Origin: Bacillus nitratireducens
Lineage (GTDB): Bacteria > Bacillota > Bacilli > Bacillales > Bacillaceae_G
Assembly (NCBI RefSeq): GCF_001884135.1
Contig: NZ_MAOC01000038.1
Span: 1 to 64,000, forward strand
DNA length: 64,000 nucleotides
Reading direction: 5' to 3'
Position numbers and translations under genes: made by a program. Positions 1 through 64,000 of this stretch are shown here, in pieces. The notes beneath the pieces are model-generated. The model did no database searches. It was not told where the DNA came from and worked only from the letters and a program-made list of their open reading frames with translations. The first letter of the stretch is position 1. Each line of letters opens with the position of its first letter.

Positions 1-40
1 GTACTACAGTGTGATCAATCAAGTAAAGAGGTGTAACGTG

Positions 41-1903
<1,863 letters not shown>

Positions 1904-1921
1904 AGACATAATTATGTAAAG

Positions 1922-2023
1922 CCGTTAACTTCCCTACGCTGGTACGAGCCAGATCAGGTCCAAAGGGTTAAGAAGTTCACGCGCTTCTCTCTCAGCCTAC
2001 GCATACGTTAGGCACCCCTAGTT
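1922..2023 (-). promoter_or_regulatory. TPP riboswitch (THI element)
   Basis: On the minus strand the conserved thi-box blocks appear in order: GGGGTGCC, GCTGAGA, a variable stem, CCTGATCTGG, then CCAGCGTAGGGAAG. This is the full TPP aptamer. It sits upstream of thiC with a strong terminator in between. High thiamine pyrophosphate should therefore favour termination and shut off thiC. Confidence 0.97.
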
Positions 2024-2099
2024 TATCACTGATTTAATTTTCAATACTTTCCCATCATACACGATAATCTGAAAAATGCAAATGTTATTTCTTTTGTTG

Positions 2100-2194
2100 T
2101 TTATCCCGCATTAACGGGCAGTAAGACCCCGATTGGTTCAACTAATAATCAGTGGGGATGAACAAAACCCCCACTGATTAAAGTTTCACTTTAT
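2100..2194. repeat. bcr1-like repeat, copy 1
   Basis: This 95-bp element has TTTAT at both ends (2100-2104 and 2190-2194). Inside is an inverted repeat (AATCAGTGGGG / CCCCACTGATT) and a GC-rich end (CCCGCATTAACGGGCAG). Two related copies lie at 15071 and 25752. The right-hand TTTAT contains the stop codon of the lactate permease gene on the minus strand. The match to bcr1 of the B. cereus group rests on memory of the family and its TTTAT target. This copy is shorter than the roughly 155 bp reported for bcr1. Confidence 0.75.
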
Positions 2195-3852
2195 GGAATC
2201 ATCCACGTTAAATAATATGCTTGAACATACGTCATAATACCAACAATAATTACGAAGAACAAACTATGCTTCACTGTAAAGCGGAATAAATCTGATTCTT
2301 TTCCAGCAAGGCCAACTGCCGCACAAGCAATTGCAATCGATTGCGGAGAAATCATTTTTCCTGTTACACCGCCCGTTGTATTTGCTGCAACGAGAAGCAC
2401 TTCAGATACACCGACTTGCTGCGCTGTAATTGCTTGTAAATTCGAGAACAGTGCATTCGCTGACGTATCTGATCCCGTTAAGAATACACCGATCCAGCCT
2501 AGGAATGGTGAGAAGAACGGGAATAGTCCACCAGTTCCTGCAAGTGCTAACGCTAATGTAGAAGATAAACCAGAATAATTTGCGATAAATGCGAATCCTA
2601 ATACGAATCCGATAGATAGAATTGGCATTTTTAGTTCGTTTAACGTTTCTTTAAATGTTACTACTGCATCTTTTGCACTCATTTTCAAAATAAAGATAGA
2701 AATGATACAAGCAATTAAAATTGCTGTTCCCGTCGCTGATAAAATATCTAATTTTAAGATTGCTTCATAAGGCGTCGGTTTATTTACAATTGGCTCTGCT
2801 TTCATTACTAAATTATGCAAGCCTGGAACTTCAAATTTAAATACGAGACTTTCTAAAGCGCCGTCCGGAGCGAATAACGCTTTAAAGAAACTCTGGCTCC
2901 AGATGACTACCATCACAGTCAAAATAATGAACGGAGACCATGCTTTTACTACTTTTCCTACCGTTAGTTTCGGCATAGATGTCGTTGTCGTCGCCGCGGC
3001 TACTTCACTATTCGCTTCTTTAGATTGATAAATTTCTTTCGGCTGCCAAACTTTTAAGAATAGAGATAAACTCACTAAACTTACAAGTGCTGACGTAATA
3101 TCAGGAAGTTCTGGTCCTAAAAATGTCGCTGTAATAAACTGTGTAATTGCAAATGAACTACCCGCTACAAATAGAGCAGGCCATGTTTGTCTTACCCCTT
3201 TAAATCCATCCATTAAAAATACGATAAAGAACGGAACAAATAATGATAAGAACGGTAATTGATGTCCAGCCATTTGCCCGATTTTATGCGGATCAATACC
3301 AGTTACTTGTCCAGCTACTGTAATCGGAATCCCCATCGCTCCGAATGCTACTGGTGCAGTATTTGCGATTAGACAAAGACCAGCCGCATATAAAGGATTT
3401 AAGCCAAGACCTGCAAGAAGCGCTGCCGTAATCGCTACTGGTGCACCAAATCCTGCTGCTCCTTCTAAAAATGCTCCAAATGAAAAACCGATTAAAATAA
3501 CAAGTAAACGATGGTCATTCGTAATTGATAATACAGATGCACGAATAACATCAAATTGACCTGTTTTCACAGAAATTTTATATAAAAATACTGACATAAT
3601 AATAATCCATGCAATTGGCCATAATCCGTATAAGAAACCGTATCCCGTCGCTGCCATTGCCATTGTGAATGGCATTTTATATGCAAATAACGCCACCAAA
3701 ATTGTAAGTACAACTGTAATAAATCCTGCCACATACCCCTTCATGTGGAAAACTGCTAAAGCTAAGAAAAAAAAGATAATCGGAATAAGTGCGACCGCTG
3801 CAGAAATCCAAATGTTCCCGAACGGATCATAAACTTGTGTCCATGTGTTCAT
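2191..3852 (-). CDS. lctP: L-lactate permease (LctP/LldP family)
   Basis: Inner-membrane lactate:proton symporter of 553 aa, with about 12-14 hydrophobic segments. Family blocks are visible, such as [16 protein letters not shown] near residue 125 and a C-terminal [15 protein letters not shown] block ([14 protein letters not shown]). The start at 3852 has a GGGGGAGAG ribosome binding site just upstream. A cre site about 100 bp upstream suggests CcpA repression in glucose. The gene is monocistronic. Its stop codon lies inside the target sequence of a bcr1-like repeat. Substrate is inferred from the family, which also moves glycolate. Confidence 0.93.
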
Positions 3853-3951
3853 AGTTCTCTCCCCCTCAATAATCCCCTTTTAAATAAACATAACCCTATC
3901 AATAGACTATCAGGTCATCATACCTTTAAGCCTAAAATAAAAAAACGTTTA

Positions 3952-3965
3952 AGAAAACGTTTTCA
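3952..3965 (-). promoter_or_regulatory. cre site (CcpA operator) upstream of lctP
   Basis: The minus strand reads TGAAAACGTTTTCT, a full match to the catabolite-responsive-element pattern TGNAANCGNWNNCW. It lies about 90-110 bp upstream of the lactate permease start codon, where binding of CcpA-HPr(Ser-P) would block or hinder transcription. No binding data can be seen here. Confidence 0.75.
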
Positions 3966-4138
3966 TTAATTTTATCACAACAATTTTCATTTAAAAAGAT
4001 TTTTTTGAAAATTTTATTATTTAAAACAGAAATCTTACAAAAGAGTCACATTCTTGTAATGTTAATCGATAGGAAGCTCGCCAAATTTACTGCATACTAA
4101 AGGTATAAACAACGGACATTACTTATGAGGTGATATAT

Positions 4139-4456
4139 ATGAACGGAAACAAAATATTAGCAGCTTTATCATACTTTAGCGTACTATTCGCGCCTATCTT
4201 ATTCCCTATTATCGTGTGGATTGTAGGCGATTCTGAAACAAAACCACATGCAAAACGCGCCCTATGGACGCACATTATTCCAAGTATCGCGTCATTTATT
4301 GGATTTATTATTCTAGGAATTATGGGCATCGGATCTGATCAGCCAGATGTAACACTTGGAATTGGAGCAATGATTGTTCTATGTATTTGCGGAATCGTTA
4401 GCTTATACTACTTCATTTGGAATATCGTAAAAGGTATTAAAGTACTGAAAGCTTAA
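4139..4456 (+). CDS. Small membrane protein, DUF4870 family
   Basis: A 105-aa protein with three hydrophobic segments (residues about 8-27, 43-63 and 74-98) and a charged loop DSETKPHAKRAL between the first two. This is the layout of DUF4870/Tic20-like small membrane proteins. The frame could start at a GTG at 4130, but that GTG is part of the ribosome binding site GAGGTGA, so the ATG at 4139 is chosen. The gene stands alone, with a bidirectional terminator 40 bp downstream. Function is unknown. Confidence 0.85.
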   Translation: MNGNKILAALSYFSVLFAPILFPIIVWIVGDSETKPHAKRALWTHIIPSIASFIGFIILGIMGIGSDQPDVTLGIGAMIVLCICGIVSLYYFIWNIVKGIKVLKA

Positions 4457-4494
4457 CTATAAAATGCGACAAGCATAACCTACCTATTAATAAG

Positions 4495-4532
4495 AAAAAA
4501 CCGTCCCAAAATACCTTTTGGGACGGTTTCTT
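4495..4532. terminator. Bidirectional intrinsic terminator
   Basis: CCGTCCCAAAA / TTTTGGGACGG is a perfect 11-bp hairpin with A-rich and T-rich flanks, placed between two convergent genes. Confidence 0.93.
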
Positions 4533-5023
4533 TATCTTCTGCGTTTCTTCTTTTTTCTCATCATTTTCTTGCGGCGTGTATTCACTTTATCCGCTATAAT
4601 GTGGAGCGTACTCGCCACTACAATGCCCATTACAAACGTTACAATTTCAACCTCATGTTTCTTCGCAATTTCTATTAAATTCCCATCGAGTGCGATTACA
4701 TTTAATAGGAATAAAAACGGAGAAAATACGATTAACATGTATGCGATACGAATCACATCACCCAGTATAATTGTATGTGTAAAGAAGGAGCGATGCGGCA
4801 TGACCTTCTTATATGGATACCAAAATATACGCAGGAATCCCCATTTATTATAGGCATTACTATACGTATCTAAATCCGGCGTTAAAAATGAAGTACCTAT
4901 TAAAAAGCCAATTGCAAAAGTTAATAAAAAATCAAAGTTTGTTAATCCATACGAAAAGAGCATAAACAAAACAACCGGAAGGGATATTAAGTTTATTTTC
5001 GTATGCGTTCTTCCTGATGGCAT
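4532..5023 (-). CDS. DUF2227-like membrane metal-binding protein
   Basis: A 163-aa protein with four hydrophobic segments. Conserved polar residues lie close to the membrane: H7 in GRTHTK, LTPDLDT near residue 48, PHRSFFTH near residue 76 and LHIIADKVNTRRKK near residue 140. This His/Asp pattern is that of the DUF2227/YdjM group of membrane-bound metal-dependent hydrolases. The C-terminus is a very basic tail (RRKKMMRKKKKRRR) that probably stays in the cytosol. The start has the ribosome binding site GAGGAAG. Substrate is unknown. Confidence 0.75.
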   Translation of the reverse strand: MPSGRTHTKINLISLPVVLFMLFSYGLTNFDFLLTFAIGFLIGTSFLTPDLDTYSNAYNKWGFLRIFWYPYKKVMPHRSFFTHTIILGDVIRIAYMLIVFSPFLFLLNVIALDGNLIEIAKKHEVEIVTFVMGIVVASTLHIIADKVNTRRKKMMRKKKKRRR

Positions 5024-5073
5024 AATGCACTTCCTCGCTTACGTTCGCCCTGTCACTCTATGACAGTTCTCAC

Positions 5074-5439
5074 CTATTGATCTAATTTCTGATCGATAAA
5101 TGATGTGTCTATATCCGAATCAAACCATTCTGCCAACTTCACTCGTGCCTTATCTTTCACATCTTCATTAACGTATAACGACGCTTGTAATAATGCAGCC
5201 ATTAACGCCCCTAAATCATCCGTATAACCAACTCCAGCAATGAAATCTGGAATGGCATCGATCGGTGCAATGAAATAAGCAAGTGCTCCAATTACAATAA
5301 TTTTCACTCGTTTTGGAACATCAGGTCTTTGCAAAACGTAAAACAACAATAAACTCGCATAAATTACCGATTGCCCTGCCTGCTTCGCAACATGTTTTAC
5401 TTTTTTCCAAAACGCTTCAACTGAAAATTTTTGTTTCAT
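5074..5439 (-). CDS. YkvA/DUF1232 family protein
   Basis: A 121-aa protein. The core segment LAYFIAPIDAIPDFIAGVGYTDDLGAL near residues 53-80 is the defining DUF1232 motif (YxxxPxDxIPDxIPxxGxxDD). A basic N-terminal helix and an acidic C-terminus flank it. The start at 5439 follows GGGAGG. It probably forms its own unit, 50 bp upstream of the DUF2227-like gene on the same strand. Function is unknown; family members are small membrane-associated proteins. Confidence 0.87.
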   Translation of the reverse strand: MKQKFSVEAFWKKVKHVAKQAGQSVIYASLLLFYVLQRPDVPKRVKIIVIGALAYFIAPIDAIPDFIAGVGYTDDLGALMAALLQASLYVNEDVKDKARVKLAEWFDSDIDTSFIDQKLDQ

Positions 5440-5985
5440 TCAAAAGCCTCCCTATTTTTCAAAAAAATAAGCTACACTATGTTATCAGTAAAAGTTCATC
5501 AAAATTACACATAATCTACCAATGAAATTTAATTGTAACAAACAAAACCAAAAAGAACAAGTGTTCGTTAATTTTCTACATTTTCCTTCATATAATAGTT
5601 TTCTAGATACCGATTTTAAAGTTTCTATTCCATATTTCTCAACCAAAAAACTTTCAATTCCACTTAACATTCTTTTCTATTTTTGTTATATTTTCTAGTT
5701 GACGGGCATATAAACGAATGTTAAAGTTTTCTCTGGTAGTGACAAATCACATACAAAAAATGTAAAATGTTATAGTGTTTCTCAGAATTGAATTTTGTTG
5801 TATAATACAGAAATGACGTTATGCTTATGAGCAGCAAAAGAAACCAAAAAAAGGGTATGCATAGTTAAAGTCGTATATGGGTGAATATAGAAGCTCTAAT
5901 TATGGCAAAAGAAACTATGTATTTTTTATTTTAACATTTTTCGCTCCAAAATCGACCAAGCCTGATAGAGAAAGGGTGGAAATGA
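5440..5985. other. Intergenic region between divergent genes, ykvA-like and ltaS
   Basis: An AT-rich region of 546 bp. It must hold the ltaS promoter. A TATAAT at 5811-5816 is the best -10 candidate, with only a weak -35. A second possible pair is TTGACG near 5700 with TAAAGT 17 bp on. Short open frames here lack credible ribosome binding sites. I see no structured RNA. Confidence 0.4.
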
Positions 5986-7914
5986 ATGAAAGAAACCTTG
6001 AAATCACAATTTCAAAATGTGCGTTTCACTTTATTCGTAGCTTTGGCCGTATGGCTAAAAACCTACATCATTACACGCACTAGCTTTGATTTAAAACTTG
6101 AATCTTTCATGCAAGAATTCATTTTATTCATTAGTCCATTAGCAGCATCATTACTGTTTGTGGGACTTGCATTATTTGCAAAAGGAAAAAAACGTAACTA
6201 TATAGCACTAGGAATTAACTTTATCTTAACGTTCATTCTTGTTGGTAACGTAATGTTCTACGGATTCTACAATGACTTCGTTACTTTACCAGTACTAGGA
6301 CAAACGTCTAATTTCGGAAGTTTAGGTTCTAGTGTGAAAGAATTATTTAACTACAAAATCATCCTTGCATTTGCGGATATTATTGTATTCTTCATTTTAT
6401 TGAAGAAGAAGAAAAATTTTGCACCGACAGAGCGTGTAGCACGTCCGATGCGTTCCCTATACTTCGTGTCAACAATTGCTATTTTCTTCGTAAACCTAGG
6501 ATTTGCAGAAGCTGAGCGTCCAGAACTATTAACACGTTCATTCGACCGCGTTATGCTTGTTAAAAACTTAGGATTATATGTACACCAAGCATACGATCTT
6601 GGCTTACAAGCAAAATCAAGTTCGCAAAAAGCATTTGCCGACGGTAGTAAGTTACAAGAAACAGAAAACTATGTAAAAACAACACAAAGTAAACCAGATC
6701 CAAATATGTTCGGTACTGCAAAAGGGAAAAACGTAATCGTTGTCTCTCTTGAGTCATTACAAACATTCTTAATTGGTGCAACAGTTAACGGACAAGAAGT
6801 TACACCATTCTTAAACCAATTTACGAAAGAAAGTTATTACTTTGATAACTTCTTCCATCAAACTGGGCAAGGAAAAACATCTGATGCTGAATTCTTAGTA
6901 GATACTTCAATGTATCCACTAGACCGTGGTGCTGTATTCTTCACACACGGTAACAACGAATACACAGCGACTCCAGAAATTTTACGCCAGCAGGGGTACC
7001 ACACATCGGTATTCCACGCAAACAACGCAACATTCTGGAACCGTAATATTATGTATCCGGCACTTGGTTATGATCGTTACTACAACGAACTTGACTACAA
7101 AATTACGCCAGAAACAAAACTAAACTGGGGACTAAAAGATATCGAATACTTTGATCAGTCTGTCGATATGTTAAAAGAAGTGAAGCAACCGTTCTATACT
7201 CGCTTCCTTACTTTAACAAACCATTACCCATTCACTTATGATGACAGTACGAAATTAATCGATGAATACAATTCTGGTGATGGCGTATTTGACCGTTACA
7301 TGGTAACTGCTCGCTATTTAGACGAAGCAATGAAACACTTTATTGAGCGTCTAAAAGCTGAAGGTATCTACGACAACTCTGTGATCGTATTCTACGGTGA
7401 TCACTATGGTATTTCTGAAAACCATAACCGTGCAATGGCACAGTTCTTAGGAAAAGAAGAAATCACTACATTTGACCATATGAACTTACAAAAAACACCG
7501 ATGTTTATTCACGTTCCAGGTCAAAAAGAAGGTAAAACAATTTCAAAACCAACTGGTGAAATTGACATTAAACCAACGATTCTAAACTTACTTGGTGTAG
7601 ATTCTACGAATCAAATTCAATTCGGTCATGATGTATTCTCACCTGATAATAAAGGATTCGTTGTTCTTCGTGACGGTAGCTTCGTTACAGATAAGTACAT
7701 GTACACGAACAGTACATTCTACGACCGTAACACTGGCGAAGTTGTACAATTACCGAAAGAAGAATCTCAACCACTTATTGATCGTGCCCAAAATGAATTG
7801 AACATGTCTGACAAAATCATTGAAGGTGACTTACTTCGCTTCTCTGAAAGTAACAAGATCAAAACTGGTGAAGTAAAGACAGCTATTAAAGAAGAAAAGA
7901 AGAGCGCTGAGTAA
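5986..7914 (+). CDS. ltaS: Lipoteichoic acid synthase (LtaS-type)
   Basis: A membrane enzyme that polymerises glycerol phosphate from phosphatidylglycerol onto a lipid anchor outside the cell. The protein is 642 aa. Five N-terminal hydrophobic segments (to about residue 180) are followed by an extracellular sulfatase-fold domain. Visible catalytic features are the metal-binding VSLES, the nucleophile Thr in QGKTSDAEF near residue 297, FWNR, and the metal pair in FYGDHYGIS near 472. The ATG at 5986 follows AAAGGGTGG. B. cereus-group genomes carry several ltaS paralogues, and which one this is cannot be told here. A terminator follows directly. Confidence 0.93.
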   Translation: MKETLKSQFQNVRFTLFVALAVWLKTYIITRTSFDLKLESFMQEFILFISPLAASLLFVGLALFAKGKKRNYIALGINFILTFILVGNVMFYGFYNDFVTLPVLGQTSNFGSLGSSVKELFNYKIILAFADIIVFFILLKKKKNFAPTERVARPMRSLYFVSTIAIFFVNLGFAEAERPELLTRSFDRVMLVKNLGLYVHQAYDLGLQAKSSSQKAFADGSKLQETENYVKTTQSKPDPNMFGTAKGKNVIVVSLESLQTFLIGATVNGQEVTPFLNQFTKESYYFDNFFHQTGQGKTSDAEFLVDTSMYPLDRGAVFFTHGNNEYTATPEILRQQGYHTSVFHANNATFWNRNIMYPALGYDRYYNELDYKITPETKLNWGLKDIEYFDQSVDMLKEVKQPFYTRFLTLTNHYPFTYDDSTKLIDEYNSGDGVFDRYMVTARYLDEAMKHFIERLKAEGIYDNSVIVFYGDHYGISENHNRAMAQFLGKEEITTFDHMNLQKTPMFIHVPGQKEGKTISKPTGEIDIKPTILNLLGVDSTNQIQFGHDVFSPDNKGFVVLRDGSFVTDKYMYTNSTFYDRNTGEVVQLPKEESQPLIDRAQNELNMSDKIIEGDLLRFSESNKIKTGEVKTAIKEEKKSAE

Positions 7915-7930
7915 TCTCAGCCTCTTTTTT
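7905..7930 (+). terminator. Terminator after ltaS
   Basis: GCTGAG / CTCAGC hairpin overlapping the stop codon, followed by CTCTTTTTTT. Confidence 0.8.
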
Positions 7931-8045
7931 TATTTTCTACTATCCTTCCTCTCCTATTCATTAACTTTAAAATTACATAACCTTCACCGAATATTTACAC
8001 TACATTAATGAAGTATCTTTATAATAAAATATGCAAACGAGGTTT

Positions 8046-8215
8046 CACATATTTCTTATCTCTCATCTGTGATAAGATCCCTTAGAGAAATATGTGCACC
8101 ATTTGTTTTCAACTTTCTTATAATTGTCTTACTAAAACTTTTAATAAGACGATGTCCCTACGAAAGATAGCTACCCTCCTTGTGCAGCATTCAATACGAA
8201 TGTTGCTTTTTTTAT
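8046..8215 (+). ncRNA. Candidate structured leader or small RNA upstream of the aminotransferase gene
   Basis: Three nested or serial stems are visible. The outer arms CACATATTTCT (8046-8056) and AGAAATATGTG (8085-8095) enclose TCTTATC / GATAAGA. A second hairpin is GTCTTA / TAAGAC (8126-8150). A third, CAGCATTC / GAATGTTG (8185-8205), is followed by CTTTTTTTATTT and so is an intrinsic terminator. The terminator ends about 175 bp before the next gene, so this is either an attenuated leader or an independent small RNA. I do not recognise it as a known riboswitch class, and it lacks T-box signatures. Confidence 0.5.
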
Positions 8216-8390
8216 TTCAAAAAGCAGGATTCTTATTTCTCATTTTCGAATTTGTATATACAAAATGCTATAAATCACCACTACTTCTCTATAATTTTCA
8301 AATACATATACGTCATATGAAGAGAATTGCTCACATAAAAATAACTAGAGTGCTTTTTATTCATGTACTAACGAAAGGATGGGACGAAAA

Positions 8391-9263
8391 TTGGCATACG
8401 AAAAATTTGTACTATGGAATGATGCAGTTATTGATACAACGAAACATAGCGCGTACATAGAACTTGAAGAAAGAGGCTTGCAGTTTGGAGATGGTGTCTA
8501 TGAGGTTATTCGCCTATATAAAGGGAACTTTCACTTATTAGATCCGCATATCACAAGGTTATATCGCTCCATGGAAGAAATAGAATTATCACTTCCTTTC
8601 TCAAAAGCAGAGCTTATTATCCTACTTTACAAACTAATTGAAAGTAATAATTTCCACGAAGATGGTACTATTTATTTGCAAGTATCTCGTGGTGTACAAG
8701 CTCGTACCCATGTATTCTCATATGACGTCCCTCCGACAATCTATGCCTATATTACAAAGAAGGAAAGACCAGCTTTATGGATTGAATATGGTGTACGTGC
8801 TATATCAGAACCAGATACGCGCTGGCTACGCTGTGATATCAAATCTTTAAATTTATTACCCAATGTATTAGCTGCTACAAAAGCTGAACGCAAAGGTTGT
8901 AAAGAAGCTCTTTTCGTACGAAACGGTACTGTAACTGAGGGGAGCTGTTCTAATTTCTTTCTCATAAAAAATGGAACTCTTTACACACATCCAGCCAATC
9001 ACCTTATTTTAAATGGCATTATTCGTCAATATGTCCTTTCCTTAGCGAAAACCCTTCGTATTCCTGTACAAGAAGAACTGTTCAGCATTCGCGATGTTTA
9101 TCAAGCAGATGAATGCTTCTTTACGGGAACGACTATTGAAATTTTACCGATGACCCACCTTGATGGAACTGCAATTCAAGATGGTCAAGTTGGCCCTATC
9201 ACAAAAATGCTACAAAAATCTTTTTCTCAAAGCTTGTTACAATCCAACATGTCATCTTCTTAA
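8391..9263 (+). CDS. dat: D-amino acid aminotransferase (D-alanine transaminase)
   Basis: PLP-dependent fold-type IV enzyme that swaps amino groups between D-amino acids and 2-oxo acids, chiefly D-Ala/2-oxoglutarate to D-Glu/pyruvate, supplying cell-wall D-glutamate. The protein is 290 aa. Family blocks are RGLQFGDGVYEVIRLY near residue 30, RGVQARTH near 98, the PLP lysine in RCDIKSLNLLPN near 145, and VTEGSCSNFF. An ATG at 8381 is too close to the ribosome binding site. The TTG at 8391 lies 7 nt after AAAGGATGGG and gives the family N-terminus MAYEKFVLWND, so it is chosen. A terminator follows. Confidence 0.88.
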   Translation: MAYEKFVLWNDAVIDTTKHSAYIELEERGLQFGDGVYEVIRLYKGNFHLLDPHITRLYRSMEEIELSLPFSKAELIILLYKLIESNNFHEDGTIYLQVSRGVQARTHVFSYDVPPTIYAYITKKERPALWIEYGVRAISEPDTRWLRCDIKSLNLLPNVLAATKAERKGCKEALFVRNGTVTEGSCSNFFLIKNGTLYTHPANHLILNGIIRQYVLSLAKTLRIPVQEELFSIRDVYQADECFFTGTTIEILPMTHLDGTAIQDGQVGPITKMLQKSFSQSLLQSNMSSS

Positions 9264-9311
9264 ACACGAATAATTTCTATTCTCTCTACATCCAACATAT
9301 GTATTTAAATA

Positions 9312-9350
9312 AAAATCAAGGTGTAGATTTATACCTTGATTTTTTCTTGT
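9312..9350 (+). terminator. Terminator after dat
   Basis: AATCAAGGT / ACCTTGATT hairpin followed by TTTTTT. Confidence 0.88.
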
Positions 9351-9385
9351 AATCTTTTTGTCATATTCAGATTACCGCATAAGTC

Positions 9386-9414
9386 TTGACAGTAATCGAC
9401 ATGCTCTTTAGAAT
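9386..9414 (+). promoter_or_regulatory. Vegetative promoter of the SH3/NlpC gene
   Basis: TTGACA at 9386-9391, a 17-bp spacer, then TAGAAT at 9409-9414. This is near-consensus for the main sigma factor, 60 bp upstream of the start codon. Confidence 0.7.
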
Positions 9415-9473
9415 TTTTAACAGTTGGTAAATATTTCTTCACTACATTACAGACAGAAAGGAATCGACAAATT

Positions 9474-11183
9474 ATGAAAAAATACCTTGCCGGTCTTGCG
9501 GCAGTGTCTGTAGCAGGAGGAGCAGCACCTACAATTGATAGTGTTCAAGCTGCCCCGGAACAAAATACACAAAAAGCTGCTACACAAACTGTCCAAGCTT
9601 CCGCATCAAACAGTTCATCTTATACGGTGAATGCTAGCGTACTACATGTTCGTGCAGGATCAAGTACCTCTCACGACGTCATCTCTCGCGTTTATAATGG
9701 TCAAACTTTAAACGTAATTGGAGAAGAAAATGGTTGGTTCAAAATTAACCATAATGGACAAACAGGCTACGTTAGCGGCGAATTTGTATCAAAAAATGGT
9801 GCAAAACCAAATAACAATGTAAGTACAGGTGGAAACAATAAAGTTACTGCTGATGTATTACGTGTACGTACCGCTCCTAACACTTCTAGTTCTGTTTCAG
9901 GACGTGTATATGAAGGACAAACATTAAACGTAATTGGTCAAGAAAATGGTTGGGTGAAAATCAACCATAATGGAAAAGTTGGCTATGTAAGTGGCGAATT
10001 CGTATCTGGTGTTTCTTCTAATGCAGGTTCTTCAAACAACAATACGAATAATACTGTAAAGCCAGCAAGTGGAAACTATACAGTAAACGTATCTTCCCTT
10101 CGCGTTCGTACAGGTCCTAGCACTTCTCATACAACTATAGGTTCTGTGAAAAAAGGACAAGTCGTACAAGTTGTAGGCGAAGTTCAAGATTGGTTCAAAA
10201 TCAATTATGCAGGACAAACAGCTTACTTAAGCAAAGACTACGTAACAAAAGGCGGTTCTAACGAAAACACCACGCAAGGTAACAACCAGGAACAAAACAA
10301 TAATGTAACTGTTCAAACTGGTGGCACTTACGTCGTTAACGCAACATCACTACGTGTTCGTACGGGCCCTGCTACTTACCATAGCGTAATTGGTGGCGTA
10401 TTAAATGGTACGAAATTAAACGTAGTTGGATCTGAAGGTAGCTGGTTTAAAGTTAATTATCAGGGAAAAACAGGCTACGTTAGCAGCGAATTCGTAAAAT
10501 TCGTTAAAGGTGGCACTACTACTCCTGAACAACCTGAGCAACCTAACCAAGGTGCAATTGGCGACTACTACATTAATGCTTCTGCACTAAACGTACGTAG
10601 CGGCGAAGGTACAAATTATAGAATCATAGGCGCACTTCCACAAGGACAGAAGGTTCAAGTAATCTCTGAAAACTCTGGATGGAGCAAAATTAACTACAAT
10701 GGTCAAACTGGTTACATCGGAACACGTTTCCTATCTAAAACACCAGTTGGGGGCGCAGTAGATAATAAGCCTAATGAAAATCAAAACAACAACAACAATA
10801 ACAATACAAGCAATAATAGCGGTGACAGTTCTTCTATACTTGCATACGCGAAATCTATGCAAGGCGTGCCATACGTTTGGGGCGGTTCTTCTGCTAATGG
10901 TGTCGACTGCAGTGGTTACATCTACCACGTATTTAAGAAATTTGGCCATAACATTAGCCGCCAAAGTGTTGCAGGATATTGGAGTAGCTTACCAAAAACT
11001 TCAAGTCCACAGCCAGGCGACTTAATTTATTTCCAAAATACTTATAAAGCAGGTCCTTCTCACATGGGTATCTACCTTGGCGGCGGATCGTTTATCCAAT
11101 CTGGAGATAAAGGTGTAGCAATCGTTTCATTAAACAACTCTTATTGGAAAAGCCATTTCTTAGGGTATACAAAAGCACCTTAA
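9474..11183 (+). CDS. Secreted SH3b x5 - NlpC/P60 cell-wall peptidase
   Basis: A secreted peptidoglycan hydrolase of 569 aa. A signal peptide (to about residue 27, cut at VQA-AP) is followed by five bacterial SH3 repeats of about 65 aa, each with a ...LRVRTGPST... strand and a GxxGYVSxEFV end. These are joined by Asn/Gly-rich linkers. The C-terminal NlpC/P60 domain has the catalytic Cys in GVDCSGY near 480 and His in SHMGIYLG near 530. NlpC/P60 enzymes of this layout cut gamma-D-Glu-diaminopimelate bonds. It resembles the CwpFM/EntFM group but carries more SH3 repeats than I expect for EntFM. It has its own promoter and terminator. Confidence 0.9.
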   Translation: MKKYLAGLAAVSVAGGAAPTIDSVQAAPEQNTQKAATQTVQASASNSSSYTVNASVLHVRAGSSTSHDVISRVYNGQTLNVIGEENGWFKINHNGQTGYVSGEFVSKNGAKPNNNVSTGGNNKVTADVLRVRTAPNTSSSVSGRVYEGQTLNVIGQENGWVKINHNGKVGYVSGEFVSGVSSNAGSSNNNTNNTVKPASGNYTVNVSSLRVRTGPSTSHTTIGSVKKGQVVQVVGEVQDWFKINYAGQTAYLSKDYVTKGGSNENTTQGNNQEQNNNVTVQTGGTYVVNATSLRVRTGPATYHSVIGGVLNGTKLNVVGSEGSWFKVNYQGKTGYVSSEFVKFVKGGTTTPEQPEQPNQGAIGDYYINASALNVRSGEGTNYRIIGALPQGQKVQVISENSGWSKINYNGQTGYIGTRFLSKTPVGGAVDNKPNENQNNNNNNNTSNNSGDSSSILAYAKSMQGVPYVWGGSSANGVDCSGYIYHVFKKFGHNISRQSVAGYWSSLPKTSSPQPGDLIYFQNTYKAGPSHMGIYLGGGSFIQSGDKGVAIVSLNNSYWKSHFLGYTKAP

Positions 11184-11193
11184 GTGATAGTTT

Positions 11194-11228
11194 CAGAGCC
11201 TTCTAGTTTACTAGAAGGCTCTTTTTTA
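11194..11228 (+). terminator. Terminator after the NlpC gene
   Basis: AGAGCCTTCTAGT / ACTAGAAGGCTCT hairpin followed by TTTTT. Confidence 0.93.
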
Positions 11229-11546
11229 AAGGGCTCAATATAGTAATCCCCTTTCATTCTCTCTACGCAAAAATTATGCGTTCATTTCCCTATTTCATAC
11301 ACTATATTCTATAAAAATTGTCCAAAACGTTATCACAATGTATATATTTCCACAAAAAACATAACCTATTTCATGTCAATTCATTTTATATGTGTTTTTT
11401 CAAAGAATTTTCTTTTTATTTAAACTTTTCGTTAGACGTTTGACCTCCGATGTCCATTATGATAAGTTACTTAAGATGTTATATTCGCAAAAGTATAGAC
11501 AACTGGTTTATACACTTTTTTACTATGAGGAAGGAGCATACACTGC
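11229..11546. other. Upstream region of the nucleoside transporter
   Basis: 318 bp, AT-rich, no gene. A TTGACC near 11440 could be part of the promoter but has no good -10 at the right spacing. The segment just before the gene contains TGTTATA...TATAGACA, an imperfect dyad where a repressor such as DeoR could act. That is a guess. Confidence 0.3.
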
Positions 11547-12758
11547 ATGAATGTTTTATGGGGAATTGGCGGCGTGATTGGGGTATTAGCAATCGCTTTC
11601 TTATTATCTTCCAACCGCAAAGCTATTAATTGGCGCACAATTTTAATCGCGCTAGCATTACAAATGTCATTTTCATTTATCGTATTACGATGGGATGCTG
11701 GAAAAGCAGTTTTAAAACACGCTGCTGACGGTGTTCAAGGATTAATTAATTTTTCTTACGAGGGAATTAGGTTCGTTGCTGGGGATTTAGTCAACGCAAA
11801 AGGACCTTGGGGATTTATCTTCGTTATTCAAGCACTACTTCCAATTGTATTTATTAGTTCATTAGTTGCAATCTTATATCATTTCGGTATTATGCAGAAA
11901 TTTGTTAGTATTGTTGGTGGCGCATTAAGTAAACTTCTTGGAACTTCGAAAGCAGAAAGTTTAAACTCAGTAACAACTGTATTTTTAGGACAAACTGAGG
12001 CACCAATTTTAATTAAACCATACTTAGCACGTTTAACTAACAGTGAATTCTTCACTATTATGGTAAGTGGTATGACAGCTGTTGCCGGATCAGTTCTTGT
12101 CGGCTATGCAGCAATGGGAATTCCGTTAGAACACTTATTAGCAGCAGCAATTATGGCAGCTCCATCAAGTTTATTAATTGCAAAACTAATTATGCCAGAA
12201 ACAGAAAAAGTAGATAATAACGTTGAACTTTCTACAGAACGTGAAGATGCAAACGTTATCGATGCAGCTGCACGTGGTGCATCTGAAGGTATGCAACTTG
12301 TTATTAACGTAGCAGCAATGTTAATGGCTTTCATCGCATTAATCGCTTTATTAAATGGCTTATTAGGATGGGTCGGTTCTTGGTTCGATATTAAACTTAG
12401 CCTTGATTTAATCTTCGGTTACTTACTATCACCATTTGCAATCTTAATCGGGGTTTCACCGGGTGAAGCTATACAAGCAGCAAGCTTTATCGGTCAAAAA
12501 CTTGCAATCAACGAATTCGTTGCATACGCAAACTTAGGTCCTCACATGGCAGAGTTCTCTACAAAAACAAATCTGATTTTAACATTCGCAATCTGTGGTT
12601 TTGCAAACTTCTCTTCTATCGCAATTCAATTAGGTGTAACAGGAACATTAGCTCCTACTCGCCGTAAACAAATTGCACAATTAGGGATTAAAGCAGTTAT
12701 CGCTGGTACACTAGCGAACTTCTTAAACGCAGCAGTTGCAGGTATGATGTTCCTATAA
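11547..12758 (+). CDS. nupC: Concentrative nucleoside transporter (NupC/CNT family)
   Basis: Cation-coupled nucleoside importer in the cytoplasmic membrane. The protein is 403 aa with about ten hydrophobic segments. Typical CNT blocks are FLGQTEAPILIKPYL near residue 145, the SGMTAVAGSVL turn near 175, GVSPGEAIQAASFIGQK near 305 and CGFANFSSIAIQLG near 350. The start follows GGAAGGAG. The gene is monocistronic between two terminators. B. cereus genomes hold several CNT paralogues, so the exact nucleoside preference is open. Confidence 0.92.
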   Translation: MNVLWGIGGVIGVLAIAFLLSSNRKAINWRTILIALALQMSFSFIVLRWDAGKAVLKHAADGVQGLINFSYEGIRFVAGDLVNAKGPWGFIFVIQALLPIVFISSLVAILYHFGIMQKFVSIVGGALSKLLGTSKAESLNSVTTVFLGQTEAPILIKPYLARLTNSEFFTIMVSGMTAVAGSVLVGYAAMGIPLEHLLAAAIMAAPSSLLIAKLIMPETEKVDNNVELSTEREDANVIDAAARGASEGMQLVINVAAMLMAFIALIALLNGLLGWVGSWFDIKLSLDLIFGYLLSPFAILIGVSPGEAIQAASFIGQKLAINEFVAYANLGPHMAEFSTKTNLILTFAICGFANFSSIAIQLGVTGTLAPTRRKQIAQLGIKAVIAGTLANFLNAAVAGMMFL

Positions 12759-12766
12759 TTTAATAT

Positions 12767-12798
12767 AAAGTCTCCTCTTTAAAAGAGGAGACTTTTTT
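12767..12798 (+). terminator. Terminator after nupC
   Basis: AAAGTCTCCTCTTT / AAAAGAGGAGACTTT hairpin with a T tail. Confidence 0.93.
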
Positions 12799-12841
12799 GT
12801 ATACTATAAATATAATTTTCGTATATACTAAACACCACATG

Positions 12842-12855
12842 TCTAGATATCTAGA
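12842..12855. repeat. 14-bp perfect palindrome
   Basis: TCTAGATATCTAGA, about 170 bp upstream of the degenerate-GGDEF gene. It could be an operator; no regulator can be named. Confidence 0.4.
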
Positions 12856-13020
12856 TGATATATTACAATAATTCGTATGTCTGTTTATTTTTTCTTGCAA
12901 AAAAAGGGATACTATTTGATGTCGTAGGCTAAAAAAGAATTCCAGCTACACGGTCCATTTAATAATAATTGTGCATACTACAAATATCCTGCATGAATTA
13001 TCTTTAAGGAGGAACGTTTC

Positions 13021-13776
13021 GTGAAAGATAAATCCTATAAAGTCCTTTCTATGTGGATTTTACAAATTTTATTTTATTTTACTACTGTACATGTGACGAA
13101 ATATGAGCACGCGCTCATATTTACAATTATATATGTCATCATAAATGTACTATTCCTATTTTTAGCTGATAAAACAGCATTTATTTTCTTTATACTGGGA
13201 ACCATTATTTCAGTATTCTATTTATTTTATGAAGCGTGGCTTCACTTATGGAGTACATCAGATCAATGGGAATATATCATTACCCACTTCCTGATGGTAG
13301 CTAACTTCTTCCTTGTTTATATTTCAACCCACTTATTAAAAAAGGTTATCCTTAAAAATAGAGAGCTAACTGAACGAGTGCGGGTGCTTGAGCAATACAT
13401 TGGAGAATCCAAATTATTAACAAGACAAGAATTCGAAAGACGACAAGCATTATTAAAGACTGCGATGAATCGTCGCAATGAAACAGGCATTATTATTTTC
13501 TTTGATTTCACTTCCTTTAGTAAATATACGAAGGAAAGTGTCATGGATTGTGTAGCTTCATTATTAGTTGATACAGTAAGAGCTAACTTTGACCTTGCTG
13601 CTGAATACGATAGCAATACACTGGTCATTCTACTGCAAAACACAAATGATGCAGGCGCTAATCTTGTAATGAACCGCCTACAACCAAAAATGGAGCAATG
13701 GCTTGCTGCTGAAGCAATTCAAGACATTAAAATAAAACGAGAACAAATCAACACAAAAGGACAGACATTATTATGA
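13021..13776 (+). CDS. Membrane protein with degenerate GGDEF-like domain (YdaK-like)
   Basis: A 251-aa protein. Four hydrophobic segments (to about residue 105) are followed by a short coiled coil (NRELTERVRVLEQYI) and a domain of about 115 aa. That domain has the GGDEF-fold pattern (LTRQEFERRQALLKTAMNRR, IIIFFDFTSFSKYTKE, ...LLVDTVRANFDLAAEYDSNTLVILLQNT) but no GG(D/E)EF signature, so it should not make c-di-GMP. Start is a GTG after AAGGAGG. It overlaps the following glycosyltransferase by ATGA. B. subtilis YdaK, a degenerate GGDEF c-di-GMP receptor next to a glycosyltransferase, is the closest known parallel. That role is inferred here. Confidence 0.65.
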   Translation: MKDKSYKVLSMWILQILFYFTTVHVTKYEHALIFTIIYVIINVLFLFLADKTAFIFFILGTIISVFYLFYEAWLHLWSTSDQWEYIITHFLMVANFFLVYISTHLLKKVILKNRELTERVRVLEQYIGESKLLTRQEFERRQALLKTAMNRRNETGIIIFFDFTSFSKYTKESVMDCVASLLVDTVRANFDLAAEYDSNTLVILLQNTNDAGANLVMNRLQPKMEQWLAAEAIQDIKIKREQINTKGQTLL

Positions 13777-15074
13777 TGACACTCGTTATACTCCTTTTAT
13801 TCCTTCTGTTCTGCGTACTCGTATTTTGGATTAGCATCACATTTTCAATCAAATATGTACTTATTTTTACTGCCTTTCTATTCTCAGGCCTACTCGTTTA
13901 CTACTCTCTCTTAACACTCGCGGGCTTAATTCATCGAAATAGTAAACGAAAAGATCGTACGCTAGAACATTATCCAAGTGTAGATATTTTAATACCTGCC
14001 CATAATGAGGGTGTCGTTATTAAAGATACATTAGAAGCGATGGCAAAGATTGAATACCCGGGCAAATTAAACGTTTATTTATTAAACGATAACTCTCAAG
14101 ATGAAACACCTGAAATTGGCGATGATTTCGACAAAGCTTATGCTCATATTCATCACATTCGTGTACCACCTGGCGAACCGAAAGGAAAATCGCGTGTATT
14201 AAACTACGGTCTTAGCATTTCAGATGGTGAATACTTCTGTGTTTACGATGCAGATAATCAACCTGAACCACATGCACTGCGAATGCTCGTAGAACATGCT
14301 GAAACCATCCAGGATGCCGTTGGAGCAGTTGGACACGTTCGTACAGTAAATGAAAAGAGAAATTGGCTTACACGAATGATTTCATTAGAATTTCAGATTT
14401 TCCAGCTCCTTATGCAATCTGGACGCTGGCTATTATTCCAAACAGGCTCACTGACCGGAACAAACATGCTTCTTCGTCGTTCCGCATTAGAAGAACTTGG
14501 CGGCTATGATCCTTATGCAATTGCAGAGGATGCCGAATTAACATTGAGAATTACCCAAAAAGGCTATCTCTTACCAATCGTCCCGGAATCGATTACATGG
14601 GAACAAGAACCTGAACATTTAAAAATTCTTATTAAACAGCGTACACGTTGGCTTCAAGGAAACTTATATATTTTAGAAAAAATGTTTTCTTCGCTAAGCT
14701 TCTTTAAAGGAAAACTACTCGTCCATTCCTTACAGCAAGTTTTAGTATATGTCGTATTTTGGCTATTCTTAATTATTTCAAACGTTTGGTTTGTAATTGG
14801 ACTGCTCGGGATATTCCAAATTCAATACAGCATTCCATTACTATTTATGTGGTATGTCGCATATATTACATATGTTTCTCAATTATTTAGTGCCCAGAGC
14901 GTCGAACGAACCTTTACACCAATCAACATTTTCATAAGCGTCATTATGTACTTTACGTACGCACAGCTCTTTACGTATTTGTTTATTCGCAGTCTCATTC
15001 TTTACTTACGTGCAAAGAGCAAGAAACAAGTAATTGGCTGGGATAAAACAGTACGATTTAAAAAGGAAAAATAA
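13773..15074 (+). CDS. Membrane-bound processive glycosyltransferase, family 2 (YdaM-like)
   Basis: A 433-aa protein. Two N-terminal hydrophobic segments precede a GT2 domain with PSVDILIPAHNEG near residue 70, LLNDNSQDET, the DxD-type YDADNQPEP, EDAELTLR near 260 and the processive-synthase motif QRTRW near 295. Three or more C-terminal membrane spans follow. This is the layout of polysaccharide synthases that extrude the chain while making it. Translation is coupled to the degenerate GGDEF gene by a 4-bp overlap. The pair probably makes a c-di-GMP-responsive exopolysaccharide. The stop codon sits in the ATAAA end of a bcr1-like repeat. Confidence 0.85.
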   Translation: MMTLVILLLFLLFCVLVFWISITFSIKYVLIFTAFLFSGLLVYYSLLTLAGLIHRNSKRKDRTLEHYPSVDILIPAHNEGVVIKDTLEAMAKIEYPGKLNVYLLNDNSQDETPEIGDDFDKAYAHIHHIRVPPGEPKGKSRVLNYGLSISDGEYFCVYDADNQPEPHALRMLVEHAETIQDAVGAVGHVRTVNEKRNWLTRMISLEFQIFQLLMQSGRWLLFQTGSLTGTNMLLRRSALEELGGYDPYAIAEDAELTLRITQKGYLLPIVPESITWEQEPEHLKILIKQRTRWLQGNLYILEKMFSSLSFFKGKLLVHSLQQVLVYVVFWLFLIISNVWFVIGLLGIFQIQYSIPLLFMWYVAYITYVSQLFSAQSVERTFTPINIFISVIMYFTYAQLFTYLFIRSLILYLRAKSKKQVIGWDKTVRFKKEK

Positions 15075-15152
15075 AGTGAAACTTTAATCAGTGGGGGTTA
15101 TTCATTTCCTACTGATTATTAGCCCTCATCAATCGGGCTTTTACGGAATAAA
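15071..15152. repeat. bcr1-like repeat, copy 2
   Basis: An 82-bp element with ATAAA at both ends (15071-15075 and 15148-15152). It shares GTGAAACTTTAATCAGTGGG and CTGATTATTAG with the copies at 2100 and 25752. The stem arms have diverged and the GC-rich end is reduced. The left ATAAA contains the TAA stop of the upstream glycosyltransferase. Confidence 0.7.
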
Positions 15153-15153
15153 A

Positions 15154-15190
15154 AATAAGCACAGAGCGCCGTAAGCTCTGTGCTTATTTT
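15154..15190. terminator. Bidirectional terminator
   Basis: AATAAGCACAGAGC / GCTCTGTGCTTATT hairpin with A-rich and T-rich flanks, just after the bcr1-like repeat. Confidence 0.92.
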
Positions 15191-15294
15191 TTACCGTAAT
15201 ACTATATATCAGACAATACCCCTTAGCTGAAAGTAATTTCACGTCCATCCCCCAACGAACGATCGACCTTCATTTATATACGAAAAAGTGATTG

Positions 15295-15429
15295 CTATTT
15301 TTGTAGAACCAGTTGCTTTTCTTGCTGCTCTTTGCGCGTTTCAGTCTTAGGTTCCGTGCTTTCTTGGACATTGCGATGTGCCACACGTTTCAAACAAATA
15401 TGCTTCCACTTTCTTTCGTAACGTTTCAT
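15295..15429 (-). CDS. Small basic protein, unrecognised
   Basis: A 44-aa open frame starting MKRYERKWKH and ending EKQLVLQK. It is rich in Lys, Arg, Glu and Gln, with GGGGGA about 12 nt upstream of the ATG. It lies downstream of the betaine transporter on the same strand, beyond that gene's terminator. No domain is recognised. The charge pattern and ribosome binding site favour a real gene over chance, but the evidence is thin. Confidence 0.35.
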   Translation of the reverse strand: MKRYERKWKHICLKRVAHRNVQESTEPKTETRKEQQEKQLVLQK

Positions 15430-15640
15430 TATTCTAGATGTCCCCCTTGAATGCGATTTAAAACTATTTGAAATCGCTTACAGGAAATAATATAGCACAT
15501 ATACATAAAAGTGACAACACATTTCCGACATATTTTTGTCAAAAATATGAACATAATTTGCATAATATCGAATATTGTCGAAACATATCGATTTTCCTTT
15601 TCGAACTGCTGATATCACCCTTTTCCTAATAGGTGCATTA

Positions 15641-15670
15641 AAAAGGAGCTAATATAAAATCAGCCCCTTT
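15641..15670 (-). terminator. Terminator after the betaine transporter
   Basis: On the minus strand AAAGGGGCT / AGCTCCTTT (one G-T pair) is followed by TT and an AT-rich tail. Confidence 0.75.
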
Positions 15671-15677
15671 CCTTCTA

Positions 15678-17195
15678 TTATTTATGTTGCTTCATACGCC
15701 CTTCTTTTTGCAACTCTTTAAATAGTGCTGCAATCATAAAGAAAATAACAAATACAAATGGGAATGCCGCAATAATCGACGCAGTTTGCAGCGCCTCTAA
15801 TCCACCAACATACAATAAGATCGAAGCTAATGCCGCTAGAACAATGCCCCAAACCATTTTAATGCGATTTGGTGGGTTTAAACTACCATGTGTCGTTAAC
15901 ATCGCTAGAACGAACGTAGCAGAGTCTGCTGATGTAATAAAGAATGTTGAAATAAGTAGAATAGCTAACACACATAAAGCCGGTCCCATACTACCCATTT
16001 GGTCTAACATAGCAAACAATCCTACTTCTGTGCCCATCTCTTTAATTTGTCCATATATATTCGCACCATCAAATAGCTCCATATGAATACCCGTTCCTCC
16101 GAAAACTGAGAACCAGAGTGCACCGATTACTGTTGGTACAAGTAACACACCAACTACAAACTCACGAATTGTACGTCCGCGTGACACACGAGCAATAAAC
16201 GTACCTACGAATGGTGACCATGCAATCCACCATGCCCAGTAGAAAATTGTCCATGACTGAATCCATTGATTTCCGCCTTCATTTAATGGACTTAAACGGA
16301 AACTCATACTTGGCAATTCTTGAATGTATGAACCAATTGTTGAAGTAAAGTAATTCATAATAAAGTTTGTTGGACCTGCAAATAATACAATTATCATAAG
16401 TGCAAACGCTAAAATAATATTCGCATTACTTAAATATTTAATTCCTTTATCGAGCCCTGTTTGTGCAGATAACATATAAAGAACAGTTACGATTCCTATG
16501 ATTACTAGCTGTGTCGGTAATGAGTTCGGAATGGATGTTAAATAACTAACACCACCTGCAATTTGCTTCGCCCCAAGTCCTAATGATGTTGCCACACCAA
16601 ATACTGTCGCAAATACAGCTAGAACATCAAACGTATGTGCAATACGGCCATGTTCACCGCCTTTAAATAGTGGACCCACTGTCGCACTAATTGTACTCGC
16701 TCTTCCTTTTCTAAATGTAAAATACGCAATACATAATGCTACAAGTGCATATAATCCCCACGGATGTAATCCCCAATGGAAAAATGAGAAACGAAGTGCA
16801 AGACGTGCACTCTCTTCAGTCGCACCCTCTCCAAACGGAGGTGTGTATAAATGATTCAACGGTTCTGCAACGCCCCAGAAAACCAAACCGATTCCCATGC
16901 CGGCACTAAATAACATAGCAAACCATGTCATATAACTATAATCAGGTTCATCATCATCTTTACCTAAACGAATCGAACCGTACTTAGAAACAATTAAGAA
17001 AATAGCAATTCCTAAGAAAATAGAAACGGAAATAATATAGAACCATCCAAACTTACTAACTAACGCAGCTTGAATTGCAGTCGTTACATTTCCTAAGCTA
17101 CCTTTTCCAATAATAGATTCGGGAATAATCCCCCAAAGTGTAAATGCAATACATAATGTTAATGAGACAATAAATGTTTTCGTCAGTTTCCTCAT
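15678..17195 (-). CDS. opuD: BCCT-family glycine betaine transporter (OpuD-like)
   Basis: Sodium-coupled importer of glycine betaine or related trimethylammonium solutes, used in osmoprotection. The protein is 505 aa with 12 hydrophobic segments. Family blocks are MLFSAGMGIGLVFWGVAEP near residue 100, FRKGRAST, and the Trp-rich WTIFYWAWWIAWSPFVGTFIARVSRGRTIREF near 310, the betaine and sodium site region. The frame opens 8 codons earlier (17219), but AAGGGGG directly precedes the ATG at 17195, which is chosen. The gene is monocistronic. The exact substrate is inferred. Confidence 0.9.
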   Translation of the reverse strand: MRKLTKTFIVSLTLCIAFTLWGIIPESIIGKGSLGNVTTAIQAALVSKFGWFYIISVSIFLGIAIFLIVSKYGSIRLGKDDDEPDYSYMTWFAMLFSAGMGIGLVFWGVAEPLNHLYTPPFGEGATEESARLALRFSFFHWGLHPWGLYALVALCIAYFTFRKGRASTISATVGPLFKGGEHGRIAHTFDVLAVFATVFGVATSLGLGAKQIAGGVSYLTSIPNSLPTQLVIIGIVTVLYMLSAQTGLDKGIKYLSNANIILAFALMIIVLFAGPTNFIMNYFTSTIGSYIQELPSMSFRLSPLNEGGNQWIQSWTIFYWAWWIAWSPFVGTFIARVSRGRTIREFVVGVLLVPTVIGALWFSVFGGTGIHMELFDGANIYGQIKEMGTEVGLFAMLDQMGSMGPALCVLAILLISTFFITSADSATFVLAMLTTHGSLNPPNRIKMVWGIVLAALASILLYVGGLEALQTASIIAAFPFVFVIFFMIAALFKELQKEGRMKQHK

Positions 17196-17872
17196 CAAAT
17201 CCCCCTTCGTATGTTTCATTTCTTGTAAATAACATAAATTCCGATATGTTAAATCGGATAGAAAACCATAGTTTTTTGTGATGATTTTCTTTCGGCTCTC
17301 TTAGTTTTGCCTTCACCAATTAGAGTTCTTATGGACAGCCTTACCTTCCGTACAACCTTTTCACTCTGCAAGAGCTACGAGATTGGAATCCTACTGTCAA
17401 ATTGTGTGAGAAAAATGCGGATGGGAAGAGATTTTCCCAAAAAAGGATGTGTTACAGTTTTTAAAAAAGGGCAGATTTATTCTTTACAACCCTTTCTTCT
17501 TGTAACAATTATGCGGTTTTTTGCTAGTATATAGCGCGTGTTTATAACTTCACAAACGAGATGTTTATGTTTATATAACTATATTACCCATAAAACGGTA
17601 AAATACTCAAGGAATGTAACTGTATAGTAATCATTTTGCAACAACCCTGTAACATTTTTATTTACGCCGAAAAAATATGTTGTATTAAATATTTTGAATA
17701 TAACTAGAAACCTACTAATTATATAGAATGAAAAACGCTTTCCTCTCATTCTAGCTATATTACAAAGTGTTAACGACTTATTACGAATGGTTTGTAATTG
17801 TGTGTTTTCCCCAAATCCGAAAAAATCTGTTGCTATAATGAGGACACGAAAACAAACGCAATGGAGGCTATC
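17196..17872. other. Long intergenic region between divergent genes
   Basis: 677 bp, AT-rich, holding the promoters of the betaine transporter (minus) and the SH3-3D gene (plus). An extended -10 element TGCTATAAT (17831-17839) is the likely start region for the plus-strand gene, with a weak -35. Open frames here have no credible ribosome binding sites. Confidence 0.45.
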
Positions 17873-18748
17873 ATGAAAAAATTAATTGGTATAGCAACAG
17901 CAGCAGTTTTTGGTCTTGGGATTTTCACCGCATCTGCTAATGCAGAAACTGTTGTAAAAACAGACGTACTAAACGTACGAGAAAACCCTACTACTGAATC
18001 AAAAGTTGTCGGTAAATTACAGAATGGTCATAAATTAGATGTTCTAAATACAGAAAACGGATGGTCACAAATCAAATTAGATGGTAAAGACGCATTCGTA
18101 AGTACAGAGTTTACAAAGAACTCTTACTATGTAACAGCTAACGTATTAAATGTACGTGCTGAAGCGAACACAAACTCAGAAATTCTTGGAACGCTTAAGA
18201 AAGACGATATGATCGAAACAACGAACCAAGTACAAAATGAGTGGTTACAATTTGAATATAACGGGAAAACGGCTTACGTTCATGTTCCTTTCTTAACAGG
18301 TACAGCACCTGTTATTGAGAAACAAGAAACACCTGCTCCTGCTAAAGCTCAAGCACCAGCTAAGGCTCAAGCACCTGCGCCAGTAAAAACAGCTGTTAAG
18401 CCTGCTGTGAAAGCTGCTGAAACTCACGAACCTTCTAATGGTCGTGAGTTAACAGTTGTAGCGACAGCATATACAGCTCATCCGAGCGAAAACGGTGGCA
18501 CATATGGCGGCCGTGTATTAACTGCAATGGGTCATGACCTAACAGCGAACCCAAACATGAAAATGATCGCTGTTGACCCGAAAGTAATCCCATTAGGATC
18601 TAAAGTATGGGTTGAAGGTTATGGAGAAGCTATCGCTGGAGATACTGGCGGTGCAATTAAAGGTAACCGTATCGACATTCTACTTGGATCAGATAGCGCT
18701 GCTCAAAAATGGGGACGCAAAACTGTTAAAGTGAAAATTTTAAAATAA
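17873..18748 (+). CDS. Secreted SH3b x2 - 3D-domain cell-wall protein
   Basis: A 291-aa protein with a signal peptide (MKKLIGIATAAVFGLGIFTASANA, cut near residue 24). Two bacterial SH3 domains (about 25-85 and 90-150) and an Ala/Pro/Lys linker follow. The C-terminal 3D domain has its three Asp: MIAVDPKVIPLGSKVWVEGYG, AGDTGGAIKG and RIDILLG. The 3D fold is that of MltA-like and YocH muralytic proteins. Related B. cereus proteins were named EntA/B/C, though enterotoxin activity is doubtful. The frame opens 25 codons earlier, but GGAGG precedes the ATG at 17873, and only this start exposes the signal peptide. Confidence 0.88.
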   Translation: MKKLIGIATAAVFGLGIFTASANAETVVKTDVLNVRENPTTESKVVGKLQNGHKLDVLNTENGWSQIKLDGKDAFVSTEFTKNSYYVTANVLNVRAEANTNSEILGTLKKDDMIETTNQVQNEWLQFEYNGKTAYVHVPFLTGTAPVIEKQETPAPAKAQAPAKAQAPAPVKTAVKPAVKAAETHEPSNGRELTVVATAYTAHPSENGGTYGGRVLTAMGHDLTANPNMKMIAVDPKVIPLGSKVWVEGYGEAIAGDTGGAIKGNRIDILLGSDSAAQKWGRKTVKVKILK

Positions 18749-18767
18749 CCAATGACTGCTAAATTAC

Positions 18768-18802
18768 AGCCGGTTCTCTTTGTTGAGAGCTGGCTTTTAT
18801 TT
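18768..18802 (+). terminator. Terminator after the 3D-domain gene
   Basis: AGCCGGTTCTC / GAGAGCTGGCT hairpin with G-T pairs, followed by TTTTATTTTTT. Confidence 0.82.
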
Positions 18803-18833
18803 TTTATATAATACATATAAGGAGGTGACGTCC

Positions 18834-19136
18834 ATGAATTTACAAGCTAAGGTAGACTGGGTCGGTACACCAAAACCGTACATATATAAAGATGATATAA
18901 CCTATGATGCTATCGCAATTGACTTCTCACTCGCAAATGATGACAATCGCTATAAATTAATTGTGCTCAAGTCTGAAGAAAATACACATTACAAAATCGT
19001 ACAATATGGAATAAAGCCAGGCTCTCAAAAGCCATTTCCTATTGATATTCCATTCGAGCAAGGAATGCTACCGCTTATAGAACAAATATTACAGGATCCA
19101 TATGTACAAGCGATATTAAAGCAAACACGATCCTAA
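18834..19136 (+). CDS. Conserved hypothetical protein, 100 aa
   Basis: Starts MNLQAKVDWVGTPKPYIYKD and has no signal peptide or membrane segment. It looks like a small soluble alpha/beta protein. The frame extends 18 codons upstream into the preceding terminator. AAGGAGGTGA lies 6 nt before the ATG at 18834, so that start is chosen. It has its own hairpin terminator downstream. I do not recognise the family. Confidence 0.75.
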   Translation: MNLQAKVDWVGTPKPYIYKDDITYDAIAIDFSLANDDNRYKLIVLKSEENTHYKIVQYGIKPGSQKPFPIDIPFEQGMLPLIEQILQDPYVQAILKQTRS

Positions 19137-19141
19137 TTGCA

Positions 19142-19198
19142 AAAAAGGGTATCAACTGGTAGAATTTTCCGACTAAGTGATATCCTTTTTATTTTTCC
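19142..19198 (+). terminator. Terminator after the 100-aa gene
   Basis: AAGGGTATCA / TGATATCCTT arms with a 22-nt loop and a T-rich tail. Confidence 0.65.
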
Positions 19199-19329
19199 TT
19201 AGTAAACACGAGTAGAGAAAATTATATCAATGATTTTTTCGAATATATCTATCATAACTTACAATATATCAACGGTTCGACATGAAATATCGATTTACCG
19301 ACAAAGATTGAAAATAGCGGCGCTACATA

Positions 19330-19358
19330 AAAAATAGACTGTTCAAAATTGAACAGTC
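19330..19358 (-). terminator. Terminator after the TcaA-like gene
   Basis: On the minus strand GACTGTTCAA / TTGAACAGTC is followed by TATTTTTT. Confidence 0.9.
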
Positions 19359-19369
19359 GCTCTCTTATA

Positions 19370-20749
19370 TTAACGAGTCGGACCAGATACTTCCTCTGAC
19401 TTCAGCGTATTATTCGCTCCAAGAGACTGGTACAATATCTTTCCATTTCCATTAACAGTAACGATATGGTCATTATTAAAGCTTTTGAATTTTACAGAGC
19501 CATCACCATAACGAATATGATATTCTTCATATGTCGTTACTTTATATTTCGTTTCACTTTGACGCTCTACATTACGAATTTCCATTGTTAATAAATCTTC
19601 TGTAATTCCTTTTTTGTGTAGATATTGCAAGTAATCACGGTCTTCCTTATACGATTTCCCGCTCTTATCATAATCATTTTCAATTAAGCTAAAATCATTT
19701 AATGCAATTGCACGCACGTTATTATAAATATGATTTTGTACAAAGTCACCAACCGCTGAGCTTGAAGCTTCTTTCGGGAACCTTAAATAATATGTGCTTT
19801 GGTCTCCAACTTTGATCCTTTCAGATTTAATGACACCAAAATCAGTGTTTTTCTCTAAATGTACTTCTACCGTTTCATCTGTCGGTACAGGACCAAGTTT
19901 ATAGCTACCGTAACTTAATTTTCCACGTTTCTTACCATTAACAAAAACAGTTGCGTCGCTTTCATCGGAAGAAATGGTTACATAATTTCCTTCAAGTGAC
20001 AAATTCACTTCTACTGTCCCATTCTTTTCGTCTGCTAGATCTACTTCTTTTTCTGTCTCCAATTCAGTAAGTTCTGTCTTCACCTTCGCCTTTACAACAT
20101 AAGTACCTGGGAAGTATGGACCCAATTCTTTTGAGGTTTTATCACTAGAAAGCTCTGTTTCTTTTTTATCATTTACATATATTTCAGCATTCTTTGCAGT
20201 TGTGCTAACACTCATGTAATAAGATTTCATGCTGAACTTATACTTCGGATATAAGAACCACTCTTTCTCGTCTTCTATAATTTGCCCATCTTTAAAAGAT
20301 GCATTATCACTTGCTAACTTTTGATTTACTGTTTCTTTTTGTAAATAAGACAGTAATGCTTTATTGTACGAAGGATTATCTTTTAAATAACGTATGTAAG
20401 CTTTAATATCTTCTGTCTTCACTTTTAAGCTTGGATCGTCTACTTTCAAAAACTCATCGATTGCATTCACATCTTTCTTTTGGAATGCTTCGATCATTGC
20501 ATTTACTTGCTTTTCCTTCGAAAACTTGCTTGCACCGAATTTATATGCGCCAAACAAAATAGCAACAACGATGACAAAACCTATAAGTAAAAACATGTTT
20601 TTCTTACTTTTCACTCGCTTTGTTTCTCTCCGCATTTCTGAATGAGAAGAAGCTGTTTGATCAGCAATTTCTTCTATTTTACTTCCACACTCAGGACAAA
20701 AGTTCAAATGGTCTGCAACCTGATTTTTACAAGTTCCACAAAACTTCAA
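19370..20749 (-). CDS. Zinc-ribbon membrane protein, TcaA/YvbJ-like
   Basis: A 459-aa protein. An N-terminal zinc ribbon (C4xxC7, C18xxC21) is followed by one membrane span (about 52-70). The large extracytoplasmic part is built of repeated beta-rich domains (ISSDESDATVFVNGKKRG...) and ends in an NTF2-like domain. This is the layout of S. aureus TcaA and B. subtilis YvbJ. TcaA affects teicoplanin susceptibility and wall teichoic acid. Start is a TTG at 20749 after AGGGGGAGA; any later start would cut the zinc ribbon. It is the last gene of a three-gene run with two small upstream frames. Confidence 0.85.
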   Translation of the reverse strand: MKFCGTCKNQVADHLNFCPECGSKIEEIADQTASSHSEMRRETKRVKSKKNMFLLIGFVIVVAILFGAYKFGASKFSKEKQVNAMIEAFQKKDVNAIDEFLKVDDPSLKVKTEDIKAYIRYLKDNPSYNKALLSYLQKETVNQKLASDNASFKDGQIIEDEKEWFLYPKYKFSMKSYYMSVSTTAKNAEIYVNDKKETELSSDKTSKELGPYFPGTYVVKAKVKTELTELETEKEVDLADEKNGTVEVNLSLEGNYVTISSDESDATVFVNGKKRGKLSYGSYKLGPVPTDETVEVHLEKNTDFGVIKSERIKVGDQSTYYLRFPKEASSSAVGDFVQNHIYNNVRAIALNDFSLIENDYDKSGKSYKEDRDYLQYLHKKGITEDLLTMEIRNVERQSETKYKVTTYEEYHIRYGDGSVKFKSFNNDHIVTVNGNGKILYQSLGANNTLKSEEVSGPTR

Positions 20750-20761
20750 TATGCTCTCCCC

Positions 20762-21049
20762 CTATTTCTTAGCTAATTTCATTCCAGCGAACGCCGCTAC
20801 ATATGTCACAATGAAACTAAACAAAGTTAAATATATAAATGAATTTTGCATAGATAGCACCGTGCCACTTGCCTCGAATAAATTCATTACATTTCCAGAT
20901 ACATCAATTCGGAACTTAGAAATTATGTTCATTACAATCATCATAATTGCGTAAGAGCCACTGCATACCGCTAGTGTAATATACATATTAGTAGTCGGTA
21001 ATTCTGCTAACTTTCTACCTGCGCTAAACATAAGGAATAACGGAATCAC
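20762..21049 (-). CDS. Small membrane protein, start uncertain
   Basis: A frame of 95 aa with three hydrophobic segments, ending 12 bp before the TcaA-like gene. The nominal GTG start at 21049 has no ribosome binding site and would sit inside the first membrane span (...GLLLLVIPLFLMFSAG). The frame is open about 45 codons further upstream, overlapping the 51-aa gene in another frame, but contains no ATG, GTG or TTG with a binding site there. Either the start is unusual or a frameshift separates this from an upstream part. Function unknown. Confidence 0.5.
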   Translation of the reverse strand: MIPLFLMFSAGRKLAELPTTNMYITLAVCSGSYAIMMIVMNIISKFRIDVSGNVMNLFEASGTVLSMQNSFIYLTLFSFIVTYVAAFAGMKLAKK

Positions 21050-21081
21050 AAGTAATAATAAACCATAATGGAATCCATCAT

Positions 21082-21237
21082 TTACTTCATCAACCTCTGC
21101 GATATCTGCATTTGCACTTGCATTCCCGTTTTCAATTGAGCAATTTCTTGTGCAATTTGCAACTTCTGCTTTCCTTGTTCTATTCCCTCTTGTAACTTAT
21201 TCATTCCACTACCTAATTTCGTCTGTAAATCTGACAA
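21082..21237 (-). CDS. Small helical protein, 51 aa
   Basis: Starts at a TTG with AGGGAGAGAG upstream. It reads MSDLQTKLGSGMNKLQEG, continues as a Gln/Lys/Leu-rich amphipathic helix and ends SQRLMK. The same opening (LQxKLGxGxxKLQEGIEQGKQKLQ) is familiar from zinc-ribbon proteins of B. cereus, so this may be the N-terminal half of such a protein, now ending early. It is first in a run with the small membrane frame and the TcaA-like gene. Function unknown. Confidence 0.6.
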   Translation of the reverse strand: MSDLQTKLGSGMNKLQEGIEQGKQKLQIAQEIAQLKTGMQVQMQISQRLMK

Positions 21238-21395
21238 GCTAACTCTCTCCCTATAAATATATAGTAATATGCAAAATTAACTTCATATATATTACCATGA
21301 TTTTCTAATTGTGTAATTAGAATTTCATTTTTTCTGTTTTGAGTATTTTTTGTTTATAATGGTAAAGGAAAGAAATCTGTGTACGGAGGAATATT

Positions 21396-23015
21396 ATGCT
21401 ACAACACTCAATTACGAAAGATGAAATTATGATGATTGCGAATGAGTTCGTTCAAGGGCTTGATCCGCAGCAAGTTGCTGATCAGGAGCATGTCGCTACA
21501 GCTCGGCACCTATATCGTAGTGGTGTTGTCTATAACGTTGACTTTGATGGCTATACGCTATCAGGAACTGTAGATGCTGAAGGTAGTGTATATAGCATTC
21601 ACATCCCGATTCGTAATGTCGCTGAAAGCTATTGCGATTGCTTTGCGCCAACGCAATGTGAGCATATGCTTGCTGTGTTACTATCTGCAGCTTCAAGTTT
21701 TGGGCAGGTAGGAGACGTATTAACTTTATTTAAAAATAATACGAAACCTTCCCTTCCTCCTATTCGAACTGCAAGACAAGTATTGCAATCATCAGCTTTT
21801 GAAGAAATGGATTATAAAAGCTGGCACACATACTTTGAAAATGAATTTGAATCATTTAAAAAGGAACAGGCTCGGCTCACTTATAAACAAATGTATTTTC
21901 TTATGAGTCTTTTTACAGACTTCTATACAAAATTAGAACGGAAAGCTCCACGCGTCATTGCTATTCATGAATTATTTAAATTGCACGCGGCACTTTATTG
22001 CTTTCAAAAATTATTAGAAGAAATTCAAGAATTTGAAGCAAACAAACTATATTCTTATCACCAACCAGTTAACGTCGTTCGTCTATTCGTTGATAAAGTT
22101 GAATCTATCGTTAGGGACTTAAAAACAGAAGCGCTTCCGGCGGAATCCGAACCGATTTTACAAGAAACAGCTCGACTCACGCATGAAGTATTCTTCTCTA
22201 TCGATGCCTATACACAAGAGCGATTCTTCATTTATCGTCACATATGGGGTGAATTGTTAAGAACAGAGGCACAGCTAAAAGAAGAAGAAACACGGATCGA
22301 TACTAAAATTAATCCACTTTCCAAAGCATTAGCCTCTTCTCATCTGCTCTTTTTAAATAATGAAGATTTATTGGCAATGGAATTACTCGAAAAACAGCCT
22401 GCTTCTGTCGTAAGCCTTTATTTTTATTGGTTAGAAGAGTTATTAGGTGCAATGCAGTGGGATCGCGGGAAAAACTGGCTTTCCTTTACGTATAAACAAG
22501 TAAAGAAAACAATACTCGAACAAGAAAATACCGTCTTCATACAAGATATCGTTCGGTTATTTGTAATGATGTATGAAACGTATGCAACACACACGAATGA
22601 ACAAGCTGGATTAGAAATGATTTTACAAGAACTCCTGCCGTATAGTTTCGCAAATTACGAACAATACGTACTAGCGAAGAAACAATACCGTGCATGGGCA
22701 GAACTTCACCTCTTATTTGGATTTGAGGCAATCGAACTTTTGAAAGAACCATTGAAAGATATTGAAAAAGAAGCGCCTGAAGCAGCACTTCCTCTTTATC
22801 ACCTTGCCGCAACAGAAGCAATTGAAGAACGGAATCGCAAATCATACAGACGTGCCGTTCGTTACTTAAAGAAATTACGTATGCTTTATAAACGACTGAA
22901 ACGAACTGATGAATGGGATACCTTCATTATTCACATTGCTAATTTACATTCACGTCTGCGCGCACTACAAGAGGAATTACGGAAAGGAAAATTAATCGAT
23001 GATCATACAAACTGA
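21396..23015 (+). CDS. SWIM zinc-finger protein (YwqB-like)
   Basis: A 539-aa protein. A SWIM motif CDCFAPTQCEHMLAVL (CxCx5CxH) lies near residue 75; the rest is a long helical protein rich in Leu, Glu and Lys. SWIM domains bind DNA or protein partners. It overlaps the following SNF2 helicase gene by 17 bp, so the two are translated together. The B. subtilis ywqB-ywqA pair has the same order. The start follows ACGGAGGAAT. A joint role in DNA repair or chromatin-like remodelling is inferred, not shown. Confidence 0.87.
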   Translation: MLQHSITKDEIMMIANEFVQGLDPQQVADQEHVATARHLYRSGVVYNVDFDGYTLSGTVDAEGSVYSIHIPIRNVAESYCDCFAPTQCEHMLAVLLSAASSFGQVGDVLTLFKNNTKPSLPPIRTARQVLQSSAFEEMDYKSWHTYFENEFESFKKEQARLTYKQMYFLMSLFTDFYTKLERKAPRVIAIHELFKLHAALYCFQKLLEEIQEFEANKLYSYHQPVNVVRLFVDKVESIVRDLKTEALPAESEPILQETARLTHEVFFSIDAYTQERFFIYRHIWGELLRTEAQLKEEETRIDTKINPLSKALASSHLLFLNNEDLLAMELLEKQPASVVSLYFYWLEELLGAMQWDRGKNWLSFTYKQVKKTILEQENTVFIQDIVRLFVMMYETYATHTNEQAGLEMILQELLPYSFANYEQYVLAKKQYRAWAELHLLFGFEAIELLKEPLKDIEKEAPEAALPLYHLAATEAIEERNRKSYRRAVRYLKKLRMLYKRLKRTDEWDTFIIHIANLHSRLRALQEELRKGKLIDDHTN

Positions 23016-25755
23016 AGTAACAATTAGGCTCCAGCACGTTAGTCAAGGTTGGTTCCTTTGGGGAGAAGATGATAGCGGTGCTCCCTTATCCGTAGCAATT
23101 TGGAAACAAAATGCATTCACATGGCACTCTACTTCCTTCTACGGCACTTTTCTAAAAGAAGCAACGTATGAAGGTAAACAAGGCGTTATGCTAACGAATG
23201 TGCAAGCATTTGAATACATCGCAAATAAACCGATGAACTCATTTGCAAATATGCAAATGAATGGTCCTATTACAGCACTTACAAAGGATGCAAATGAATT
23301 ATGGGACGCTTTCGTAAGTGGAAGCTTCGTACCCGATATGGGGCGTTGGTCGCAGCAGCCATCTTGGAAAGTGCAGAATACCCCAATTGAAGATGACACG
23401 TTAGCATCACTTTTCACTTCAGCGGTGAACGAAAGTATTTTGCAAGATAGTCGCTCAAATGATGGCTGGGAAGATGCAAAGAGACTATATGAACATTACG
23501 ACTTTACGAAAAGACAATTGGAAGCAGCACTACATGAAGAAGATTGGCTTCGAAAAATTGGTTACATTGAAGATGATCTTCCATTTATAGTTGGATTAAG
23601 ACTTCAAGAACCACAAGAAGAATTTGAAATGTGGAAGCTCGAAACAATCGTTACGCCAAAACGTGGTGCGCATCGCATATATGTATATGAGAATATCGAT
23701 TCCTTGCCAAAAAGATGGCACGATTACGAAGAACGTATTCATGAAACACAAGAAGGATTCAGTAAGCTCGTACCGTGGCTAAAAGAGGACGACAAGTTCA
23801 GGGAAGAACTCTTTGAAACAGAAGCTTGGAACTTCTTAACCGAAGCAAGTAATGAATTACTCGCAGCAGGTATTACAATTTTACTACCATCATGGTGGCA
23901 AAATTTAAAAGCAACAAAACCGAAGTTACGTGTACAGCTGAAGCAAAGTACAGCACAAACACAATCTTTCTTCGGCATGAATACGCTCGTTAATTTCGAC
24001 TGGCGCATTTCAACGGACGGAATTGATTTATCAGAAAGCGAATTTTTTGAACTTGTTGAGCAGAACAAACGCCTTTTCAATTTAAATGGTCAATGGATGA
24101 GACTTGATCCTGCTTTTATTGAAGAAGTAAAAAAACTAATGAACCGTGCAGATAAATATGGACTAGAAATGAAAGACGTGTTGCAGCAACATTTATCTAG
24201 CACCGCGGAAACAGAAATTGTAGAAGACGATAGTCCGTTTACCGATATTGAAATCGAACTAGATGGATATTATGAAGAGCTTTTCCAAAAACTTCTGCAC
24301 ATTGGAGATATTCCAAAAGTAGATGTACCCTCTTCGCTACAAGCAACACTCCGTCCATATCAACAACACGGCATTGAATGGTTGCTATACTTACGAAAGC
24401 TTGGATTTGGAGCATTATTAGCCGATGATATGGGACTTGGAAAAAGTATTCAAACGATAACTTACTTACTATACGCTAAAGAAAACAATCTCCAAACAGG
24501 ACCTGCATTAATTGTTGCACCAACATCAGTCCTTGGAAATTGGCAAAAAGAATTTGAGCGTTTCGCACCAAATTTACGTGTTCAATTACATTACGGGGGT
24601 AACCGAGCTAAGGATGAGTCATTTAAAGACTTCCTTCAATCAGCAGATGTTGTATTAACTTCTTATGCATTAGCTCAGCTTGATGAAGAAGAACTTAGTA
24701 CCTTATGCTGGGATGCCGTTATTTTAGATGAAGCTCAAAATATAAAAAACCCACATACGAAACAGTCGAAAGCAGTAAGGAACCTACAAGCAAATCACAA
24801 AATTGCTTTAACCGGTACACCAATGGAAAACCGACTTGCTGAGCTTTGGTCTATTTTCGACTTTATCAATCATGGGTATCTCGGAAGCTTAGGACAATTC
24901 CAGCGCCGCTTCGTCACACCGATTGAAAAGGACCGTGATGAAGGAAAAATCCAGCAAGTACAACGATTTATCTCGCCATTTTTACTGCGTCGTACGAAGA
25001 AAGATCAAACAGTCGCATTAAACTTACCAGATAAACAAGAACAGAAAGCTTATTGTCCACTAACTGGTGAACAGGCTTCCTTATATGAACAACTTGTTCA
25101 AGATACATTACAAAATGTAGAAGGATTAAGCGGAATTGAAAGACGCGGATTTATATTACTTATGCTGAACAAGCTAAAACAAATTTGTAACCATCCGGCC
25201 CTTTATTTAAAAGAAGAAGAACCACAAGATATCATCGAACGCTCTATGAAAACAAAAACGGTAATGGAGCTCATCGAAAATATAAAAGAGCAAAATGAAA
25301 GTTGCCTAATCTTCACTCAATACATTGGTATGGGGAACATGCTAAAACATGTGCTAGAAGAACATTTCGGTCAGCGTGTCCTCTTCTTAAACGGTAGTGT
25401 ACCGAAGAAAGAACGTGACAAGATGATCGAGCAGTTCCAAAACGGAACGTATGACATCTTCATCTTATCATTAAAGGCCGGCGGAACAGGATTGAACTTA
25501 ACTGCTGCCAACCATGTCATTCACTATGACCGCTGGTGGAATCCAGCTGTAGAAAACCAAGCAACAGACCGTGCATATCGCATCGGTCAAAAACGCTTCG
25601 TTCACGTTCATAAACTCATTACAACAGGAACGCTTGAAGAGAAAATTGATGAAATGTTAGAAAGAAAACAATCATTAAACAACGCCGTCATTACAAGCGA
25701 CAGTTGGATGACCGAACTATCAACAGACGAACTAAAAGAATTACTTGGCGTATAA
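22999..25755 (+). CDS. SNF2/SWI2-family DNA helicase (YwqA-like)
   Basis: A 918-aa ATP-dependent DNA translocase. The N-terminal half is a family-specific domain. The SNF2 ATPase follows with Walker A DDMGLGKSIQT near residue 475, DEAQ box (VILDEAQNIKN) near 575, LTGTPMENRL near 607, FLLRRTK near 660 and the C-terminal helicase motifs SLKAGGTGLNLT and DRWWNPAVENQATDRAYRIGQ near 825-865. Translation is coupled to the SWIM gene. The stop codon lies in the ATAAA of a bcr1-like repeat. The biochemical class is clear; the cellular role is not. Confidence 0.93.
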   Translation: MIIQTEVTIRLQHVSQGWFLWGEDDSGAPLSVAIWKQNAFTWHSTSFYGTFLKEATYEGKQGVMLTNVQAFEYIANKPMNSFANMQMNGPITALTKDANELWDAFVSGSFVPDMGRWSQQPSWKVQNTPIEDDTLASLFTSAVNESILQDSRSNDGWEDAKRLYEHYDFTKRQLEAALHEEDWLRKIGYIEDDLPFIVGLRLQEPQEEFEMWKLETIVTPKRGAHRIYVYENIDSLPKRWHDYEERIHETQEGFSKLVPWLKEDDKFREELFETEAWNFLTEASNELLAAGITILLPSWWQNLKATKPKLRVQLKQSTAQTQSFFGMNTLVNFDWRISTDGIDLSESEFFELVEQNKRLFNLNGQWMRLDPAFIEEVKKLMNRADKYGLEMKDVLQQHLSSTAETEIVEDDSPFTDIEIELDGYYEELFQKLLHIGDIPKVDVPSSLQATLRPYQQHGIEWLLYLRKLGFGALLADDMGLGKSIQTITYLLYAKENNLQTGPALIVAPTSVLGNWQKEFERFAPNLRVQLHYGGNRAKDESFKDFLQSADVVLTSYALAQLDEEELSTLCWDAVILDEAQNIKNPHTKQSKAVRNLQANHKIALTGTPMENRLAELWSIFDFINHGYLGSLGQFQRRFVTPIEKDRDEGKIQQVQRFISPFLLRRTKKDQTVALNLPDKQEQKAYCPLTGEQASLYEQLVQDTLQNVEGLSGIERRGFILLMLNKLKQICNHPALYLKEEEPQDIIERSMKTKTVMELIENIKEQNESCLIFTQYIGMGNMLKHVLEEHFGQRVLFLNGSVPKKERDKMIEQFQNGTYDIFILSLKAGGTGLNLTAANHVIHYDRWWNPAVENQATDRAYRIGQKRFVHVHKLITTGTLEEKIDEMLERKQSLNNAVITSDSWMTELSTDELKELLGV

Positions 25756-25858
25756 ATTGAAACTTTAATCAGTGGGGGGTTCCATCCCCCACTGATTATT
25801 AGTCCTCACCAATCTGTTTTTTTACGGGCAGCAAGGCTCCCACAAATAGCGGGATAAA
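25752..25858. repeat. bcr1-like repeat, copy 3
   Basis: A 107-bp element with ATAAA at both ends (25752-25756 and 25854-25858). The stem arms AATCAGTGGGGG / CCCCCACTGATT are perfect, and a GC-rich far end reads ACGGGCAGCAAGGCTCCC. This is the longest of the three copies in the window. The left ATAAA contains the TAA stop of the SNF2 gene. Confidence 0.78.
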
Positions 25859-25860
25859 CA

Positions 25861-25899
25861 AAAAAGGAGCAGATCTCGAAATGAGATTAGCTCCTTTTT
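25861..25899. terminator. Bidirectional terminator
   Basis: AAAAAGGAGC / GCTCCTTTTT hairpin with inner ATCTC / GAGAT pairs, between the SNF2 and VanZ genes. Confidence 0.88.
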
Positions 25900-26372
25900 C
25901 TATGCCAAAACCAATTACTTATTATAATTCCTGTTAACCCGCCGCACGTATCGAGCAATGAATCCTGCCACATCGGTGTACGGCCTCCTGTTAACCCTTG
26001 ATGAATTTCATCAAATATTGCATATCCCGCAACGAAAAGAAGTGCATATATAAAGCACCTTTTTCTCGAGTAACCAGATTTATAAAAAGCATAATACGTC
26101 AATGAGCCGAGTATAAAGAACACCGTAAAATGAGCACCTTTACGAAGGAAAAACTCGATAAAACCACCTACACCTTTATTTGCGATACTAACAGGTGTAC
26201 CTCCACCATAATCGATAGATACCCCTGAAAAATGCTCTTTCACAAACTCAACATTTGCGGATTGCTCAATATCCGAGCGCATATCCTGTTTTTTATATGG
26301 CTGTGCTGAGGAATAGAAAATAATCCCCATCCATACTAATACAGGAATCCAAAATAACCATTTACGATTCAT
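25887..26372 (-). CDS. VanZ-family membrane protein
   Basis: A 161-aa protein with four hydrophobic segments. The VanZ family pattern is visible: WMGIIFYSSAQPY near residue 15, RKGAHFTVFFILGSLTYY near 80, and DEIHQGLTGGRTPMWQDSLLDTCGG near 120-145. Family members include the teicoplanin-resistance accessory VanZ, but most are of unknown role in the cell envelope. The C-terminal codons lie in the terminator region. Start follows a GAGGGG site. Confidence 0.87.
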   Translation of the reverse strand: MNRKWLFWIPVLVWMGIIFYSSAQPYKKQDMRSDIEQSANVEFVKEHFSGVSIDYGGGTPVSIANKGVGGFIEFFLRKGAHFTVFFILGSLTYYAFYKSGYSRKRCFIYALLFVAGYAIFDEIHQGLTGGRTPMWQDSLLDTCGGLTGIIISNWFWHRKRS

Positions 26373-26483
26373 TCTTCCGTAAGCCCCTCTCTTGCTCTAT
26401 TAAGAGTACCAAAAAAAAGAAAAAATTTCACGCCAAAACATGACATTTACTCCCTATTTATAAAGTGAAAGTGGGTGATAAAC

Positions 26484-26708
26484 ATGGCAGTTGAAACGAT
26501 CGTTATGGACTTAACTTTACGTCTCGTATTAAACGGTGGATTAGACAAGAACGGAAAAACAGTTTTTAAGAACAAGCAATTCAAACATGTTAAAACAAAT
26601 GCAGATTTATGGAAAGTACATGCTGTAGCACGTGCTCTTGCTTCATTACAAGGATCACCACTTCATGCTGTACAACTTGTTAGCACGTCAGATCTATATA
26701 ACCTATAA
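26484..26708 (+). CDS. DUF1659-family protein
   Basis: A 74-aa protein reading MAVETIVMDLTLRLVLNGGLD, then KTVFKNKQFKHVKTNADLWKVHAVARALASLQ, the DUF1659 pattern. The frame begins at a GTG at 26475 that is part of the probable binding site, so the ATG at 26484 is preferred. In Bacillus, DUF1659 genes are usually followed by a DUF2922 gene. The next frame here is the broken remnant of one. Function unknown. Confidence 0.82.
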   Translation: MAVETIVMDLTLRLVLNGGLDKNGKTVFKNKQFKHVKTNADLWKVHAVARALASLQGSPLHAVQLVSTSDLYNL

Positions 26709-26729
26709 ATAAAAAGGAGGGAATAACGC

Positions 26730-26914
26730 ACGCAAGTACTAGAGTTAATTTTCGTGAAGGAAGATGGAAAAACACTTGTTTTTTTATCGATAATCCCATC
26801 ACACCCATAAATGTACAAGTAGTAAATCAAGTAATGGATACAATTCTTTCTTCATCTGTTTTTTTACCTGTATTTCCTTCAATGAATTTCCCAAACCGAA
26901 TTATTTTTAGCTAA
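26730..26914 (+). pseudogene. Broken DUF2922-like gene
   Basis: A good ribosome binding site AAGGAGGGAATA (26714-26725) follows the DUF1659 gene, but the expected ATG is ACG (26730). The frame reads TQVLELIFVKEDGKTLVFLS and then meets a stop. Shifting frame near a T-run at about 26780 continues with DNPITPINVQVVNQVMDTIL..., the DUF2922 pattern, to a TAA at 26914. The C-terminus also departs from the family. So the gene has a lost start codon and a frameshift. This is seen directly; the family assignment is from memory of DUF1659-DUF2922 pairs. Confidence 0.72.
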
Positions 26915-26993
26915 ACCATCTTTATAATTTTTTTTAAACAATGATACAATAGTTTAAAATTTCATTATGAATTACGAAAGAAGGTATTGGGAA

Positions 26994-27608
26994 ATGCAAA
27001 AAAACAACGATAGAAAAATTAAAGAAAAGCGTTGTTTAAATTTATTTGATCTATCGAAAAAAGTGGAACCTAAAAAAATAGAGTTAGAAGAAATTGATAT
27101 TTCGTTTCCTGTAGTACAAATCGAAAATGGTTTTTATCTTCACAATGTATTAGCAAATGAAATCGAAAAAATATTATTAATTCTTGATAATCAACGAAAA
27201 AAAAATAGGACCTTATACGAAAAAGAAAAAAAGAAAAATGAAGAGTTACAAAATGAGTTAGATGCTTTGAAAGAGCGTTGGAGTAAATTCGAAGAATACC
27301 AACAAGAAGGTGTTGGTAGGCCTAAGGTTACAGACGAAAAAACATTAGAAATTGCACATAAATATTTAATGGCTAATGCAAAAGAAACAAAAGATAATAA
27401 ACGCAAAGTTAATTACATGAAAACATTCAGATACATGCAAGAAAATTACGGATATGATGGTTCCCATGTTTCTTTAAGGGATGCATTAAGAGAATATCAT
27501 GCAAATCTAAAAGCAAAAGGGAAACTAAAGATAGATGATTCAGTCATCATCGGATTAGCAGTCCAAAAAACAATGAGAAATAAAATAAACGAATCCAAAA
27601 GCGAATAG
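26994..27608 (+). CDS. Hypothetical protein with coiled coil and possible HTH
   Basis: A 204-aa protein, highly charged. A coiled-coil segment (residues about 60-105, KKNRTLYEKEKKKNEELQNELDALKERW) is followed by GRPKVTDEKTLEIAHKYLMANAKE, which resembles the hinge and HTH of resolvase-like proteins. The C-terminus is basic and helical. The frame opens 9 codons earlier, but AGAAGG precedes the ATG at 26994. It sits in a region of broken genes and is followed by a broken frame 16 bp on. I cannot assign a family; a plasmid or phage origin is possible. Confidence 0.6.
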   Translation: MQKNNDRKIKEKRCLNLFDLSKKVEPKKIELEEIDISFPVVQIENGFYLHNVLANEIEKILLILDNQRKKNRTLYEKEKKKNEELQNELDALKERWSKFEEYQQEGVGRPKVTDEKTLEIAHKYLMANAKETKDNKRKVNYMKTFRYMQENYGYDGSHVSLRDALREYHANLKAKGKLKIDDSVIIGLAVQKTMRNKINESKSE

Positions 27609-27624
27609 TCAGAGGTGATAAATA

Positions 27625-27879
27625 ATGGCTCACACAAGAAATAGTGGTAGTTGGGCAAGGAAACTGAAAAATATTCGAAATCCTGAAGCGTTACCGCCAG
27701 TTATCATAAGAGCGATATGATCACGTTATGACCGCGAGCAATCGCCACAGAAGATATACGGAATGTTAAAAAAGGAAAGACAGCTTATTGCTAGTTATGA
27801 AATTGTAGAAGCCTATATCGAGCAAGTAGTAAAACCTTATTACAAAAAGAAAGGGAGAATTAAACCTCCCACTTTTTGA
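27625..27879 (+). pseudogene. Gene with internal in-frame TGA
   Basis: AGAGGTGATAAATA precedes an ATG. The frame runs 31 codons (MAHTRNSGSWARKLKNI..., ending IIRAI) to a TGA at 27718-27720. It then continues with protein-like sequence in the same frame (SRYDREQSPQKIYGMLKKER...) for 52 more codons to 27879. One point mutation (for example from TGG or CGA) explains it. It is probably co-transcribed with the gene before it. The end overlaps the convergent zinc-ribbon gene. Family not recognised. Confidence 0.6.
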
Positions 27880-28045
27880 GACAGTCAGGGCATTGCCATT
27901 GCATGATTCTATCAATTGCGATGTGTGTGATTCCTATTTTTCTAGTGAAATGAGTTGCGTTATAGGATTTTTGTGATTCTTTAGGGATCGGATCACCTTG
28001 CAAATTAGCGTTGCAATGAGGACAAAATTCTTTGCTATCGTTCAT
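27860..28045 (-). CDS. Small double-CxxC zinc-ribbon protein
   Basis: A 61-aa protein starting MNDSKEFCPHCNANLQGDP. CPHC at residues 8-11 and CPDC near 53-56 would together bind one zinc. The frame is open 24 codons further upstream, but CAAGGAGGTG lies 6 nt before the ATG at 28045. It stands alone between broken genes. Function unknown; the sequence looks intact. Confidence 0.72.
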   Translation of the reverse strand: MNDSKEFCPHCNANLQGDPIPKESQKSYNATHFTRKIGITHIAIDRIMQWQCPDCLKKWEV

Positions 28046-28107
28046 GTAATTCACCTCCTTGTTTTTCGGTGTGAGTGTTGTGTCTGAGTATAAATTTGAT
28101 AAAAATA

Positions 28108-28145
28108 AAAAAGACAAGTTCCTTCCAAGAACTTGTCTTTAAATA
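28108..28145. terminator. Hairpin, possible bidirectional terminator
   Basis: AAAGACAAGTTC / GAACTTGTCTTT, with A-rich and T-rich flanks. Confidence 0.7.
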
Positions 28146-28191
28146 ATAACTTTTGATTTAAGTATCTAAATTATATGTAGATTAGATTTAT

Positions 28192-28240
28192 TCAATCCTT
28201 TTGGTGCGACCAACACCGAGAGGATTTTTTTATTTTTTTG
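28192..28240 (+). terminator. Imperfect terminator-like hairpin
   Basis: AATCCT / AGGATT and an inner GGTG / CACC, followed by TTTTTTTATTTTTTT. There is no clear plus-strand gene upstream for it to serve, so it may end a lost gene or a small RNA. Confidence 0.45.
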
Positions 28241-28324
28241 ACGGAATTATTATACCATAAATTTCGTTTTTTATTCAATTCAATGTAGTTATAGTTTTGT
28301 TTTATCATAAGGTTTTAATTTTTG

Positions 28325-28395
28325 TCCACAGTTTAACGAAAATCAGCTCAGTTTAGCGAAGTATCAGCTTAGTCTAGCGAAAGGGTAGTTTCGTT
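28325..28395. repeat. Short degenerate tandem repeats
   Basis: About two and a half units of 21-22 bp. On the minus strand the units read CTTTCGCTAGACTAAGCTGA and CTTCGCTAAACTGAGCTGA. These resemble the first half of the 42-bp units at 30680 (CTTTGTTAGATAAAGCTGAT) and so may be of common origin. Confidence 0.5.
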
Positions 28396-28424
28396 TGACG
28401 AGAGGTCAAATTGTTTTGAGGAAG

Positions 28425-28647
28425 GGATAGCCCTCGTTCTTCCATCATTTCGACTAAATCACGAAAACTAAGGTTGTACCGTAGGTACCATCTCACGGTT
28501 AATAAAATAATATCCGGTTGATAATGTTTCCACTTGAATGGATTTTGTTCTTCCATACCAATCACATCCTTTTTTAGAGTACCAGTATCAGTATGTCCAA
28601 GTTTAGGAGATTTCTTACAAGCGTTTTGGAGCGTTTGCACCAGAACC
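28425..28647 (-). mobile_element. IS6-family (IS240-like) remnant, 5' end only
   Basis: The minus strand begins at 28647 with GGTTCTGGTGCAAACG, an IS240-type terminal inverted repeat. It runs into the transposase N-terminus: MEEQNPFKWKHYQPDIILLT and on through WYLRYNLSFRDLVEMMEERGLSL (start at 28556). Similarity stops after GLSL, near 28428, and the frame then runs through unrelated sequence to 28374. So about 220 bp of the element survive; the catalytic DDE core and the other end are gone. Confidence 0.85.
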
Positions 28648-28687
28648 GAAAAAACTGTATCTGAAGTTCATATTACTCCGTAAATCA

Positions 28688-28727
28688 AAAAGACGAATCT
28701 GCATCATTTTGCAGATTCGTCTTTTTT
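28688..28727 (-). terminator. Terminator overlapping the end of the DUF4359 gene
   Basis: GACGAATCTGCA / TGCAGATTCGTC hairpin with a T-rich tail on the minus strand. The 5' arm encodes the last residues (DESAK) and the stop codon falls in the hairpin. Confidence 0.88.
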
Positions 28728-29102
28728 CTTCGGCATTTCAATCGGGATAAAGATCTTTGAAAAACCAACGCAAACATATTTATAATTTTCCCCACCTAAA
28801 TCAAACTCTGTCTTATATGTTGAGAAGAAAATATAATCATTTCGCTTTGTATAATGATCGATTAATAGCCCAACTTGTGGCTCAACATACTTTTTCGCCA
28901 ACTTCTTACCAGCAGATGCTAAATCACCAAGGAGACCATCCTGGTTTTCTTTTTCAATCTCATTTAGCTTCTTACTTGCATCATTACGTTTCATAAACTG
29001 CTTCGCTGCCCAATCCGTATATTCCCCTTTACTTGGGTTACTGTTTGCTAAATAAACTAGGAGAACAACAACAAGAGCCATAATAATATACTTTTTCTTC
29101 AT
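28704..29102 (-). CDS. DUF4359 family exported protein
   Basis: A 132-aa protein with one N-terminal membrane anchor (MKKKYIIMALVVVLLVYLANSNPS). The extracytoplasmic domain has YTDWAAKQF near residue 28 and ends with VGFSKIFIPIEMPKKKDESAK, the DUF4359 pattern. It looks intact although both neighbours are broken. Translation ends inside the terminator hairpin. Function unknown. Confidence 0.8.
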   Translation of the reverse strand: MKKKYIIMALVVVLLVYLANSNPSKGEYTDWAAKQFMKRNDASKKLNEIEKENQDGLLGDLASAGKKLAKKYVEPQVGLLIDHYTKRNDYIFFSTYKTEFDLGGENYKYVCVGFSKIFIPIEMPKKKDESAK

Positions 29103-29258
29103 ACTATCTCACCGCCTACTCTTTTCTATTTTCATATATATGTACAAGCGATGCAAATTAGAAAGACTATCATCTATTGATTGTAAACGAACAGTAAAAA
29201 TTTACAATACACAACAGAAGATTAATAATAACTTTTATATAAGGGAGGATTTAGAATT

Positions 29259-29737
29259 ATGGATAATGAAAGTAATATTTTTATTTCTAGTTCTACAATA
29301 ATGCTTGAGCCATACAAACGCTCTTATTAACGTACAAAAATTATCGACAGTAGTGGGAAAACCACCTGTACTCATGCCAAACAGCTCTCCAACTCATAAA
29401 GGAATCTTGTCTAACAAGTGTTCATTCTACTTATCAAGGTAGACGTGCTGCAGTCCAAGCAAAATTTAATTTCAAACAGAATGTTCCGATTCCAATTAAT
29501 CATAGGGAATATATTTTTACTTTCCCAACAGAATCTCCTTCGTCTCCAAACTGTATTTGGTTGTTCTATAACCATATAAATGATATAGAGTTTTTCAAAA
29601 AAACTAAAAAAGCTAAAATTCATTTTTCAAACCGAACTACCGTAACAATACGAATAAGTTCCCATAAGTTAAGACGGCAAGTATTGAAAGCTGGATATGT
29701 ATTATCACGGATGAACATGCAAGATTCACTACACTAA
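29259..29737 (+). pseudogene. comK: comK-like competence regulator, broken
   Basis: GGGAGGATT precedes the ATG at 29259. The frame reads MDNESNIFISSSTIMLEPYK and meets TAA at 29328, where a Tyr codon is expected. It continues RTKIIDSSGKTTCTHAKQL to a second stop at 29397. A frame change near 29388 restores QLIKESCLTS, then TYQGRRAAV, FKQNVPIPINHREYIFTFPT, CIWLFYNHI and HFSNRTTVTI, ending at 29737. This lines up along its length with B. subtilis ComK (SSYAGRKAG..., FLFPT, VTFSNGKT). ComK activates DNA-uptake genes. One nonsense and one frameshift mutation make this copy non-functional. B. cereus strains are known to carry two comK genes. Confidence 0.85.
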
Positions 29738-29821
29738 AAAAAACTCATGCTACATTTACTGCCTTAAAATTAATAGAATGGAAAGCAATATTTTCCTTGC
29801 CTTCCATTCTATTTATTATTC

Positions 29822-30129
29822 TTATCCCCTTACACTATCTCGCATTTTCTCAAGCGCTTGTCGATATAACCATCTCGTTTGATAGTACGTCATCCCCATT
29901 TCAATGGCTATCTCTCCCATCTTTTTACCTGCAAAAAATCGTTCTGAAATAATGTACCTCTCTTGTACTACACGTTCTTTCTTCAACCTTTCTAATATAT
30001 AACCACGCACCGTTACGACAGCATAAGCAGGAAAACTCCCTTTGCATACCAAAGACCAATTAAACCACAGTGATAATACTCTTCATAATCTTGATAAATA
30101 TTTAACCTCTTTATTTGATTTGCAATCAT
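29822..30129 (-). pseudogene. Sigma-70-like factor, broken by internal deletions
   Basis: On the minus strand MIANQIKRLNIYQDYEEYYH and CGLIGLWYA (sigma region 2-like) is followed by a frameshift at about 30050. In a second frame come KGSFPAYAVVTVRGYILERL and then ERFFAGKKMGEIAIEMGMTYYQTRWLYRQALEKMR (region 4 HTH). Between the two parts, QERYI joins ISERFF directly, which suggests a deletion across two similar ERYI/ERFI sites. A stop precedes the first Met, so the 5' end is damaged too. It lies convergent to the broken comK. A role in competence is possible but only inferred. Confidence 0.72.
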
Positions 30130-30680
30130 ACCTTCTTACAAAACAACCGTATCTACAAAAGCCCCTGGCTTCACACAATACCCGTTTTTAAAAGGTATAC
30201 CCAAATGCCCTATACGTTTACAAGACTTCTAGGTATAGATAACATCCTTTTTTATTTTCCGTTCGTATTAAGTTACTTTTATTTTCACGCCATCAATATA
30301 CAAAAAGCAACAAAAATATTGATGTATCAACGTTTATTACGCTTTTCCATATAAAAGAGAACACTGCAAACTAACCTCATAGAGGTCACCATATCTATCG
30401 AAACTGTTTTAAGGTAGCACAGACAAGTAGACAAAAGTCTCGTAAAAAGTGTGTACTTTTTTGACACACTTTTTACGAGACTCTATCATTTTTGCATAAA
30501 AGAAGTTGATTTATAGCCGTTTTAAAAAAAACGAACTTATACATGTCCATAAAATACCTCAAAAATAACGAGACAATAGTCCACCTATTTTACAAACAAA
30601 AAACTTTTTCATGATAATCAGTGAATAAAAACACAGCTCTTATGGTGTAATAAATTCCTCCATCTTTTTAAAAATGACAC
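30130..30680. other. Gene-poor stretch in the decayed region
   Basis: About 550 bp without a supportable gene. It contains one notable hairpin (30436-30482) and AT-rich sequence. Open frames on the plus strand lack ribosome binding sites and have random-looking composition. Confidence 0.5.
30436..30482. repeat. Perfect 18-bp inverted repeat
   Basis: AGTCTCGTAAAAAGTGTG (30436-30453) and its exact complement (30465-30482), with an 11-nt T-rich loop. It lacks a U-tract after the second arm, so it is not a standard terminator. It could be the end of a lost element. Confidence 0.7.
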
Positions 30681-31005
30681 TTTGTTAGATAAAACTGATA
30701 TTACCTTAGTCAGAACTAATGCTTTGTTAGATAAAGCTGATATCAACTTAGTCAGAACTTACCCTTTGTTAGATAAGGCTGATATCAACTTAGTCAGAAC
30801 TTACCCTTTGTTAGACAAAGCTGATATCAACTTAGTCAGAACTTACCCTTTGTTAGATAGGGCTGATATCAACTTAGTCAGAACTTACCCTTTGTTAGAT
30901 AAAGCTGATATTAACTTAGTCAGAGCTTACGCTTTGTTAGATAAGGCTGATATCAACTTAGTCAGAACTTACCCTTTGTTAGTCAAAGCTGATACCAATA
31001 ATTTC
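30680..31005. repeat. 42-bp tandem repeat array (seven full units and a part)
   Basis: Units start at 30680 and every 42 bp to 30974. Each begins CTTTGTTAGATAAAGCTGAT and continues with ATCAACTTAGTCAGAACTTA. Divergence is low in the inner units and higher at both ends. Because 42 is a multiple of 3, the array is open in one frame (14-aa units such as LLDKADINLVRTYP), but there is no ribosome binding site and the only start is a TTG. I treat it as a non-coding minisatellite. Confidence 0.85.
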
Positions 31006-31207
31006 AAAAATATTCTTAGATTTCTTTTGATCAATCAAACTAATATGTGTATCCATCTAACATAAAAAAATATGGATAGAATGTCGACGAGCTTGTAAGT
31101 ATAAGGGTTTACAGTCGTAGAAAAAGCCGTTAGGTTAAATGTATCATTAATAATCCAAATCATTTTATATTGAAATTTGAATGGGGTTAACTTGAAATAG
31201 GGGTAAA

Positions 31208-31246
31208 AACAAAAAAGGTGACTCTAGGAAGAGCCACCTTTTCAAA
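31208..31246 (-). terminator. Terminator after the Yip1 gene
   Basis: AAAAGGTG...CACCTTTT arms with an inner CTCT/AGAG pairing and a T-rich tail on the minus strand. Confidence 0.8.
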
Positions 31247-31254
31247 ATAACATA

Positions 31255-31935
31255 TTATGCGCCAAAATCAGAGAACATACCGACCAATATACTAAACCCA
31301 ATTGTAAGGATAAAGAATATAGAAATTAAAATTATTGCTTGTTTTTTACTTAAACCAGCAACGATATGCAAGCCTAAGCCAGTTAAAATTAAGCTCCAAA
31401 TGTTAAAGACTTCAAATGCAGAACCAATGCCATATGCAATTGTTCCTTGTTCAAATAAAGGCCCTAAACTTGTATATTTATCAGCGCCATTCCCACCAAG
31501 AATATATCCTAAAGCTACATTGAGAAGACTACCAACATAAAAGACAACATTGGCATATATATAAATAGATAATATCTTCATATATGGAGTATCATTGCTC
31601 ATAAACATCATAATAACTTTATAAAATCCTGCTACCACAAAAAGACCAACAGCTGTTCCAACTAGACCTCCAATAGCTCCAAATCCAAGTGTAGTCCATT
31701 TCATTATCCCCGTGGTATCATCCTTAACCAGCTTCGCTAGCTCCGGAGTATTAAGTAACCCTAAATAAGCTACCGCTGCTGATAAGATTGTCCCCATTAA
31801 AAGAAATAAGAAAAATCCTCCCCAGACTGGGCTTTTCGTCTTCATTCTCTCAAACTGTAAGCCTGGAGAAGTAACCATTCCAAATAATGACGGCTTCTTC
31901 GCACCTTCATCTTGCGTATTAATATTCATTTCCAT
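31255..31935 (-). CDS. Yip1-domain membrane protein (YknW-like)
   Basis: A 226-aa protein. An N-terminal cytosolic segment (FGMVTSPGLQFERMKTKSPVWGG) is followed by five hydrophobic spans, the Yip1/YknW pattern. In B. subtilis yknW opens the yknWXYZ operon, whose products form an exporter-like complex that protects against the SdpC toxin. Here the gene follows yknXYZ-like genes on the same strand, separated by two hairpins. A role as assembly partner of that complex is inferred from the context. Start follows AGAAGGAGG. Confidence 0.78.
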   Translation of the reverse strand: MEMNINTQDEGAKKPSLFGMVTSPGLQFERMKTKSPVWGGFFLFLLMGTILSAAVAYLGLLNTPELAKLVKDDTTGIMKWTTLGFGAIGGLVGTAVGLFVVAGFYKVIMMFMSNDTPYMKILSIYIYANVVFYVGSLLNVALGYILGGNGADKYTSLGPLFEQGTIAYGIGSAFEVFNIWSLILTGLGLHIVAGLSKKQAIILISIFFILTIGFSILVGMFSDFGA

Positions 31936-31962
31936 TATAACGCCTCCTTCTATTTATATATC

Positions 31963-32021
31963 CCGTTCTAACGGGCGGTTCACATCCTCATTTAGAGGCT
32001 ACGAACCGCCCACTAGAACGG
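31963..32021. repeat. Long imperfect palindrome between yknZ-like and Yip1 genes
   Basis: CCGTTCTA-AC-GGGCGGTTC pairs with GAACCGCCC-AC-TAGAACGG around a loop that itself pairs (CCTC / GAGG). There is no U-tract. It may stabilise or process the mRNA between the two genes, or be a dispersed repeat. Confidence 0.75.
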
Positions 32022-32027
32022 TAATGT

Positions 32028-32052
32028 GTAGTAGAGAGTCCCTCTCTACTAC
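32028..32052. repeat. Second hairpin after the yknZ-like gene
   Basis: GTAGTAGAGAG / CTCTCTACTAC, a perfect 11-bp stem with a 3-nt loop, 4 bp past the yknZ-like stop codon. No T-run follows on either strand, so termination would be weak. Confidence 0.75.
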
Positions 32053-32055
32053 AAC

Positions 32056-33258
32056 TTATTCATAACGCAGTGCTTCAATCGGATCTAACTTCGCAGCTTT
32101 GTTTGCTGGAATTAATCCGAAAATAATACCTAGTGTCATAGAGAACAGTACGCCTCCAACGACAACTTCCCATGAAACGAGCGGTGGCCATTTTGCGAAT
32201 GTAGAAACGATATATGCCCCACCATATCCAAGACCAATTCCGATTAAACCACCTAGAAGCGTTAACATAACGGCTTCAATTAAAAACTGTAATAAAATTT
32301 TACTACGCGTTGCCCCAAGTGCTTTACGTATTCCAATTTCGCGCGTACGCTCCGTTACAGATACGAGCATGATGTTCATAACACCGATACCACCAACGAC
32401 TAATGAAATACCAGCGATACCGCCGATGATCATCGTCATGATACCAGTTACTTTAGAAACATTTTCTTGGAATTCTTTTAAATTCACCAGTTCATATTTA
32501 CCTGGAATTTCACTTGGCTTACGACTATTTAATACATCGATAGCTTTTTTCCCAGCTACCTCTAAATCGTCTACATTTTTAGCCTGAATTGCGATATTTT
32601 GAATATCATCGGTTCCGTATAAAACAGGCCATAACGTAAGGGGGATTAACGCTTCTTCCATTTCAAAGCCCATAAACTCATTATCGGATCTATACACACC
32701 AATAATTTGCATTGGCTGCCCCTTCATCTCAATAATTTGTCCAACTGGGTTTACATCCTTAAATAACGTCTCTTCTGTTTTTGTACTAATCATCACAACG
32801 TTATTTGCATGAGAAATATCTGATTCATTTAAAGTACGTCCCTTTACGACCTTTACTTTATTAACTGCAAAATATTCATTATCAAGACCAATAACATTCA
32901 GATTTGCTTTTTTATCATTTACATCAAGCACCTCTGAATTCTGGTTTGTCGTAATAACGTGTGAAACATCTTTCACTTGTTTTACTTCCAAAATATCCTC
33001 TTCAGTTAACTTTGGTATTTCAAATCCACCCATAGCAAACTCATCATTAATATCTGGTTTAAATTGAATTGGCATAAGGTTATTACCGCCAGAACCTGCG
33101 AATTTCGACTTCAGCATCGCTTCCCCGCCTTGCCCAATCGCAACGACAGTAATAATAGAACCTACACCGATAATAATGCCGAGCATCGTAAGGGCAGAAC
33201 GCAGTTTATGAGCTAGAATAGAAGATAAGGCGATTTTCATACTATCTAGTAAACTCAT
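32056..33258 (-). CDS. MacB-type ABC exporter permease (YknZ-like)
   Basis: A 400-aa protein. An N-terminal span (SILAHKLRSALTMLGIIIGVGSII) is followed by a MacB periplasmic-core-like extracellular domain (about 45-280). Three C-terminal spans include VSVTERTREIGIRKALGATRSKI, the coupling region that contacts the ATPase. The ATG at 33258 overlaps the ATPase stop (ATGA); the upstream GTG is inside the binding site. It works with the ATPase and adaptor genes before it. Likely substrate is a toxic peptide or an envelope-acting antibiotic, by analogy with YknXYZ. Confidence 0.87.
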   Translation of the reverse strand: MSLLDSMKIALSSILAHKLRSALTMLGIIIGVGSIITVVAIGQGGEAMLKSKFAGSGGNNLMPIQFKPDINDEFAMGGFEIPKLTEEDILEVKQVKDVSHVITTNQNSEVLDVNDKKANLNVIGLDNEYFAVNKVKVVKGRTLNESDISHANNVVMISTKTEETLFKDVNPVGQIIEMKGQPMQIIGVYRSDNEFMGFEMEEALIPLTLWPVLYGTDDIQNIAIQAKNVDDLEVAGKKAIDVLNSRKPSEIPGKYELVNLKEFQENVSKVTGIMTMIIGGIAGISLVVGGIGVMNIMLVSVTERTREIGIRKALGATRSKILLQFLIEAVMLTLLGGLIGIGLGYGGAYIVSTFAKWPPLVSWEVVVGGVLFSMTLGIIFGLIPANKAAKLDPIEALRYE

Positions 33259-33935
33259 ACCGCACACCTTCTATCTTCTGTAATTTTCCCATCTCGCAGT
33301 ACAATACGGCGGGATGAATAAGCTGCAACCTCTTCTTCATGCGTAACCATAACAATCGTCGTACCTTCTGCATTGAGCTTCGTGAAAATATCCATAACTT
33401 GCTCACCAGACTTCGTATCAAGCGCACCTGTCGGCTCATCGGCCATAATGAACGTTGGATTATTCGCAATCGACCTCGCAATAGCGACACGCTGCTTCTG
33501 TCCACCTGATAACTCATTCGGCAAATGATGAACTCTGTCGGACAAACCAACTTTACTAAGCGCTTCCAGAGCTCTTTGACGTCGCTCTGCTTTCTTCACG
33601 CCACCGTATACGAGCGGAAGTTCAACATTTTCTACTGCTGAAAGACGCGGCAGCAAATTAAAATGCTGGAACACAAAACCGATATATTCATTACGAATTA
33701 AAGCAAGCTTTGACTCGTCTGCTGTTAAGATATTCACATCATTCAGCATATATTCACCTTCTGTTGGACGATCTAAACAACCGATAATATTCATAAGCGT
33801 TGATTTACCAGAACCAGACGGCCCCATAATCGAAACAAATTCACCGCTCTGAATCGTTAAACTAATACCGTGCAAAATCGGCACTGCCAATTTCCCTTGA
33901 TAATACGTTTTAGCAATATTATTTAACGTAATCAT
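33255..33935 (-). CDS. MacB-type ABC exporter ATPase (YknY-like)
   Basis: A 226-aa protein with Walker A GPSGSGKST near residue 40, Q-loop FVFQHFNLL, signature LSGGQKQRVAIARS near 143, Walker B FIMADEPTGALD near 165 and the switch His in VTHEEE near 196. This is the LolD/MacB type. Four-base overlaps with the genes on both sides show one translational unit with the adaptor and the permease. It powers the exporter from the cytosol. Confidence 0.9.
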   Translation of the reverse strand: MITLNNIAKTYYQGKLAVPILHGISLTIQSGEFVSIMGPSGSGKSTLMNIIGCLDRPTEGEYMLNDVNILTADESKLALIRNEYIGFVFQHFNLLPRLSAVENVELPLVYGGVKKAERRQRALEALSKVGLSDRVHHLPNELSGGQKQRVAIARSIANNPTFIMADEPTGALDTKSGEQVMDIFTKLNAEGTTIVMVTHEEEVAAYSSRRIVLRDGKITEDRRCAV

Positions 33936-35125
33936 TTCTCTTTCACTTCCATTCCGTCATACACGTCGTCGGAAGGATTTTTAACCACCTTTTGCCCCAC
34001 TTTTGCGCCTTCAGTAATCTCTGTCCAATCTCCATCAGTAGAACCTTTTTTCACATTTTGTTTACGAAGCTTTCCTTTATCCTCAACATAAACAAATGCA
34101 TCATCGCCTTTTTCTACAATGCTCTTACTTGGGACAGCAATCATCGTCTTATTCTCTAAATTTACTTGCAATGAAACATGGTACCCTGGAGATAAACCAT
34201 CTTGGCTATCCAGGCTTGCCTTATATGTATATTGAGACATATTTTGAGTCGCTTCGCCTACACCACCAGCTTGAGCCATCTCTGCACTCGTTGGGAATTC
34301 ACTTACCTCTGTAATCTTACCTGTCCACTTCTTCTTATTATTTGCTTTCGCAGTTACAGTGAATGTTTGATCTTTTTGAATTTGTGACTTCTGAAGCTCT
34401 GTTAAAGTCCCTTGAACTTGGAACGGATCTTTAGAAGCTACTTGTAAGAATGCTTTTCCTTGACCACCTAATGCTTGTGATGAACTTTGTGCTGCATCTT
34501 TATCTAACTTTTGAACAACACCCGTAAAGTTACTATAAATCGTAAGTTCTTTCTGCTTTTTACTTAACTCTTCTTTTTGCAACTTCCCTTTTTCTTTCTC
34601 AAGATCAGTTGTTTTCTGCGTCATCTCTAACTCACTTACTTGCTCTTCCATCGGATCTGTTACTTCTTTCCCAGCTCCGCTATCTTTCACCTTCTTAATT
34701 TCTTTCTTCAACGAATCAATCTTCTTCTTCCCTTGATCGTAACGCATATCTGCCATCTTTTGATCAAGCTCAGCTTGCTTCATTTGCAAATTAATCTCTT
34801 CATTATCATAAGAGAATAACTTCGTACCTTTCTCTACCTCTTGCCCTTCTTTTACCGCAATATCTTTCACTTTTCCTTTGGTCGGATCCGCATAGAAACT
34901 TTCAATATTACCCGGCTTCACCTGACCAGAAATTAACTTCGTATTATTCAGCTTACGCTCTGTTACTTTCTCAAAACTTACAGCATCAGCCGTTGTTGAT
35001 GCACCCTTCTTCTTGCCTTGCATAATAAAAATATTAACTGCTGCCACAATAACAATTAGTGCGATAACACCCATAATGATCCATTTCTTCTTCTTGTTTG
35101 GAGTACGAACCGTATTTGGTACCAT
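33932..35125 (-). CDS. Membrane fusion (HlyD-type) adaptor protein (YknX-like)
   Basis: A 397-aa protein. A single N-terminal span (about 15-37) is followed by a biotinyl-lipoyl half (VKDIAVKEGQEVEKGTKLFSYDNEE), a long coiled-coil hairpin rich in Lys and Glu (about 110-185) and beta-barrel domains. It is the extracytoplasmic adaptor of the exporter. The frame opens 13 codons earlier, but AAAGGGAGAGAG precedes the ATG at 35125. It is the first gene of the yknXYZ-like operon. Confidence 0.88.
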   Translation of the reverse strand: MVPNTVRTPNKKKKWIIMGVIALIVIVAAVNIFIMQGKKKGASTTADAVSFEKVTERKLNNTKLISGQVKPGNIESFYADPTKGKVKDIAVKEGQEVEKGTKLFSYDNEEINLQMKQAELDQKMADMRYDQGKKKIDSLKKEIKKVKDSGAGKEVTDPMEEQVSELEMTQKTTDLEKEKGKLQKEELSKKQKELTIYSNFTGVVQKLDKDAAQSSSQALGGQGKAFLQVASKDPFQVQGTLTELQKSQIQKDQTFTVTAKANNKKKWTGKITEVSEFPTSAEMAQAGGVGEATQNMSQYTYKASLDSQDGLSPGYHVSLQVNLENKTMIAVPSKSIVEKGDDAFVYVEDKGKLRKQNVKKGSTDGDWTEITEGAKVGQKVVKNPSDDVYDGMEVKEK

Positions 35126-35368
35126 ATTCTCTCTCCCTTTATAAATTAATAGTTTAATAAACACTCAAATTGTATAAAACTTTCTGAAAACAAATTACAT
35201 ATTATTACATTTTTTTTACAAAGTTTTACACATTCATTTATATTGTAACAAAAATTCCAATGATTAGAAATATGACATCCTATCTTTTAAGATAGTTTTA
35301 AGGAAAGATTATATTATATAGAAAAAGCCATCCAAAATGATAATTGGATAGCTTTTCTATATTAAATA

Positions 35369-36703
35369 TTACGCCGCTTTAGGATCTTTTCTCTCATGCC
35401 CACGTTGAACGATGAACAAGAAGACTGTTGATAAAATTGCACCTGTTAATAGTAAGATAAAGCAACCATCCCAGCCAGAACGATCAACAATAACACCAAT
35501 TGCTGCGTTTGCTACAAGACTTCCGCCTACATAACCGAACAGACCACACATACCAACTGTCGTACCTACTGCAAATTTCGGTACTAATTCCATCGCACTT
35601 AAACCGATTAAAAACTGTGGTACGTAAATTAAACAACCGATAATAGAAACTGCAATACTTACAACAAGTACGCTAGTTGCTTGCCAATATACAAACGTAC
35701 CAATAACAACTCCAACCATACTAATAATACACAATGGCATACGTTTCCCTTTAAATAATTTATCACTTAAAAGACCAACGATTAATGAACTTGGAATTGC
35801 CATACCTTCAAAGATTGCGTATGCTGCATGTGCTTCATTTTTTGAAAAACCTTTAACTGTCGTTAAATAAAGTGGAACCCAGTTAATAACACCGAAACGA
35901 ATTAAATAAACAAATGCATTCGCAATACATAAGAACCATACAAATTTATTTTTCACTACGTATTTCATTAAAATTTCTTTTGGCGACATCTTGTTAGCAT
36001 TATCTGCTTTTTCAAGATTTTCATAGTCATTACGATACTCATCAATTGGAGGAAGACCTTCAGACTCTGGTGTATCCTTCGCATTGATCCAAACAAGAAC
36101 TGAAATTACCATTGCGATAATCGCTGGAAAAATAAACACGCCGCCTTGCCAATGACTTTCACCGAAAATACCTACACCAATTCCGACAAGTGGTGGCACA
36201 AGCATTCCGCCAACGTTATGTGAAATATTCCAAATGCCTGTTTTCGTACCACGTTCTTTCTTTGAGAACCATTTCGTCATAACGATACTACAAGGTGGTG
36301 CTCCCATACCTTGTACAATACCATTCAGGACAAGTAATGTAACGATCATCCCAAATGAAGATGCAAACCCGAAACAAATATTTACAAGCCCTGATAAGAA
36401 TAATCCGACTGCGATAAAGCGCTGGGCAAAAGCTTTATCTGATAAATTCCCCATAAAGAACTTACTAAATCCATAAACAATCGCCATTACTGAACCTAGT
36501 AGTCCAATTTCAGCTGTACTAAAACCATATTCTTGTACTAAATACGTACTTGATAACGTAAAGTTACTGCGCACTAAATAATAAGCAGCATATCCAACTG
36601 AGATTCCGATTAGCACACGAATACGTAGTAATGTATATACTTTCGCGATCATATCCGCTGGTAATCTCTCAATTGCAGGTGCTGGCTTAAGCCATTTAAA
36701 CAT
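35369..36703 (-). CDS. MFS organophosphate:phosphate antiporter (GlpT/UhpT/PgtP family)
   Basis: A 444-aa protein with 12 hydrophobic segments. Family blocks are GYAAYYLVRSNFTLSSTYLV near residue 36, YGFSKFFMGNLSDK, NGIVQGMGAPPCSIVMTKWFSKKERGTKTGIWNISHNVGG near 125-165 and VINWVPLYLTTVKG. It imports a sugar phosphate, glycerol phosphate or phosphoglycerate in exchange for inorganic phosphate. It is the last gene of a unit with a two-component system and a binding lipoprotein. That resembles S. aureus hptRSA-uhpT and Salmonella pgtABC-pgtP, so the transporter is probably induced by its substrate outside the cell. The exact substrate cannot be told. Confidence 0.87.
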   Translation of the reverse strand: MFKWLKPAPAIERLPADMIAKVYTLLRIRVLIGISVGYAAYYLVRSNFTLSSTYLVQEYGFSTAEIGLLGSVMAIVYGFSKFFMGNLSDKAFAQRFIAVGLFLSGLVNICFGFASSFGMIVTLLVLNGIVQGMGAPPCSIVMTKWFSKKERGTKTGIWNISHNVGGMLVPPLVGIGVGIFGESHWQGGVFIFPAIIAMVISVLVWINAKDTPESEGLPPIDEYRNDYENLEKADNANKMSPKEILMKYVVKNKFVWFLCIANAFVYLIRFGVINWVPLYLTTVKGFSKNEAHAAYAIFEGMAIPSSLIVGLLSDKLFKGKRMPLCIISMVGVVIGTFVYWQATSVLVVSIAVSIIGCLIYVPQFLIGLSAMELVPKFAVGTTVGMCGLFGYVGGSLVANAAIGVIVDRSGWDGCFILLLTGAILSTVFLFIVQRGHERKDPKAA

Positions 36704-36722
36704 ATACTCTCGTCTCCTTTTC

Positions 36723-37757
36723 TCACTTCTGAGAGAGACGCTGTCTATTCCATATCTCGATTATTCCACTACTTGATATATTTTGGTTCGTCCTTCTAAC
36801 CGGCTGTCCTTCTATTTCTTTCTCATTCTTCGCAAACATCGTCGGTACGCCAAACGAAACTTTTTCTAAAATGTGACCCGCTTCTTCTGATAAACAATAA
36901 TCAATAAATAAATCCGCAATAATACCACTCGGTGCACGTTTTAGTTTTGAAATCGCATTGACAGACAAACCTGTTTGCTCAGGTTCCTTACTTAAAATAG
37001 GAAAGCCTTGTTTCTGAAGCATTCTCTGATCTCCCGCAAAATTGATGCCTATCATATATTCACCGCTTGCAACTAGTTCTACAGGCATATAGCCATTCAC
37101 CGTTACTTCACCAACTTGCCGTGCAAGATTCTTAACATACTCTTTCGCTTCTTCTTCACCTAAAGTATCAATAAGTGCTTGAAACAAAGTATATGCTGTG
37201 CCGGAAACATTTGGATCAGGCATTGCAATCTTCCCCGTATATACCGGATCTAATAAATCTTGCCACCTTGATGGATATGGAAGACCGAGCGGCGCTATTT
37301 CTTCATTCCACCGCTCTTTATTAATCGCGATTGCTAGTTTCTCCACTTCATAACCGTACCAATAACCATCTTTATCTTTAACAGACTTTGAAATACGGTT
37401 CGCATGCTGGCTCATAACAGGAATAGAAAGGTTCTTTTGCTTCATCATTTGATGCGCATCTACTGTACCGCCAATAATAATATCCGCCTTCGGATTTCCA
37501 GCTTCCTCTTCTACTCTCCGAAGAAGTTCTTCTGTCGATAGACGAATAAATTCATATGTACACCCGCGTTGTTTACAAAATGATGAAAGCAAAGCTTCAC
37601 CAACTTCCTCGCGGGCCGCTACATACGCAACAAGATGACGATCATCCAAAATAGGGAGACCACTTTTATTATATTTAATAGAGGTTGTATCTCGAGAGCA
37701 ACTAGACATCGCTCCTCCAATTACTAGCAAAAAGAAGAAAAAGGCTATCTTTCTCAT
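36723..37757 (-). CDS. Extracellular solute-binding lipoprotein, probable sensor partner
   Basis: A 344-aa protein. A lipoprotein signal peptide with a lipobox-like MSSC (Cys about residue 20) is followed by a periplasmic binding fold of the Fe(III)/AfuA-type class (DIIIGGTVDAHQMM, GYWYGYEVEKLAIAINKERW, WQDLLDPVYTGKIAMPDPNVSGTAYT). No ABC permease or ATPase lies nearby. Its ATG overlaps the preceding gene by 4 bp. Like S. aureus HptA, it probably binds the organophosphate and passes the signal to the sensor kinase. That role is inferred. Confidence 0.8.
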   Translation of the reverse strand: MRKIAFFFFLLVIGGAMSSCSRDTTSIKYNKSGLPILDDRHLVAYVAAREEVGEALLSSFCKQRGCTYEFIRLSTEELLRRVEEEAGNPKADIIIGGTVDAHQMMKQKNLSIPVMSQHANRISKSVKDKDGYWYGYEVEKLAIAINKERWNEEIAPLGLPYPSRWQDLLDPVYTGKIAMPDPNVSGTAYTLFQALIDTLGEEEAKEYVKNLARQVGEVTVNGYMPVELVASGEYMIGINFAGDQRMLQKQGFPILSKEPEQTGLSVNAISKLKRAPSGIIADLFIDYCLSEEAGHILEKVSFGVPTMFAKNEKEIEGQPVRRTNQNISSSGIIEIWNRQRLSQK

Positions 37758-38536
37758 GACGCATTCTCCTTTACGAATAACTCTGCTAGAGAGCCTTTCA
37801 TATACATGACATTCCCGTTATTATCACCGAGATATTGCACAACAAAGTACGATGGATACACAGAAATAGTTAGAATATCCTCCCGCTCATTCTTTACACG
37901 CTTGCCTGTTTTATAGGCAGTAATATAAGCAATCGGCTCATTCTGTGATTGTAATAATTTCTGAATTTCTCCGTAATCTGTAATTTGCTTTGCGTATCGA
38001 ATAGAATCAAATATTTGCGTAAGATCTATAGTACGTATTACATCCCCTTGCCTCACTACAACTTCCTTTGCCTCCGCAAAGAAATTACTAATGCGCTCTG
38101 GTGTATAATACAGACTTAACAAATACGTTTGCAATGCTGAGATCATCGGATCCTTACCATTCTTTCCGTATACATTAGCCTCATACTGGAACAAGTCACC
38201 TACTGCAAAAGTACGTTTATGTCCATTCAAGTACGTTACTTCTCCAGTAAATACTTGTTCTTGATTCCTCGCTTCTCTCGGTTCTACTCGAATTCGGTCA
38301 AAGAATGAAACAATCGTATGCAAACGAACTTCATCCGTTACAACAATTTCTCCCCACTTCTCATGCCTTACTTTCACTTCAGTAGGAAGGGATTCATTCA
38401 CTCTTTGTAAAACGGCTTGTTTGTCATCCACAATCGTGATTCGATTATATATTTGCTTCTCAATAACATAAAACAAAATAAGAGAAACGATCATACAAAA
38501 GACAAACACAAGAATTTGAAATGATAGCCTTTTCAT
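37754..38536 (-). CDS. Membrane-anchored accessory protein, DUF3919-like
   Basis: A 260-aa protein with one N-terminal membrane span (about 5-25), then an extracytoplasmic alpha/beta domain with no Cys cluster. I believe it belongs to DUF3919, from memory. It is placed between the sensor kinase and the binding lipoprotein and translationally coupled to the latter, so it may form part of the ligand-sensing complex. No such partner is known in the S. aureus or Salmonella systems. Start follows GGAGGTAGG. Confidence 0.7.
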   Translation of the reverse strand: MKRLSFQILVFVFCMIVSLILFYVIEKQIYNRITIVDDKQAVLQRVNESLPTEVKVRHEKWGEIVVTDEVRLHTIVSFFDRIRVEPREARNQEQVFTGEVTYLNGHKRTFAVGDLFQYEANVYGKNGKDPMISALQTYLLSLYYTPERISNFFAEAKEVVVRQGDVIRTIDLTQIFDSIRYAKQITDYGEIQKLLQSQNEPIAYITAYKTGKRVKNEREDILTISVYPSYFVVQYLGDNNGNVMYMKGSLAELFVKENAS

Positions 38537-38602
38537 TTCTGCCTACCTCCAAGATAAAAAAACGTTGTTTCGAAAATACCGCATAATTGTTTCATAAATG
38601 TA

Positions 38603-40033
38603 TCATTTAACCGCTTTCAAGTTTTTTATGTCTTCCATCCGTCTTGGGAGTAAAAATGTCATACATATTGTAGTTCCCATTTCTTCACTACTCTCAATTC
38701 GCATACTCCCGCCTTGCTTCTTCATAATCTCCTGACAAATGTATAAACCATAGCCATTCCCGTAACTAGAAGGAAGCACCTTACCATCCGGAGACCCATT
38801 CCACTCTGCAAGCACACCTTCATCCATACCAATACCATCATCATGAACAAAAACCTTTGCTTCCTGCTCATTTATAATTACATTCATACGAACTCGCGTA
38901 GCATCACTATATTTAATCGCATTATCAAGCACATTCAAGAAAATTTGCTTCGTCTTATCAAAATCCGCAACGACGTGTACTTCCATTAACTCATTCATAA
39001 CTTCAATTTCAAACTGCCGCAACCTGAGTTTCACAATCGAAACTGCTTCTTCCGCCAATTCCTTTATATTCACGACTGTAGGTGACACTTCAAACGTACT
39101 CTTCCCGTACTTTGAAGACTTAAGTAATTCCTCTACAAGTGATAATAGACGCTCACTTTCTACAGCCACATAACGGAGACTCTCCTGCACATCCTCCTTA
39201 GATTGTAACTTCGGAATTAAATCTACATAACCGATAATCGCTGTTAACGGTGTTTTCAACTCATGCGTAATTCGATCTAAGAAATCTTTCTGCTTCTCTT
39301 TCTCTTCCTTCAACTGTTTAATATGTAGTTCAATTCCGTCAGCCATCGCATTAAAGGACGCTGAAAGCTGCGCAATTTCCACATACTCATTTAACTCAAT
39401 CTTACTTTCATAATCTCCATTCGCAAGCCGATGCGCCATTTGCCTTAACTGATCAATTGGTTTATGAAGAGACTTCGCCAAACGAATCGCAAAGAAAATA
39501 CCGGCGGCCACTAAGCAAAGAGATGTCATTAAAAACGTCCAACTCACATTCGTTAAAACTTCCTTCTCATCCGTTAGCTCATTTATGAAACGAATGCTTC
39601 CAATGACATCGTTTCCATAATAAACCGGACTTGAAAACAAAAGAATTGGAGCGGGGTCTCCCTCCTCAAAAACATAAGACTTCTTTCCCTTCAAAGAACT
39701 CTCAATGTCGATATTTCGATGAAGTAATGCTCCCTTTTGTGTATCTGCAACAACATCTCCATTCTTCCCAATCATCTGTACCCGGACATCCATTCGCCTC
39801 GCTAAATAAGAAGCGATTAAAAGTGAATTAGGACCTAGCGTCTCTACTTCTGCTTCCTTCTCTAAATAATTCATCGTATAAATTTGCGCTTCCACACTTA
39901 ACTTTTCTAAGGAATCTGCCGCATTATGATACACATTCTTCTCCAGTGCAATATAAACAACCGCATACAAAAGAACAAGAATTGGAATCAACAATCCAAC
40001 TATTCCAAACACCATATTTCGTTTTAAAGACAT
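38603..40033 (-). CDS. PhoR-type sensor histidine kinase
   Basis: A 476-aa protein. An N-terminal span, an extracytoplasmic sensing domain (about 30-165) and a second span are followed by HAMP (about 185-240). HisKA has the phospho-acceptor His in ITHELKTPLTAIIGY near residue 260. HATPase motifs N (NVLDNAIKYSD), G1 (DDGIGMDE) and G2 (YGNGYGLYI) follow. The frame opens 6 codons earlier at a TTG, but AAAAGGTGATG lies before the ATG at 40033. The response regulator gene ends 11 bp upstream, so the two are one unit. Confidence 0.88.
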   Translation of the reverse strand: MSLKRNMVFGIVGLLIPILVLLYAVVYIALEKNVYHNAADSLEKLSVEAQIYTMNYLEKEAEVETLGPNSLLIASYLARRMDVRVQMIGKNGDVVADTQKGALLHRNIDIESSLKGKKSYVFEEGDPAPILLFSSPVYYGNDVIGSIRFINELTDEKEVLTNVSWTFLMTSLCLVAAGIFFAIRLAKSLHKPIDQLRQMAHRLANGDYESKIELNEYVEIAQLSASFNAMADGIELHIKQLKEEKEKQKDFLDRITHELKTPLTAIIGYVDLIPKLQSKEDVQESLRYVAVESERLLSLVEELLKSSKYGKSTFEVSPTVVNIKELAEEAVSIVKLRLRQFEIEVMNELMEVHVVADFDKTKQIFLNVLDNAIKYSDATRVRMNVIINEQEAKVFVHDDGIGMDEGVLAEWNGSPDGKVLPSSYGNGYGLYICQEIMKKQGGSMRIESSEEMGTTICMTFLLPRRMEDIKNLKAVK

Positions 40034-40044
40034 ATCATCACCTT

Positions 40045-40716
40045 TTAGCAATCAAGCTTATATCCAACACCATAAATCGTCTTAATATGCTCCCCACTAT
40101 TCCCGAGTTTCTTTCGAAGTCTTTGCACCATAATATCAACCGCTCTCGTATTTCCGATATACTCAAATCCCCATACTTTCTCAAGCAACTCATCTCTCAT
40201 GAACACACGCTGAGGATTCGAAACAAACAACTGACATAAATTAAACTCTCGATACGTTAACTGAATTTCTTGCCCACTCACATGTACCTTTCTTTCCTTT
40301 GGACAAATTACCAATTCCCCTGCTCGGATCACCTCATAAGTAGAAGACACTTCCTCCTTCCTCACACGCCGACTCATATTTTTCACACGAAGAATAAGCT
40401 CCGCATAATTAAAAGGCTTCGTCACATAATCGTCCGCACCAAGCTGCAAGCCAAGCAATTTATCATTCATCTGACTCTTCGCTGTCAGCATAAGCACTGG
40501 AATATCACGATCCTTCTCTCGGAATAAACGTAATAACTCATACCCATCCGTATCAGGAAGCATCACATCTAAAATGAGTACATCCGGCTGCTCATTCCAT
40601 CTCTCTAAAGCTTCTCTCCCATCAGCTGCCGTCAATACTTCATATCCTTCCATCTCTAACTGCATCCGAATTAAATTGCGGATACTCGATTCATCATCAA
40701 CTACAAGTATTTTCAT
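40045..40716 (-). CDS. OmpR-family response regulator
   Basis: A 223-aa protein. The receiver domain has acidic VVDDE, the phospho-acceptor Asp in LILDVMLPDTDGYE near residue 52, the conserved Thr/Ser (LTAKSQ) and Lys in YVTKPF near 101. A winged-helix DNA-binding domain follows (RAVDIMVQRLRKKLG). Three ATGs lie in a row; the third, at 40716, has the best spacing from AAGGAGG. It is first in the operon with the kinase and probably turns on the antiporter gene. Confidence 0.9.
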   Translation of the reverse strand: MKILVVDDESSIRNLIRMQLEMEGYEVLTAADGREALERWNEQPDVLILDVMLPDTDGYELLRLFREKDRDIPVLMLTAKSQMNDKLLGLQLGADDYVTKPFNYAELILRVKNMSRRVRKEEVSSTYEVIRAGELVICPKERKVHVSGQEIQLTYREFNLCQLFVSNPQRVFMRDELLEKVWGFEYIGNTRAVDIMVQRLRKKLGNSGEHIKTIYGVGYKLDC

Positions 40717-40771
40717 CATCATCCTCCTTCCATCCCGTATTATAGTACAGTTTAGTATAGCAAAAATCATA

Positions 40772-40826
40772 CAAAAAAAGAGAGGGTATTGTCGAACATA
40801 TGTTGAACGACGATACCCTCTCTTTT
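40772..40826 (-). terminator. Terminator after galE
   Basis: AAAAGAGAGGGTAT / ATACCCTCTCTTTT arms with a 20-nt internal loop, ending in a long T-run on the minus strand. Confidence 0.88.
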
Positions 40827-40836
40827 CCATTTCTAC

Positions 40837-41829
40837 TTACTTCTCATAGCCATGAGGTTTCTTCTGATGCCAATTCCAAGCATGCTCAATAATTGTCTTC
40901 ACATTTACATGCTCAGGATTCCACCCTAATTTCTCTTTCGCCTTTTGAGAAGAAGCTACTAAACGCGCTGGATCTCCTGCCCGTCTTGGTGCAATCTCTG
41001 CTGGAATTTCATGATTCGTAACTTCACGAACTGCATCAACGATTTCTTTCACACTGAAGCCATTACCATTCCCTAAGTTATAGAAATCACTTTCCCCGCC
41101 ATTTTGTAGATCCTTAAGTCCAAGGAAGTGTGCTTCCACTAAATCATCAACATGAATATAATCACGGATACAAGTACCGTCTGGCGTATTATAATCATCA
41201 CCAAACATCATAATCTTCTCACGTTGACCTAATGCAACTTGTAAAACAAGAGGTATTAAGTGTGTCTCAGGGCGATGATCCTCACCAATAATGCCACTTG
41301 GAGTTGCACCAGCTACGTTAAAGTATCTGAAAATCTTATATTTCAAATTAGAAGCTTGGCTATACCAATGGAGCATCTTTTCAATCGCTAACTTCGTCTC
41401 TCCATACGTATTCGTTGGATCTGTTACCGTCTCTTCAGTAATAAGATCAACATCTACCTCACCGTAAGTTGCTGCAGTAGAAGAGAAGATAAACTTATCT
41501 ACTTTGAACTCATCCATTACTTCTAGCAAACAAAGTGCGCCGTACACATTATTGTTATAATATTGAAGAGGCTTCTCCATACTAACGCCGACTAAAGAAT
41601 CAGCAGCAAAATGCATAACCGCTTCAATATTTTCTTGTTTAAAAACATCTCTTAGAAAACCTTTATCACGAAGGTCCCCTTTATAAAACTTTGCCCCCGC
41701 TGTAATCGCATCTTCATGACCAGTTTGTAAATTATCAACTACTACTACAGATAGGCCTTCATCTATTAATTTTTTTACAGCATGAGAACCGATGTAGCCA
41801 GCTCCACCACAGATTAAAATTGAATTCAT
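40837..41829 (-). CDS. galE: UDP-glucose 4-epimerase GalE, copy 1
   Basis: An extended short-chain dehydrogenase of 330 aa that interconverts UDP-glucose and UDP-galactose with bound NAD. The NAD motif [10 protein letters not shown] lies near residue 7, the catalytic pair Ser/Thr and YxxxK in FSSTAATYGEVD and NTYGETKLAIEK near 120-150, and the substrate block CIRDYIHVDDLVEAH. It is one of two galE genes in this locus. Monocistronic, with its own terminator. Confidence 0.93.
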   Translation of the reverse strand: MNSILICGGAGYIGSHAVKKLIDEGLSVVVVDNLQTGHEDAITAGAKFYKGDLRDKGFLRDVFKQENIEAVMHFAADSLVGVSMEKPLQYYNNNVYGALCLLEVMDEFKVDKFIFSSTAATYGEVDVDLITEETVTDPTNTYGETKLAIEKMLHWYSQASNLKYKIFRYFNVAGATPSGIIGEDHRPETHLIPLVLQVALGQREKIMMFGDDYNTPDGTCIRDYIHVDDLVEAHFLGLKDLQNGGESDFYNLGNGNGFSVKEIVDAVREVTNHEIPAEIAPRRAGDPARLVASSQKAKEKLGWNPEHVNVKTIIEHAWNWHQKKPHGYEK

Positions 41830-41862
41830 CTTTCTTCCTCCTACATATTATCTCCCTAATAT

Positions 41863-41892
41863 AAAGGGTATGCGATTAATCGCATACCTTTT
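41863..41892 (-). terminator. Terminator after the SGNH-like gene
   Basis: GGTATGCGATTAATCGCATACC near-perfect palindrome with AAA / TTT flanks. Confidence 0.85.
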
Positions 41893-41903
41893 ACATAAAC
41901 AAA

Positions 41904-42719
41904 TTACTTAGCTACAAAATAATTTGTCACATATTGCGCCCAAACGTCATATCCTTTAGCATTTGGGAAACTGAATTCCTCTTGTAAATACGGTAAAATC
42001 TCTTTCGTAGTTGCATTTGGCCATGCTTCCCAATGGTCAACATATGCATAACCATTTTGCTTTGCAAATTGCTTTAATGCTTCAACTGCTTTCGGATAAT
42101 TTTTCGCACCATATACTGGGTTTGGTGGTTGGATCATAATCGTAGCATCTTTCGCACTGCTCGAAAGTTCTCCAACAAACTTTTGTGCATTAGCAACAGA
42201 GTTTCCATTACCCATTTTATTATTGTCTGTAATGAACGGTACTTCAAATAAAATAACATCTGGTTTTGCTTTCGCAATATATTGAGCATGTTTATTTGCA
42301 ATTAGCTCCTCGGTGCTTTCATTCTTATATTCCTTAACAGTCACATTCCATAAACCTTTACCGTAACTTGCATCCAAGTTAGATACAAACTTAGATACCA
42401 AAGCGTCTTTTGCAGGTGAAGAAGCCTCATCACCAACAATAACAAGATTTACTGCCTTTTTATCTTCAGCAGCTTTCTTTAACTTCTCTTTCACTGCATC
42501 TGGTAAATTCTTTGCGTATGCTTCATTAAAAGATGCCTTTGCATCTTGTTTCTCTTCTTTGTTCGTCTTATTGTTCTCTACTTTAGTCTTTGTCGTTTTT
42601 ACCTCATTTGTTTGTGCTGTTGCATTCGCAACTTTCTTACTCCAGTGTATCTTACCACTTACAATAGCAGCTACAAACAATACTAACATAACAAGGACCG
42701 TTATTGCTTTCTTGCTCAT
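41904..42719 (-). CDS. SGNH/GDSL-fold exported protein, active site altered
   Basis: A 271-aa protein. An N-terminal membrane anchor and a Lys/Asn/Glu-rich linker (25-60) precede an SGNH-like domain. Block I reads LVIVGDEASS where GDS is expected, so the nucleophile Ser is replaced by Glu. Block V reads SFPNAKGYDVWA where the family has DxxHPNxxGY, so the catalytic His is missing. The rest (VILFEVPFITDNN, TIMIQPPNPVYG) fits the fold. It lies next to an LCP ligase and sugar-nucleotide genes. It may bind or weakly modify cell-surface polysaccharide. Catalysis is doubtful. Confidence 0.75.
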   Translation of the reverse strand: MSKKAITVLVMLVLFVAAIVSGKIHWSKKVANATAQTNEVKTTKTKVENNKTNKEEKQDAKASFNEAYAKNLPDAVKEKLKKAAEDKKAVNLVIVGDEASSPAKDALVSKFVSNLDASYGKGLWNVTVKEYKNESTEELIANKHAQYIAKAKPDVILFEVPFITDNNKMGNGNSVANAQKFVGELSSSAKDATIMIQPPNPVYGAKNYPKAVEALKQFAKQNGYAYVDHWEAWPNATTKEILPYLQEEFSFPNAKGYDVWAQYVTNYFVAK

Positions 42720-42770
42720 CGATTCACTTCGTCTAATAGTCTTACATCATATATTACTAATATAAAAACA

Positions 42771-42813
42771 AAAATAAACCCAACTATTTCCAAAAGAGTT
42801 AGGTTTATCCGTA
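42771..42813 (-). terminator. Terminator after the LCP gene
   Basis: ATAAACCCAACT / AGTTAGGTTTAT imperfect stem. The sequence is close to the terminator at 45118. Confidence 0.72.
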
Positions 42814-42820
42814 TTATTAC

Positions 42821-43726
42821 TTATTTTAGCTCAAGATTTGCTTTTAATTTATTTGTTAAATCTTGCTTCGCTGCGTCTGGAACATAGTAATACCAAATAC
42901 CGTCAGCTGCTTTATGTCCGTCACCTGGGATTTGAATATCTTCACTATTTTGCAAGCAATTCTTATAATTTTTTTGCATATCAAACATTTGATCTTGTGT
43001 TAAGTTTGTTTTCACGTTCTTTTGGATTGCTGTAAGTACATCTCCATAATTTGCTAAAGAAGATAAGTTTGCACCTTTTTTAATTACTGCTTGCATCACT
43101 TGGCGTTGACGCATTTGACGACCGAAGTCACCACGTGGATCTTCCTTACGCATACGAGTATACGCTAAAGCTTGATCACCTGTTAAATGAATATTCCCTT
43201 TTTGGAAGTGCTTTCCTTCAAGAGAGAATTCTAAATCATTATTTACATCAACACCGCCCACAGCATCAACAATATCCTTAAATCCTTCCATATTAACTTC
43301 TATGTAGTAATTGATAGGCACACCTAAGAATTTTTCGACCGTTGCGACAGACATATCTACTCCACCAAATGCATAAGCGTGGTTAATTTTATCACTTTTT
43401 CCTTTACCGACAATTTCCGTATACGTATCACGAGGGATACTTAACGTCTTCATAGAATTGTTCTTCGGGTTTAAAGTAATAACCATTAAAGAGTCAGAAC
43501 GTCCTTTATCTTCACCGCGTTCATCTGCACCAAGTAATAGGATTGAAACAGGTTCAGATTTATTGATTTTTTCTTCTTGTTTATTATTTTGATCACGCTT
43601 TAAAGGTTTATGAACTTCATCTAATGTTTTTGAAACAGAAGAATATATATTATAAGCATAGACTCCTCCACCTATAATTAATACTCCTATGATTCCTAAT
43701 ATCCAAAATAGGATTTTCTTTTTCAT
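42821..43726 (-). CDS. LytR-CpsA-Psr (LCP) family cell-wall polymer ligase
   Basis: A 301-aa protein. One N-terminal span (about 5-27) is followed by the LCP domain with ILLLGADERGEDKGRSDSLMVITLNP near 60-85, SIPRDTYTEI near 98, HAYAFGG and the Arg-rich TRMRKEDPRGDFGRQMRQRQV near 190. LCP enzymes move polymers from lipid carriers to peptidoglycan outside the membrane. Within this locus it probably anchors the capsular polymer or a teichoic acid. Start follows AGAAGGG. Confidence 0.9.
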   Translation of the reverse strand: MKKKILFWILGIIGVLIIGGGVYAYNIYSSVSKTLDEVHKPLKRDQNNKQEEKINKSEPVSILLLGADERGEDKGRSDSLMVITLNPKNNSMKTLSIPRDTYTEIVGKGKSDKINHAYAFGGVDMSVATVEKFLGVPINYYIEVNMEGFKDIVDAVGGVDVNNDLEFSLEGKHFQKGNIHLTGDQALAYTRMRKEDPRGDFGRQMRQRQVMQAVIKKGANLSSLANYGDVLTAIQKNVKTNLTQDQMFDMQKNYKNCLQNSEDIQIPGDGHKAADGIWYYYVPDAAKQDLTNKLKANLELK

Positions 43727-43890
43727 TATCTTACCCTTCTTTCTTCGTGTATCACTATCAAATTAATTTCACAACAAAATTTTAAATCCATTATACATGC
43801 AATAAGATAATGTAGCCAAACTATATTATAACTTAATGAATTTCTTTTAATTCTCCTTCTCGAAAATTAAAGTTAACATACTTGCCTTAC

Positions 43891-44901
43891 TTATTGATAT
43901 CCATCCTTATTTTTAGATTGCCATCTCCAAGAATCTGCACACATCTCTTCTAATCCACGTGTTGCTTCCCAGCCTAATTCACGCTTCGCTTTCGATGCAT
44001 CCGCAAAACATACTGCCACGTCACCAGGACGTCGCTCCGTAATTTTATATGGAACTTTCTTTCCCGAAACTTTTTCAAACGCTTCAACCATTTCTAATAC
44101 ACTATAACCAGTACCGGTACCTAGGTTATAGGCATCTATTCCCGTTGTATCAAGGACCTTCTCAAGTGCTTTTACGTGACCGTTTGCTAAGTCTACAACA
44201 TGAATATAGTCGCGTACACCCGTGCCATCTTTTGTTCGGTAGTCATTTCCAAATACACTTAATTCCTTTAGCTTACCTACCGCTACTTGTGTTACATATG
44301 GCATTAAGTTATTTGGAATTCCATTTGGATCTTCTCCAATACGTCCACTCTCATGCGCACCAAACGGGTTGAAATAACGAAGTAATGCGATACTCCATTC
44401 TGCATCCGCAAATGCTACATCACGCATAATTTGTTCAATCATTAATTTCGTTTGACCATACGGATTTGTTGCACTTAATGGAAACTCCTCCGTGATTGGT
44501 GATGTTTCTGGGATACCATATACCGTTGCAGATGAACTGAAGATCATCTTCTTCACATTATGCTTCTCCATCACTTCACATAGTACTAATGTACTTGTAA
44601 TGTTGTTATGATAGTATGTTAATGGGATTGCTACTGATTCCCCCACGGCTTTAAAGCCCGCAAAATGAATAACAGCTTCGATTGTATTTTCTTCAAAAAT
44701 CGTATCAAGCGCTTCATGATTTAATACATCTTCTTTATAAAACTTAAATTGTTTCCCTGTTATTTTTTTTACTCGATTTAAAGACTCCACCGAGCTGTTT
44801 GACAAATTATCCACTACTATAATTTCATAACCATTATTCAATAACTCTATGCATGTATGACTACCAATATATCCTGCTCCACCTGTTACAAGTATTTCCA
44901 T
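43891..44901 (-). CDS. galE: UDP-glucose 4-epimerase GalE, copy 2
   Basis: A 336-aa protein with the GalE motifs [39 protein letters not shown] and [15 protein letters not shown]. It is clearly a different paralogue from the one at 40837. The frame opens at a GTG at 44913, but AGTGGGGAT precedes the ATG at 44901, which is chosen. It sits just downstream of ugd. It could make UDP-galactose for the polymer or act on N-acetyl or uronic sugars; the substrate cannot be told. Confidence 0.92.
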
Positions 44902-45117
44902 AATTATCCCCACTCTTTATTATCGATATAACATAATTTCCGAATGATATTGATACTTAAATTCCACTCCAGAAAAGCTTCATTGTTAATATAAAATTAA
45001 TAATTATCTTCCTAAATTCCAATCATGATTCAACTACAAATTACTCTCTGATATATTACACCAAATTTGCATATTTGTTAGCACCCAGAAATTCAAACTC
45101 CTCTTGTGAAAATATAT

Positions 45118-45160
45118 AAATAAACCCAACTATTCTTTAAAATAGTTGAGTTTATAACAA
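45118..45160 (-). terminator. Terminator after ugd
   Basis: ATAAACCCAACTATT / AATAGTTGAGTTTAT stem with one mismatch. Confidence 0.82.
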
Positions 45161-45184
45161 ATAATCTCTTCGTTTGAAATATTC

Positions 45185-46507
45185 TTATAAAACAACCGTC
45201 TCACGAATTATTGCTGGTCTTCCTATTGAATAATAATCTATGTCAAATTGTTGAATATATTCCAATCCGTGACAATTACGTCCATCAAAAATAATAGGTT
45301 CTTTCATTAATTCTATGTACTTCTCAATTGGAAATGTTTTTATATCATCCCATTCAGTTACAATAAGAGTAATATCTGCTTGTTGAATAGCATCTTCTAC
45401 TGAGTATACATATTCTACTTCACCTGGTAATAACTTCTTAGCATTTTCAATTGCAATAGGATCATAAGCAACCACCTTAGCCCCCAATCCTACCAATTCT
45501 TCAGCAATAACAATAGATGCTGCCTCTCTCATATCATCTGTATTTGGTTTAAAAGCTAATCCAAGCATGGCAACATGTTTTCCTTTCATATCACCCAATA
45601 CACTTTTCACTTTTTCAACTAGAGACGCCTGTTGATTATTATTTACTGTAATAACCGATTTTAATAAATCAAAATCATGTTCTACATTACCAGCAATTTG
45701 TATTAAAGCATGTGTATCTTTTGGGAAACAAGAGCCACCATATCCAATCCCTGCCTTTAAAAATTGTGTACCAATTCTTTTATCTAACCCCATACCATTG
45801 GCCACATGCTCAACATCTGCGCCCAACTTCTCACAAATATTAGCAATTTCATTAATAAAACTAATTTTTGTAGCTAAGAAAGCATTTGCTGCATATTTAA
45901 TCATTTCTGAACTTCTAATTGTTGTTTTAAAAACAGGAACATTAAAAGATTTATTCACTTCTTCCATAACATCTGCAGTTTTGGCATCATCAGCCCCAAC
46001 AACTATACGATCTCCATAGAAACTATCGTGAATTGCAGAACCCTCTCTTAAAAATTCTGGATTCGATACCATGCTAATTTTCACATCTGCTTTTAAATTT
46101 TGTTGAATTAAATTTTTAACATGATCATTTGTACCAACTGGAACTGTACTTTTAATTACTACAATCGAATCTTTTTTTAGATTATTAGCAATATCCAACG
46201 CAACTTGCTCAATATATTGTAAATTAGCTGAACCATCTGCTTGCTGTGGTGTACCTACTGCTATATAAATAACATCCGCTTCTTCAAGCCCTTGACGACA
46301 ATCCGTTGTAAATAGCAATCTATTTTCTTTAATATTTTTACTCATCAATTCATCTAAACCAGGTTCATATATTGGCGAAATACCTTCTTTCATTTTTGCC
46401 ACTTTATTTCCATCGATATCAATACATGTTACACGATGCCCAATATCCGATAAACACACTCCTGTTACTAACCCTACATAACCTGTACCAAAAATAGCAA
46501 TATTCAT
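45185..46507 (-). CDS. ugd: UDP-glucose 6-dehydrogenase (Ugd/TuaD)
   Basis: A 440-aa NAD-dependent enzyme that oxidises UDP-glucose twice to UDP-glucuronic acid. The N-terminal NAD motif IFGTGYVGLVTG lies near residue 5, and the catalytic Cys in GIGYGGSCFPKDTHAL near 260. Second-domain blocks LGLAFKPNTDDMREAAS and EWDDIKTF follow. It lies after the terminator of the EPS operon and has its own AAGGAGG site. It supplies an acidic sugar, which fits with the amidotransferase-like gene upstream. Confidence 0.94.
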   Translation of the reverse strand: MNIAIFGTGYVGLVTGVCLSDIGHRVTCIDIDGNKVAKMKEGISPIYEPGLDELMSKNIKENRLLFTTDCRQGLEEADVIYIAVGTPQQADGSANLQYIEQVALDIANNLKKDSIVVIKSTVPVGTNDHVKNLIQQNLKADVKISMVSNPEFLREGSAIHDSFYGDRIVVGADDAKTADVMEEVNKSFNVPVFKTTIRSSEMIKYAANAFLATKISFINEIANICEKLGADVEHVANGMGLDKRIGTQFLKAGIGYGGSCFPKDTHALIQIAGNVEHDFDLLKSVITVNNNQQASLVEKVKSVLGDMKGKHVAMLGLAFKPNTDDMREAASIVIAEELVGLGAKVVAYDPIAIENAKKLLPGEVEYVYSVEDAIQQADITLIVTEWDDIKTFPIEKYIELMKEPIIFDGRNCHGLEYIQQFDIDYYSIGRPAIIRETVVL

Positions 46508-46530
46508 TTTAAATCCTCCTTAGTTATTAA

Positions 46531-46567
46531 CAAAAAAAGCCTTTTTGAGAAAAAGGCTTTTAAAAAC
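46531..46567 (-). terminator. Main terminator of the EPS operon
   Basis: AAAAGCCTTTTT / AAAAAGGCTTTT hairpin with a T-run on the minus strand, one base after the GT2 stop codon. Confidence 0.92.
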
Positions 46568-47350
46568 TTATTTAACAAAGTGCTTTATAACTCCATTTAG
46601 CGCATAATTTCCAAAACACCAAGCAGATTTTAAAACACTCAATCCTTCAATTTCTCTATATAATTTCCAATTCATTTTAGCCATTTTGAATTTTTTACTA
46701 GAAATAGAGTTTTCAACTTTTCTATATTTAGATAAAACTTCATCTAAGCCATAAGCATAATGACCTTGTCTTAATATTTTCAGCCATGTTGCAGTATCCT
46801 GACGGGTTCTAATATTAGGCATTTGTACTTTCCCTAACTTCTCAATATCCAACATAACTGTTAAACAGCCAATTATTGTGTTTTTTAATAATCCATTATA
46901 GTTAATTTTCTCTGGCACATGTACAACCTTATCAGTGAGCGTACCCTCTTGATTCATAATTTGATAACTAGTAAATGAAAAAGCTATATCATTATTCTGC
47001 ATAAAAGCTAATTGTTTTTCTAGTTTTTCTGGTAGCCATAAATCATCACTATCTAGGAAAGCTACATATCTTCCCTTTGCATGATTAATGCCAGTATTTC
47101 TAGCAATTGCAGCCCCGCTATTGTTTTCTAGTTTTATTATTCTAATCCTTTTATCAATCTCTTCCTGTTTTTCAACTATTTTCATTGTATTGTCAGAAGA
47201 ACAATCATCAATTACAATGATTTCCCATTCTTTATATGTTTGTGCTTTTACAGAATTAATCGTATGTAATATAAATTTTTCTGCATTATAAGTAGGAATG
47301 ATTATTGATATTAGTGAGTTATCAACTATTTCAAATTTATTATTTTCCAT
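46568..47350 (-). CDS. Glycosyltransferase family 2
   Basis: A 260-aa protein. The GT-A fold has ISIIIPTYNAEKFILHTINSV near residue 13, IDDCSSDNT, NTGINHAKGRYVAFLDSDDLW (DxD) near 90 and the ...RTRQDTATWLKIL acidic block near 180. No membrane span. It adds a sugar to the growing repeat unit on the inner face of the membrane. It is the only ordinary glycosyltransferase in the operon. Start follows AGAGGAG. Confidence 0.88.
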   Translation of the reverse strand: MENNKFEIVDNSLISIIIPTYNAEKFILHTINSVKAQTYKEWEIIVIDDCSSDNTMKIVEKQEEIDKRIRIIKLENNSGAAIARNTGINHAKGRYVAFLDSDDLWLPEKLEKQLAFMQNNDIAFSFTSYQIMNQEGTLTDKVVHVPEKINYNGLLKNTIIGCLTVMLDIEKLGKVQMPNIRTRQDTATWLKILRQGHYAYGLDEVLSKYRKVENSISSKKFKMAKMNWKLYREIEGLSVLKSAWCFGNYALNGVIKHFVK

Positions 47351-47409
47351 ATAAATTCTCCTCTAATAAATTCATCAATATTTTTAACACTATACCCTAT
47401 AAATGTATT

Positions 47410-49050
47410 TTAAGCCCTAAAATACTCCTGTAAATAATATAATGTAATCAATCGAAAAGGTACCAACGTTTCTTTAAAACGAACATATGAAGGTTTTGCA
47501 TACTTATAAAAATCTATTCCTGTATACTCTGTTGAAAATTCTATAGACTTATTTAAAACATCTTTTAGTTCATTATCTAGTAACTCGTGGTGCTTCTCAT
47601 ATACCATAGATTTTCCTATTTGTATTTTCCCCTTAGATACTAAATAACTTAAAACAAAAGCGCCTAAAAACAGTTTTCTGACCTTAGGCTGAAGTTTTTT
47701 AGGTATCGGTATATTCGAAGGGAGTTTCTGATCAGGAATCTCAAAAGTTTCAGGAAATAAACTTAATGAGGCTTTTTTATAAAGATATCTATTTTCTCTT
47801 AATTCATATGGTAGTCCATTAAAGAATTTTGCATAATCCTTAGACGCAAATGGTCTAATTATTCTAGATTCCCTCTCTAATGGTGCAAAAATATTAGCTA
47901 TCAAAGAATTTTGTCTGTCTACATTCCTAATATATTCATCTAAATGGCAAGGTAAATTAACCTGACAACAATCTTCAGCTAATTTCTTTACGTCATTAAT
48001 TATTTCTTCTTTTTCTTTTGTATCAATTTGAGCCCAAAGTGTATGACCTTTAAATCTCCTATTTATTACATCCTCTATGGCTTCTTCTTTTGTCATAGAA
48101 AAGTTTTCCGCAATTTTAGTTTGATTTGCGCCAGCAAACTCTCCACCTAAAAATCCATGAATAATATACTTAGGTGAAATTTGTTTTTCTTGCATGACAG
48201 AATATAAATGACAATGCATCGGACTACTTAATCCACCTGTTAATCCAACAACTTCTTCCCCATATTTTTCATAATAACTATTGAGGAGCTCCTCAACATT
48301 TAAGTTTAAATTCAACTCTTCAGCTACTTTTCTCGCTACCGTTATCTCATTAGAATGACTCGGCCCAAATACTAAGCTATTAAATTTAAATCCTTTTCTA
48401 TTAGCAAGACTAGCTAATAGTCTTGAATCATACCCTCCGCTTAAGGGGATTAAGATATCTTCCTCTTGACAATGTAATAGCTCTTCTTCATATTTATCAA
48501 ATAAACTTCCTAATATATCTTTTGCATCCCTTAAATATAACTCTTCATTTTTTTCAGAGTGATTACCATTAAATTGCAATTTGAATACTCTTTCTTTCTT
48601 AACTTCAAATTTTTTTAAGTCAAAAGAAATTTCTTCACCAGCCATACATTTATATACATTCTTAAATAAAGTTCGATTTCTTAACGGATTATCTATTATA
48701 CATTCTTCAAAAAATGCAGTTCGGTCGAGTTCTAGCTTAATATGATTTTTCTGAATTGCTTTTACAAGCTCTATTAAATTATAATCAATTAATATTAGGT
48801 CCATAACCTTATCATAATAATAAAATAAAGGATACTCTCCATACCAACTATTGTTTATTATTATTCTCTGTTTTTTTAAATCATAATTAATAAATTGGAT
48901 ATCCTCACTCTTAAAAAATTTATCAGAAGAAGTTGTATACAATTGTTGACTGTCTATCCTTGATGGAAAAATAAAAAATCTCTCTACATTCTCAATCTTT
49001 AAATTCGTTTTAATTTTACCTCTTTTATATTCAAGTAATATATTTTCCAA
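47410..49050 (-). CDS. Asparagine-synthetase-like amidotransferase in the EPS operon
   Basis: A 546-aa protein. The PP-loop LSGGYDSRLLASL near residue 203 and the ATP-site continuation (FKFNSLVFGPSHSNEITVAR) mark the asparagine synthetase B fold. The N-terminal domain has the fold length but starts MENILLEYKRG, so it has no Cys2 nucleophile for glutaminase activity. Start is a TTG after AGAAGGTG. In P. aeruginosa O-antigen loci WbpS-type homologues amidate uronic acids. Given Ugd nearby, a similar role, or use of free ammonia, is possible. This is inferred. Confidence 0.75.
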   Translation of the reverse strand: MENILLEYKRGKIKTNLKIENVERFFIFPSRIDSQQLYTTSSDKFFKSEDIQFINYDLKKQRIIINNSWYGEYPLFYYYDKVMDLILIDYNLIELVKAIQKNHIKLELDRTAFFEECIIDNPLRNRTLFKNVYKCMAGEEISFDLKKFEVKKERVFKLQFNGNHSEKNEELYLRDAKDILGSLFDKYEEELLHCQEEDILIPLSGGYDSRLLASLANRKGFKFNSLVFGPSHSNEITVARKVAEELNLNLNVEELLNSYYEKYGEEVVGLTGGLSSPMHCHLYSVMQEKQISPKYIIHGFLGGEFAGANQTKIAENFSMTKEEAIEDVINRRFKGHTLWAQIDTKEKEEIINDVKKLAEDCCQVNLPCHLDEYIRNVDRQNSLIANIFAPLERESRIIRPFASKDYAKFFNGLPYELRENRYLYKKASLSLFPETFEIPDQKLPSNIPIPKKLQPKVRKLFLGAFVLSYLVSKGKIQIGKSMVYEKHHELLDNELKDVLNKSIEFSTEYTGIDFYKYAKPSYVRFKETLVPFRLITLYYLQEYFRA

Positions 49051-49117
49051 TCCGGAACACCTTCTCTATAAAAATTATCTACATCTTTGTTATAGACCAT
49101 CTATTCCCCTAAAAATA

Positions 49118-50644
49118 TTAATTTTTCTTAATTTTTGATCGGAGGGTTTTTAATACTAACATAATCTCCTTATTTTTAAATATACAAAGACTGACTATAT
49201 AAAAAGTGAAATATAGAAGCGTTGAGCATATTAAAATGACTATTGGTCCAGACTTTAAAAGCCAACTATTCTCTATTAAATTTTTAACTAGCAAAATATT
49301 CACTATAGAAATTATCAAAATAAATATTAATTTTTTTATTAATGTCCATATCAAACTATAACTCATATATTCTTTATTCTTTGTAAACATATAAACTACC
49401 GTAATTATATTGGCTATAAAAATAGCCCATGGTACACCATATTGATTAAATTCTAAACAAAAGAGCACTGTAAAAGCCATACTCGTTATTAGTAATATAA
49501 CACTTGATATAAACGGCGTTCTTTTATTAGATGTAGCAAAACAAAATCGTAATAATAACTCACGAATCGCTGTCGGATATAGTCCCAATATAAAAATATT
49601 TAAAGATGCTGCCGTTAACAACGTTGCTCGTTCGTCAAAGGCTCCACGTTCAAACAAAACCCTTATTATTTCTTCACTAAAATAGATCACAAAAACAGTT
49701 GAGGGAATTAATACTATTGTTAAGAAACTTATACTATTATTAAGTTGAATTCCAATTTTTTTAAATTCTTTAGATACAAAACTTTTACTGAATAATGTAT
49801 ATAATATCGAAAAAGATGACATCGCTAACAACAAGATAGGTAAACTAGCTATTGTAAAGGCATAATTTAGACTAACTAAAGCTCCTTCTCTAAAATTCCC
49901 TGTCAAAAATCTTGCCAATAACATTGGTATTGTTGGCGCTATACTCGAAAGAATAGCTGGGAAGAAAAAACCCCAAAACCTCCTAACCCCCTGGGATCTC
50001 CACCATTTCTCTCTAACTGTAGTATGCAGTCTAGTTCTCTTTGTTTTTAAAAGAAGATACATTTGAGAAAAACTTGCTACTAATAATCCATAACACAAGT
50101 AGCGTATATCATTAAAATAGGCCCCAAAAATAATAGATACTATAAAAAATACATTAATAAATAAATTAGAAATAGAGGGAAACAAATAACTATTTTCTGC
50201 TTGATGTCTCCCTCTTTCAATGCCATGTATATTAAACATTAATATTGTAGGTAATAATATTAATATCATATATAATAGCAAATCATTCATACTTGAATTT
50301 TGAAATTCACCTATTCCATATACATATAAGATTGATCCAATACCTAATACAATCATCGATACTATACCTAAAAATGATATGCATTTTTTAACTTGTTCAT
50401 AAAACTTTAAAGCCTTTGATTCTGATTCCTCTTTTAAGTTTAGATAAACGGGTATAAAAGATGTTGTAAGCGCCTTTCCAATTGCCGGTAAAACTACAAG
50501 TGGAAGAAAGGAAGCAATAACGAAAGCTTCCATTTCCCTTGATATACCAAAGTACTTAGCTAATAAGGTCTCTCTTAAGAGTCCTAAGATAGCACTAAAT
50601 ACAGAAATCAATAACATAATTAAAGATGTAGACATTAACTTCAT
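49118..50644 (-). CDS. MurJ/MviN-type lipid flippase (Wzx role)
   Basis: A 508-aa protein with 14 hydrophobic segments. MviN family features are LRETLLAKYFGISREMEAFVIASFLP near residue 25, FVIYFSEEIIRVLFERGAFDE near 305 and AIRELLLRFCFATSNKRTPF near 355. Within a capsule operon it probably flips the lipid-linked repeat unit outward, in place of a classical Wzx. Start follows AGAAGG. Confidence 0.85.
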   Translation of the reverse strand: MKLMSTSLIMLLISVFSAILGLLRETLLAKYFGISREMEAFVIASFLPLVVLPAIGKALTTSFIPVYLNLKEESESKALKFYEQVKKCISFLGIVSMIVLGIGSILYVYGIGEFQNSSMNDLLLYMILILLPTILMFNIHGIERGRHQAENSYLFPSISNLFINVFFIVSIIFGAYFNDIRYLCYGLLVASFSQMYLLLKTKRTRLHTTVREKWWRSQGVRRFWGFFFPAILSSIAPTIPMLLARFLTGNFREGALVSLNYAFTIASLPILLLAMSSFSILYTLFSKSFVSKEFKKIGIQLNNSISFLTIVLIPSTVFVIYFSEEIIRVLFERGAFDERATLLTAASLNIFILGLYPTAIRELLLRFCFATSNKRTPFISSVILLITSMAFTVLFCLEFNQYGVPWAIFIANIITVVYMFTKNKEYMSYSLIWTLIKKLIFILIISIVNILLVKNLIENSWLLKSGPIVILICSTLLYFTFYIVSLCIFKNKEIMLVLKTLRSKIKKN

Positions 50645-50669
50645 TCCTGGCCTTCTTTCATTATTTTAT

Positions 50670-52016
50670 CTATTCTTCAATAATCCCAACTATTATCCAT
50701 AATAATGTAGCACAGGAACTAGTTCCCCATAAAAATCCGCCGTCTATCAAATCATGTATAAAAGCACCTATTATAATCGCTAAAGAAATCAATTTAAAAT
50801 GATTATTAAACCAAATATCCTTCTTCATCGTTAGTACATGCTTTATAATGCAAACTAATAACATTATAAAAATTACACTTCCTAATATCCCTACTGTAAC
50901 AATTAAATCTAGGAATAAATTATGTGGATGTGGCCAAGCGGCCCCGTATTTAGAATATATTCCATACTCTTTTAAGACCTCTGGAAATTGATAAAACCCT
51001 ATCCCGTAAAATGGATTATCCAGAAAAATCCTAGTAGCACCCTCCCACAAAACCCATCTTTCTTGTTCTACCAATACATTAACTAGTAATTGCGAAAAAT
51101 TAGTATTAATAATATTAAAACTTAATAGCAGCATAAATATTATACTTGGCAATACTATAAGGAAGACCTTTCTTACATCTATGATTTTATAAAGCAATAT
51201 AATAAATGTAGATATTACGAATGAAATTATAGATCCTGCTGAATCTGTAAATATAAGATTTGCCAGAAGGAGAAGAAAAATAGAAATTTGAAACAAAGCG
51301 CTTTTCATTTTATTTTTTTCTAATAGTAAATTACCTAACAGTATTATTAAACCCATACATAAGTATCCGCCATACCCATTAGTATTATTAAAAAAGGCTG
51401 TAATTCGTCCTGTACCAGTTGAAGAATTTATTACAGATTGAGACCATAACCAAGGAATATTAGTGAATTTTTGTAACAAACCAATAAAGGAAGAAAAAAC
51501 CATCCCTAAAATAAAATAGTTGCATATTGCTTTAATCTCTTTCTTATTAAATTTTATTTGTAATAAAATAAAATAACATAAAAAAACGAGCATATATTGA
51601 AATACTTTTAACAAGCTTTGGAATATAGAATCACTTAGTAAAGAACTCAATATACCCAATAAAGAAAATAGCCACATAACATAGCTGTAACTAGATTGTT
51701 GATACTCTTTTATACCTTTCAACCGTTCCCTATATTTATAAAGTATAGTAAGAATAAAGGCTATTAATACAAGTACTTTAACTGCTTTAGTTATGCCTAT
51801 AGGAATTATATAAATAGATTCCAAAGGAAGCAGTAACCCCAATACCAAAAAGGGATTTCTAAAAAATATAAGTGCAACGATTGGTAAAATACAAAGTAAT
51901 ATAAATATACCGCTCCAAATTATCTGTTGAGATAATAAGCCAACTAAAATAATTAATATAAGATAAGAAGAAAGCCTTAATGTCCTTTCATATTCAGAAA
52001 TAAACATTCTTATCAA
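50670..52016 (-). CDS. Wzy-type polymerase / O-antigen ligase family protein
   Basis: A 448-aa protein with 10-12 hydrophobic segments. The large extracellular loop near residues 320-375 (WVLWEGATRIFLDNPFYGIGFYQFPEV...WPHPHNLFLDLIVTVG) carries the Arg/His pattern of the O-antigen ligase/polymerase family. It probably joins repeat units on the outer face. Start is a TTG at 52016 spaced correctly from AGGAGG; the ATG three codons later is too far away. Confidence 0.83.
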   Translation of the reverse strand: MIRMFISEYERTLRLSSYLILIILVGLLSQQIIWSGIFILLCILPIVALIFFRNPFLVLGLLLPLESIYIIPIGITKAVKVLVLIAFILTILYKYRERLKGIKEYQQSSYSYVMWLFSLLGILSSLLSDSIFQSLLKVFQYMLVFLCYFILLQIKFNKKEIKAICNYFILGMVFSSFIGLLQKFTNIPWLWSQSVINSSTGTGRITAFFNNTNGYGGYLCMGLIILLGNLLLEKNKMKSALFQISIFLLLLANLIFTDSAGSIISFVISTFIILLYKIIDVRKVFLIVLPSIIFMLLLSFNIINTNFSQLLVNVLVEQERWVLWEGATRIFLDNPFYGIGFYQFPEVLKEYGIYSKYGAAWPHPHNLFLDLIVTVGILGSVIFIMLLVCIIKHVLTMKKDIWFNNHFKLISLAIIIGAFIHDLIDGGFLWGTSSCATLLWIIVGIIEE

Positions 52017-52033
52017 TTATATTACCTCCTTTT

Positions 52034-52693
52034 TTACCTAGCTCCATCACCAGTAACTACAACTTTAACAGTTTTTGTAATAATCTTTAGATCTAACAAA
52101 ATACTAGCATGGTTAATATAGTAAATGTCCAATTCCAACTTTTCTTTTGGTGTAATTTCATATCCACCATTTACTTGTGCCCATCCTGTCAATCCAGGTT
52201 TGACTTCTAATCTTTTCTTAAATCCAGGTATATTTTTTTCGAATTGCTCCGTAAATATCGGTCTTTCTGGTCTCGGTCCTACAAGAGACATATCACCTTT
52301 TAAAATATTAAATAATTGCGGTAGTTCATCAATTCTTGTTTTACGAATAAATAATCCTATTTTTGTAACACGTGGATCATTCTTTTCTGCCCATTTTGCC
52401 CCATTTTTTTCTGCATCATTACGCATGGAGCGTAATTTAATAACTTTAAATCTCTTCCCATTCAATCCTAATCTTTCTTGTAGGTAAAAAGGAGACCCCG
52501 GGGATTCTAAAAAAATAAGTATACTAAATATCAATATAACGGGCATCAATGCTATTAATCCTACTAAAGAAAACATAACATCTAATAAATACTTAACTCC
52601 TAAATAGATTTTAGATTGATTACTTTCCACTTGAATAGTTTGAGAATCAGATGCAATTCGATACTCCCTCGCTACATTTTCACTAGTCTTCAT
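52034..52693 (-). CDS. Initiating sugar transferase (polyprenol-phosphate phosphoglycosyltransferase)
   Basis: A 219-aa monotopic enzyme. A hydrophobic re-entrant helix ([21 protein letters not shown]) is followed by [29 protein letters not shown], the catalytic ...[25 protein letters not shown] near 135-160 and [11 protein letters not shown] near 185. It loads the first sugar phosphate onto undecaprenyl phosphate and so starts each repeat unit. It is the short form without the large N-terminal membrane part of WbaP or WcaJ. Confidence 0.92.
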
Positions 52694-52711
52694 ATTCCCT
52701 CTCCCCTACAA

Positions 52712-53590
52712 TTATTTGATTGCTTCTTTATGTACTAGTTCATCCATATATTCCATGAGCTGTTCTTTTAATTCTTTATGTTGCAATGCCATTTCAATTG
52801 TCGTCTTAATAAATCCAAACTTCTCTCCAACATCATAACGTTTACCTTCAAAGTCATATGCAAACACACGCTGAATTTCATTTAAACGTTGAATCGCATC
52901 TGTCAACTGAATCTCTCCACCAGCACCTGTTTGTTGGTCTTCAAGGAACATGAAGATTTCTGGTGTTAATACGTAACGTCCCATAATTGCCAAATTCGAT
53001 GGTGCTGTACCGTCTGCTGGCTTCTCTACAAATTGACGTACTTGATAACAACGATCATTTTGTTCAATTGGATCAATAATGCCGTAACGATGCGTCTCAT
53101 TTTCTGGCACTGTTTGCACACCGATAACGGAAGATCGTGTAACTTCATACTGGTTCATTAATTGGCGTAAACATGGTGTTTCAGCTTGTACAATATCATC
53201 ACCAAGTAATACTGCAAATGGTTCATTTCCAATAAATTTGCGTGCACACCATACTGCATGACCTAATCCTTTTGGCTCTTTTTGCCTTATGTAATGAATG
53301 TTAATTTTTGAAGACGCTTGTACTTTTTCAAGCATTTCATATTTCCCTTTTTCTAAAAGGTTTTGTTCTAGCTCAAAAGAATGATCAAAATGATCTTCAA
53401 TTGCACGTTTTCCTTTTCCAGTAACGATAATAATATCTTCAATTCCAGATTCAATTGCTTCCTCTATAATGTACTGAATCGTAGGTTTATCAACGATAGG
53501 TAACATCTCTTTCGGCATTGCTTTCGTAGCTGGTAAAAACCTTGTCCCCAGTCCAGCAGCTGGAATAATTGCTTTCCTTACTTTTTTCAA
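52712..53590 (-). CDS. galU: UTP-glucose-1-phosphate uridylyltransferase
   Basis: A 292-aa enzyme that makes UDP-glucose from UTP and glucose-1-phosphate. The nucleotide-binding start [36 protein letters not shown] is complete. Also visible are [11 protein letters not shown] near 130 and the FVEKPADG block. The frame opens at an ATG at 53608, but GGGGG lies 7 nt before the TTG at 53590, which also gives the family N-terminus, so TTG is chosen. It supplies UDP-glucose to both Ugd and GalE. It follows the EAR-like RNA and its terminator. Confidence 0.93.
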
Positions 53591-53636
53591 ATCAGTACCC
53601 CCAAACATTTTTTCCGCATATATGTATGTAGCGATA

Positions 53637-53692
53637 ACAAAAACCCTATCTATAGAGTCATATTTATAACTCCATAGGTAGAGTTTCTATCA
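53637..53692 (-). terminator. Terminator after the EAR-like RNA
   Basis: On the minus strand AAACTCTACCTAT pairs with ATAGATAGGGTTT and an inner GAGT / ACTC, followed by TTTGTT. It lies inside the operon, before galU, so the operon must have a way to read through it. Confidence 0.75.
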
Positions 53693-53700
53693 TAAATAAA

Positions 53701-53810
53701 TTATGGGCATCTAACCCTACCTCACATCATGCTTTTGACAACAAACGCGTCTAAGGTAGAAATTTACTCTACCCACAGCATAGCCGAGTGTCTCCATTGA
53801 TATTGGTTAG
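53701..53810 (-). ncRNA. EAR-like (eps-associated) antiterminator RNA candidate
   Basis: A non-coding stretch between the phosphatase and galU genes, rich in stems on the minus strand: GGTAGAG / TTCTACC, and GGTAGGGTTAGATGCCCA near its end. It starts with AATGGAGACACTCGGC. B. subtilis carries the EAR element within its eps operon, between the first genes, where it makes RNA polymerase ignore later terminators. The place, length (about 110 nt) and downstream terminator here fit that role. I cannot align it to the EAR consensus from memory, so the match is by position and structure. Confidence 0.55.
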
Positions 53811-53835
53811 GAGGCATCACCAAGTTGTTTTCTCT

Positions 53836-54603
53836 TTAAAAGAGACCGAATATTTTTTTTCGTCTTATTTTCTCAGGCTCTTCTCGATAAATCATTTTTC
53901 CACTTATTAGTTCATACGTATTTTCCTTGAAGTTGTACAATGTAGAACTCCCAAATGTTTTCTCTACTGTTTCATACGCAGCTTGCAAGTGAAAGGACCG
54001 CGTTGTTGTGTTATGAGCATCTGATGATATGACATGTGTTAAATGATGCTCAATAAGTTGCAATGAAAACTTCTTGATTTTCTTTCCGAACTTCCCTGTC
54101 ACGCTTCCTGCGGTAATTTGTGTTAGTGCCCCTTGATTGACGAACTTATATAACACATCGGGGCGTTCAATAATTTCCATATTCCGTTCTGGATGAACAA
54201 TAACCGGCGTGATCCCTTTCACACGTAATTCATATAACATTTTTTCTGCATAGCGCGGGACATGGTTTGCTGGAAATTCAATTAATATATATTTATCGGT
54301 ACGATTCAGTGTAACAATACGTCCCAAATCATAGTCCTCTAATAACTCTCCGTACAACCTGATTTCTTGACCAGGTAAAATGGTTAAATTGATATCCTCT
54401 TCTTTTAATCTTTCATTTAACTGCTTTACCTGATGAAGAATGCTTTCTGCTAGATTCATATAAACCCCATTTTGGTGATGAGGAGTAGCAACGATTGTAT
54501 GAATTCCTTCTTCGCATGCTGCCTTTGCCATTGCAATGCTGTCTTCGATTGATTGTGCTCCATCATCGACATTAGGCAAGATATGACAATGTACATCAAT
54601 CAT
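53836..54603 (-). CDS. PHP-type tyrosine-protein phosphatase (CpsB/YwqE)
   Basis: A 255-aa metal-dependent phosphatase. The PHP motifs are MIDVHCHILPNVDDGA at the N-terminus, VATPHHQNG near 40, PVIVHPERNMEI near 137 and VISSDAHNT near 197. It removes phosphate from the Tyr cluster of the neighbouring kinase, and so cycles chain-length control. The place, third after the adaptor and the kinase, is typical for Gram-positive capsule operons. Confidence 0.93.
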   Translation of the reverse strand: MIDVHCHILPNVDDGAQSIEDSIAMAKAACEEGIHTIVATPHHQNGVYMNLAESILHQVKQLNERLKEEDINLTILPGQEIRLYGELLEDYDLGRIVTLNRTDKYILIEFPANHVPRYAEKMLYELRVKGITPVIVHPERNMEIIERPDVLYKFVNQGALTQITAGSVTGKFGKKIKKFSLQLIEHHLTHVISSDAHNTTTRSFHLQAAYETVEKTFGSSTLYNFKENTYELISGKMIYREEPEKIRRKKIFGLF

Positions 54604-54686
54604 TCTATTTCATCCCCTCTCCACATATTCTTCACATACTGAATATAAGAAGAAAAGATGAATGTTCACCTTTCCTTCTTTTGCAT

Positions 54687-55376
54687 TTAGTTAGAACCGT
54701 AATAGTAATATTCGGATCCATTTTGTTCTTTATCGTTTAAGACAACGCCAAGTAATGTACCTTTTGCGCTATCTAATGATTGTTTTGCTTTAAGCGCCGC
54801 CTCTTTTTCTGTTGCACCACTTCGAATAACAAGTACAGAAGCATCACATTGATTTGCCATAATTTGTGCATCTGTAACCGGTAAGATTGGTGATGTGTCA
54901 AAAATGACAAGGTCATACGTGCCATAAGCTTCTGAAAGTAAATCTTTCATCGAGCTTGCACCCAGTAATTCCGCTGGATTTGGTGGGATTGGACCACATG
55001 GTAAAAATGTTAAATTACCGATTTTCGTTTGTGTCACACATGTTTCTAGTGTTTTACTACGTGTTAATACGTTTGTTAAGCCAAATATATTATCCACTTG
55101 CATCATTTGATGTAATGCTGGTCTACGTAAGTCTGCATCGATAAGTAATACTTTCTTACCTTGTTGTGCGAAAACAATTGCAATATTAGCAGCCGTTGTT
55201 GTCTTTCCTTCACTTTGATTCGCAGATGTTACGATAAGAGAACGAATCTTCTTATCAACAGATGCAAATTCAATATTTGTTCGTATATTTCGGTATTGCT
55301 CTGACACAGATGATTTTGGTTGTTCATATGCAATCAGCTGACGGCGAGCACGTAATATTTTTTTCTTAAGAACCAA
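54687..55376 (-). CDS. BY-type tyrosine kinase (CpsD/YwqD)
   Basis: A 229-aa protein with Walker A SANQSEGKTTTAANIA near 52, Walker A' LLIDADLRRP near 80 and Walker B LVIFDTSP near 157. A C-terminal Tyr cluster EYYYYGSN is autophosphorylated. It needs the membrane adaptor encoded just before it. Start is a TTG at 55376 after AGGGGGG, overlapping the adaptor gene by 11 bp. Confidence 0.93.
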   Translation of the reverse strand: MVLKKKILRARRQLIAYEQPKSSVSEQYRNIRTNIEFASVDKKIRSLIVTSANQSEGKTTTAANIAIVFAQQGKKVLLIDADLRRPALHQMMQVDNIFGLTNVLTRSKTLETCVTQTKIGNLTFLPCGPIPPNPAELLGASSMKDLLSEAYGTYDLVIFDTSPILPVTDAQIMANQCDASVLVIRSGATEKEAALKAKQSLDSAKGTLLGVVLNDKEQNGSEYYYYGSN

Positions 55377-56106
55377 TTGTATGCCCCCCTACTCTCTTCG
55401 TTGCTAATAAACTACCGCTCTTTGTGCCATCTTCCTCCATATGAGAAACGACGCCAAGAACTGGTACACCAAGTTGTTTTTCAATATCTTCTTCTTTTTT
55501 CATCGTGTTATCTAAGTACTCTAGTAAGAATGCAATTCCAACAGAAGTCATTAATCCAACAACAAATGCAATTGCTATATTTAACTTTTTATTTGGTTTG
55601 ATTGGTGACTGACCTTCTGCTACTTCTGCTTTTGATAAAATCGTTACATTATCAATACTCATAATTTTTGCAATTTCACTTTTGAATATTTCCGCTGTTG
55701 TATTTGCGATATCACGAGCTAGTTTTACATCTTTATCTTGAACTGTAACTGCTATTACTTGTGAATCTTTCTCATTTTCTACATTAATTTTTCCATTTAA
55801 CTCTTGAGTAGACATGCCTAACTTTAATTCACTCTTCACCTTATCCAAAATTACAGGGCTTTTTACAATGATCTTATATGTATTAGTTAATTGCACATTG
55901 GTTTGCACTTCGTTATACTGAATGATTTTCTCATCTTGTTTCTTTTGGTTAACAAGAATTTGCGTCGAAGTCTGATAAATCGGCGTTATAAAGTAGAAAC
56001 TTACAATCGCGCTTACAAGTGCTGCACCAATCGTAATTACAAGGATCATAACTAATCGTTTTCTTAAAATAGCAAATAACTCTTTCAAACTTATTGTTTC
56101 TTCCAT
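55366..56106 (-). CDS. Wzz/CpsC-type chain-length regulator and kinase adaptor
   Basis: A 246-aa protein. One span lies near the N-terminus (about 18-40), an extracellular Wzz domain (YQTSTQILVNQKK...) between, and a second span near 175-197, followed by a short cytosolic tail that activates the kinase. It is the first gene of the EPS operon. Start follows CTGGAGGAAG. Confidence 0.92.
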   Translation of the reverse strand: MEETISLKELFAILRKRLVMILVITIGAALVSAIVSFYFITPIYQTSTQILVNQKKQDEKIIQYNEVQTNVQLTNTYKIIVKSPVILDKVKSELKLGMSTQELNGKINVENEKDSQVIAVTVQDKDVKLARDIANTTAEIFKSEIAKIMSIDNVTILSKAEVAEGQSPIKPNKKLNIAIAFVVGLMTSVGIAFLLEYLDNTMKKEEDIEKQLGVPVLGVVSHMEEDGTKSGSLLATKRVGGHTIGS

Positions 56107-56640
56107 GCCTTCCTCCAGCTTTCAATAATTTGTTATAAAAACTTCCGAAAATAAATAATTTGTCAGGTTTTAAGCTGACAACAAAAATCTGGTATCTAGT
56201 CCTAAAGTTGTTTAGCGATAGATAACTATTTAACATATTACATAACTTACATTAGTATAGCAAGAATGGTTGAGAAAATTGTTGGAGAAATTGACAAATA
56301 CTATACTACCGAATCTGACGAATTTCGACACAGTTTTTAATGTATAGATTTTCATTTGCTATATACTGTCGATATATGGGGATTATTAGTATTACTAGTG
56401 AATATACCATTGATTGATCTGTGTATTTATACTATCTTATTTATAAAAATCTTACCATTGTTGATTTTTATTTTGTTTTTTCTTAATATTTTGATATCTT
56501 TTTCAGACTTTAGTTGATAAACTTTTTTCGAAAGTCCCCTATTTTTTTAATCAAACGTTTGTTTAAAAGTAAGAGAACTTACCTATCGACAAATCCTCTT
56601 ACCTTTCGTCCATTTCTTCATAATTCGCTTCAATAACAAT
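56107..56640. other. Upstream region of the EPS operon
   Basis: About 530 bp, very AT-rich, without a supportable gene. The part around 56275-56380 has several TATA-like and ACTATAC/GTATAG sequences and may hold regulator sites. No operator can be named. Confidence 0.4.
56254..56262 (-). promoter_or_regulatory. Candidate promoter of the EPS operon
   Basis: On the minus strand TGCTATACT is an extended -10 element. The -35 region has no good match. It lies about 150 bp upstream of the first gene. Confidence 0.45.
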
Positions 56641-56678
56641 AAAAAAGATGAATGACTATACTCTCTTCATTCATCTTC
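56641..56678 (-). terminator. Terminator after fabZ
   Basis: AGATGAATGA / TCATTCATCT hairpin followed by a T-rich tail on the minus strand. Confidence 0.88.
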
Positions 56679-56704
56679 CAACGTAAAGTTATGTTAACAA
56701 ATCT

Positions 56705-57139
56705 TTATTCTTTCTTATCACCAATTGCAAATGTGATTTCAGCTTCACAAGCGATTTCACCATTTACAGTTGCTACTGCTTTTCCTTTTCCAATCGGTCC
56801 ACGGACACGTGTCATTTCGACTTCTAGGCGAAGTTGATCACCTGGGCGAACTTGACGTTTGAAGCGGCAGTTATCAATGCCAGCAAAGAATGCAAGGCGA
56901 CCGCGATTTTCTTCCTTCTTCAGTACCGCAACAGCACCCACCTGCGCTAATGCTTCTACAATTAGAACACCTGGCATCACAGGATAATCTGGAAAGTGTC
57001 CATTAAAGTATTCCTCATTTGCCGTTACATTTTTAATCCCAACCGCACGCTTTCCTTCTTCTACTTCTAAAATTTGATCGACTAGTAGAAATGGATAACG
57101 ATGTGGAATAATTTCTTTAATCTGTTGAATATCTAGCAT
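56705..57139 (-). CDS. fabZ: 3-hydroxyacyl-ACP dehydratase FabZ
   Basis: A 144-aa enzyme that removes water from 3-hydroxyacyl-ACP in fatty acid elongation. The hot-dog fold motif [17 protein letters not shown] has the catalytic His near residue 13. [23 protein letters not shown] holds the catalytic Glu near 63. Monocistronic, with its own terminator. Start follows AAGGAGAG. Confidence 0.95.
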
Positions 57140-58012
57140 ATCATTCTCTCCTTATATACCAAATTGGTCATACCACCAACGCACTGTCCTTATTATCCCA
57201 TTCTCCATTGTTTTTGTCACGAAAAACAAGAAATGCTTTCTACCCAAAATATCTATTAGGACTATTCATACAAAAAAGATACACCCTTTTCCCTTCGCTA
57301 ATCGGCATAACAAAATAATAGCAATTAACACGGAGGTTGGAAAAAGGTGTATATCAAAGTTAGGGAGAGGAAATATACATTATTTCCCTCGTATGTCGTA
57401 TTCATAGCTCATTATAAAGGACAAAAATAAGAAAGAAAAATTTAATATTTACTCCTTTTTACCATTATCCCCTTAATTTTCTACAAATTTCTACAAATTT
57501 CTTCATTTTTCTTATATTATCTTAAATAGTATATCTAGAAATTAAGATTCGTAATCCAGAACACTATTGCTTTATAAAAAAATAAATCTTCGTGGATTAG
57601 CCTTTAATAAAAACCCTATAAAATATCATCACAAAAGACACATTTATATTTTACAGAAATATCCAATGTTACATATGAATTCTTTTAAATCTATTTAACA
57701 ATACATAAGAATAAAGTATAACTAATAAGAAATTGTTGCTTTTCCTTGTTTATCTATTAAATAAGGCATTCCGGAGTATTTGAGAGAAAAACTCAAATGA
57801 AATAAAAAGAAATACTTATATAATATTCCTCACTATCTCTCTTTCATCTCCTCAAATCGTTTCCCTTCTTAATTACTTATTTAAAATTAGTAGCAATTCA
57901 AAATACCAACAATTCATTAGGCACTACCTCTCATTAATCACTGACCATAAAAATGTCTACAAGGTGGTTCAAAATATATTATCACAACTACACTAATAAA
58001 CCTTTATATACA
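57140..58012. other. Long AT-rich intergenic region
   Basis: About 870 bp. It holds arms GATACACC..TTTTCC (from 57279) and GGAAAAAGGTGTATATC (to about 57355), an inverted repeat with a 50-nt loop. A possible 27-codon frame (GTG at 57347 to 57430, MYIKVRERKYTLF...) overlaps the right arm and has a GGAGG some 10 nt upstream. I do not call it a gene. The rest looks non-coding. Confidence 0.4.
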
Positions 58013-58064
58013 AAAAGCAGCGAGACCTCTAGTCCTAAAGACAAGGGGTCTCGCTGCTTTTTGT
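58013..58064. terminator. Strong bidirectional terminator at the end of the lasso cluster
   Basis: AAAAAGCAGCGAGACC / GGTCTCGCTGCTTTTT, a 16-bp stem with a 20-nt loop and A/T-rich flanks. It is the last strong terminator downstream of the ABC exporter gene. Confidence 0.92.
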
Positions 58065-58335
58065 TATATGGTATAAATAAAATCAGGTTCTATGTTAAAT
58101 TATAACCCAAATATTTATACATGTATATAGACGGTATATTAATAAGCCACAAAAAGTATTTCTAATTTTTTTACTGGTCACACAATTGAATTAAGCTCAT
58201 ATTTCCATAAAAAGACCAGTACACAAATACCAATTATCCCCCAAACCATAAATAATCAAATTGTGTTACCGGCCCGAAAGAAATAAAGGCAGTGTATTCC
58301 TTAAATTTATAAAAAATAATTGGGACTAGTCATAT

Positions 58336-60138
58336 TTAAATGTTTACCTTAGCCTGTTGTCCAAGTAGACTACTAAATAAACCACCTTCATCTTTTGCCA
58401 GTTGTGTGAAACTACCGTGTTGAATAATTTGTCCTTGATCCATTACAATTACTTGGTCAGCTTTACGTATAGTAGATAGTCTATGTGCAATGACAATAAT
58501 TGTCATGCTTCCTTTCAATCTTTCCAATGCTTCTTGTATTTTTGCTTCATTTTCAGCATCTAATGCACTTGTTGCCTCATCTAATACTAAAATAGAAGGC
58601 CTTCGAAGTATTGCTCTAGCCAGAACAAGACGTTGTCGTTCTCCCCCTGAAAGTTTGACTCCCCTATCGCCAATCAGTGTATCCAATCCTTGCGAGAGCC
58701 TGCTAACAAACTCAGCGGAAGCAGAAAATTCTAAAGCTTCCCAAAGCTGCTCCTCACTTGCATTTGGTTCAACCATTCTCAAATTGTCTCTTATACTGGC
58801 ATTGAATAGAAATGGATCTTGAGGAACATAGCTAATAGATTTCCTCAATGATAATAGGTCCTTACTTGTCAACGGTTTGTTATCTATTAATAACTGACCG
58901 CTCTCCGGCTGCATAAGTCCCATTATGATATCAATTAATGTACTCTTTCCAGCACCGGAACGCCCAGAGATAGCTGTCATACAATTTGCAGGAATACACA
59001 AATTAATATCTTTAAGTGAGTACACAGCATTTTCTTTATTGTAGCGGAAAGAGATATTTTGACACTCAATAGATTGTTCTATCTGCATAGGATTTATACA
59101 ATCATAATCCTGCTCTATATCTTGCAATTCTATACTTTTCTTACACTCTTCCTGTAATTGCAACAAATCTTTAAAAGCGGGAAGATTCGCTGCAATTTGT
59201 TCCATGTTTGATTGTATACCTGCAAATCGTGGCCACAAACGAGAAAATATAAGAATAATTAATAATAATTGCTCTGTTTTCGTCTGAAACAGCTGAACAG
59301 ATAGAAAGATAAGAATAGCAATGAAAACAGCTGATGCAATTTTATAAAAGAGTTGAGAATTATTTCTCACCTTAATATATGCAAACTGTTCACGTTCCAC
59401 ATCTTCTACCCAATTACGTAACCACATATAACGAGATCGTTCTAGTGTATTGCTCTTAATATCCTTAATTCCATTAAAATGATCAGTTATACCTGCAAGA
59501 TACGCTTTTGAATTCTCTGAGGTTCGACCACCTAATCTTTTTGATTTTTTAATAAATCTTCGTGAAAGAAAGGCAAGTACCACAGCGCAACATAGTACAA
59601 AAATTGTTATATCTGCCGCTAACCAAAAAGCGAAACCAATCTGTATAAATGTAAACATTAAAGAAGTGAGCAACTGTAAAAATAAATTAGTGCCTGCGCT
59701 AACACGCCCTAATTCCGTTGTCAAAGAATTGATAAGATCTGATTTTCTCTTTTTCACAAAGAAACTCCAGTTGGCCTGCAACAATCCACGATAAGTTTCC
59801 AATCTCAAATGATTAATAAAACGTATCTGGATTTTCGCATTACGAACTGTTATATTCCTTTGCAAAAGCGCTTGTCCCACGACCAATATAATATATATTC
59901 CTAATACAAGTGGTAATCCTAAAGTAGTTGGAATCTCACCTAGGAATCCAAGAACCCCTGAAAGAGGACTTGTCTGTTCATTCATCTTCGCAATACCGCT
60001 AATACTTATCATAGGAATTAATAATAAAATGCCGATTCCTTCTACGAGACTGACCAATACCATTCCCATGAGATTAACAATGAGAATGTTTCCAGTAAAA
60101 GAGTATAACCGCTTTGTAAAATATAAAATATTTCTCAT
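58336..60138 (-). CDS. Lasso-peptide ABC exporter (fused membrane and ATPase domains)
   Basis: A 600-aa half-transporter. Six membrane spans (to about 320) are followed by an ATPase with Walker A SGRSGAGKSTLID near 395, Q-loop YVPQDPFLF, signature LSGGERQRLVLARAIL near 497, Walker B LVLDEATSALD and switch His AHRLST. Such genes end lasso clusters (the D gene) and give export and self-immunity. No peptidase domain is fused, in line with a separate leader peptidase. The ATG at 60138 is chosen over a GTG at 60144, which is too close to AAGGAG. Confidence 0.88.
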   Translation of the reverse strand: MRNILYFTKRLYSFTGNILIVNLMGMVLVSLVEGIGILLLIPMISISGIAKMNEQTSPLSGVLGFLGEIPTTLGLPLVLGIYIILVVGQALLQRNITVRNAKIQIRFINHLRLETYRGLLQANWSFFVKKRKSDLINSLTTELGRVSAGTNLFLQLLTSLMFTFIQIGFAFWLAADITIFVLCCAVVLAFLSRRFIKKSKRLGGRTSENSKAYLAGITDHFNGIKDIKSNTLERSRYMWLRNWVEDVEREQFAYIKVRNNSQLFYKIASAVFIAILIFLSVQLFQTKTEQLLLIILIFSRLWPRFAGIQSNMEQIAANLPAFKDLLQLQEECKKSIELQDIEQDYDCINPMQIEQSIECQNISFRYNKENAVYSLKDINLCIPANCMTAISGRSGAGKSTLIDIIMGLMQPESGQLLIDNKPLTSKDLLSLRKSISYVPQDPFLFNASIRDNLRMVEPNASEEQLWEALEFSASAEFVSRLSQGLDTLIGDRGVKLSGGERQRLVLARAILRRPSILVLDEATSALDAENEAKIQEALERLKGSMTIIVIAHRLSTIRKADQVIVMDQGQIIQHGSFTQLAKDEGGLFSSLLGQQAKVNI

Positions 60139-60140
60139 TT

Positions 60141-61328
60141 TCACTTCTCCTTACGGTACCTCATTTCCCTCCAAATCCATAAAACCGGCCGCAAAGGGAA
60201 ATATAAAACATGCAGTTGTTTTGGCAGTGGTAAAGTTTCCACATCCTGAGGATAAGGATACAACCAACTAAGATGAAACAGTAGCTTTTGAGAGCTTGTC
60301 TTTAACAAATATAAATATCGCTCATGATATTTTGAAACTTCTTCCGGGACAGGATCTGTATGCAAGTTAATCATATTTTCCAAGTAATATATAGCAAGCT
60401 GCGCTAATTGCGTTACCTTTCTCCCTGACATTAATACTTTTGCCTCTTCCTCTATTATAAGAGTATCTAAAAGCTCAGAAGATAAAATAAGCGCCTGACC
60501 TACCAGTTGTTTACATCCATATCTCCCCAACATAACAGTGAGTTCTTCCCAATCTATTTCTTGCCTTACCATACGGTCAATGTCCGTTAACCATCGAAGC
60601 CTGGACCAACCATGCCTAGTTCCATGAGTCACAAGAAACATAAACAAATCCTCTCTACCTAAAAAATAGACAGGATAATTTGTGACAGGACTCGTCCTCT
60701 TTCGCCCCCATAACTCATCGAAGTGTGGTTCCTTTCCCGGTCCTGGGTGTAGTCGCCAATGAATCTCCAATTTCACCTTACTTATCGGATGCGTGTAAGT
60801 TGTATGGTGGCGTCTCCACTTCCATTCATTCATAACCGTCGGAAAATCATCCTCTTTGACATAACCATTCTTTACAAGTAATTCGTTCACTTTTCCAAGA
60901 TCATCTATAGGAACAAGGGCATCCAGATCCCCTGATGTTCGAAGGGAAACATCTCCATATAGGTCTGCGCCAAGAATAGGGCCCTTCAAAAATAGAAGTT
61001 GAAGTTGGTTTTCAGCAAATAATTTACTTACTTTTCCCATTTCTCCACTTAAATGAAGCATATGGAATGTATTCCTTTTAAAATATGTACTTAATACTTG
61101 CACAACATTTGATGGAACTAACTGTTTATCAATAGATTTCATTTTTGGGTAAATGAACGCGTACATACGATGATGCAGCGCCAGTTTCAAAAATTTGTTC
61201 CAATCAATATTTATGAACCAGTCTCCCGGGATTTCTTGTATCTCTTTATCTTCCTTCTTTATAATTTCAAGTAACAATTTTAGTTCTTTAGGTAAATGAC
61301 TCAAATCAAGATTACAACCGGTATACAT
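60141..61328 (-). CDS. Nucleotidyltransferase-fold enzyme of the lasso cluster
   Basis: A 395-aa protein. The core LLFLKGPILGADLYGDVSLRTSGDLDALVPIDDL (GDxxxRxxxDLD) near residues 110-145 is the metal-binding motif of the NTP_transf_5 group. HYTHP-like HTTYTHPISKVKLEIHWRLHP near 190 is also typical. Homologues occur in paeninodin-like clusters, and in pseudomycoidin biosynthesis such an enzyme (PsmN) is reported, to my memory, to modify the phosphorylated tail further. The same role is inferred here. Start ATG follows AAGGAG. It ends 2 bp before the exporter start. Confidence 0.82.
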   Translation of the reverse strand: MYTGCNLDLSHLPKELKLLLEIIKKEDKEIQEIPGDWFINIDWNKFLKLALHHRMYAFIYPKMKSIDKQLVPSNVVQVLSTYFKRNTFHMLHLSGEMGKVSKLFAENQLQLLFLKGPILGADLYGDVSLRTSGDLDALVPIDDLGKVNELLVKNGYVKEDDFPTVMNEWKWRRHHTTYTHPISKVKLEIHWRLHPGPGKEPHFDELWGRKRTSPVTNYPVYFLGREDLFMFLVTHGTRHGWSRLRWLTDIDRMVRQEIDWEELTVMLGRYGCKQLVGQALILSSELLDTLIIEEEAKVLMSGRKVTQLAQLAIYYLENMINLHTDPVPEEVSKYHERYLYLLKTSSQKLLFHLSWLYPYPQDVETLPLPKQLHVLYFPLRPVLWIWREMRYRKEK

Positions 61329-61350
61329 CTCATTCTCCTTCAAGATTTTT

Positions 61351-61803
61351 TTACCCTATCCTTTTTGCAAATTTACCAACAACGGTAAATCTCTTCATTT
61401 CTTCTACGCCAGTAATATAAAAGGGCCCGCTACGTAACCACGCATGGGCAATCATATTTCCCGTCTCATCTTTCGCGGTCCCTAAGTAAAGGGTACTTTC
61501 AATTTGACGCTTCTCCAACATTTTCATTGCAGCGATAGCTTTAACGAGACACTGGCTTTCCCAAAATGTATAACGGCTCATCATATGCACTGCTTGAGAA
61601 ATTTTCCTTAACGTAATCTTTTCCGATTCATCATAGCTTAAAGACGTTTCTGCCATATGAATTCCTAATATAGGAGCAGCTTTAGAAAACGGTATACTTT
61701 TCAGAATACGAGCCCAGCCTAAATAAAAGAAAGCTTCTATAAGTAATAATTTTGTTCCCATATCGAACGACAAGAAAGCTTTGGCTTTATTTATGATATT
61801 CAT
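61351..61803 (-). CDS. Lasso leader peptidase (B2, transglutaminase-like)
   Basis: A 150-aa protein. The cysteine-protease core has Cys in TFWESQCLVKAIAAMKML near residue 85 and His in MIAHAWLRSGPFYITG near 120. This is the lasso B2 family, which cuts the leader from the precursor after the RRE protein presents it. The N-terminal helix and FYLGWARILKSIPF segment also match. Start follows TTAGGAG. It lies 45 bp after the B1 gene. Confidence 0.9.
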   Translation of the reverse strand: MNIINKAKAFLSFDMGTKLLLIEAFFYLGWARILKSIPFSKAAPILGIHMAETSLSYDESEKITLRKISQAVHMMSRYTFWESQCLVKAIAAMKMLEKRQIESTLYLGTAKDETGNMIAHAWLRSGPFYITGVEEMKRFTVVGKFAKRIG

Positions 61804-61848
61804 CGATCCTACTCCTAATCTATTAAATCTGGAACGTTCAATTAAAAA

Positions 61849-62148
61849 TCAAAGTTTTTCATCAACCGAAATTAACCCTTCTGCATACAAATGATTTAAG
61901 AAAGAGAGTACTTGTTCCTTACATTCTGCCTCTTCAATCATATATCGAGACAATAATATATCGATCACTTGATTGACAGATATTAATTCATTAATTAAAC
62001 TCCAAATTTCACCACCTATACCTCCTAAGTTATAGTATTTCCCATTATGGATGCTCATCATCACTTTCTCCCCATCCATATCGCTCACTACATTTTCCTG
62101 ACCTTGTACAACAAAACTGTGTAATGAAATTGTTTGTTTACTACTCAT
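61849..62148 (-). CDS. Lasso leader-recognition protein (B1, PqqD-like RRE)
   Basis: A 99-aa PqqD-like protein: GEKVMMSIHNGKYYNLGGIGGEIWSLI near 27-52 is the beta-hairpin and helix that bind the leader peptide. It works with the B2 peptidase as a split B protein, the usual form in Bacillales. Its ATG overlaps the kinase stop codon, and AGGAGG lies within the kinase gene. Confidence 0.92.
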   Translation of the reverse strand: MSSKQTISLHSFVVQGQENVVSDMDGEKVMMSIHNGKYYNLGGIGGEIWSLINELISVNQVIDILLSRYMIEEAECKEQVLSFLNHLYAEGLISVDEKL

Positions 62149-63077
62149 TATTTTTCCTCCTCTTTTAAAGACTCTAGAATTTTGGATACTAAATCATGTG
62201 CCGTAAACTTTGAAATAGGACGTCTCAATTGACACATATCTATTTTGTTGACGATATTTGTTGAATGCATAAAATGCCATTCCATCATCCCCAATCGTGG
62301 GATTAATGAATTCCTATATGTATGACGTAGCAATGTGCGTAGTCTCTCCAGTCCTTCAATCTGCTGAAGTTCAACATCCCCATTTTCTACTTTCACTAAT
62401 TCGAATACACCTGCCAATGGTAATGGTTCCTCGAAAAAGTTAGCTGTAACGGGGACAGCATATTTAGTTTCCCTTTCAAATAATGGCTGATAATGCGCTG
62501 TCTCCATTCCAAACTGATCAAGACTCTCTTTCCATAACTTTTGCTGCGGGTAAGATGGTGTAACAAAAGGAGTATTATCCTCAGAAAGAGACACAGCAAT
62601 TACATCATCACTTAAAAGCTTATAGCCTTTGCTTAAAAGGGCTGATGCAAGAGTTGATTTTCCAGCTCCTGATCTTCCTACAAAAGCATACGCCTTTCCA
62701 TTGATGGCTATTACACTTCCATGCAGAGGGAGTATTTTTCTCTGCATCAACAATGCCCCCATACAAGTCCCAAGAATATAAAGCCGAATCTTATCTTGAT
62801 CAGACCCTTTCATAGGTGAAACAATGATTTTTTCTCCATTTTTAATACAAAACGTAGCAGTTTCGGGGATTTGAAACATAATTAATTCTTCTTCAACTAC
62901 AAACACTGACTTCGGAGAAGATAACTCTCCCCATAATTGGGACAAATCTGCAGTTTCTATTTTTACGTCTACTTCATTTTCGTAATTACTTACTTGAGGC
63001 AATTCCGGCAGGGGAATCTCACTTAATAGGGCTAATCCGAAGGCTTTGTAAATCTCTTTCTTTACAGTATGTATCAT
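62148..63077 (-). CDS. Lasso-peptide kinase (HPr kinase-like)
   Basis: A 309-aa protein. The HPr kinase-like C-terminal half has Walker A VGRSGAGKSTLASALL near 137 and LLSDDVIAV near 158. In paeninodin and related clusters this enzyme phosphorylates the C-terminal Ser of the precursor. The precursor here ends in Ser, which fits. The frame opens at a GTG (63086), but GGAG lies 8 nt before the ATG at 63077. It follows the precursor gene after an attenuator hairpin. Confidence 0.88.
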   Translation of the reverse strand: MIHTVKKEIYKAFGLALLSEIPLPELPQVSNYENEVDVKIETADLSQLWGELSSPKSVFVVEEELIMFQIPETATFCIKNGEKIIVSPMKGSDQDKIRLYILGTCMGALLMQRKILPLHGSVIAINGKAYAFVGRSGAGKSTLASALLSKGYKLLSDDVIAVSLSEDNTPFVTPSYPQQKLWKESLDQFGMETAHYQPLFERETKYAVPVTANFFEEPLPLAGVFELVKVENGDVELQQIEGLERLRTLLRHTYRNSLIPRLGMMEWHFMHSTNIVNKIDMCQLRRPISKFTAHDLVSKILESLKEEEK

Positions 63078-63107
63078 CTTTCTCACTCCAAATAGTTGAA
63101 AAATTGA

Positions 63108-63148
63108 TTAAAAAAAACCCTTATACCGTAATTAAACTATATAAGGGC
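63108..63148 (-). terminator. Attenuator between lasso precursor and kinase genes
   Basis: CCCTTATA / TATAAGGG stem followed by T8 on the minus strand, 37 bp after the precursor stop. Partial termination here would give more precursor mRNA than enzyme mRNA. Confidence 0.82.
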
Positions 63149-63184
63149 TGTAAAGCATATAAATCTCATTTAAATATTAGTGCA

Positions 63185-63316
63185 TTAGCTGTGGTGAAGA
63201 GCGCCTTGCTCATCCTCATCTTCAAAAACTTGGTCAACAAGTCTCTTTCCAGGTCCAGCCATTGTCATGTTGATATCAAGTACTTCTAATACTGGTGATT
63301 GCCATTCTTGTTTCAT
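63185..63316 (-). CDS. Lasso-peptide precursor (paeninodin-like)
   Basis: A 43-aa peptide with GGGGGTG upstream of the ATG. The 19-aa leader MKQEWQSPVLEVLDINMTM has an aromatic-xxP motif (WQSP) for the RRE protein, with Leu and Ile after it, and Thr at -2, which lasso peptidases need. The 24-aa core begins AGPGKRLVD, so the N-terminal Ala could form a nine-residue ring with Asp9. The tail is acidic (FEDEDE) and ends HHS, giving the kinase a terminal Ser. Neighbours are cyclase, kinase, B1 and B2. The mature product is predicted, not shown. Confidence 0.92.
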   Translation of the reverse strand: MKQEWQSPVLEVLDINMTMAGPGKRLVDQVFEDEDEQGALHHS

Positions 63317-63330
63317 AATTTCACCCCCTT

Positions 63331-64000
63331 TCAAATATATTTTTTGATAAATCGATAAACAATAAGACTACGCATTAAAATTCTAAAATCTGGATCAAAC
63401 ACGTATTCTACTCGTGGTTCTCCTTGAATTTTCAAAATCGCGCTCTTAATAATCTCCATATTAAAAAAGTTAGAGGCCACTGGGTCTTTACTAAGCTGCT
63501 GAAGTTCCTCGATAAACATTTTCCATGAAGGAATCATGCGATGAACCACATCAGCTGCCTGTATTCCCCGCACACGCTGATTTAACCTTACTTTGTCAGG
63601 AAGAAATCCTTTTGTGGACCTCCGGACAAGTGCACGATTTAAGCCATTTTGAACAAATTGTTCGAGTGGTAACGATAAACAGAATCGAATTACCCGTAAG
63701 TCATTCGTTGGATCATGCCCTTGTAAACCATAACGCAAGGAGAGCTTTGTTCCACTTGTACCCGTTGTATTCCACAAGTTTAGCTGTTCAAAATGTTTCT
63801 GCCTTATTTCATATATATTTGGGATAGAGGCCCCTGTTACTTTCACACCATGTTCTTCAAGCTTTCTAAATACATCAGTACGTTTGGCAAGTTCTGGACT
63901 AACTAACGTTGGCAGTTCGTATTGCTGTTCTGAGGAAAACATGTTTTTTATCGATGGGAATGCTTTCTCCCCTACAACTTTCAGTATTCTCGATTTTTTG
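63331..64000 (-). CDS. Lasso cyclase (asparagine synthetase-like), partial
   Basis: About 222 C-terminal residues; the gene runs off the right edge, so its start and PP-loop are not seen. The part present, with GTKLSLRYGLQGHDPTNDLRVIRFCLSLPLEQFVQNGLNRALVRR and GFLPDKVRLNQRVRGIQAAD, is the C-terminal region of lasso C proteins, where AsnB enzymes carry the PFLDxxxxxF type block. It forms the macrolactam with ATP. It ends 14 bp before the precursor gene, so in this cluster the cyclase is read first. Confidence 0.9.
   Translation of the reverse strand, partial: KKSRILKVVGEKAFPSIKNMFSSEQQYELPTLVSPELAKRTDVFRKLEEHGVKVTGASIPNIYEIRQKHFEQLNLWNTTGTSGTKLSLRYGLQGHDPTNDLRVIRFCLSLPLEQFVQNGLNRALVRRSTKGFLPDKVRLNQRVRGIQAADVVHRMIPSWKMFIEELQQLSKDPVASNFFNMEIIKSAILKIQGEPRVEYVFDPDFRILMRSLIVYRFIKKYI

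Follow-up and report, generated by a model that had tools for sequence, protein, structure and literature searches.

Seven genes of a paeninodin-type lasso-peptide cluster are present on the minus strand of the window, the 64,000-nucleotide stretch of DNA analysed here, in the order C, A, K, B1, B2, N and D. A lasso-peptide cluster on a single strand had been claimed by the first-pass annotation, and all seven genes were found at the place given. The lasso cyclase gene C (63331..63999) runs off the window, with its frame open up to the edge and its last 222 codons inside. The fragment matches Asn_synthase (PF00733) and positions 477-643 of 668 of NF033535; its score of 44 bits, against a full-length cut-off of 525, is low because the gene is cut by the window edge.

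The precursor gene A (63185..63316) encodes 43 amino acids and is recognised by the NCBIfam model NF033524, 'paeninodin family lasso peptide', with 61.5 bits (cut-off 27). The leader is MKQEWQSPVLEVLDINMTM, in which the WxxP motif occurs as WQSP and the Thr at position -2 lies within MTM. The core of 24 residues, AGPGKRLVDQVFEDEDEQGALHHS, terminates in HHS. A C-terminal Ser is found in 83 of 84 precursor-like ORFs, that of the window included, and the single exception looks spurious.

The enzymes follow downstream. K (62148..63086), an HPr-kinase-like protein assigned to the C-terminal Ser, scores 32.4 bits with the HPr-kinase C-terminal domain (PF07475), slightly below the Pfam cut-off of 33.3, and its NCBIfam matches likewise stay below cut-off. 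Nevertheless, the residues H122, G137, G140, G142, K143, S144, D160 and D161 are conserved at 97% or more among 58 sequences, and this is the set listed for BsfK and the known lasso-peptide kinases. Its start may be the ATG at 63077 instead of the GTG at 63086. The leader-processing functions are split, as in the paeninodin family, into B1 (61849..62148), a PqqD-like leader-binding protein or RRE (NF033536, 127.5 bits, cut-off 80), and B2 (61351..61803), a transglutaminase-like leader peptidase (NF033537, 114 bits, cut-off 33) with C85 and H120 conserved among 58 sequences. N (60141..61343) is a nucleotidyltransferase-fold protein of the PsmN type (PF14907, 195 bits, cut-off 31), in which D139 and D141 are conserved among 55 sequences. 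The ABC exporter D (58336..60144) scores over the cut-offs of PF00005 and PF00664, and downstream of it a strong minus-strand hairpin with a T-rich tail (58015..58059, -29.7 kcal/mol) is likely the operon terminator.

Identity of the cluster and the proposed pathway

The product had been proposed to be pseudomycoidin itself or a close relative, to be settled by comparison of the cores. The core of A proved to be identical, in every letter, to the pseudomycoidin core printed in the table of a 2025 review (PMC12427821). The cluster is already known, being most probably the published pseudomycoidin cluster (psm). Our main reading, held with a probability of roughly 0.93, is that the locus is psm itself or an allelic form whose core is unchanged; to this reading belongs a hairpin between A and K that would form a boundary between the precursor and enzyme messages. 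Judged from the core, the host would be Bacillus pseudomycoides. A search with thiC matched 156 of 397 genomes, with identities of up to 80% among the rows listed, and a 24-kb stretch matched 17 plasmid records, of which the 10 listed cover 1% of it, over an IS6-like piece. It is very improbable that the locus belongs to a relative with the same core and enzymes of different tail chemistry; the closest kinase from the genome-contig search is only 62% identical, and so provides no close copy for comparison, but the 24-residue core agrees letter for letter and the K and N genes are as the available descriptions of psm give them.

The gene set, the core identity and the conserved residues come from this analysis, whereas the chemistry is taken from reviews, as far as their passages describe it. 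B1 would bind the WxxP leader of the precursor, and K would place one or possibly several phosphates on the C-terminal Ser. B2 is expected to cleave the leader after Met-Thr-Met, and C to link Ala1 with Asp9 around the tail, a ring closure which, judged from the sequence, fits the printed class II core. The tail would receive one or two hexoses, for which N would be required, and D would export the product. The earlier claim of a kinase acting on the last Ser agrees with the psm knock-outs of Zyubko 2019, which, as summarised in the review, identify PsmK as this kinase; the catalytic residues are conserved in K. The further group that had been expected from the nucleotidyltransferase corresponds to the one or two hexoses, which depend on PsmN according to the same summary. 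The sugar is transferred, in the review's account, either by PsmN itself or by a host enzyme after nucleotidylation. The computed MH+ is 2616.24 for the lasso, 2696.21 with one phosphate and 2858.26 with phosphate and hexose.

A recurrent hairpin behind the precursor gene

The gap between A and K contains a hairpin, GCCCUUAUAC-loop-GUAUAAGGGC, on the minus strand (63117..63148; GCCCTTATAT-N12-GTATAAGGGT), which the first-pass annotation leaves unmentioned. Its folding energy is -14.4 kcal/mol (z -5.1), and none of 200 shuffles was equally good. The T-tract TTTTTTTAAT lies immediately 3' of it (63107..63116, minus strand), with TTTTTTT after the stem. The simple terminator scan did not pick up this hairpin, and Rfam has no family at it, the sole match being at chance level and elsewhere (E 0.85). 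A pairing of its 5' arm with the Shine-Dalgarno sequence of the precursor was considered and rejected, as both AAGGAGG and AAGGGGG occur with and without the hairpin.

The stem recurs in its letters, beyond mere pairing: 38 of the 55 A-K gaps contain it, whereas among 2750 shuffles it turned up in 7. These 55 gaps are from the kinase loci whose precursor was recognised by the first pattern; the loci where it missed the precursor (L006, L025, L047, L052 and L055-L067) were left out. With wider patterns, precursors and the element were later found in L006, L025, L047 and L052. The hairpin is absent from 17 of the 55 gaps, from behind 9 of the 32 ORFs that the family model selected as precursor-like, and from the tandem precursor pairs of L254 and L255. 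Five near-identical copies (L247 and L250-L253) have an A-C mismatch in the stem.

The motif was also scanned for blind. In Bacillales, 40 of 53 sites lie 3' of paeninodin-type precursors and 12 lie behind neither a precursor nor a cyclase; one site (L188), not counted among the 40, follows a lasso cyclase whose precursor was not recognised. Of the first 30 Paenibacillales loci, 29 have the motif behind a paeninodin-type precursor. Within a large phage collection, where 85 stretches matched, a lasso-type precursor was found upstream of the motif in none of the 80 loci listed, so the motif exists without lasso genes too.

A near-fixed hairpin recurring 3' of many precursor genes of the family looks new. 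It is not mentioned in the literature covered by a thin search, namely the titles and starts of abstracts of the papers listed and passages of PMC13381572, PMC5067487, PMC6092494, PMC9576775 and PMC11705953; Zyubko 2019 may mention it, as may Zhu 2016 (J Biol Chem).

Readings of the hairpin

The transcript can fold into this hairpin between A and K, and we take the fold to be an RNA boundary that separates the precursor message from the enzyme message; its mode of action is inferred. Copies with a U-tract would cause partial termination, and those without it would serve in processing or in protection of the 3' end. Such a boundary would leave the substrate in excess over the enzymes.

What kind of boundary this is can be read in two main ways. 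One, which we advance tentatively and at somewhat under even odds, is that paeninodin-family precursor genes carry a cis-acting RNA element, the stem letters of which (CCCUUAUA(C) in the 5' arm) are kept in Bacillales and Paenibacillales for a reason beyond pairing. This would imply a partner that reads the sequence and sets the border between the precursor and enzyme messages, for instance a processing nuclease or a protein that binds RNA. The other, a possibility that also falls a little short of an even chance, sees an intrinsic terminator of the ordinary kind and explains the likeness of the stems by the shared ancestry of the clusters alone.

The tail of the hairpin bears on both sides of this question. 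Of the 38 kinase-picked copies, 27 have five or more T among the 8 bases that follow the stem, by which plain termination is somewhat favoured; the window copy, with its run of seven, is in line with it, and microcin C, according to passages of PMC6495379, offers a precedent in the form of a terminator that separates the precursor gene from the enzyme genes. However, 11 of these 38 copies have no T-tract, and neither do 27 of the 63 that make up a wider set with the motif-picked ones included. The stem itself also speaks against an ordinary terminator. Its columns are near fixed, at 0.94-2.0 bits, whereas the columns outside both the stem and the T-run that follows it hold 0.04-0.68 bits; the flanks are near random, and the loops vary from 5 to 12 in length, with 35% of letters alike among loops of equal length. 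The hairpins behind D, which 31 of 38 loci possess, were taken as a control, a rough one given that many of them are weak: 27% of their stem letters are alike, or 43% when the best of 9 offsets is chosen, whereas the A hairpin reaches 84% and 24 A-gap hairpins located without the motif reach 73%.

It is improbable that the element is a DNA operator, an inverted repeat bound by a regulator with no RNA structure involved: many copies are perfect palindromes that match both strands, but loops of 5 to 12 would lose the phasing of the half-sites, the departures in the stem favour G-U over A-C on the sense strand (28 against 3, with 7 others), and the element sits behind the precursor genes.

The cluster itself adds nothing beyond the published psm. 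The hairpin, on the other hand, would serve as a marker through which lasso precursors of the paeninodin family can be found by a DNA scan alone. It is also a likely control point of the substrate-to-enzyme ratio, to be kept or removed knowingly when a cluster is transferred to another host. The near-fixed stem letters, if the RNA-element reading is true, point to an RNA-reading partner.

Comparison with known systems

The closest known system is psm of Bacillus pseudomycoides DSM 12442 (Zyubko 2019, as given in the review), which has the same 24-residue core and likewise kinase and nucleotidyltransferase genes; compared by core sequence and by the gene descriptions available there, it does not differ from the window. 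The paeninodin cluster pade of Paenibacillus dendritiformis C454 shares the order C-A-K-B1-B2-D, as quoted, and its core, AGPGTSTPDAFQPDPDEDVHYDS (PMC12427821), has the AGPG start and the C-terminal Ser of the window core. An N gene, present in the window, is not named in the quoted pade order.

Linear polyphosphorylated peptides (LPP), as described in passages of PMC13381572, share the HprK-like kinase, the discrete RRE, the NTP transferase and the exporter, and their clusters often adjoin capsule loci. Their core genes, however, comprise neither cyclase nor B2, a SipW-like peptidase is used, and the leader has Y in place of W; the window holds a partial cyclase, B2 and the leader W.

For the hairpin, a parallel is the mccA-mccB junction of microcin C, where a terminator hairpin between the precursor and enzyme genes yields a short precursor transcript. 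Microcin C is a different peptide family, and the passages of PMC6495379 describe no family-wide fixed stem. Clostridium operons (PMC8219983, PMC10311766) offer a further parallel in the stem-loops of their selective RNA processing and stabilisation. These are not bound to one RiPP family, and the starts of the two abstracts do not mention conservation of stem sequence; as reported there, they lie at the 3' ends of selected genes and set stoichiometry.

Gene cluster and setting

Seven genes, in the order C-A-K-B1-B2-N-D, run on the minus strand from 63999 to 58336. Through profile searches, they were recognised as a lasso cyclase (C) that the window edge reduces to its C-terminal part, a paeninodin-family precursor (A), an HPr-kinase-like protein (K, with a score slightly below the cut-off), a PqqD-type chaperone of lasso clusters (B1), a lasso leader peptidase (B2), a nucleotidyltransferase of family PF14907 (N) and an ABC exporter (D). 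Past the last gene, D, there is a strong hairpin whose tail is rich in T (58015-58059). Gene order and profile matches thus confirm the seven-gene lasso cluster proposed by the first-pass annotation. Its reading as pseudomycoidin or a close relative is also supported, as the precursor core, AGPGKRLVDQVFEDEDEQGALHHS, agrees letter for letter with the pseudomycoidin core tabulated in a 2025 review (PMC12427821), the sole match when the string was searched across 5.39 million open papers. The finding is therefore correct and the cluster already known; the interest here rests on a hairpin between A and K.

The K residues H122, G137, G140, G142, K143, S144, D160 and D161 are at least 97% conserved among 58 sequences, including that of the window. 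They are the set given for lasso-peptide kinases in the BsfK paper. As for N, a review of the pseudomycoidin work leaves undecided whether the sugar is added by an E. coli enzyme following nucleotidylation, and a 2021 review gives largely the same account.

Downstream, on the same strand, lies a capsule/exopolysaccharide locus (45185-57139, minus) with fabZ, Wzz, an AAA_31-type ATPase (tyrosine-kinase-like by eye), CpsB, a sugar transferase, a Wzy-like protein, a MurJ-like flippase, a glycosyltransferase and a UDP-sugar dehydrogenase. A GalU-like protein, assigned by eye only, is found at 52712-53608 (minus), and a 546-aa protein of the polysaccharide locus (47410-49050, minus) matches asparagine synthase only marginally (21.5 bits against a cut-off of 21). 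The capsule locus is a candidate source of the hexose donor for N. According to a 2026 paper (PMC13381572), capsule loci often co-localise with paeninodins and linear polyphosphorylated peptides, so the setting is not unusual. Elsewhere in the window, an ORF of a repeated unit like LDKADINLVRTYPL (30682-31065, plus) is probably a tandem repeat and not a gene. The stretch 28417-28647 is 80-89% identical to Priestia and Peribacillus plasmids (10 of 17 matches listed), and some of the matching plasmid stretches are annotated as IS6 family transposase.

Relatives of the cluster

Searching the species-genome collection with K yielded 70 loci, at best 62% identical to it; one plasmid locus brings the set to 71, of which 49 have matches to C, K, B1, B2, N and D in that order, on one strand and within 9 kb. 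A C-terminal Ser is present in 83 of 84 distinct precursor-like ORFs drawn from kinase-picked and motif-picked loci, and the sole exception appears spurious. In locus L009, two C-A pairs with different cores stand in tandem ahead of a single K. The best cyclase match stops about 2.6 kb ahead of K in L004, L006, L009, L025, L047 and L052.

The plasmid locus, on Priestia aryabhattai pB2.3, carries a paeninodin-type cluster with galU and two SinI-like genes close by; its kinase is annotated as an aldolase, and the cluster is without an N match, an N relative being found elsewhere on the plasmid. Ten K relatives (L055-L059, L062, L064-L067; 33-35% identity) come from Legionellaceae and other gammaproteobacterial genome bins. 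B2- or exporter-like matches lie nearby in 8 of the 10, and a cyclase match, with the window's partial C as the query, in none.

A near-fixed hairpin behind the precursor gene

The hairpin in the A-K gap of the window has an energy of -14.4 kcal/mol (z -5.1), which none of 200 shuffles equalled. The stem letters that recur in relatives are GCCCTTATAC - loop - GTATAAGGGC. Allowing up to two mismatches in GCCCTTATAC and up to three in GTATAAGGGC, the element was found in 38 of 55 A-K gaps, including the window's, versus 7 of 2750 shuffled gaps. Stem columns hold 0.94-2.0 bits and columns outside the stem 0.04-0.68 bits, except four T-rich columns directly 3' of it (0.79-1.31 bits); the loop is 5-12 bases long, with 35% average agreement between loops of equal length. 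Outside the stem, the gap has thus varied freely.

The 380 stem pairs of the 38 copies comprise 342 Watson-Crick, 28 G-U, 3 A-C and 7 other pairs. That G-U pairs outnumber A-C pairs suggests that it is the sense RNA that has been conserved, an indication rather than a test value, as related sequences are not independent. A wider set shows the same bias (41 versus 4), though it was partly picked by a wobble-favouring pattern. Against this reading, five near-identical copies from the family-model set carry an A-C mismatch. Rfam has no family at the hairpin, and a thin literature search gave no mention of it.

In L009, the element stands behind the first precursor, though the next gene is the second cyclase, and in L031 (L165) the next same-strand ORF is a 303-aa protein, LytR-CpsA-Psr-like by eye. 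With tandem precursors, it follows the last one in L039 (three) and L260 (two); in the tandem sets L254 and L255 it was searched for and not found.

The strict motif was matched in 25 of the 39 genomes that contain 40 of the kinase loci; as these were mostly loci already carrying the element, this is no prevalence estimate. Four of the matched sites, from three genomes, are not behind a precursor; every other one repeats the letters of a precursor site already seen. Among 397 Bacillales genomes (the order of Bacillus sp. AFS055030), the motif occurred in 50, versus 3 for a reversed control pattern. Of the 53 sites there, 40 had a WxxP precursor no more than 260 bases upstream (20 of a first batch of 30 loci, 14 of 16 sites added later and 6 of 7 seen before), and at least 8 of these belong to the kinase set as well; one further site follows a cyclase. 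Among 392 Paenibacillales genomes (the order of Paenibacillus foliorum), the motif occurred in 57, versus 5 for the control; a WxxP precursor preceded it in 29 of the first 30 loci (6 already in the kinase set), which cover 30 of the 57 matched genomes. In the reverse direction, a fuzzy element accompanied 23 of 32 distinct precursor-like ORFs picked in Paenibacillales by the family model alone, taken from the 30 best-scoring, partly near-identical loci; one of the nine ORFs lacking it appears spurious. The model found precursors in 200 of 373 genomes, so the strict pattern misses many, the element being varied or absent there.

Possible termination and a proposed message boundary

In 27 of 38 kinase-picked copies, and in 36 of the 63 that make up the wider set, at least five of the 8 bases 3' of the stem are T. 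Many copies, that of the window included, would thus be able to act as terminators; copies without a T-tract are hard to explain by termination. Hairpins with T-rich tails also follow D in 31 of 38 loci. Among these, stem letters are 27% alike (43% at the best offset), compared with 84% for the A-K element, a rough control since many exporter-side hairpins are weak; 24 A-K gap hairpins picked without the motif share 73%. We infer that the hairpin may form a boundary between the precursor and enzyme messages, with stem letters that would be read by some partner. A known parallel is microcin C, for which a hairpin terminator between mccA and mccB is described (PMC6495379).
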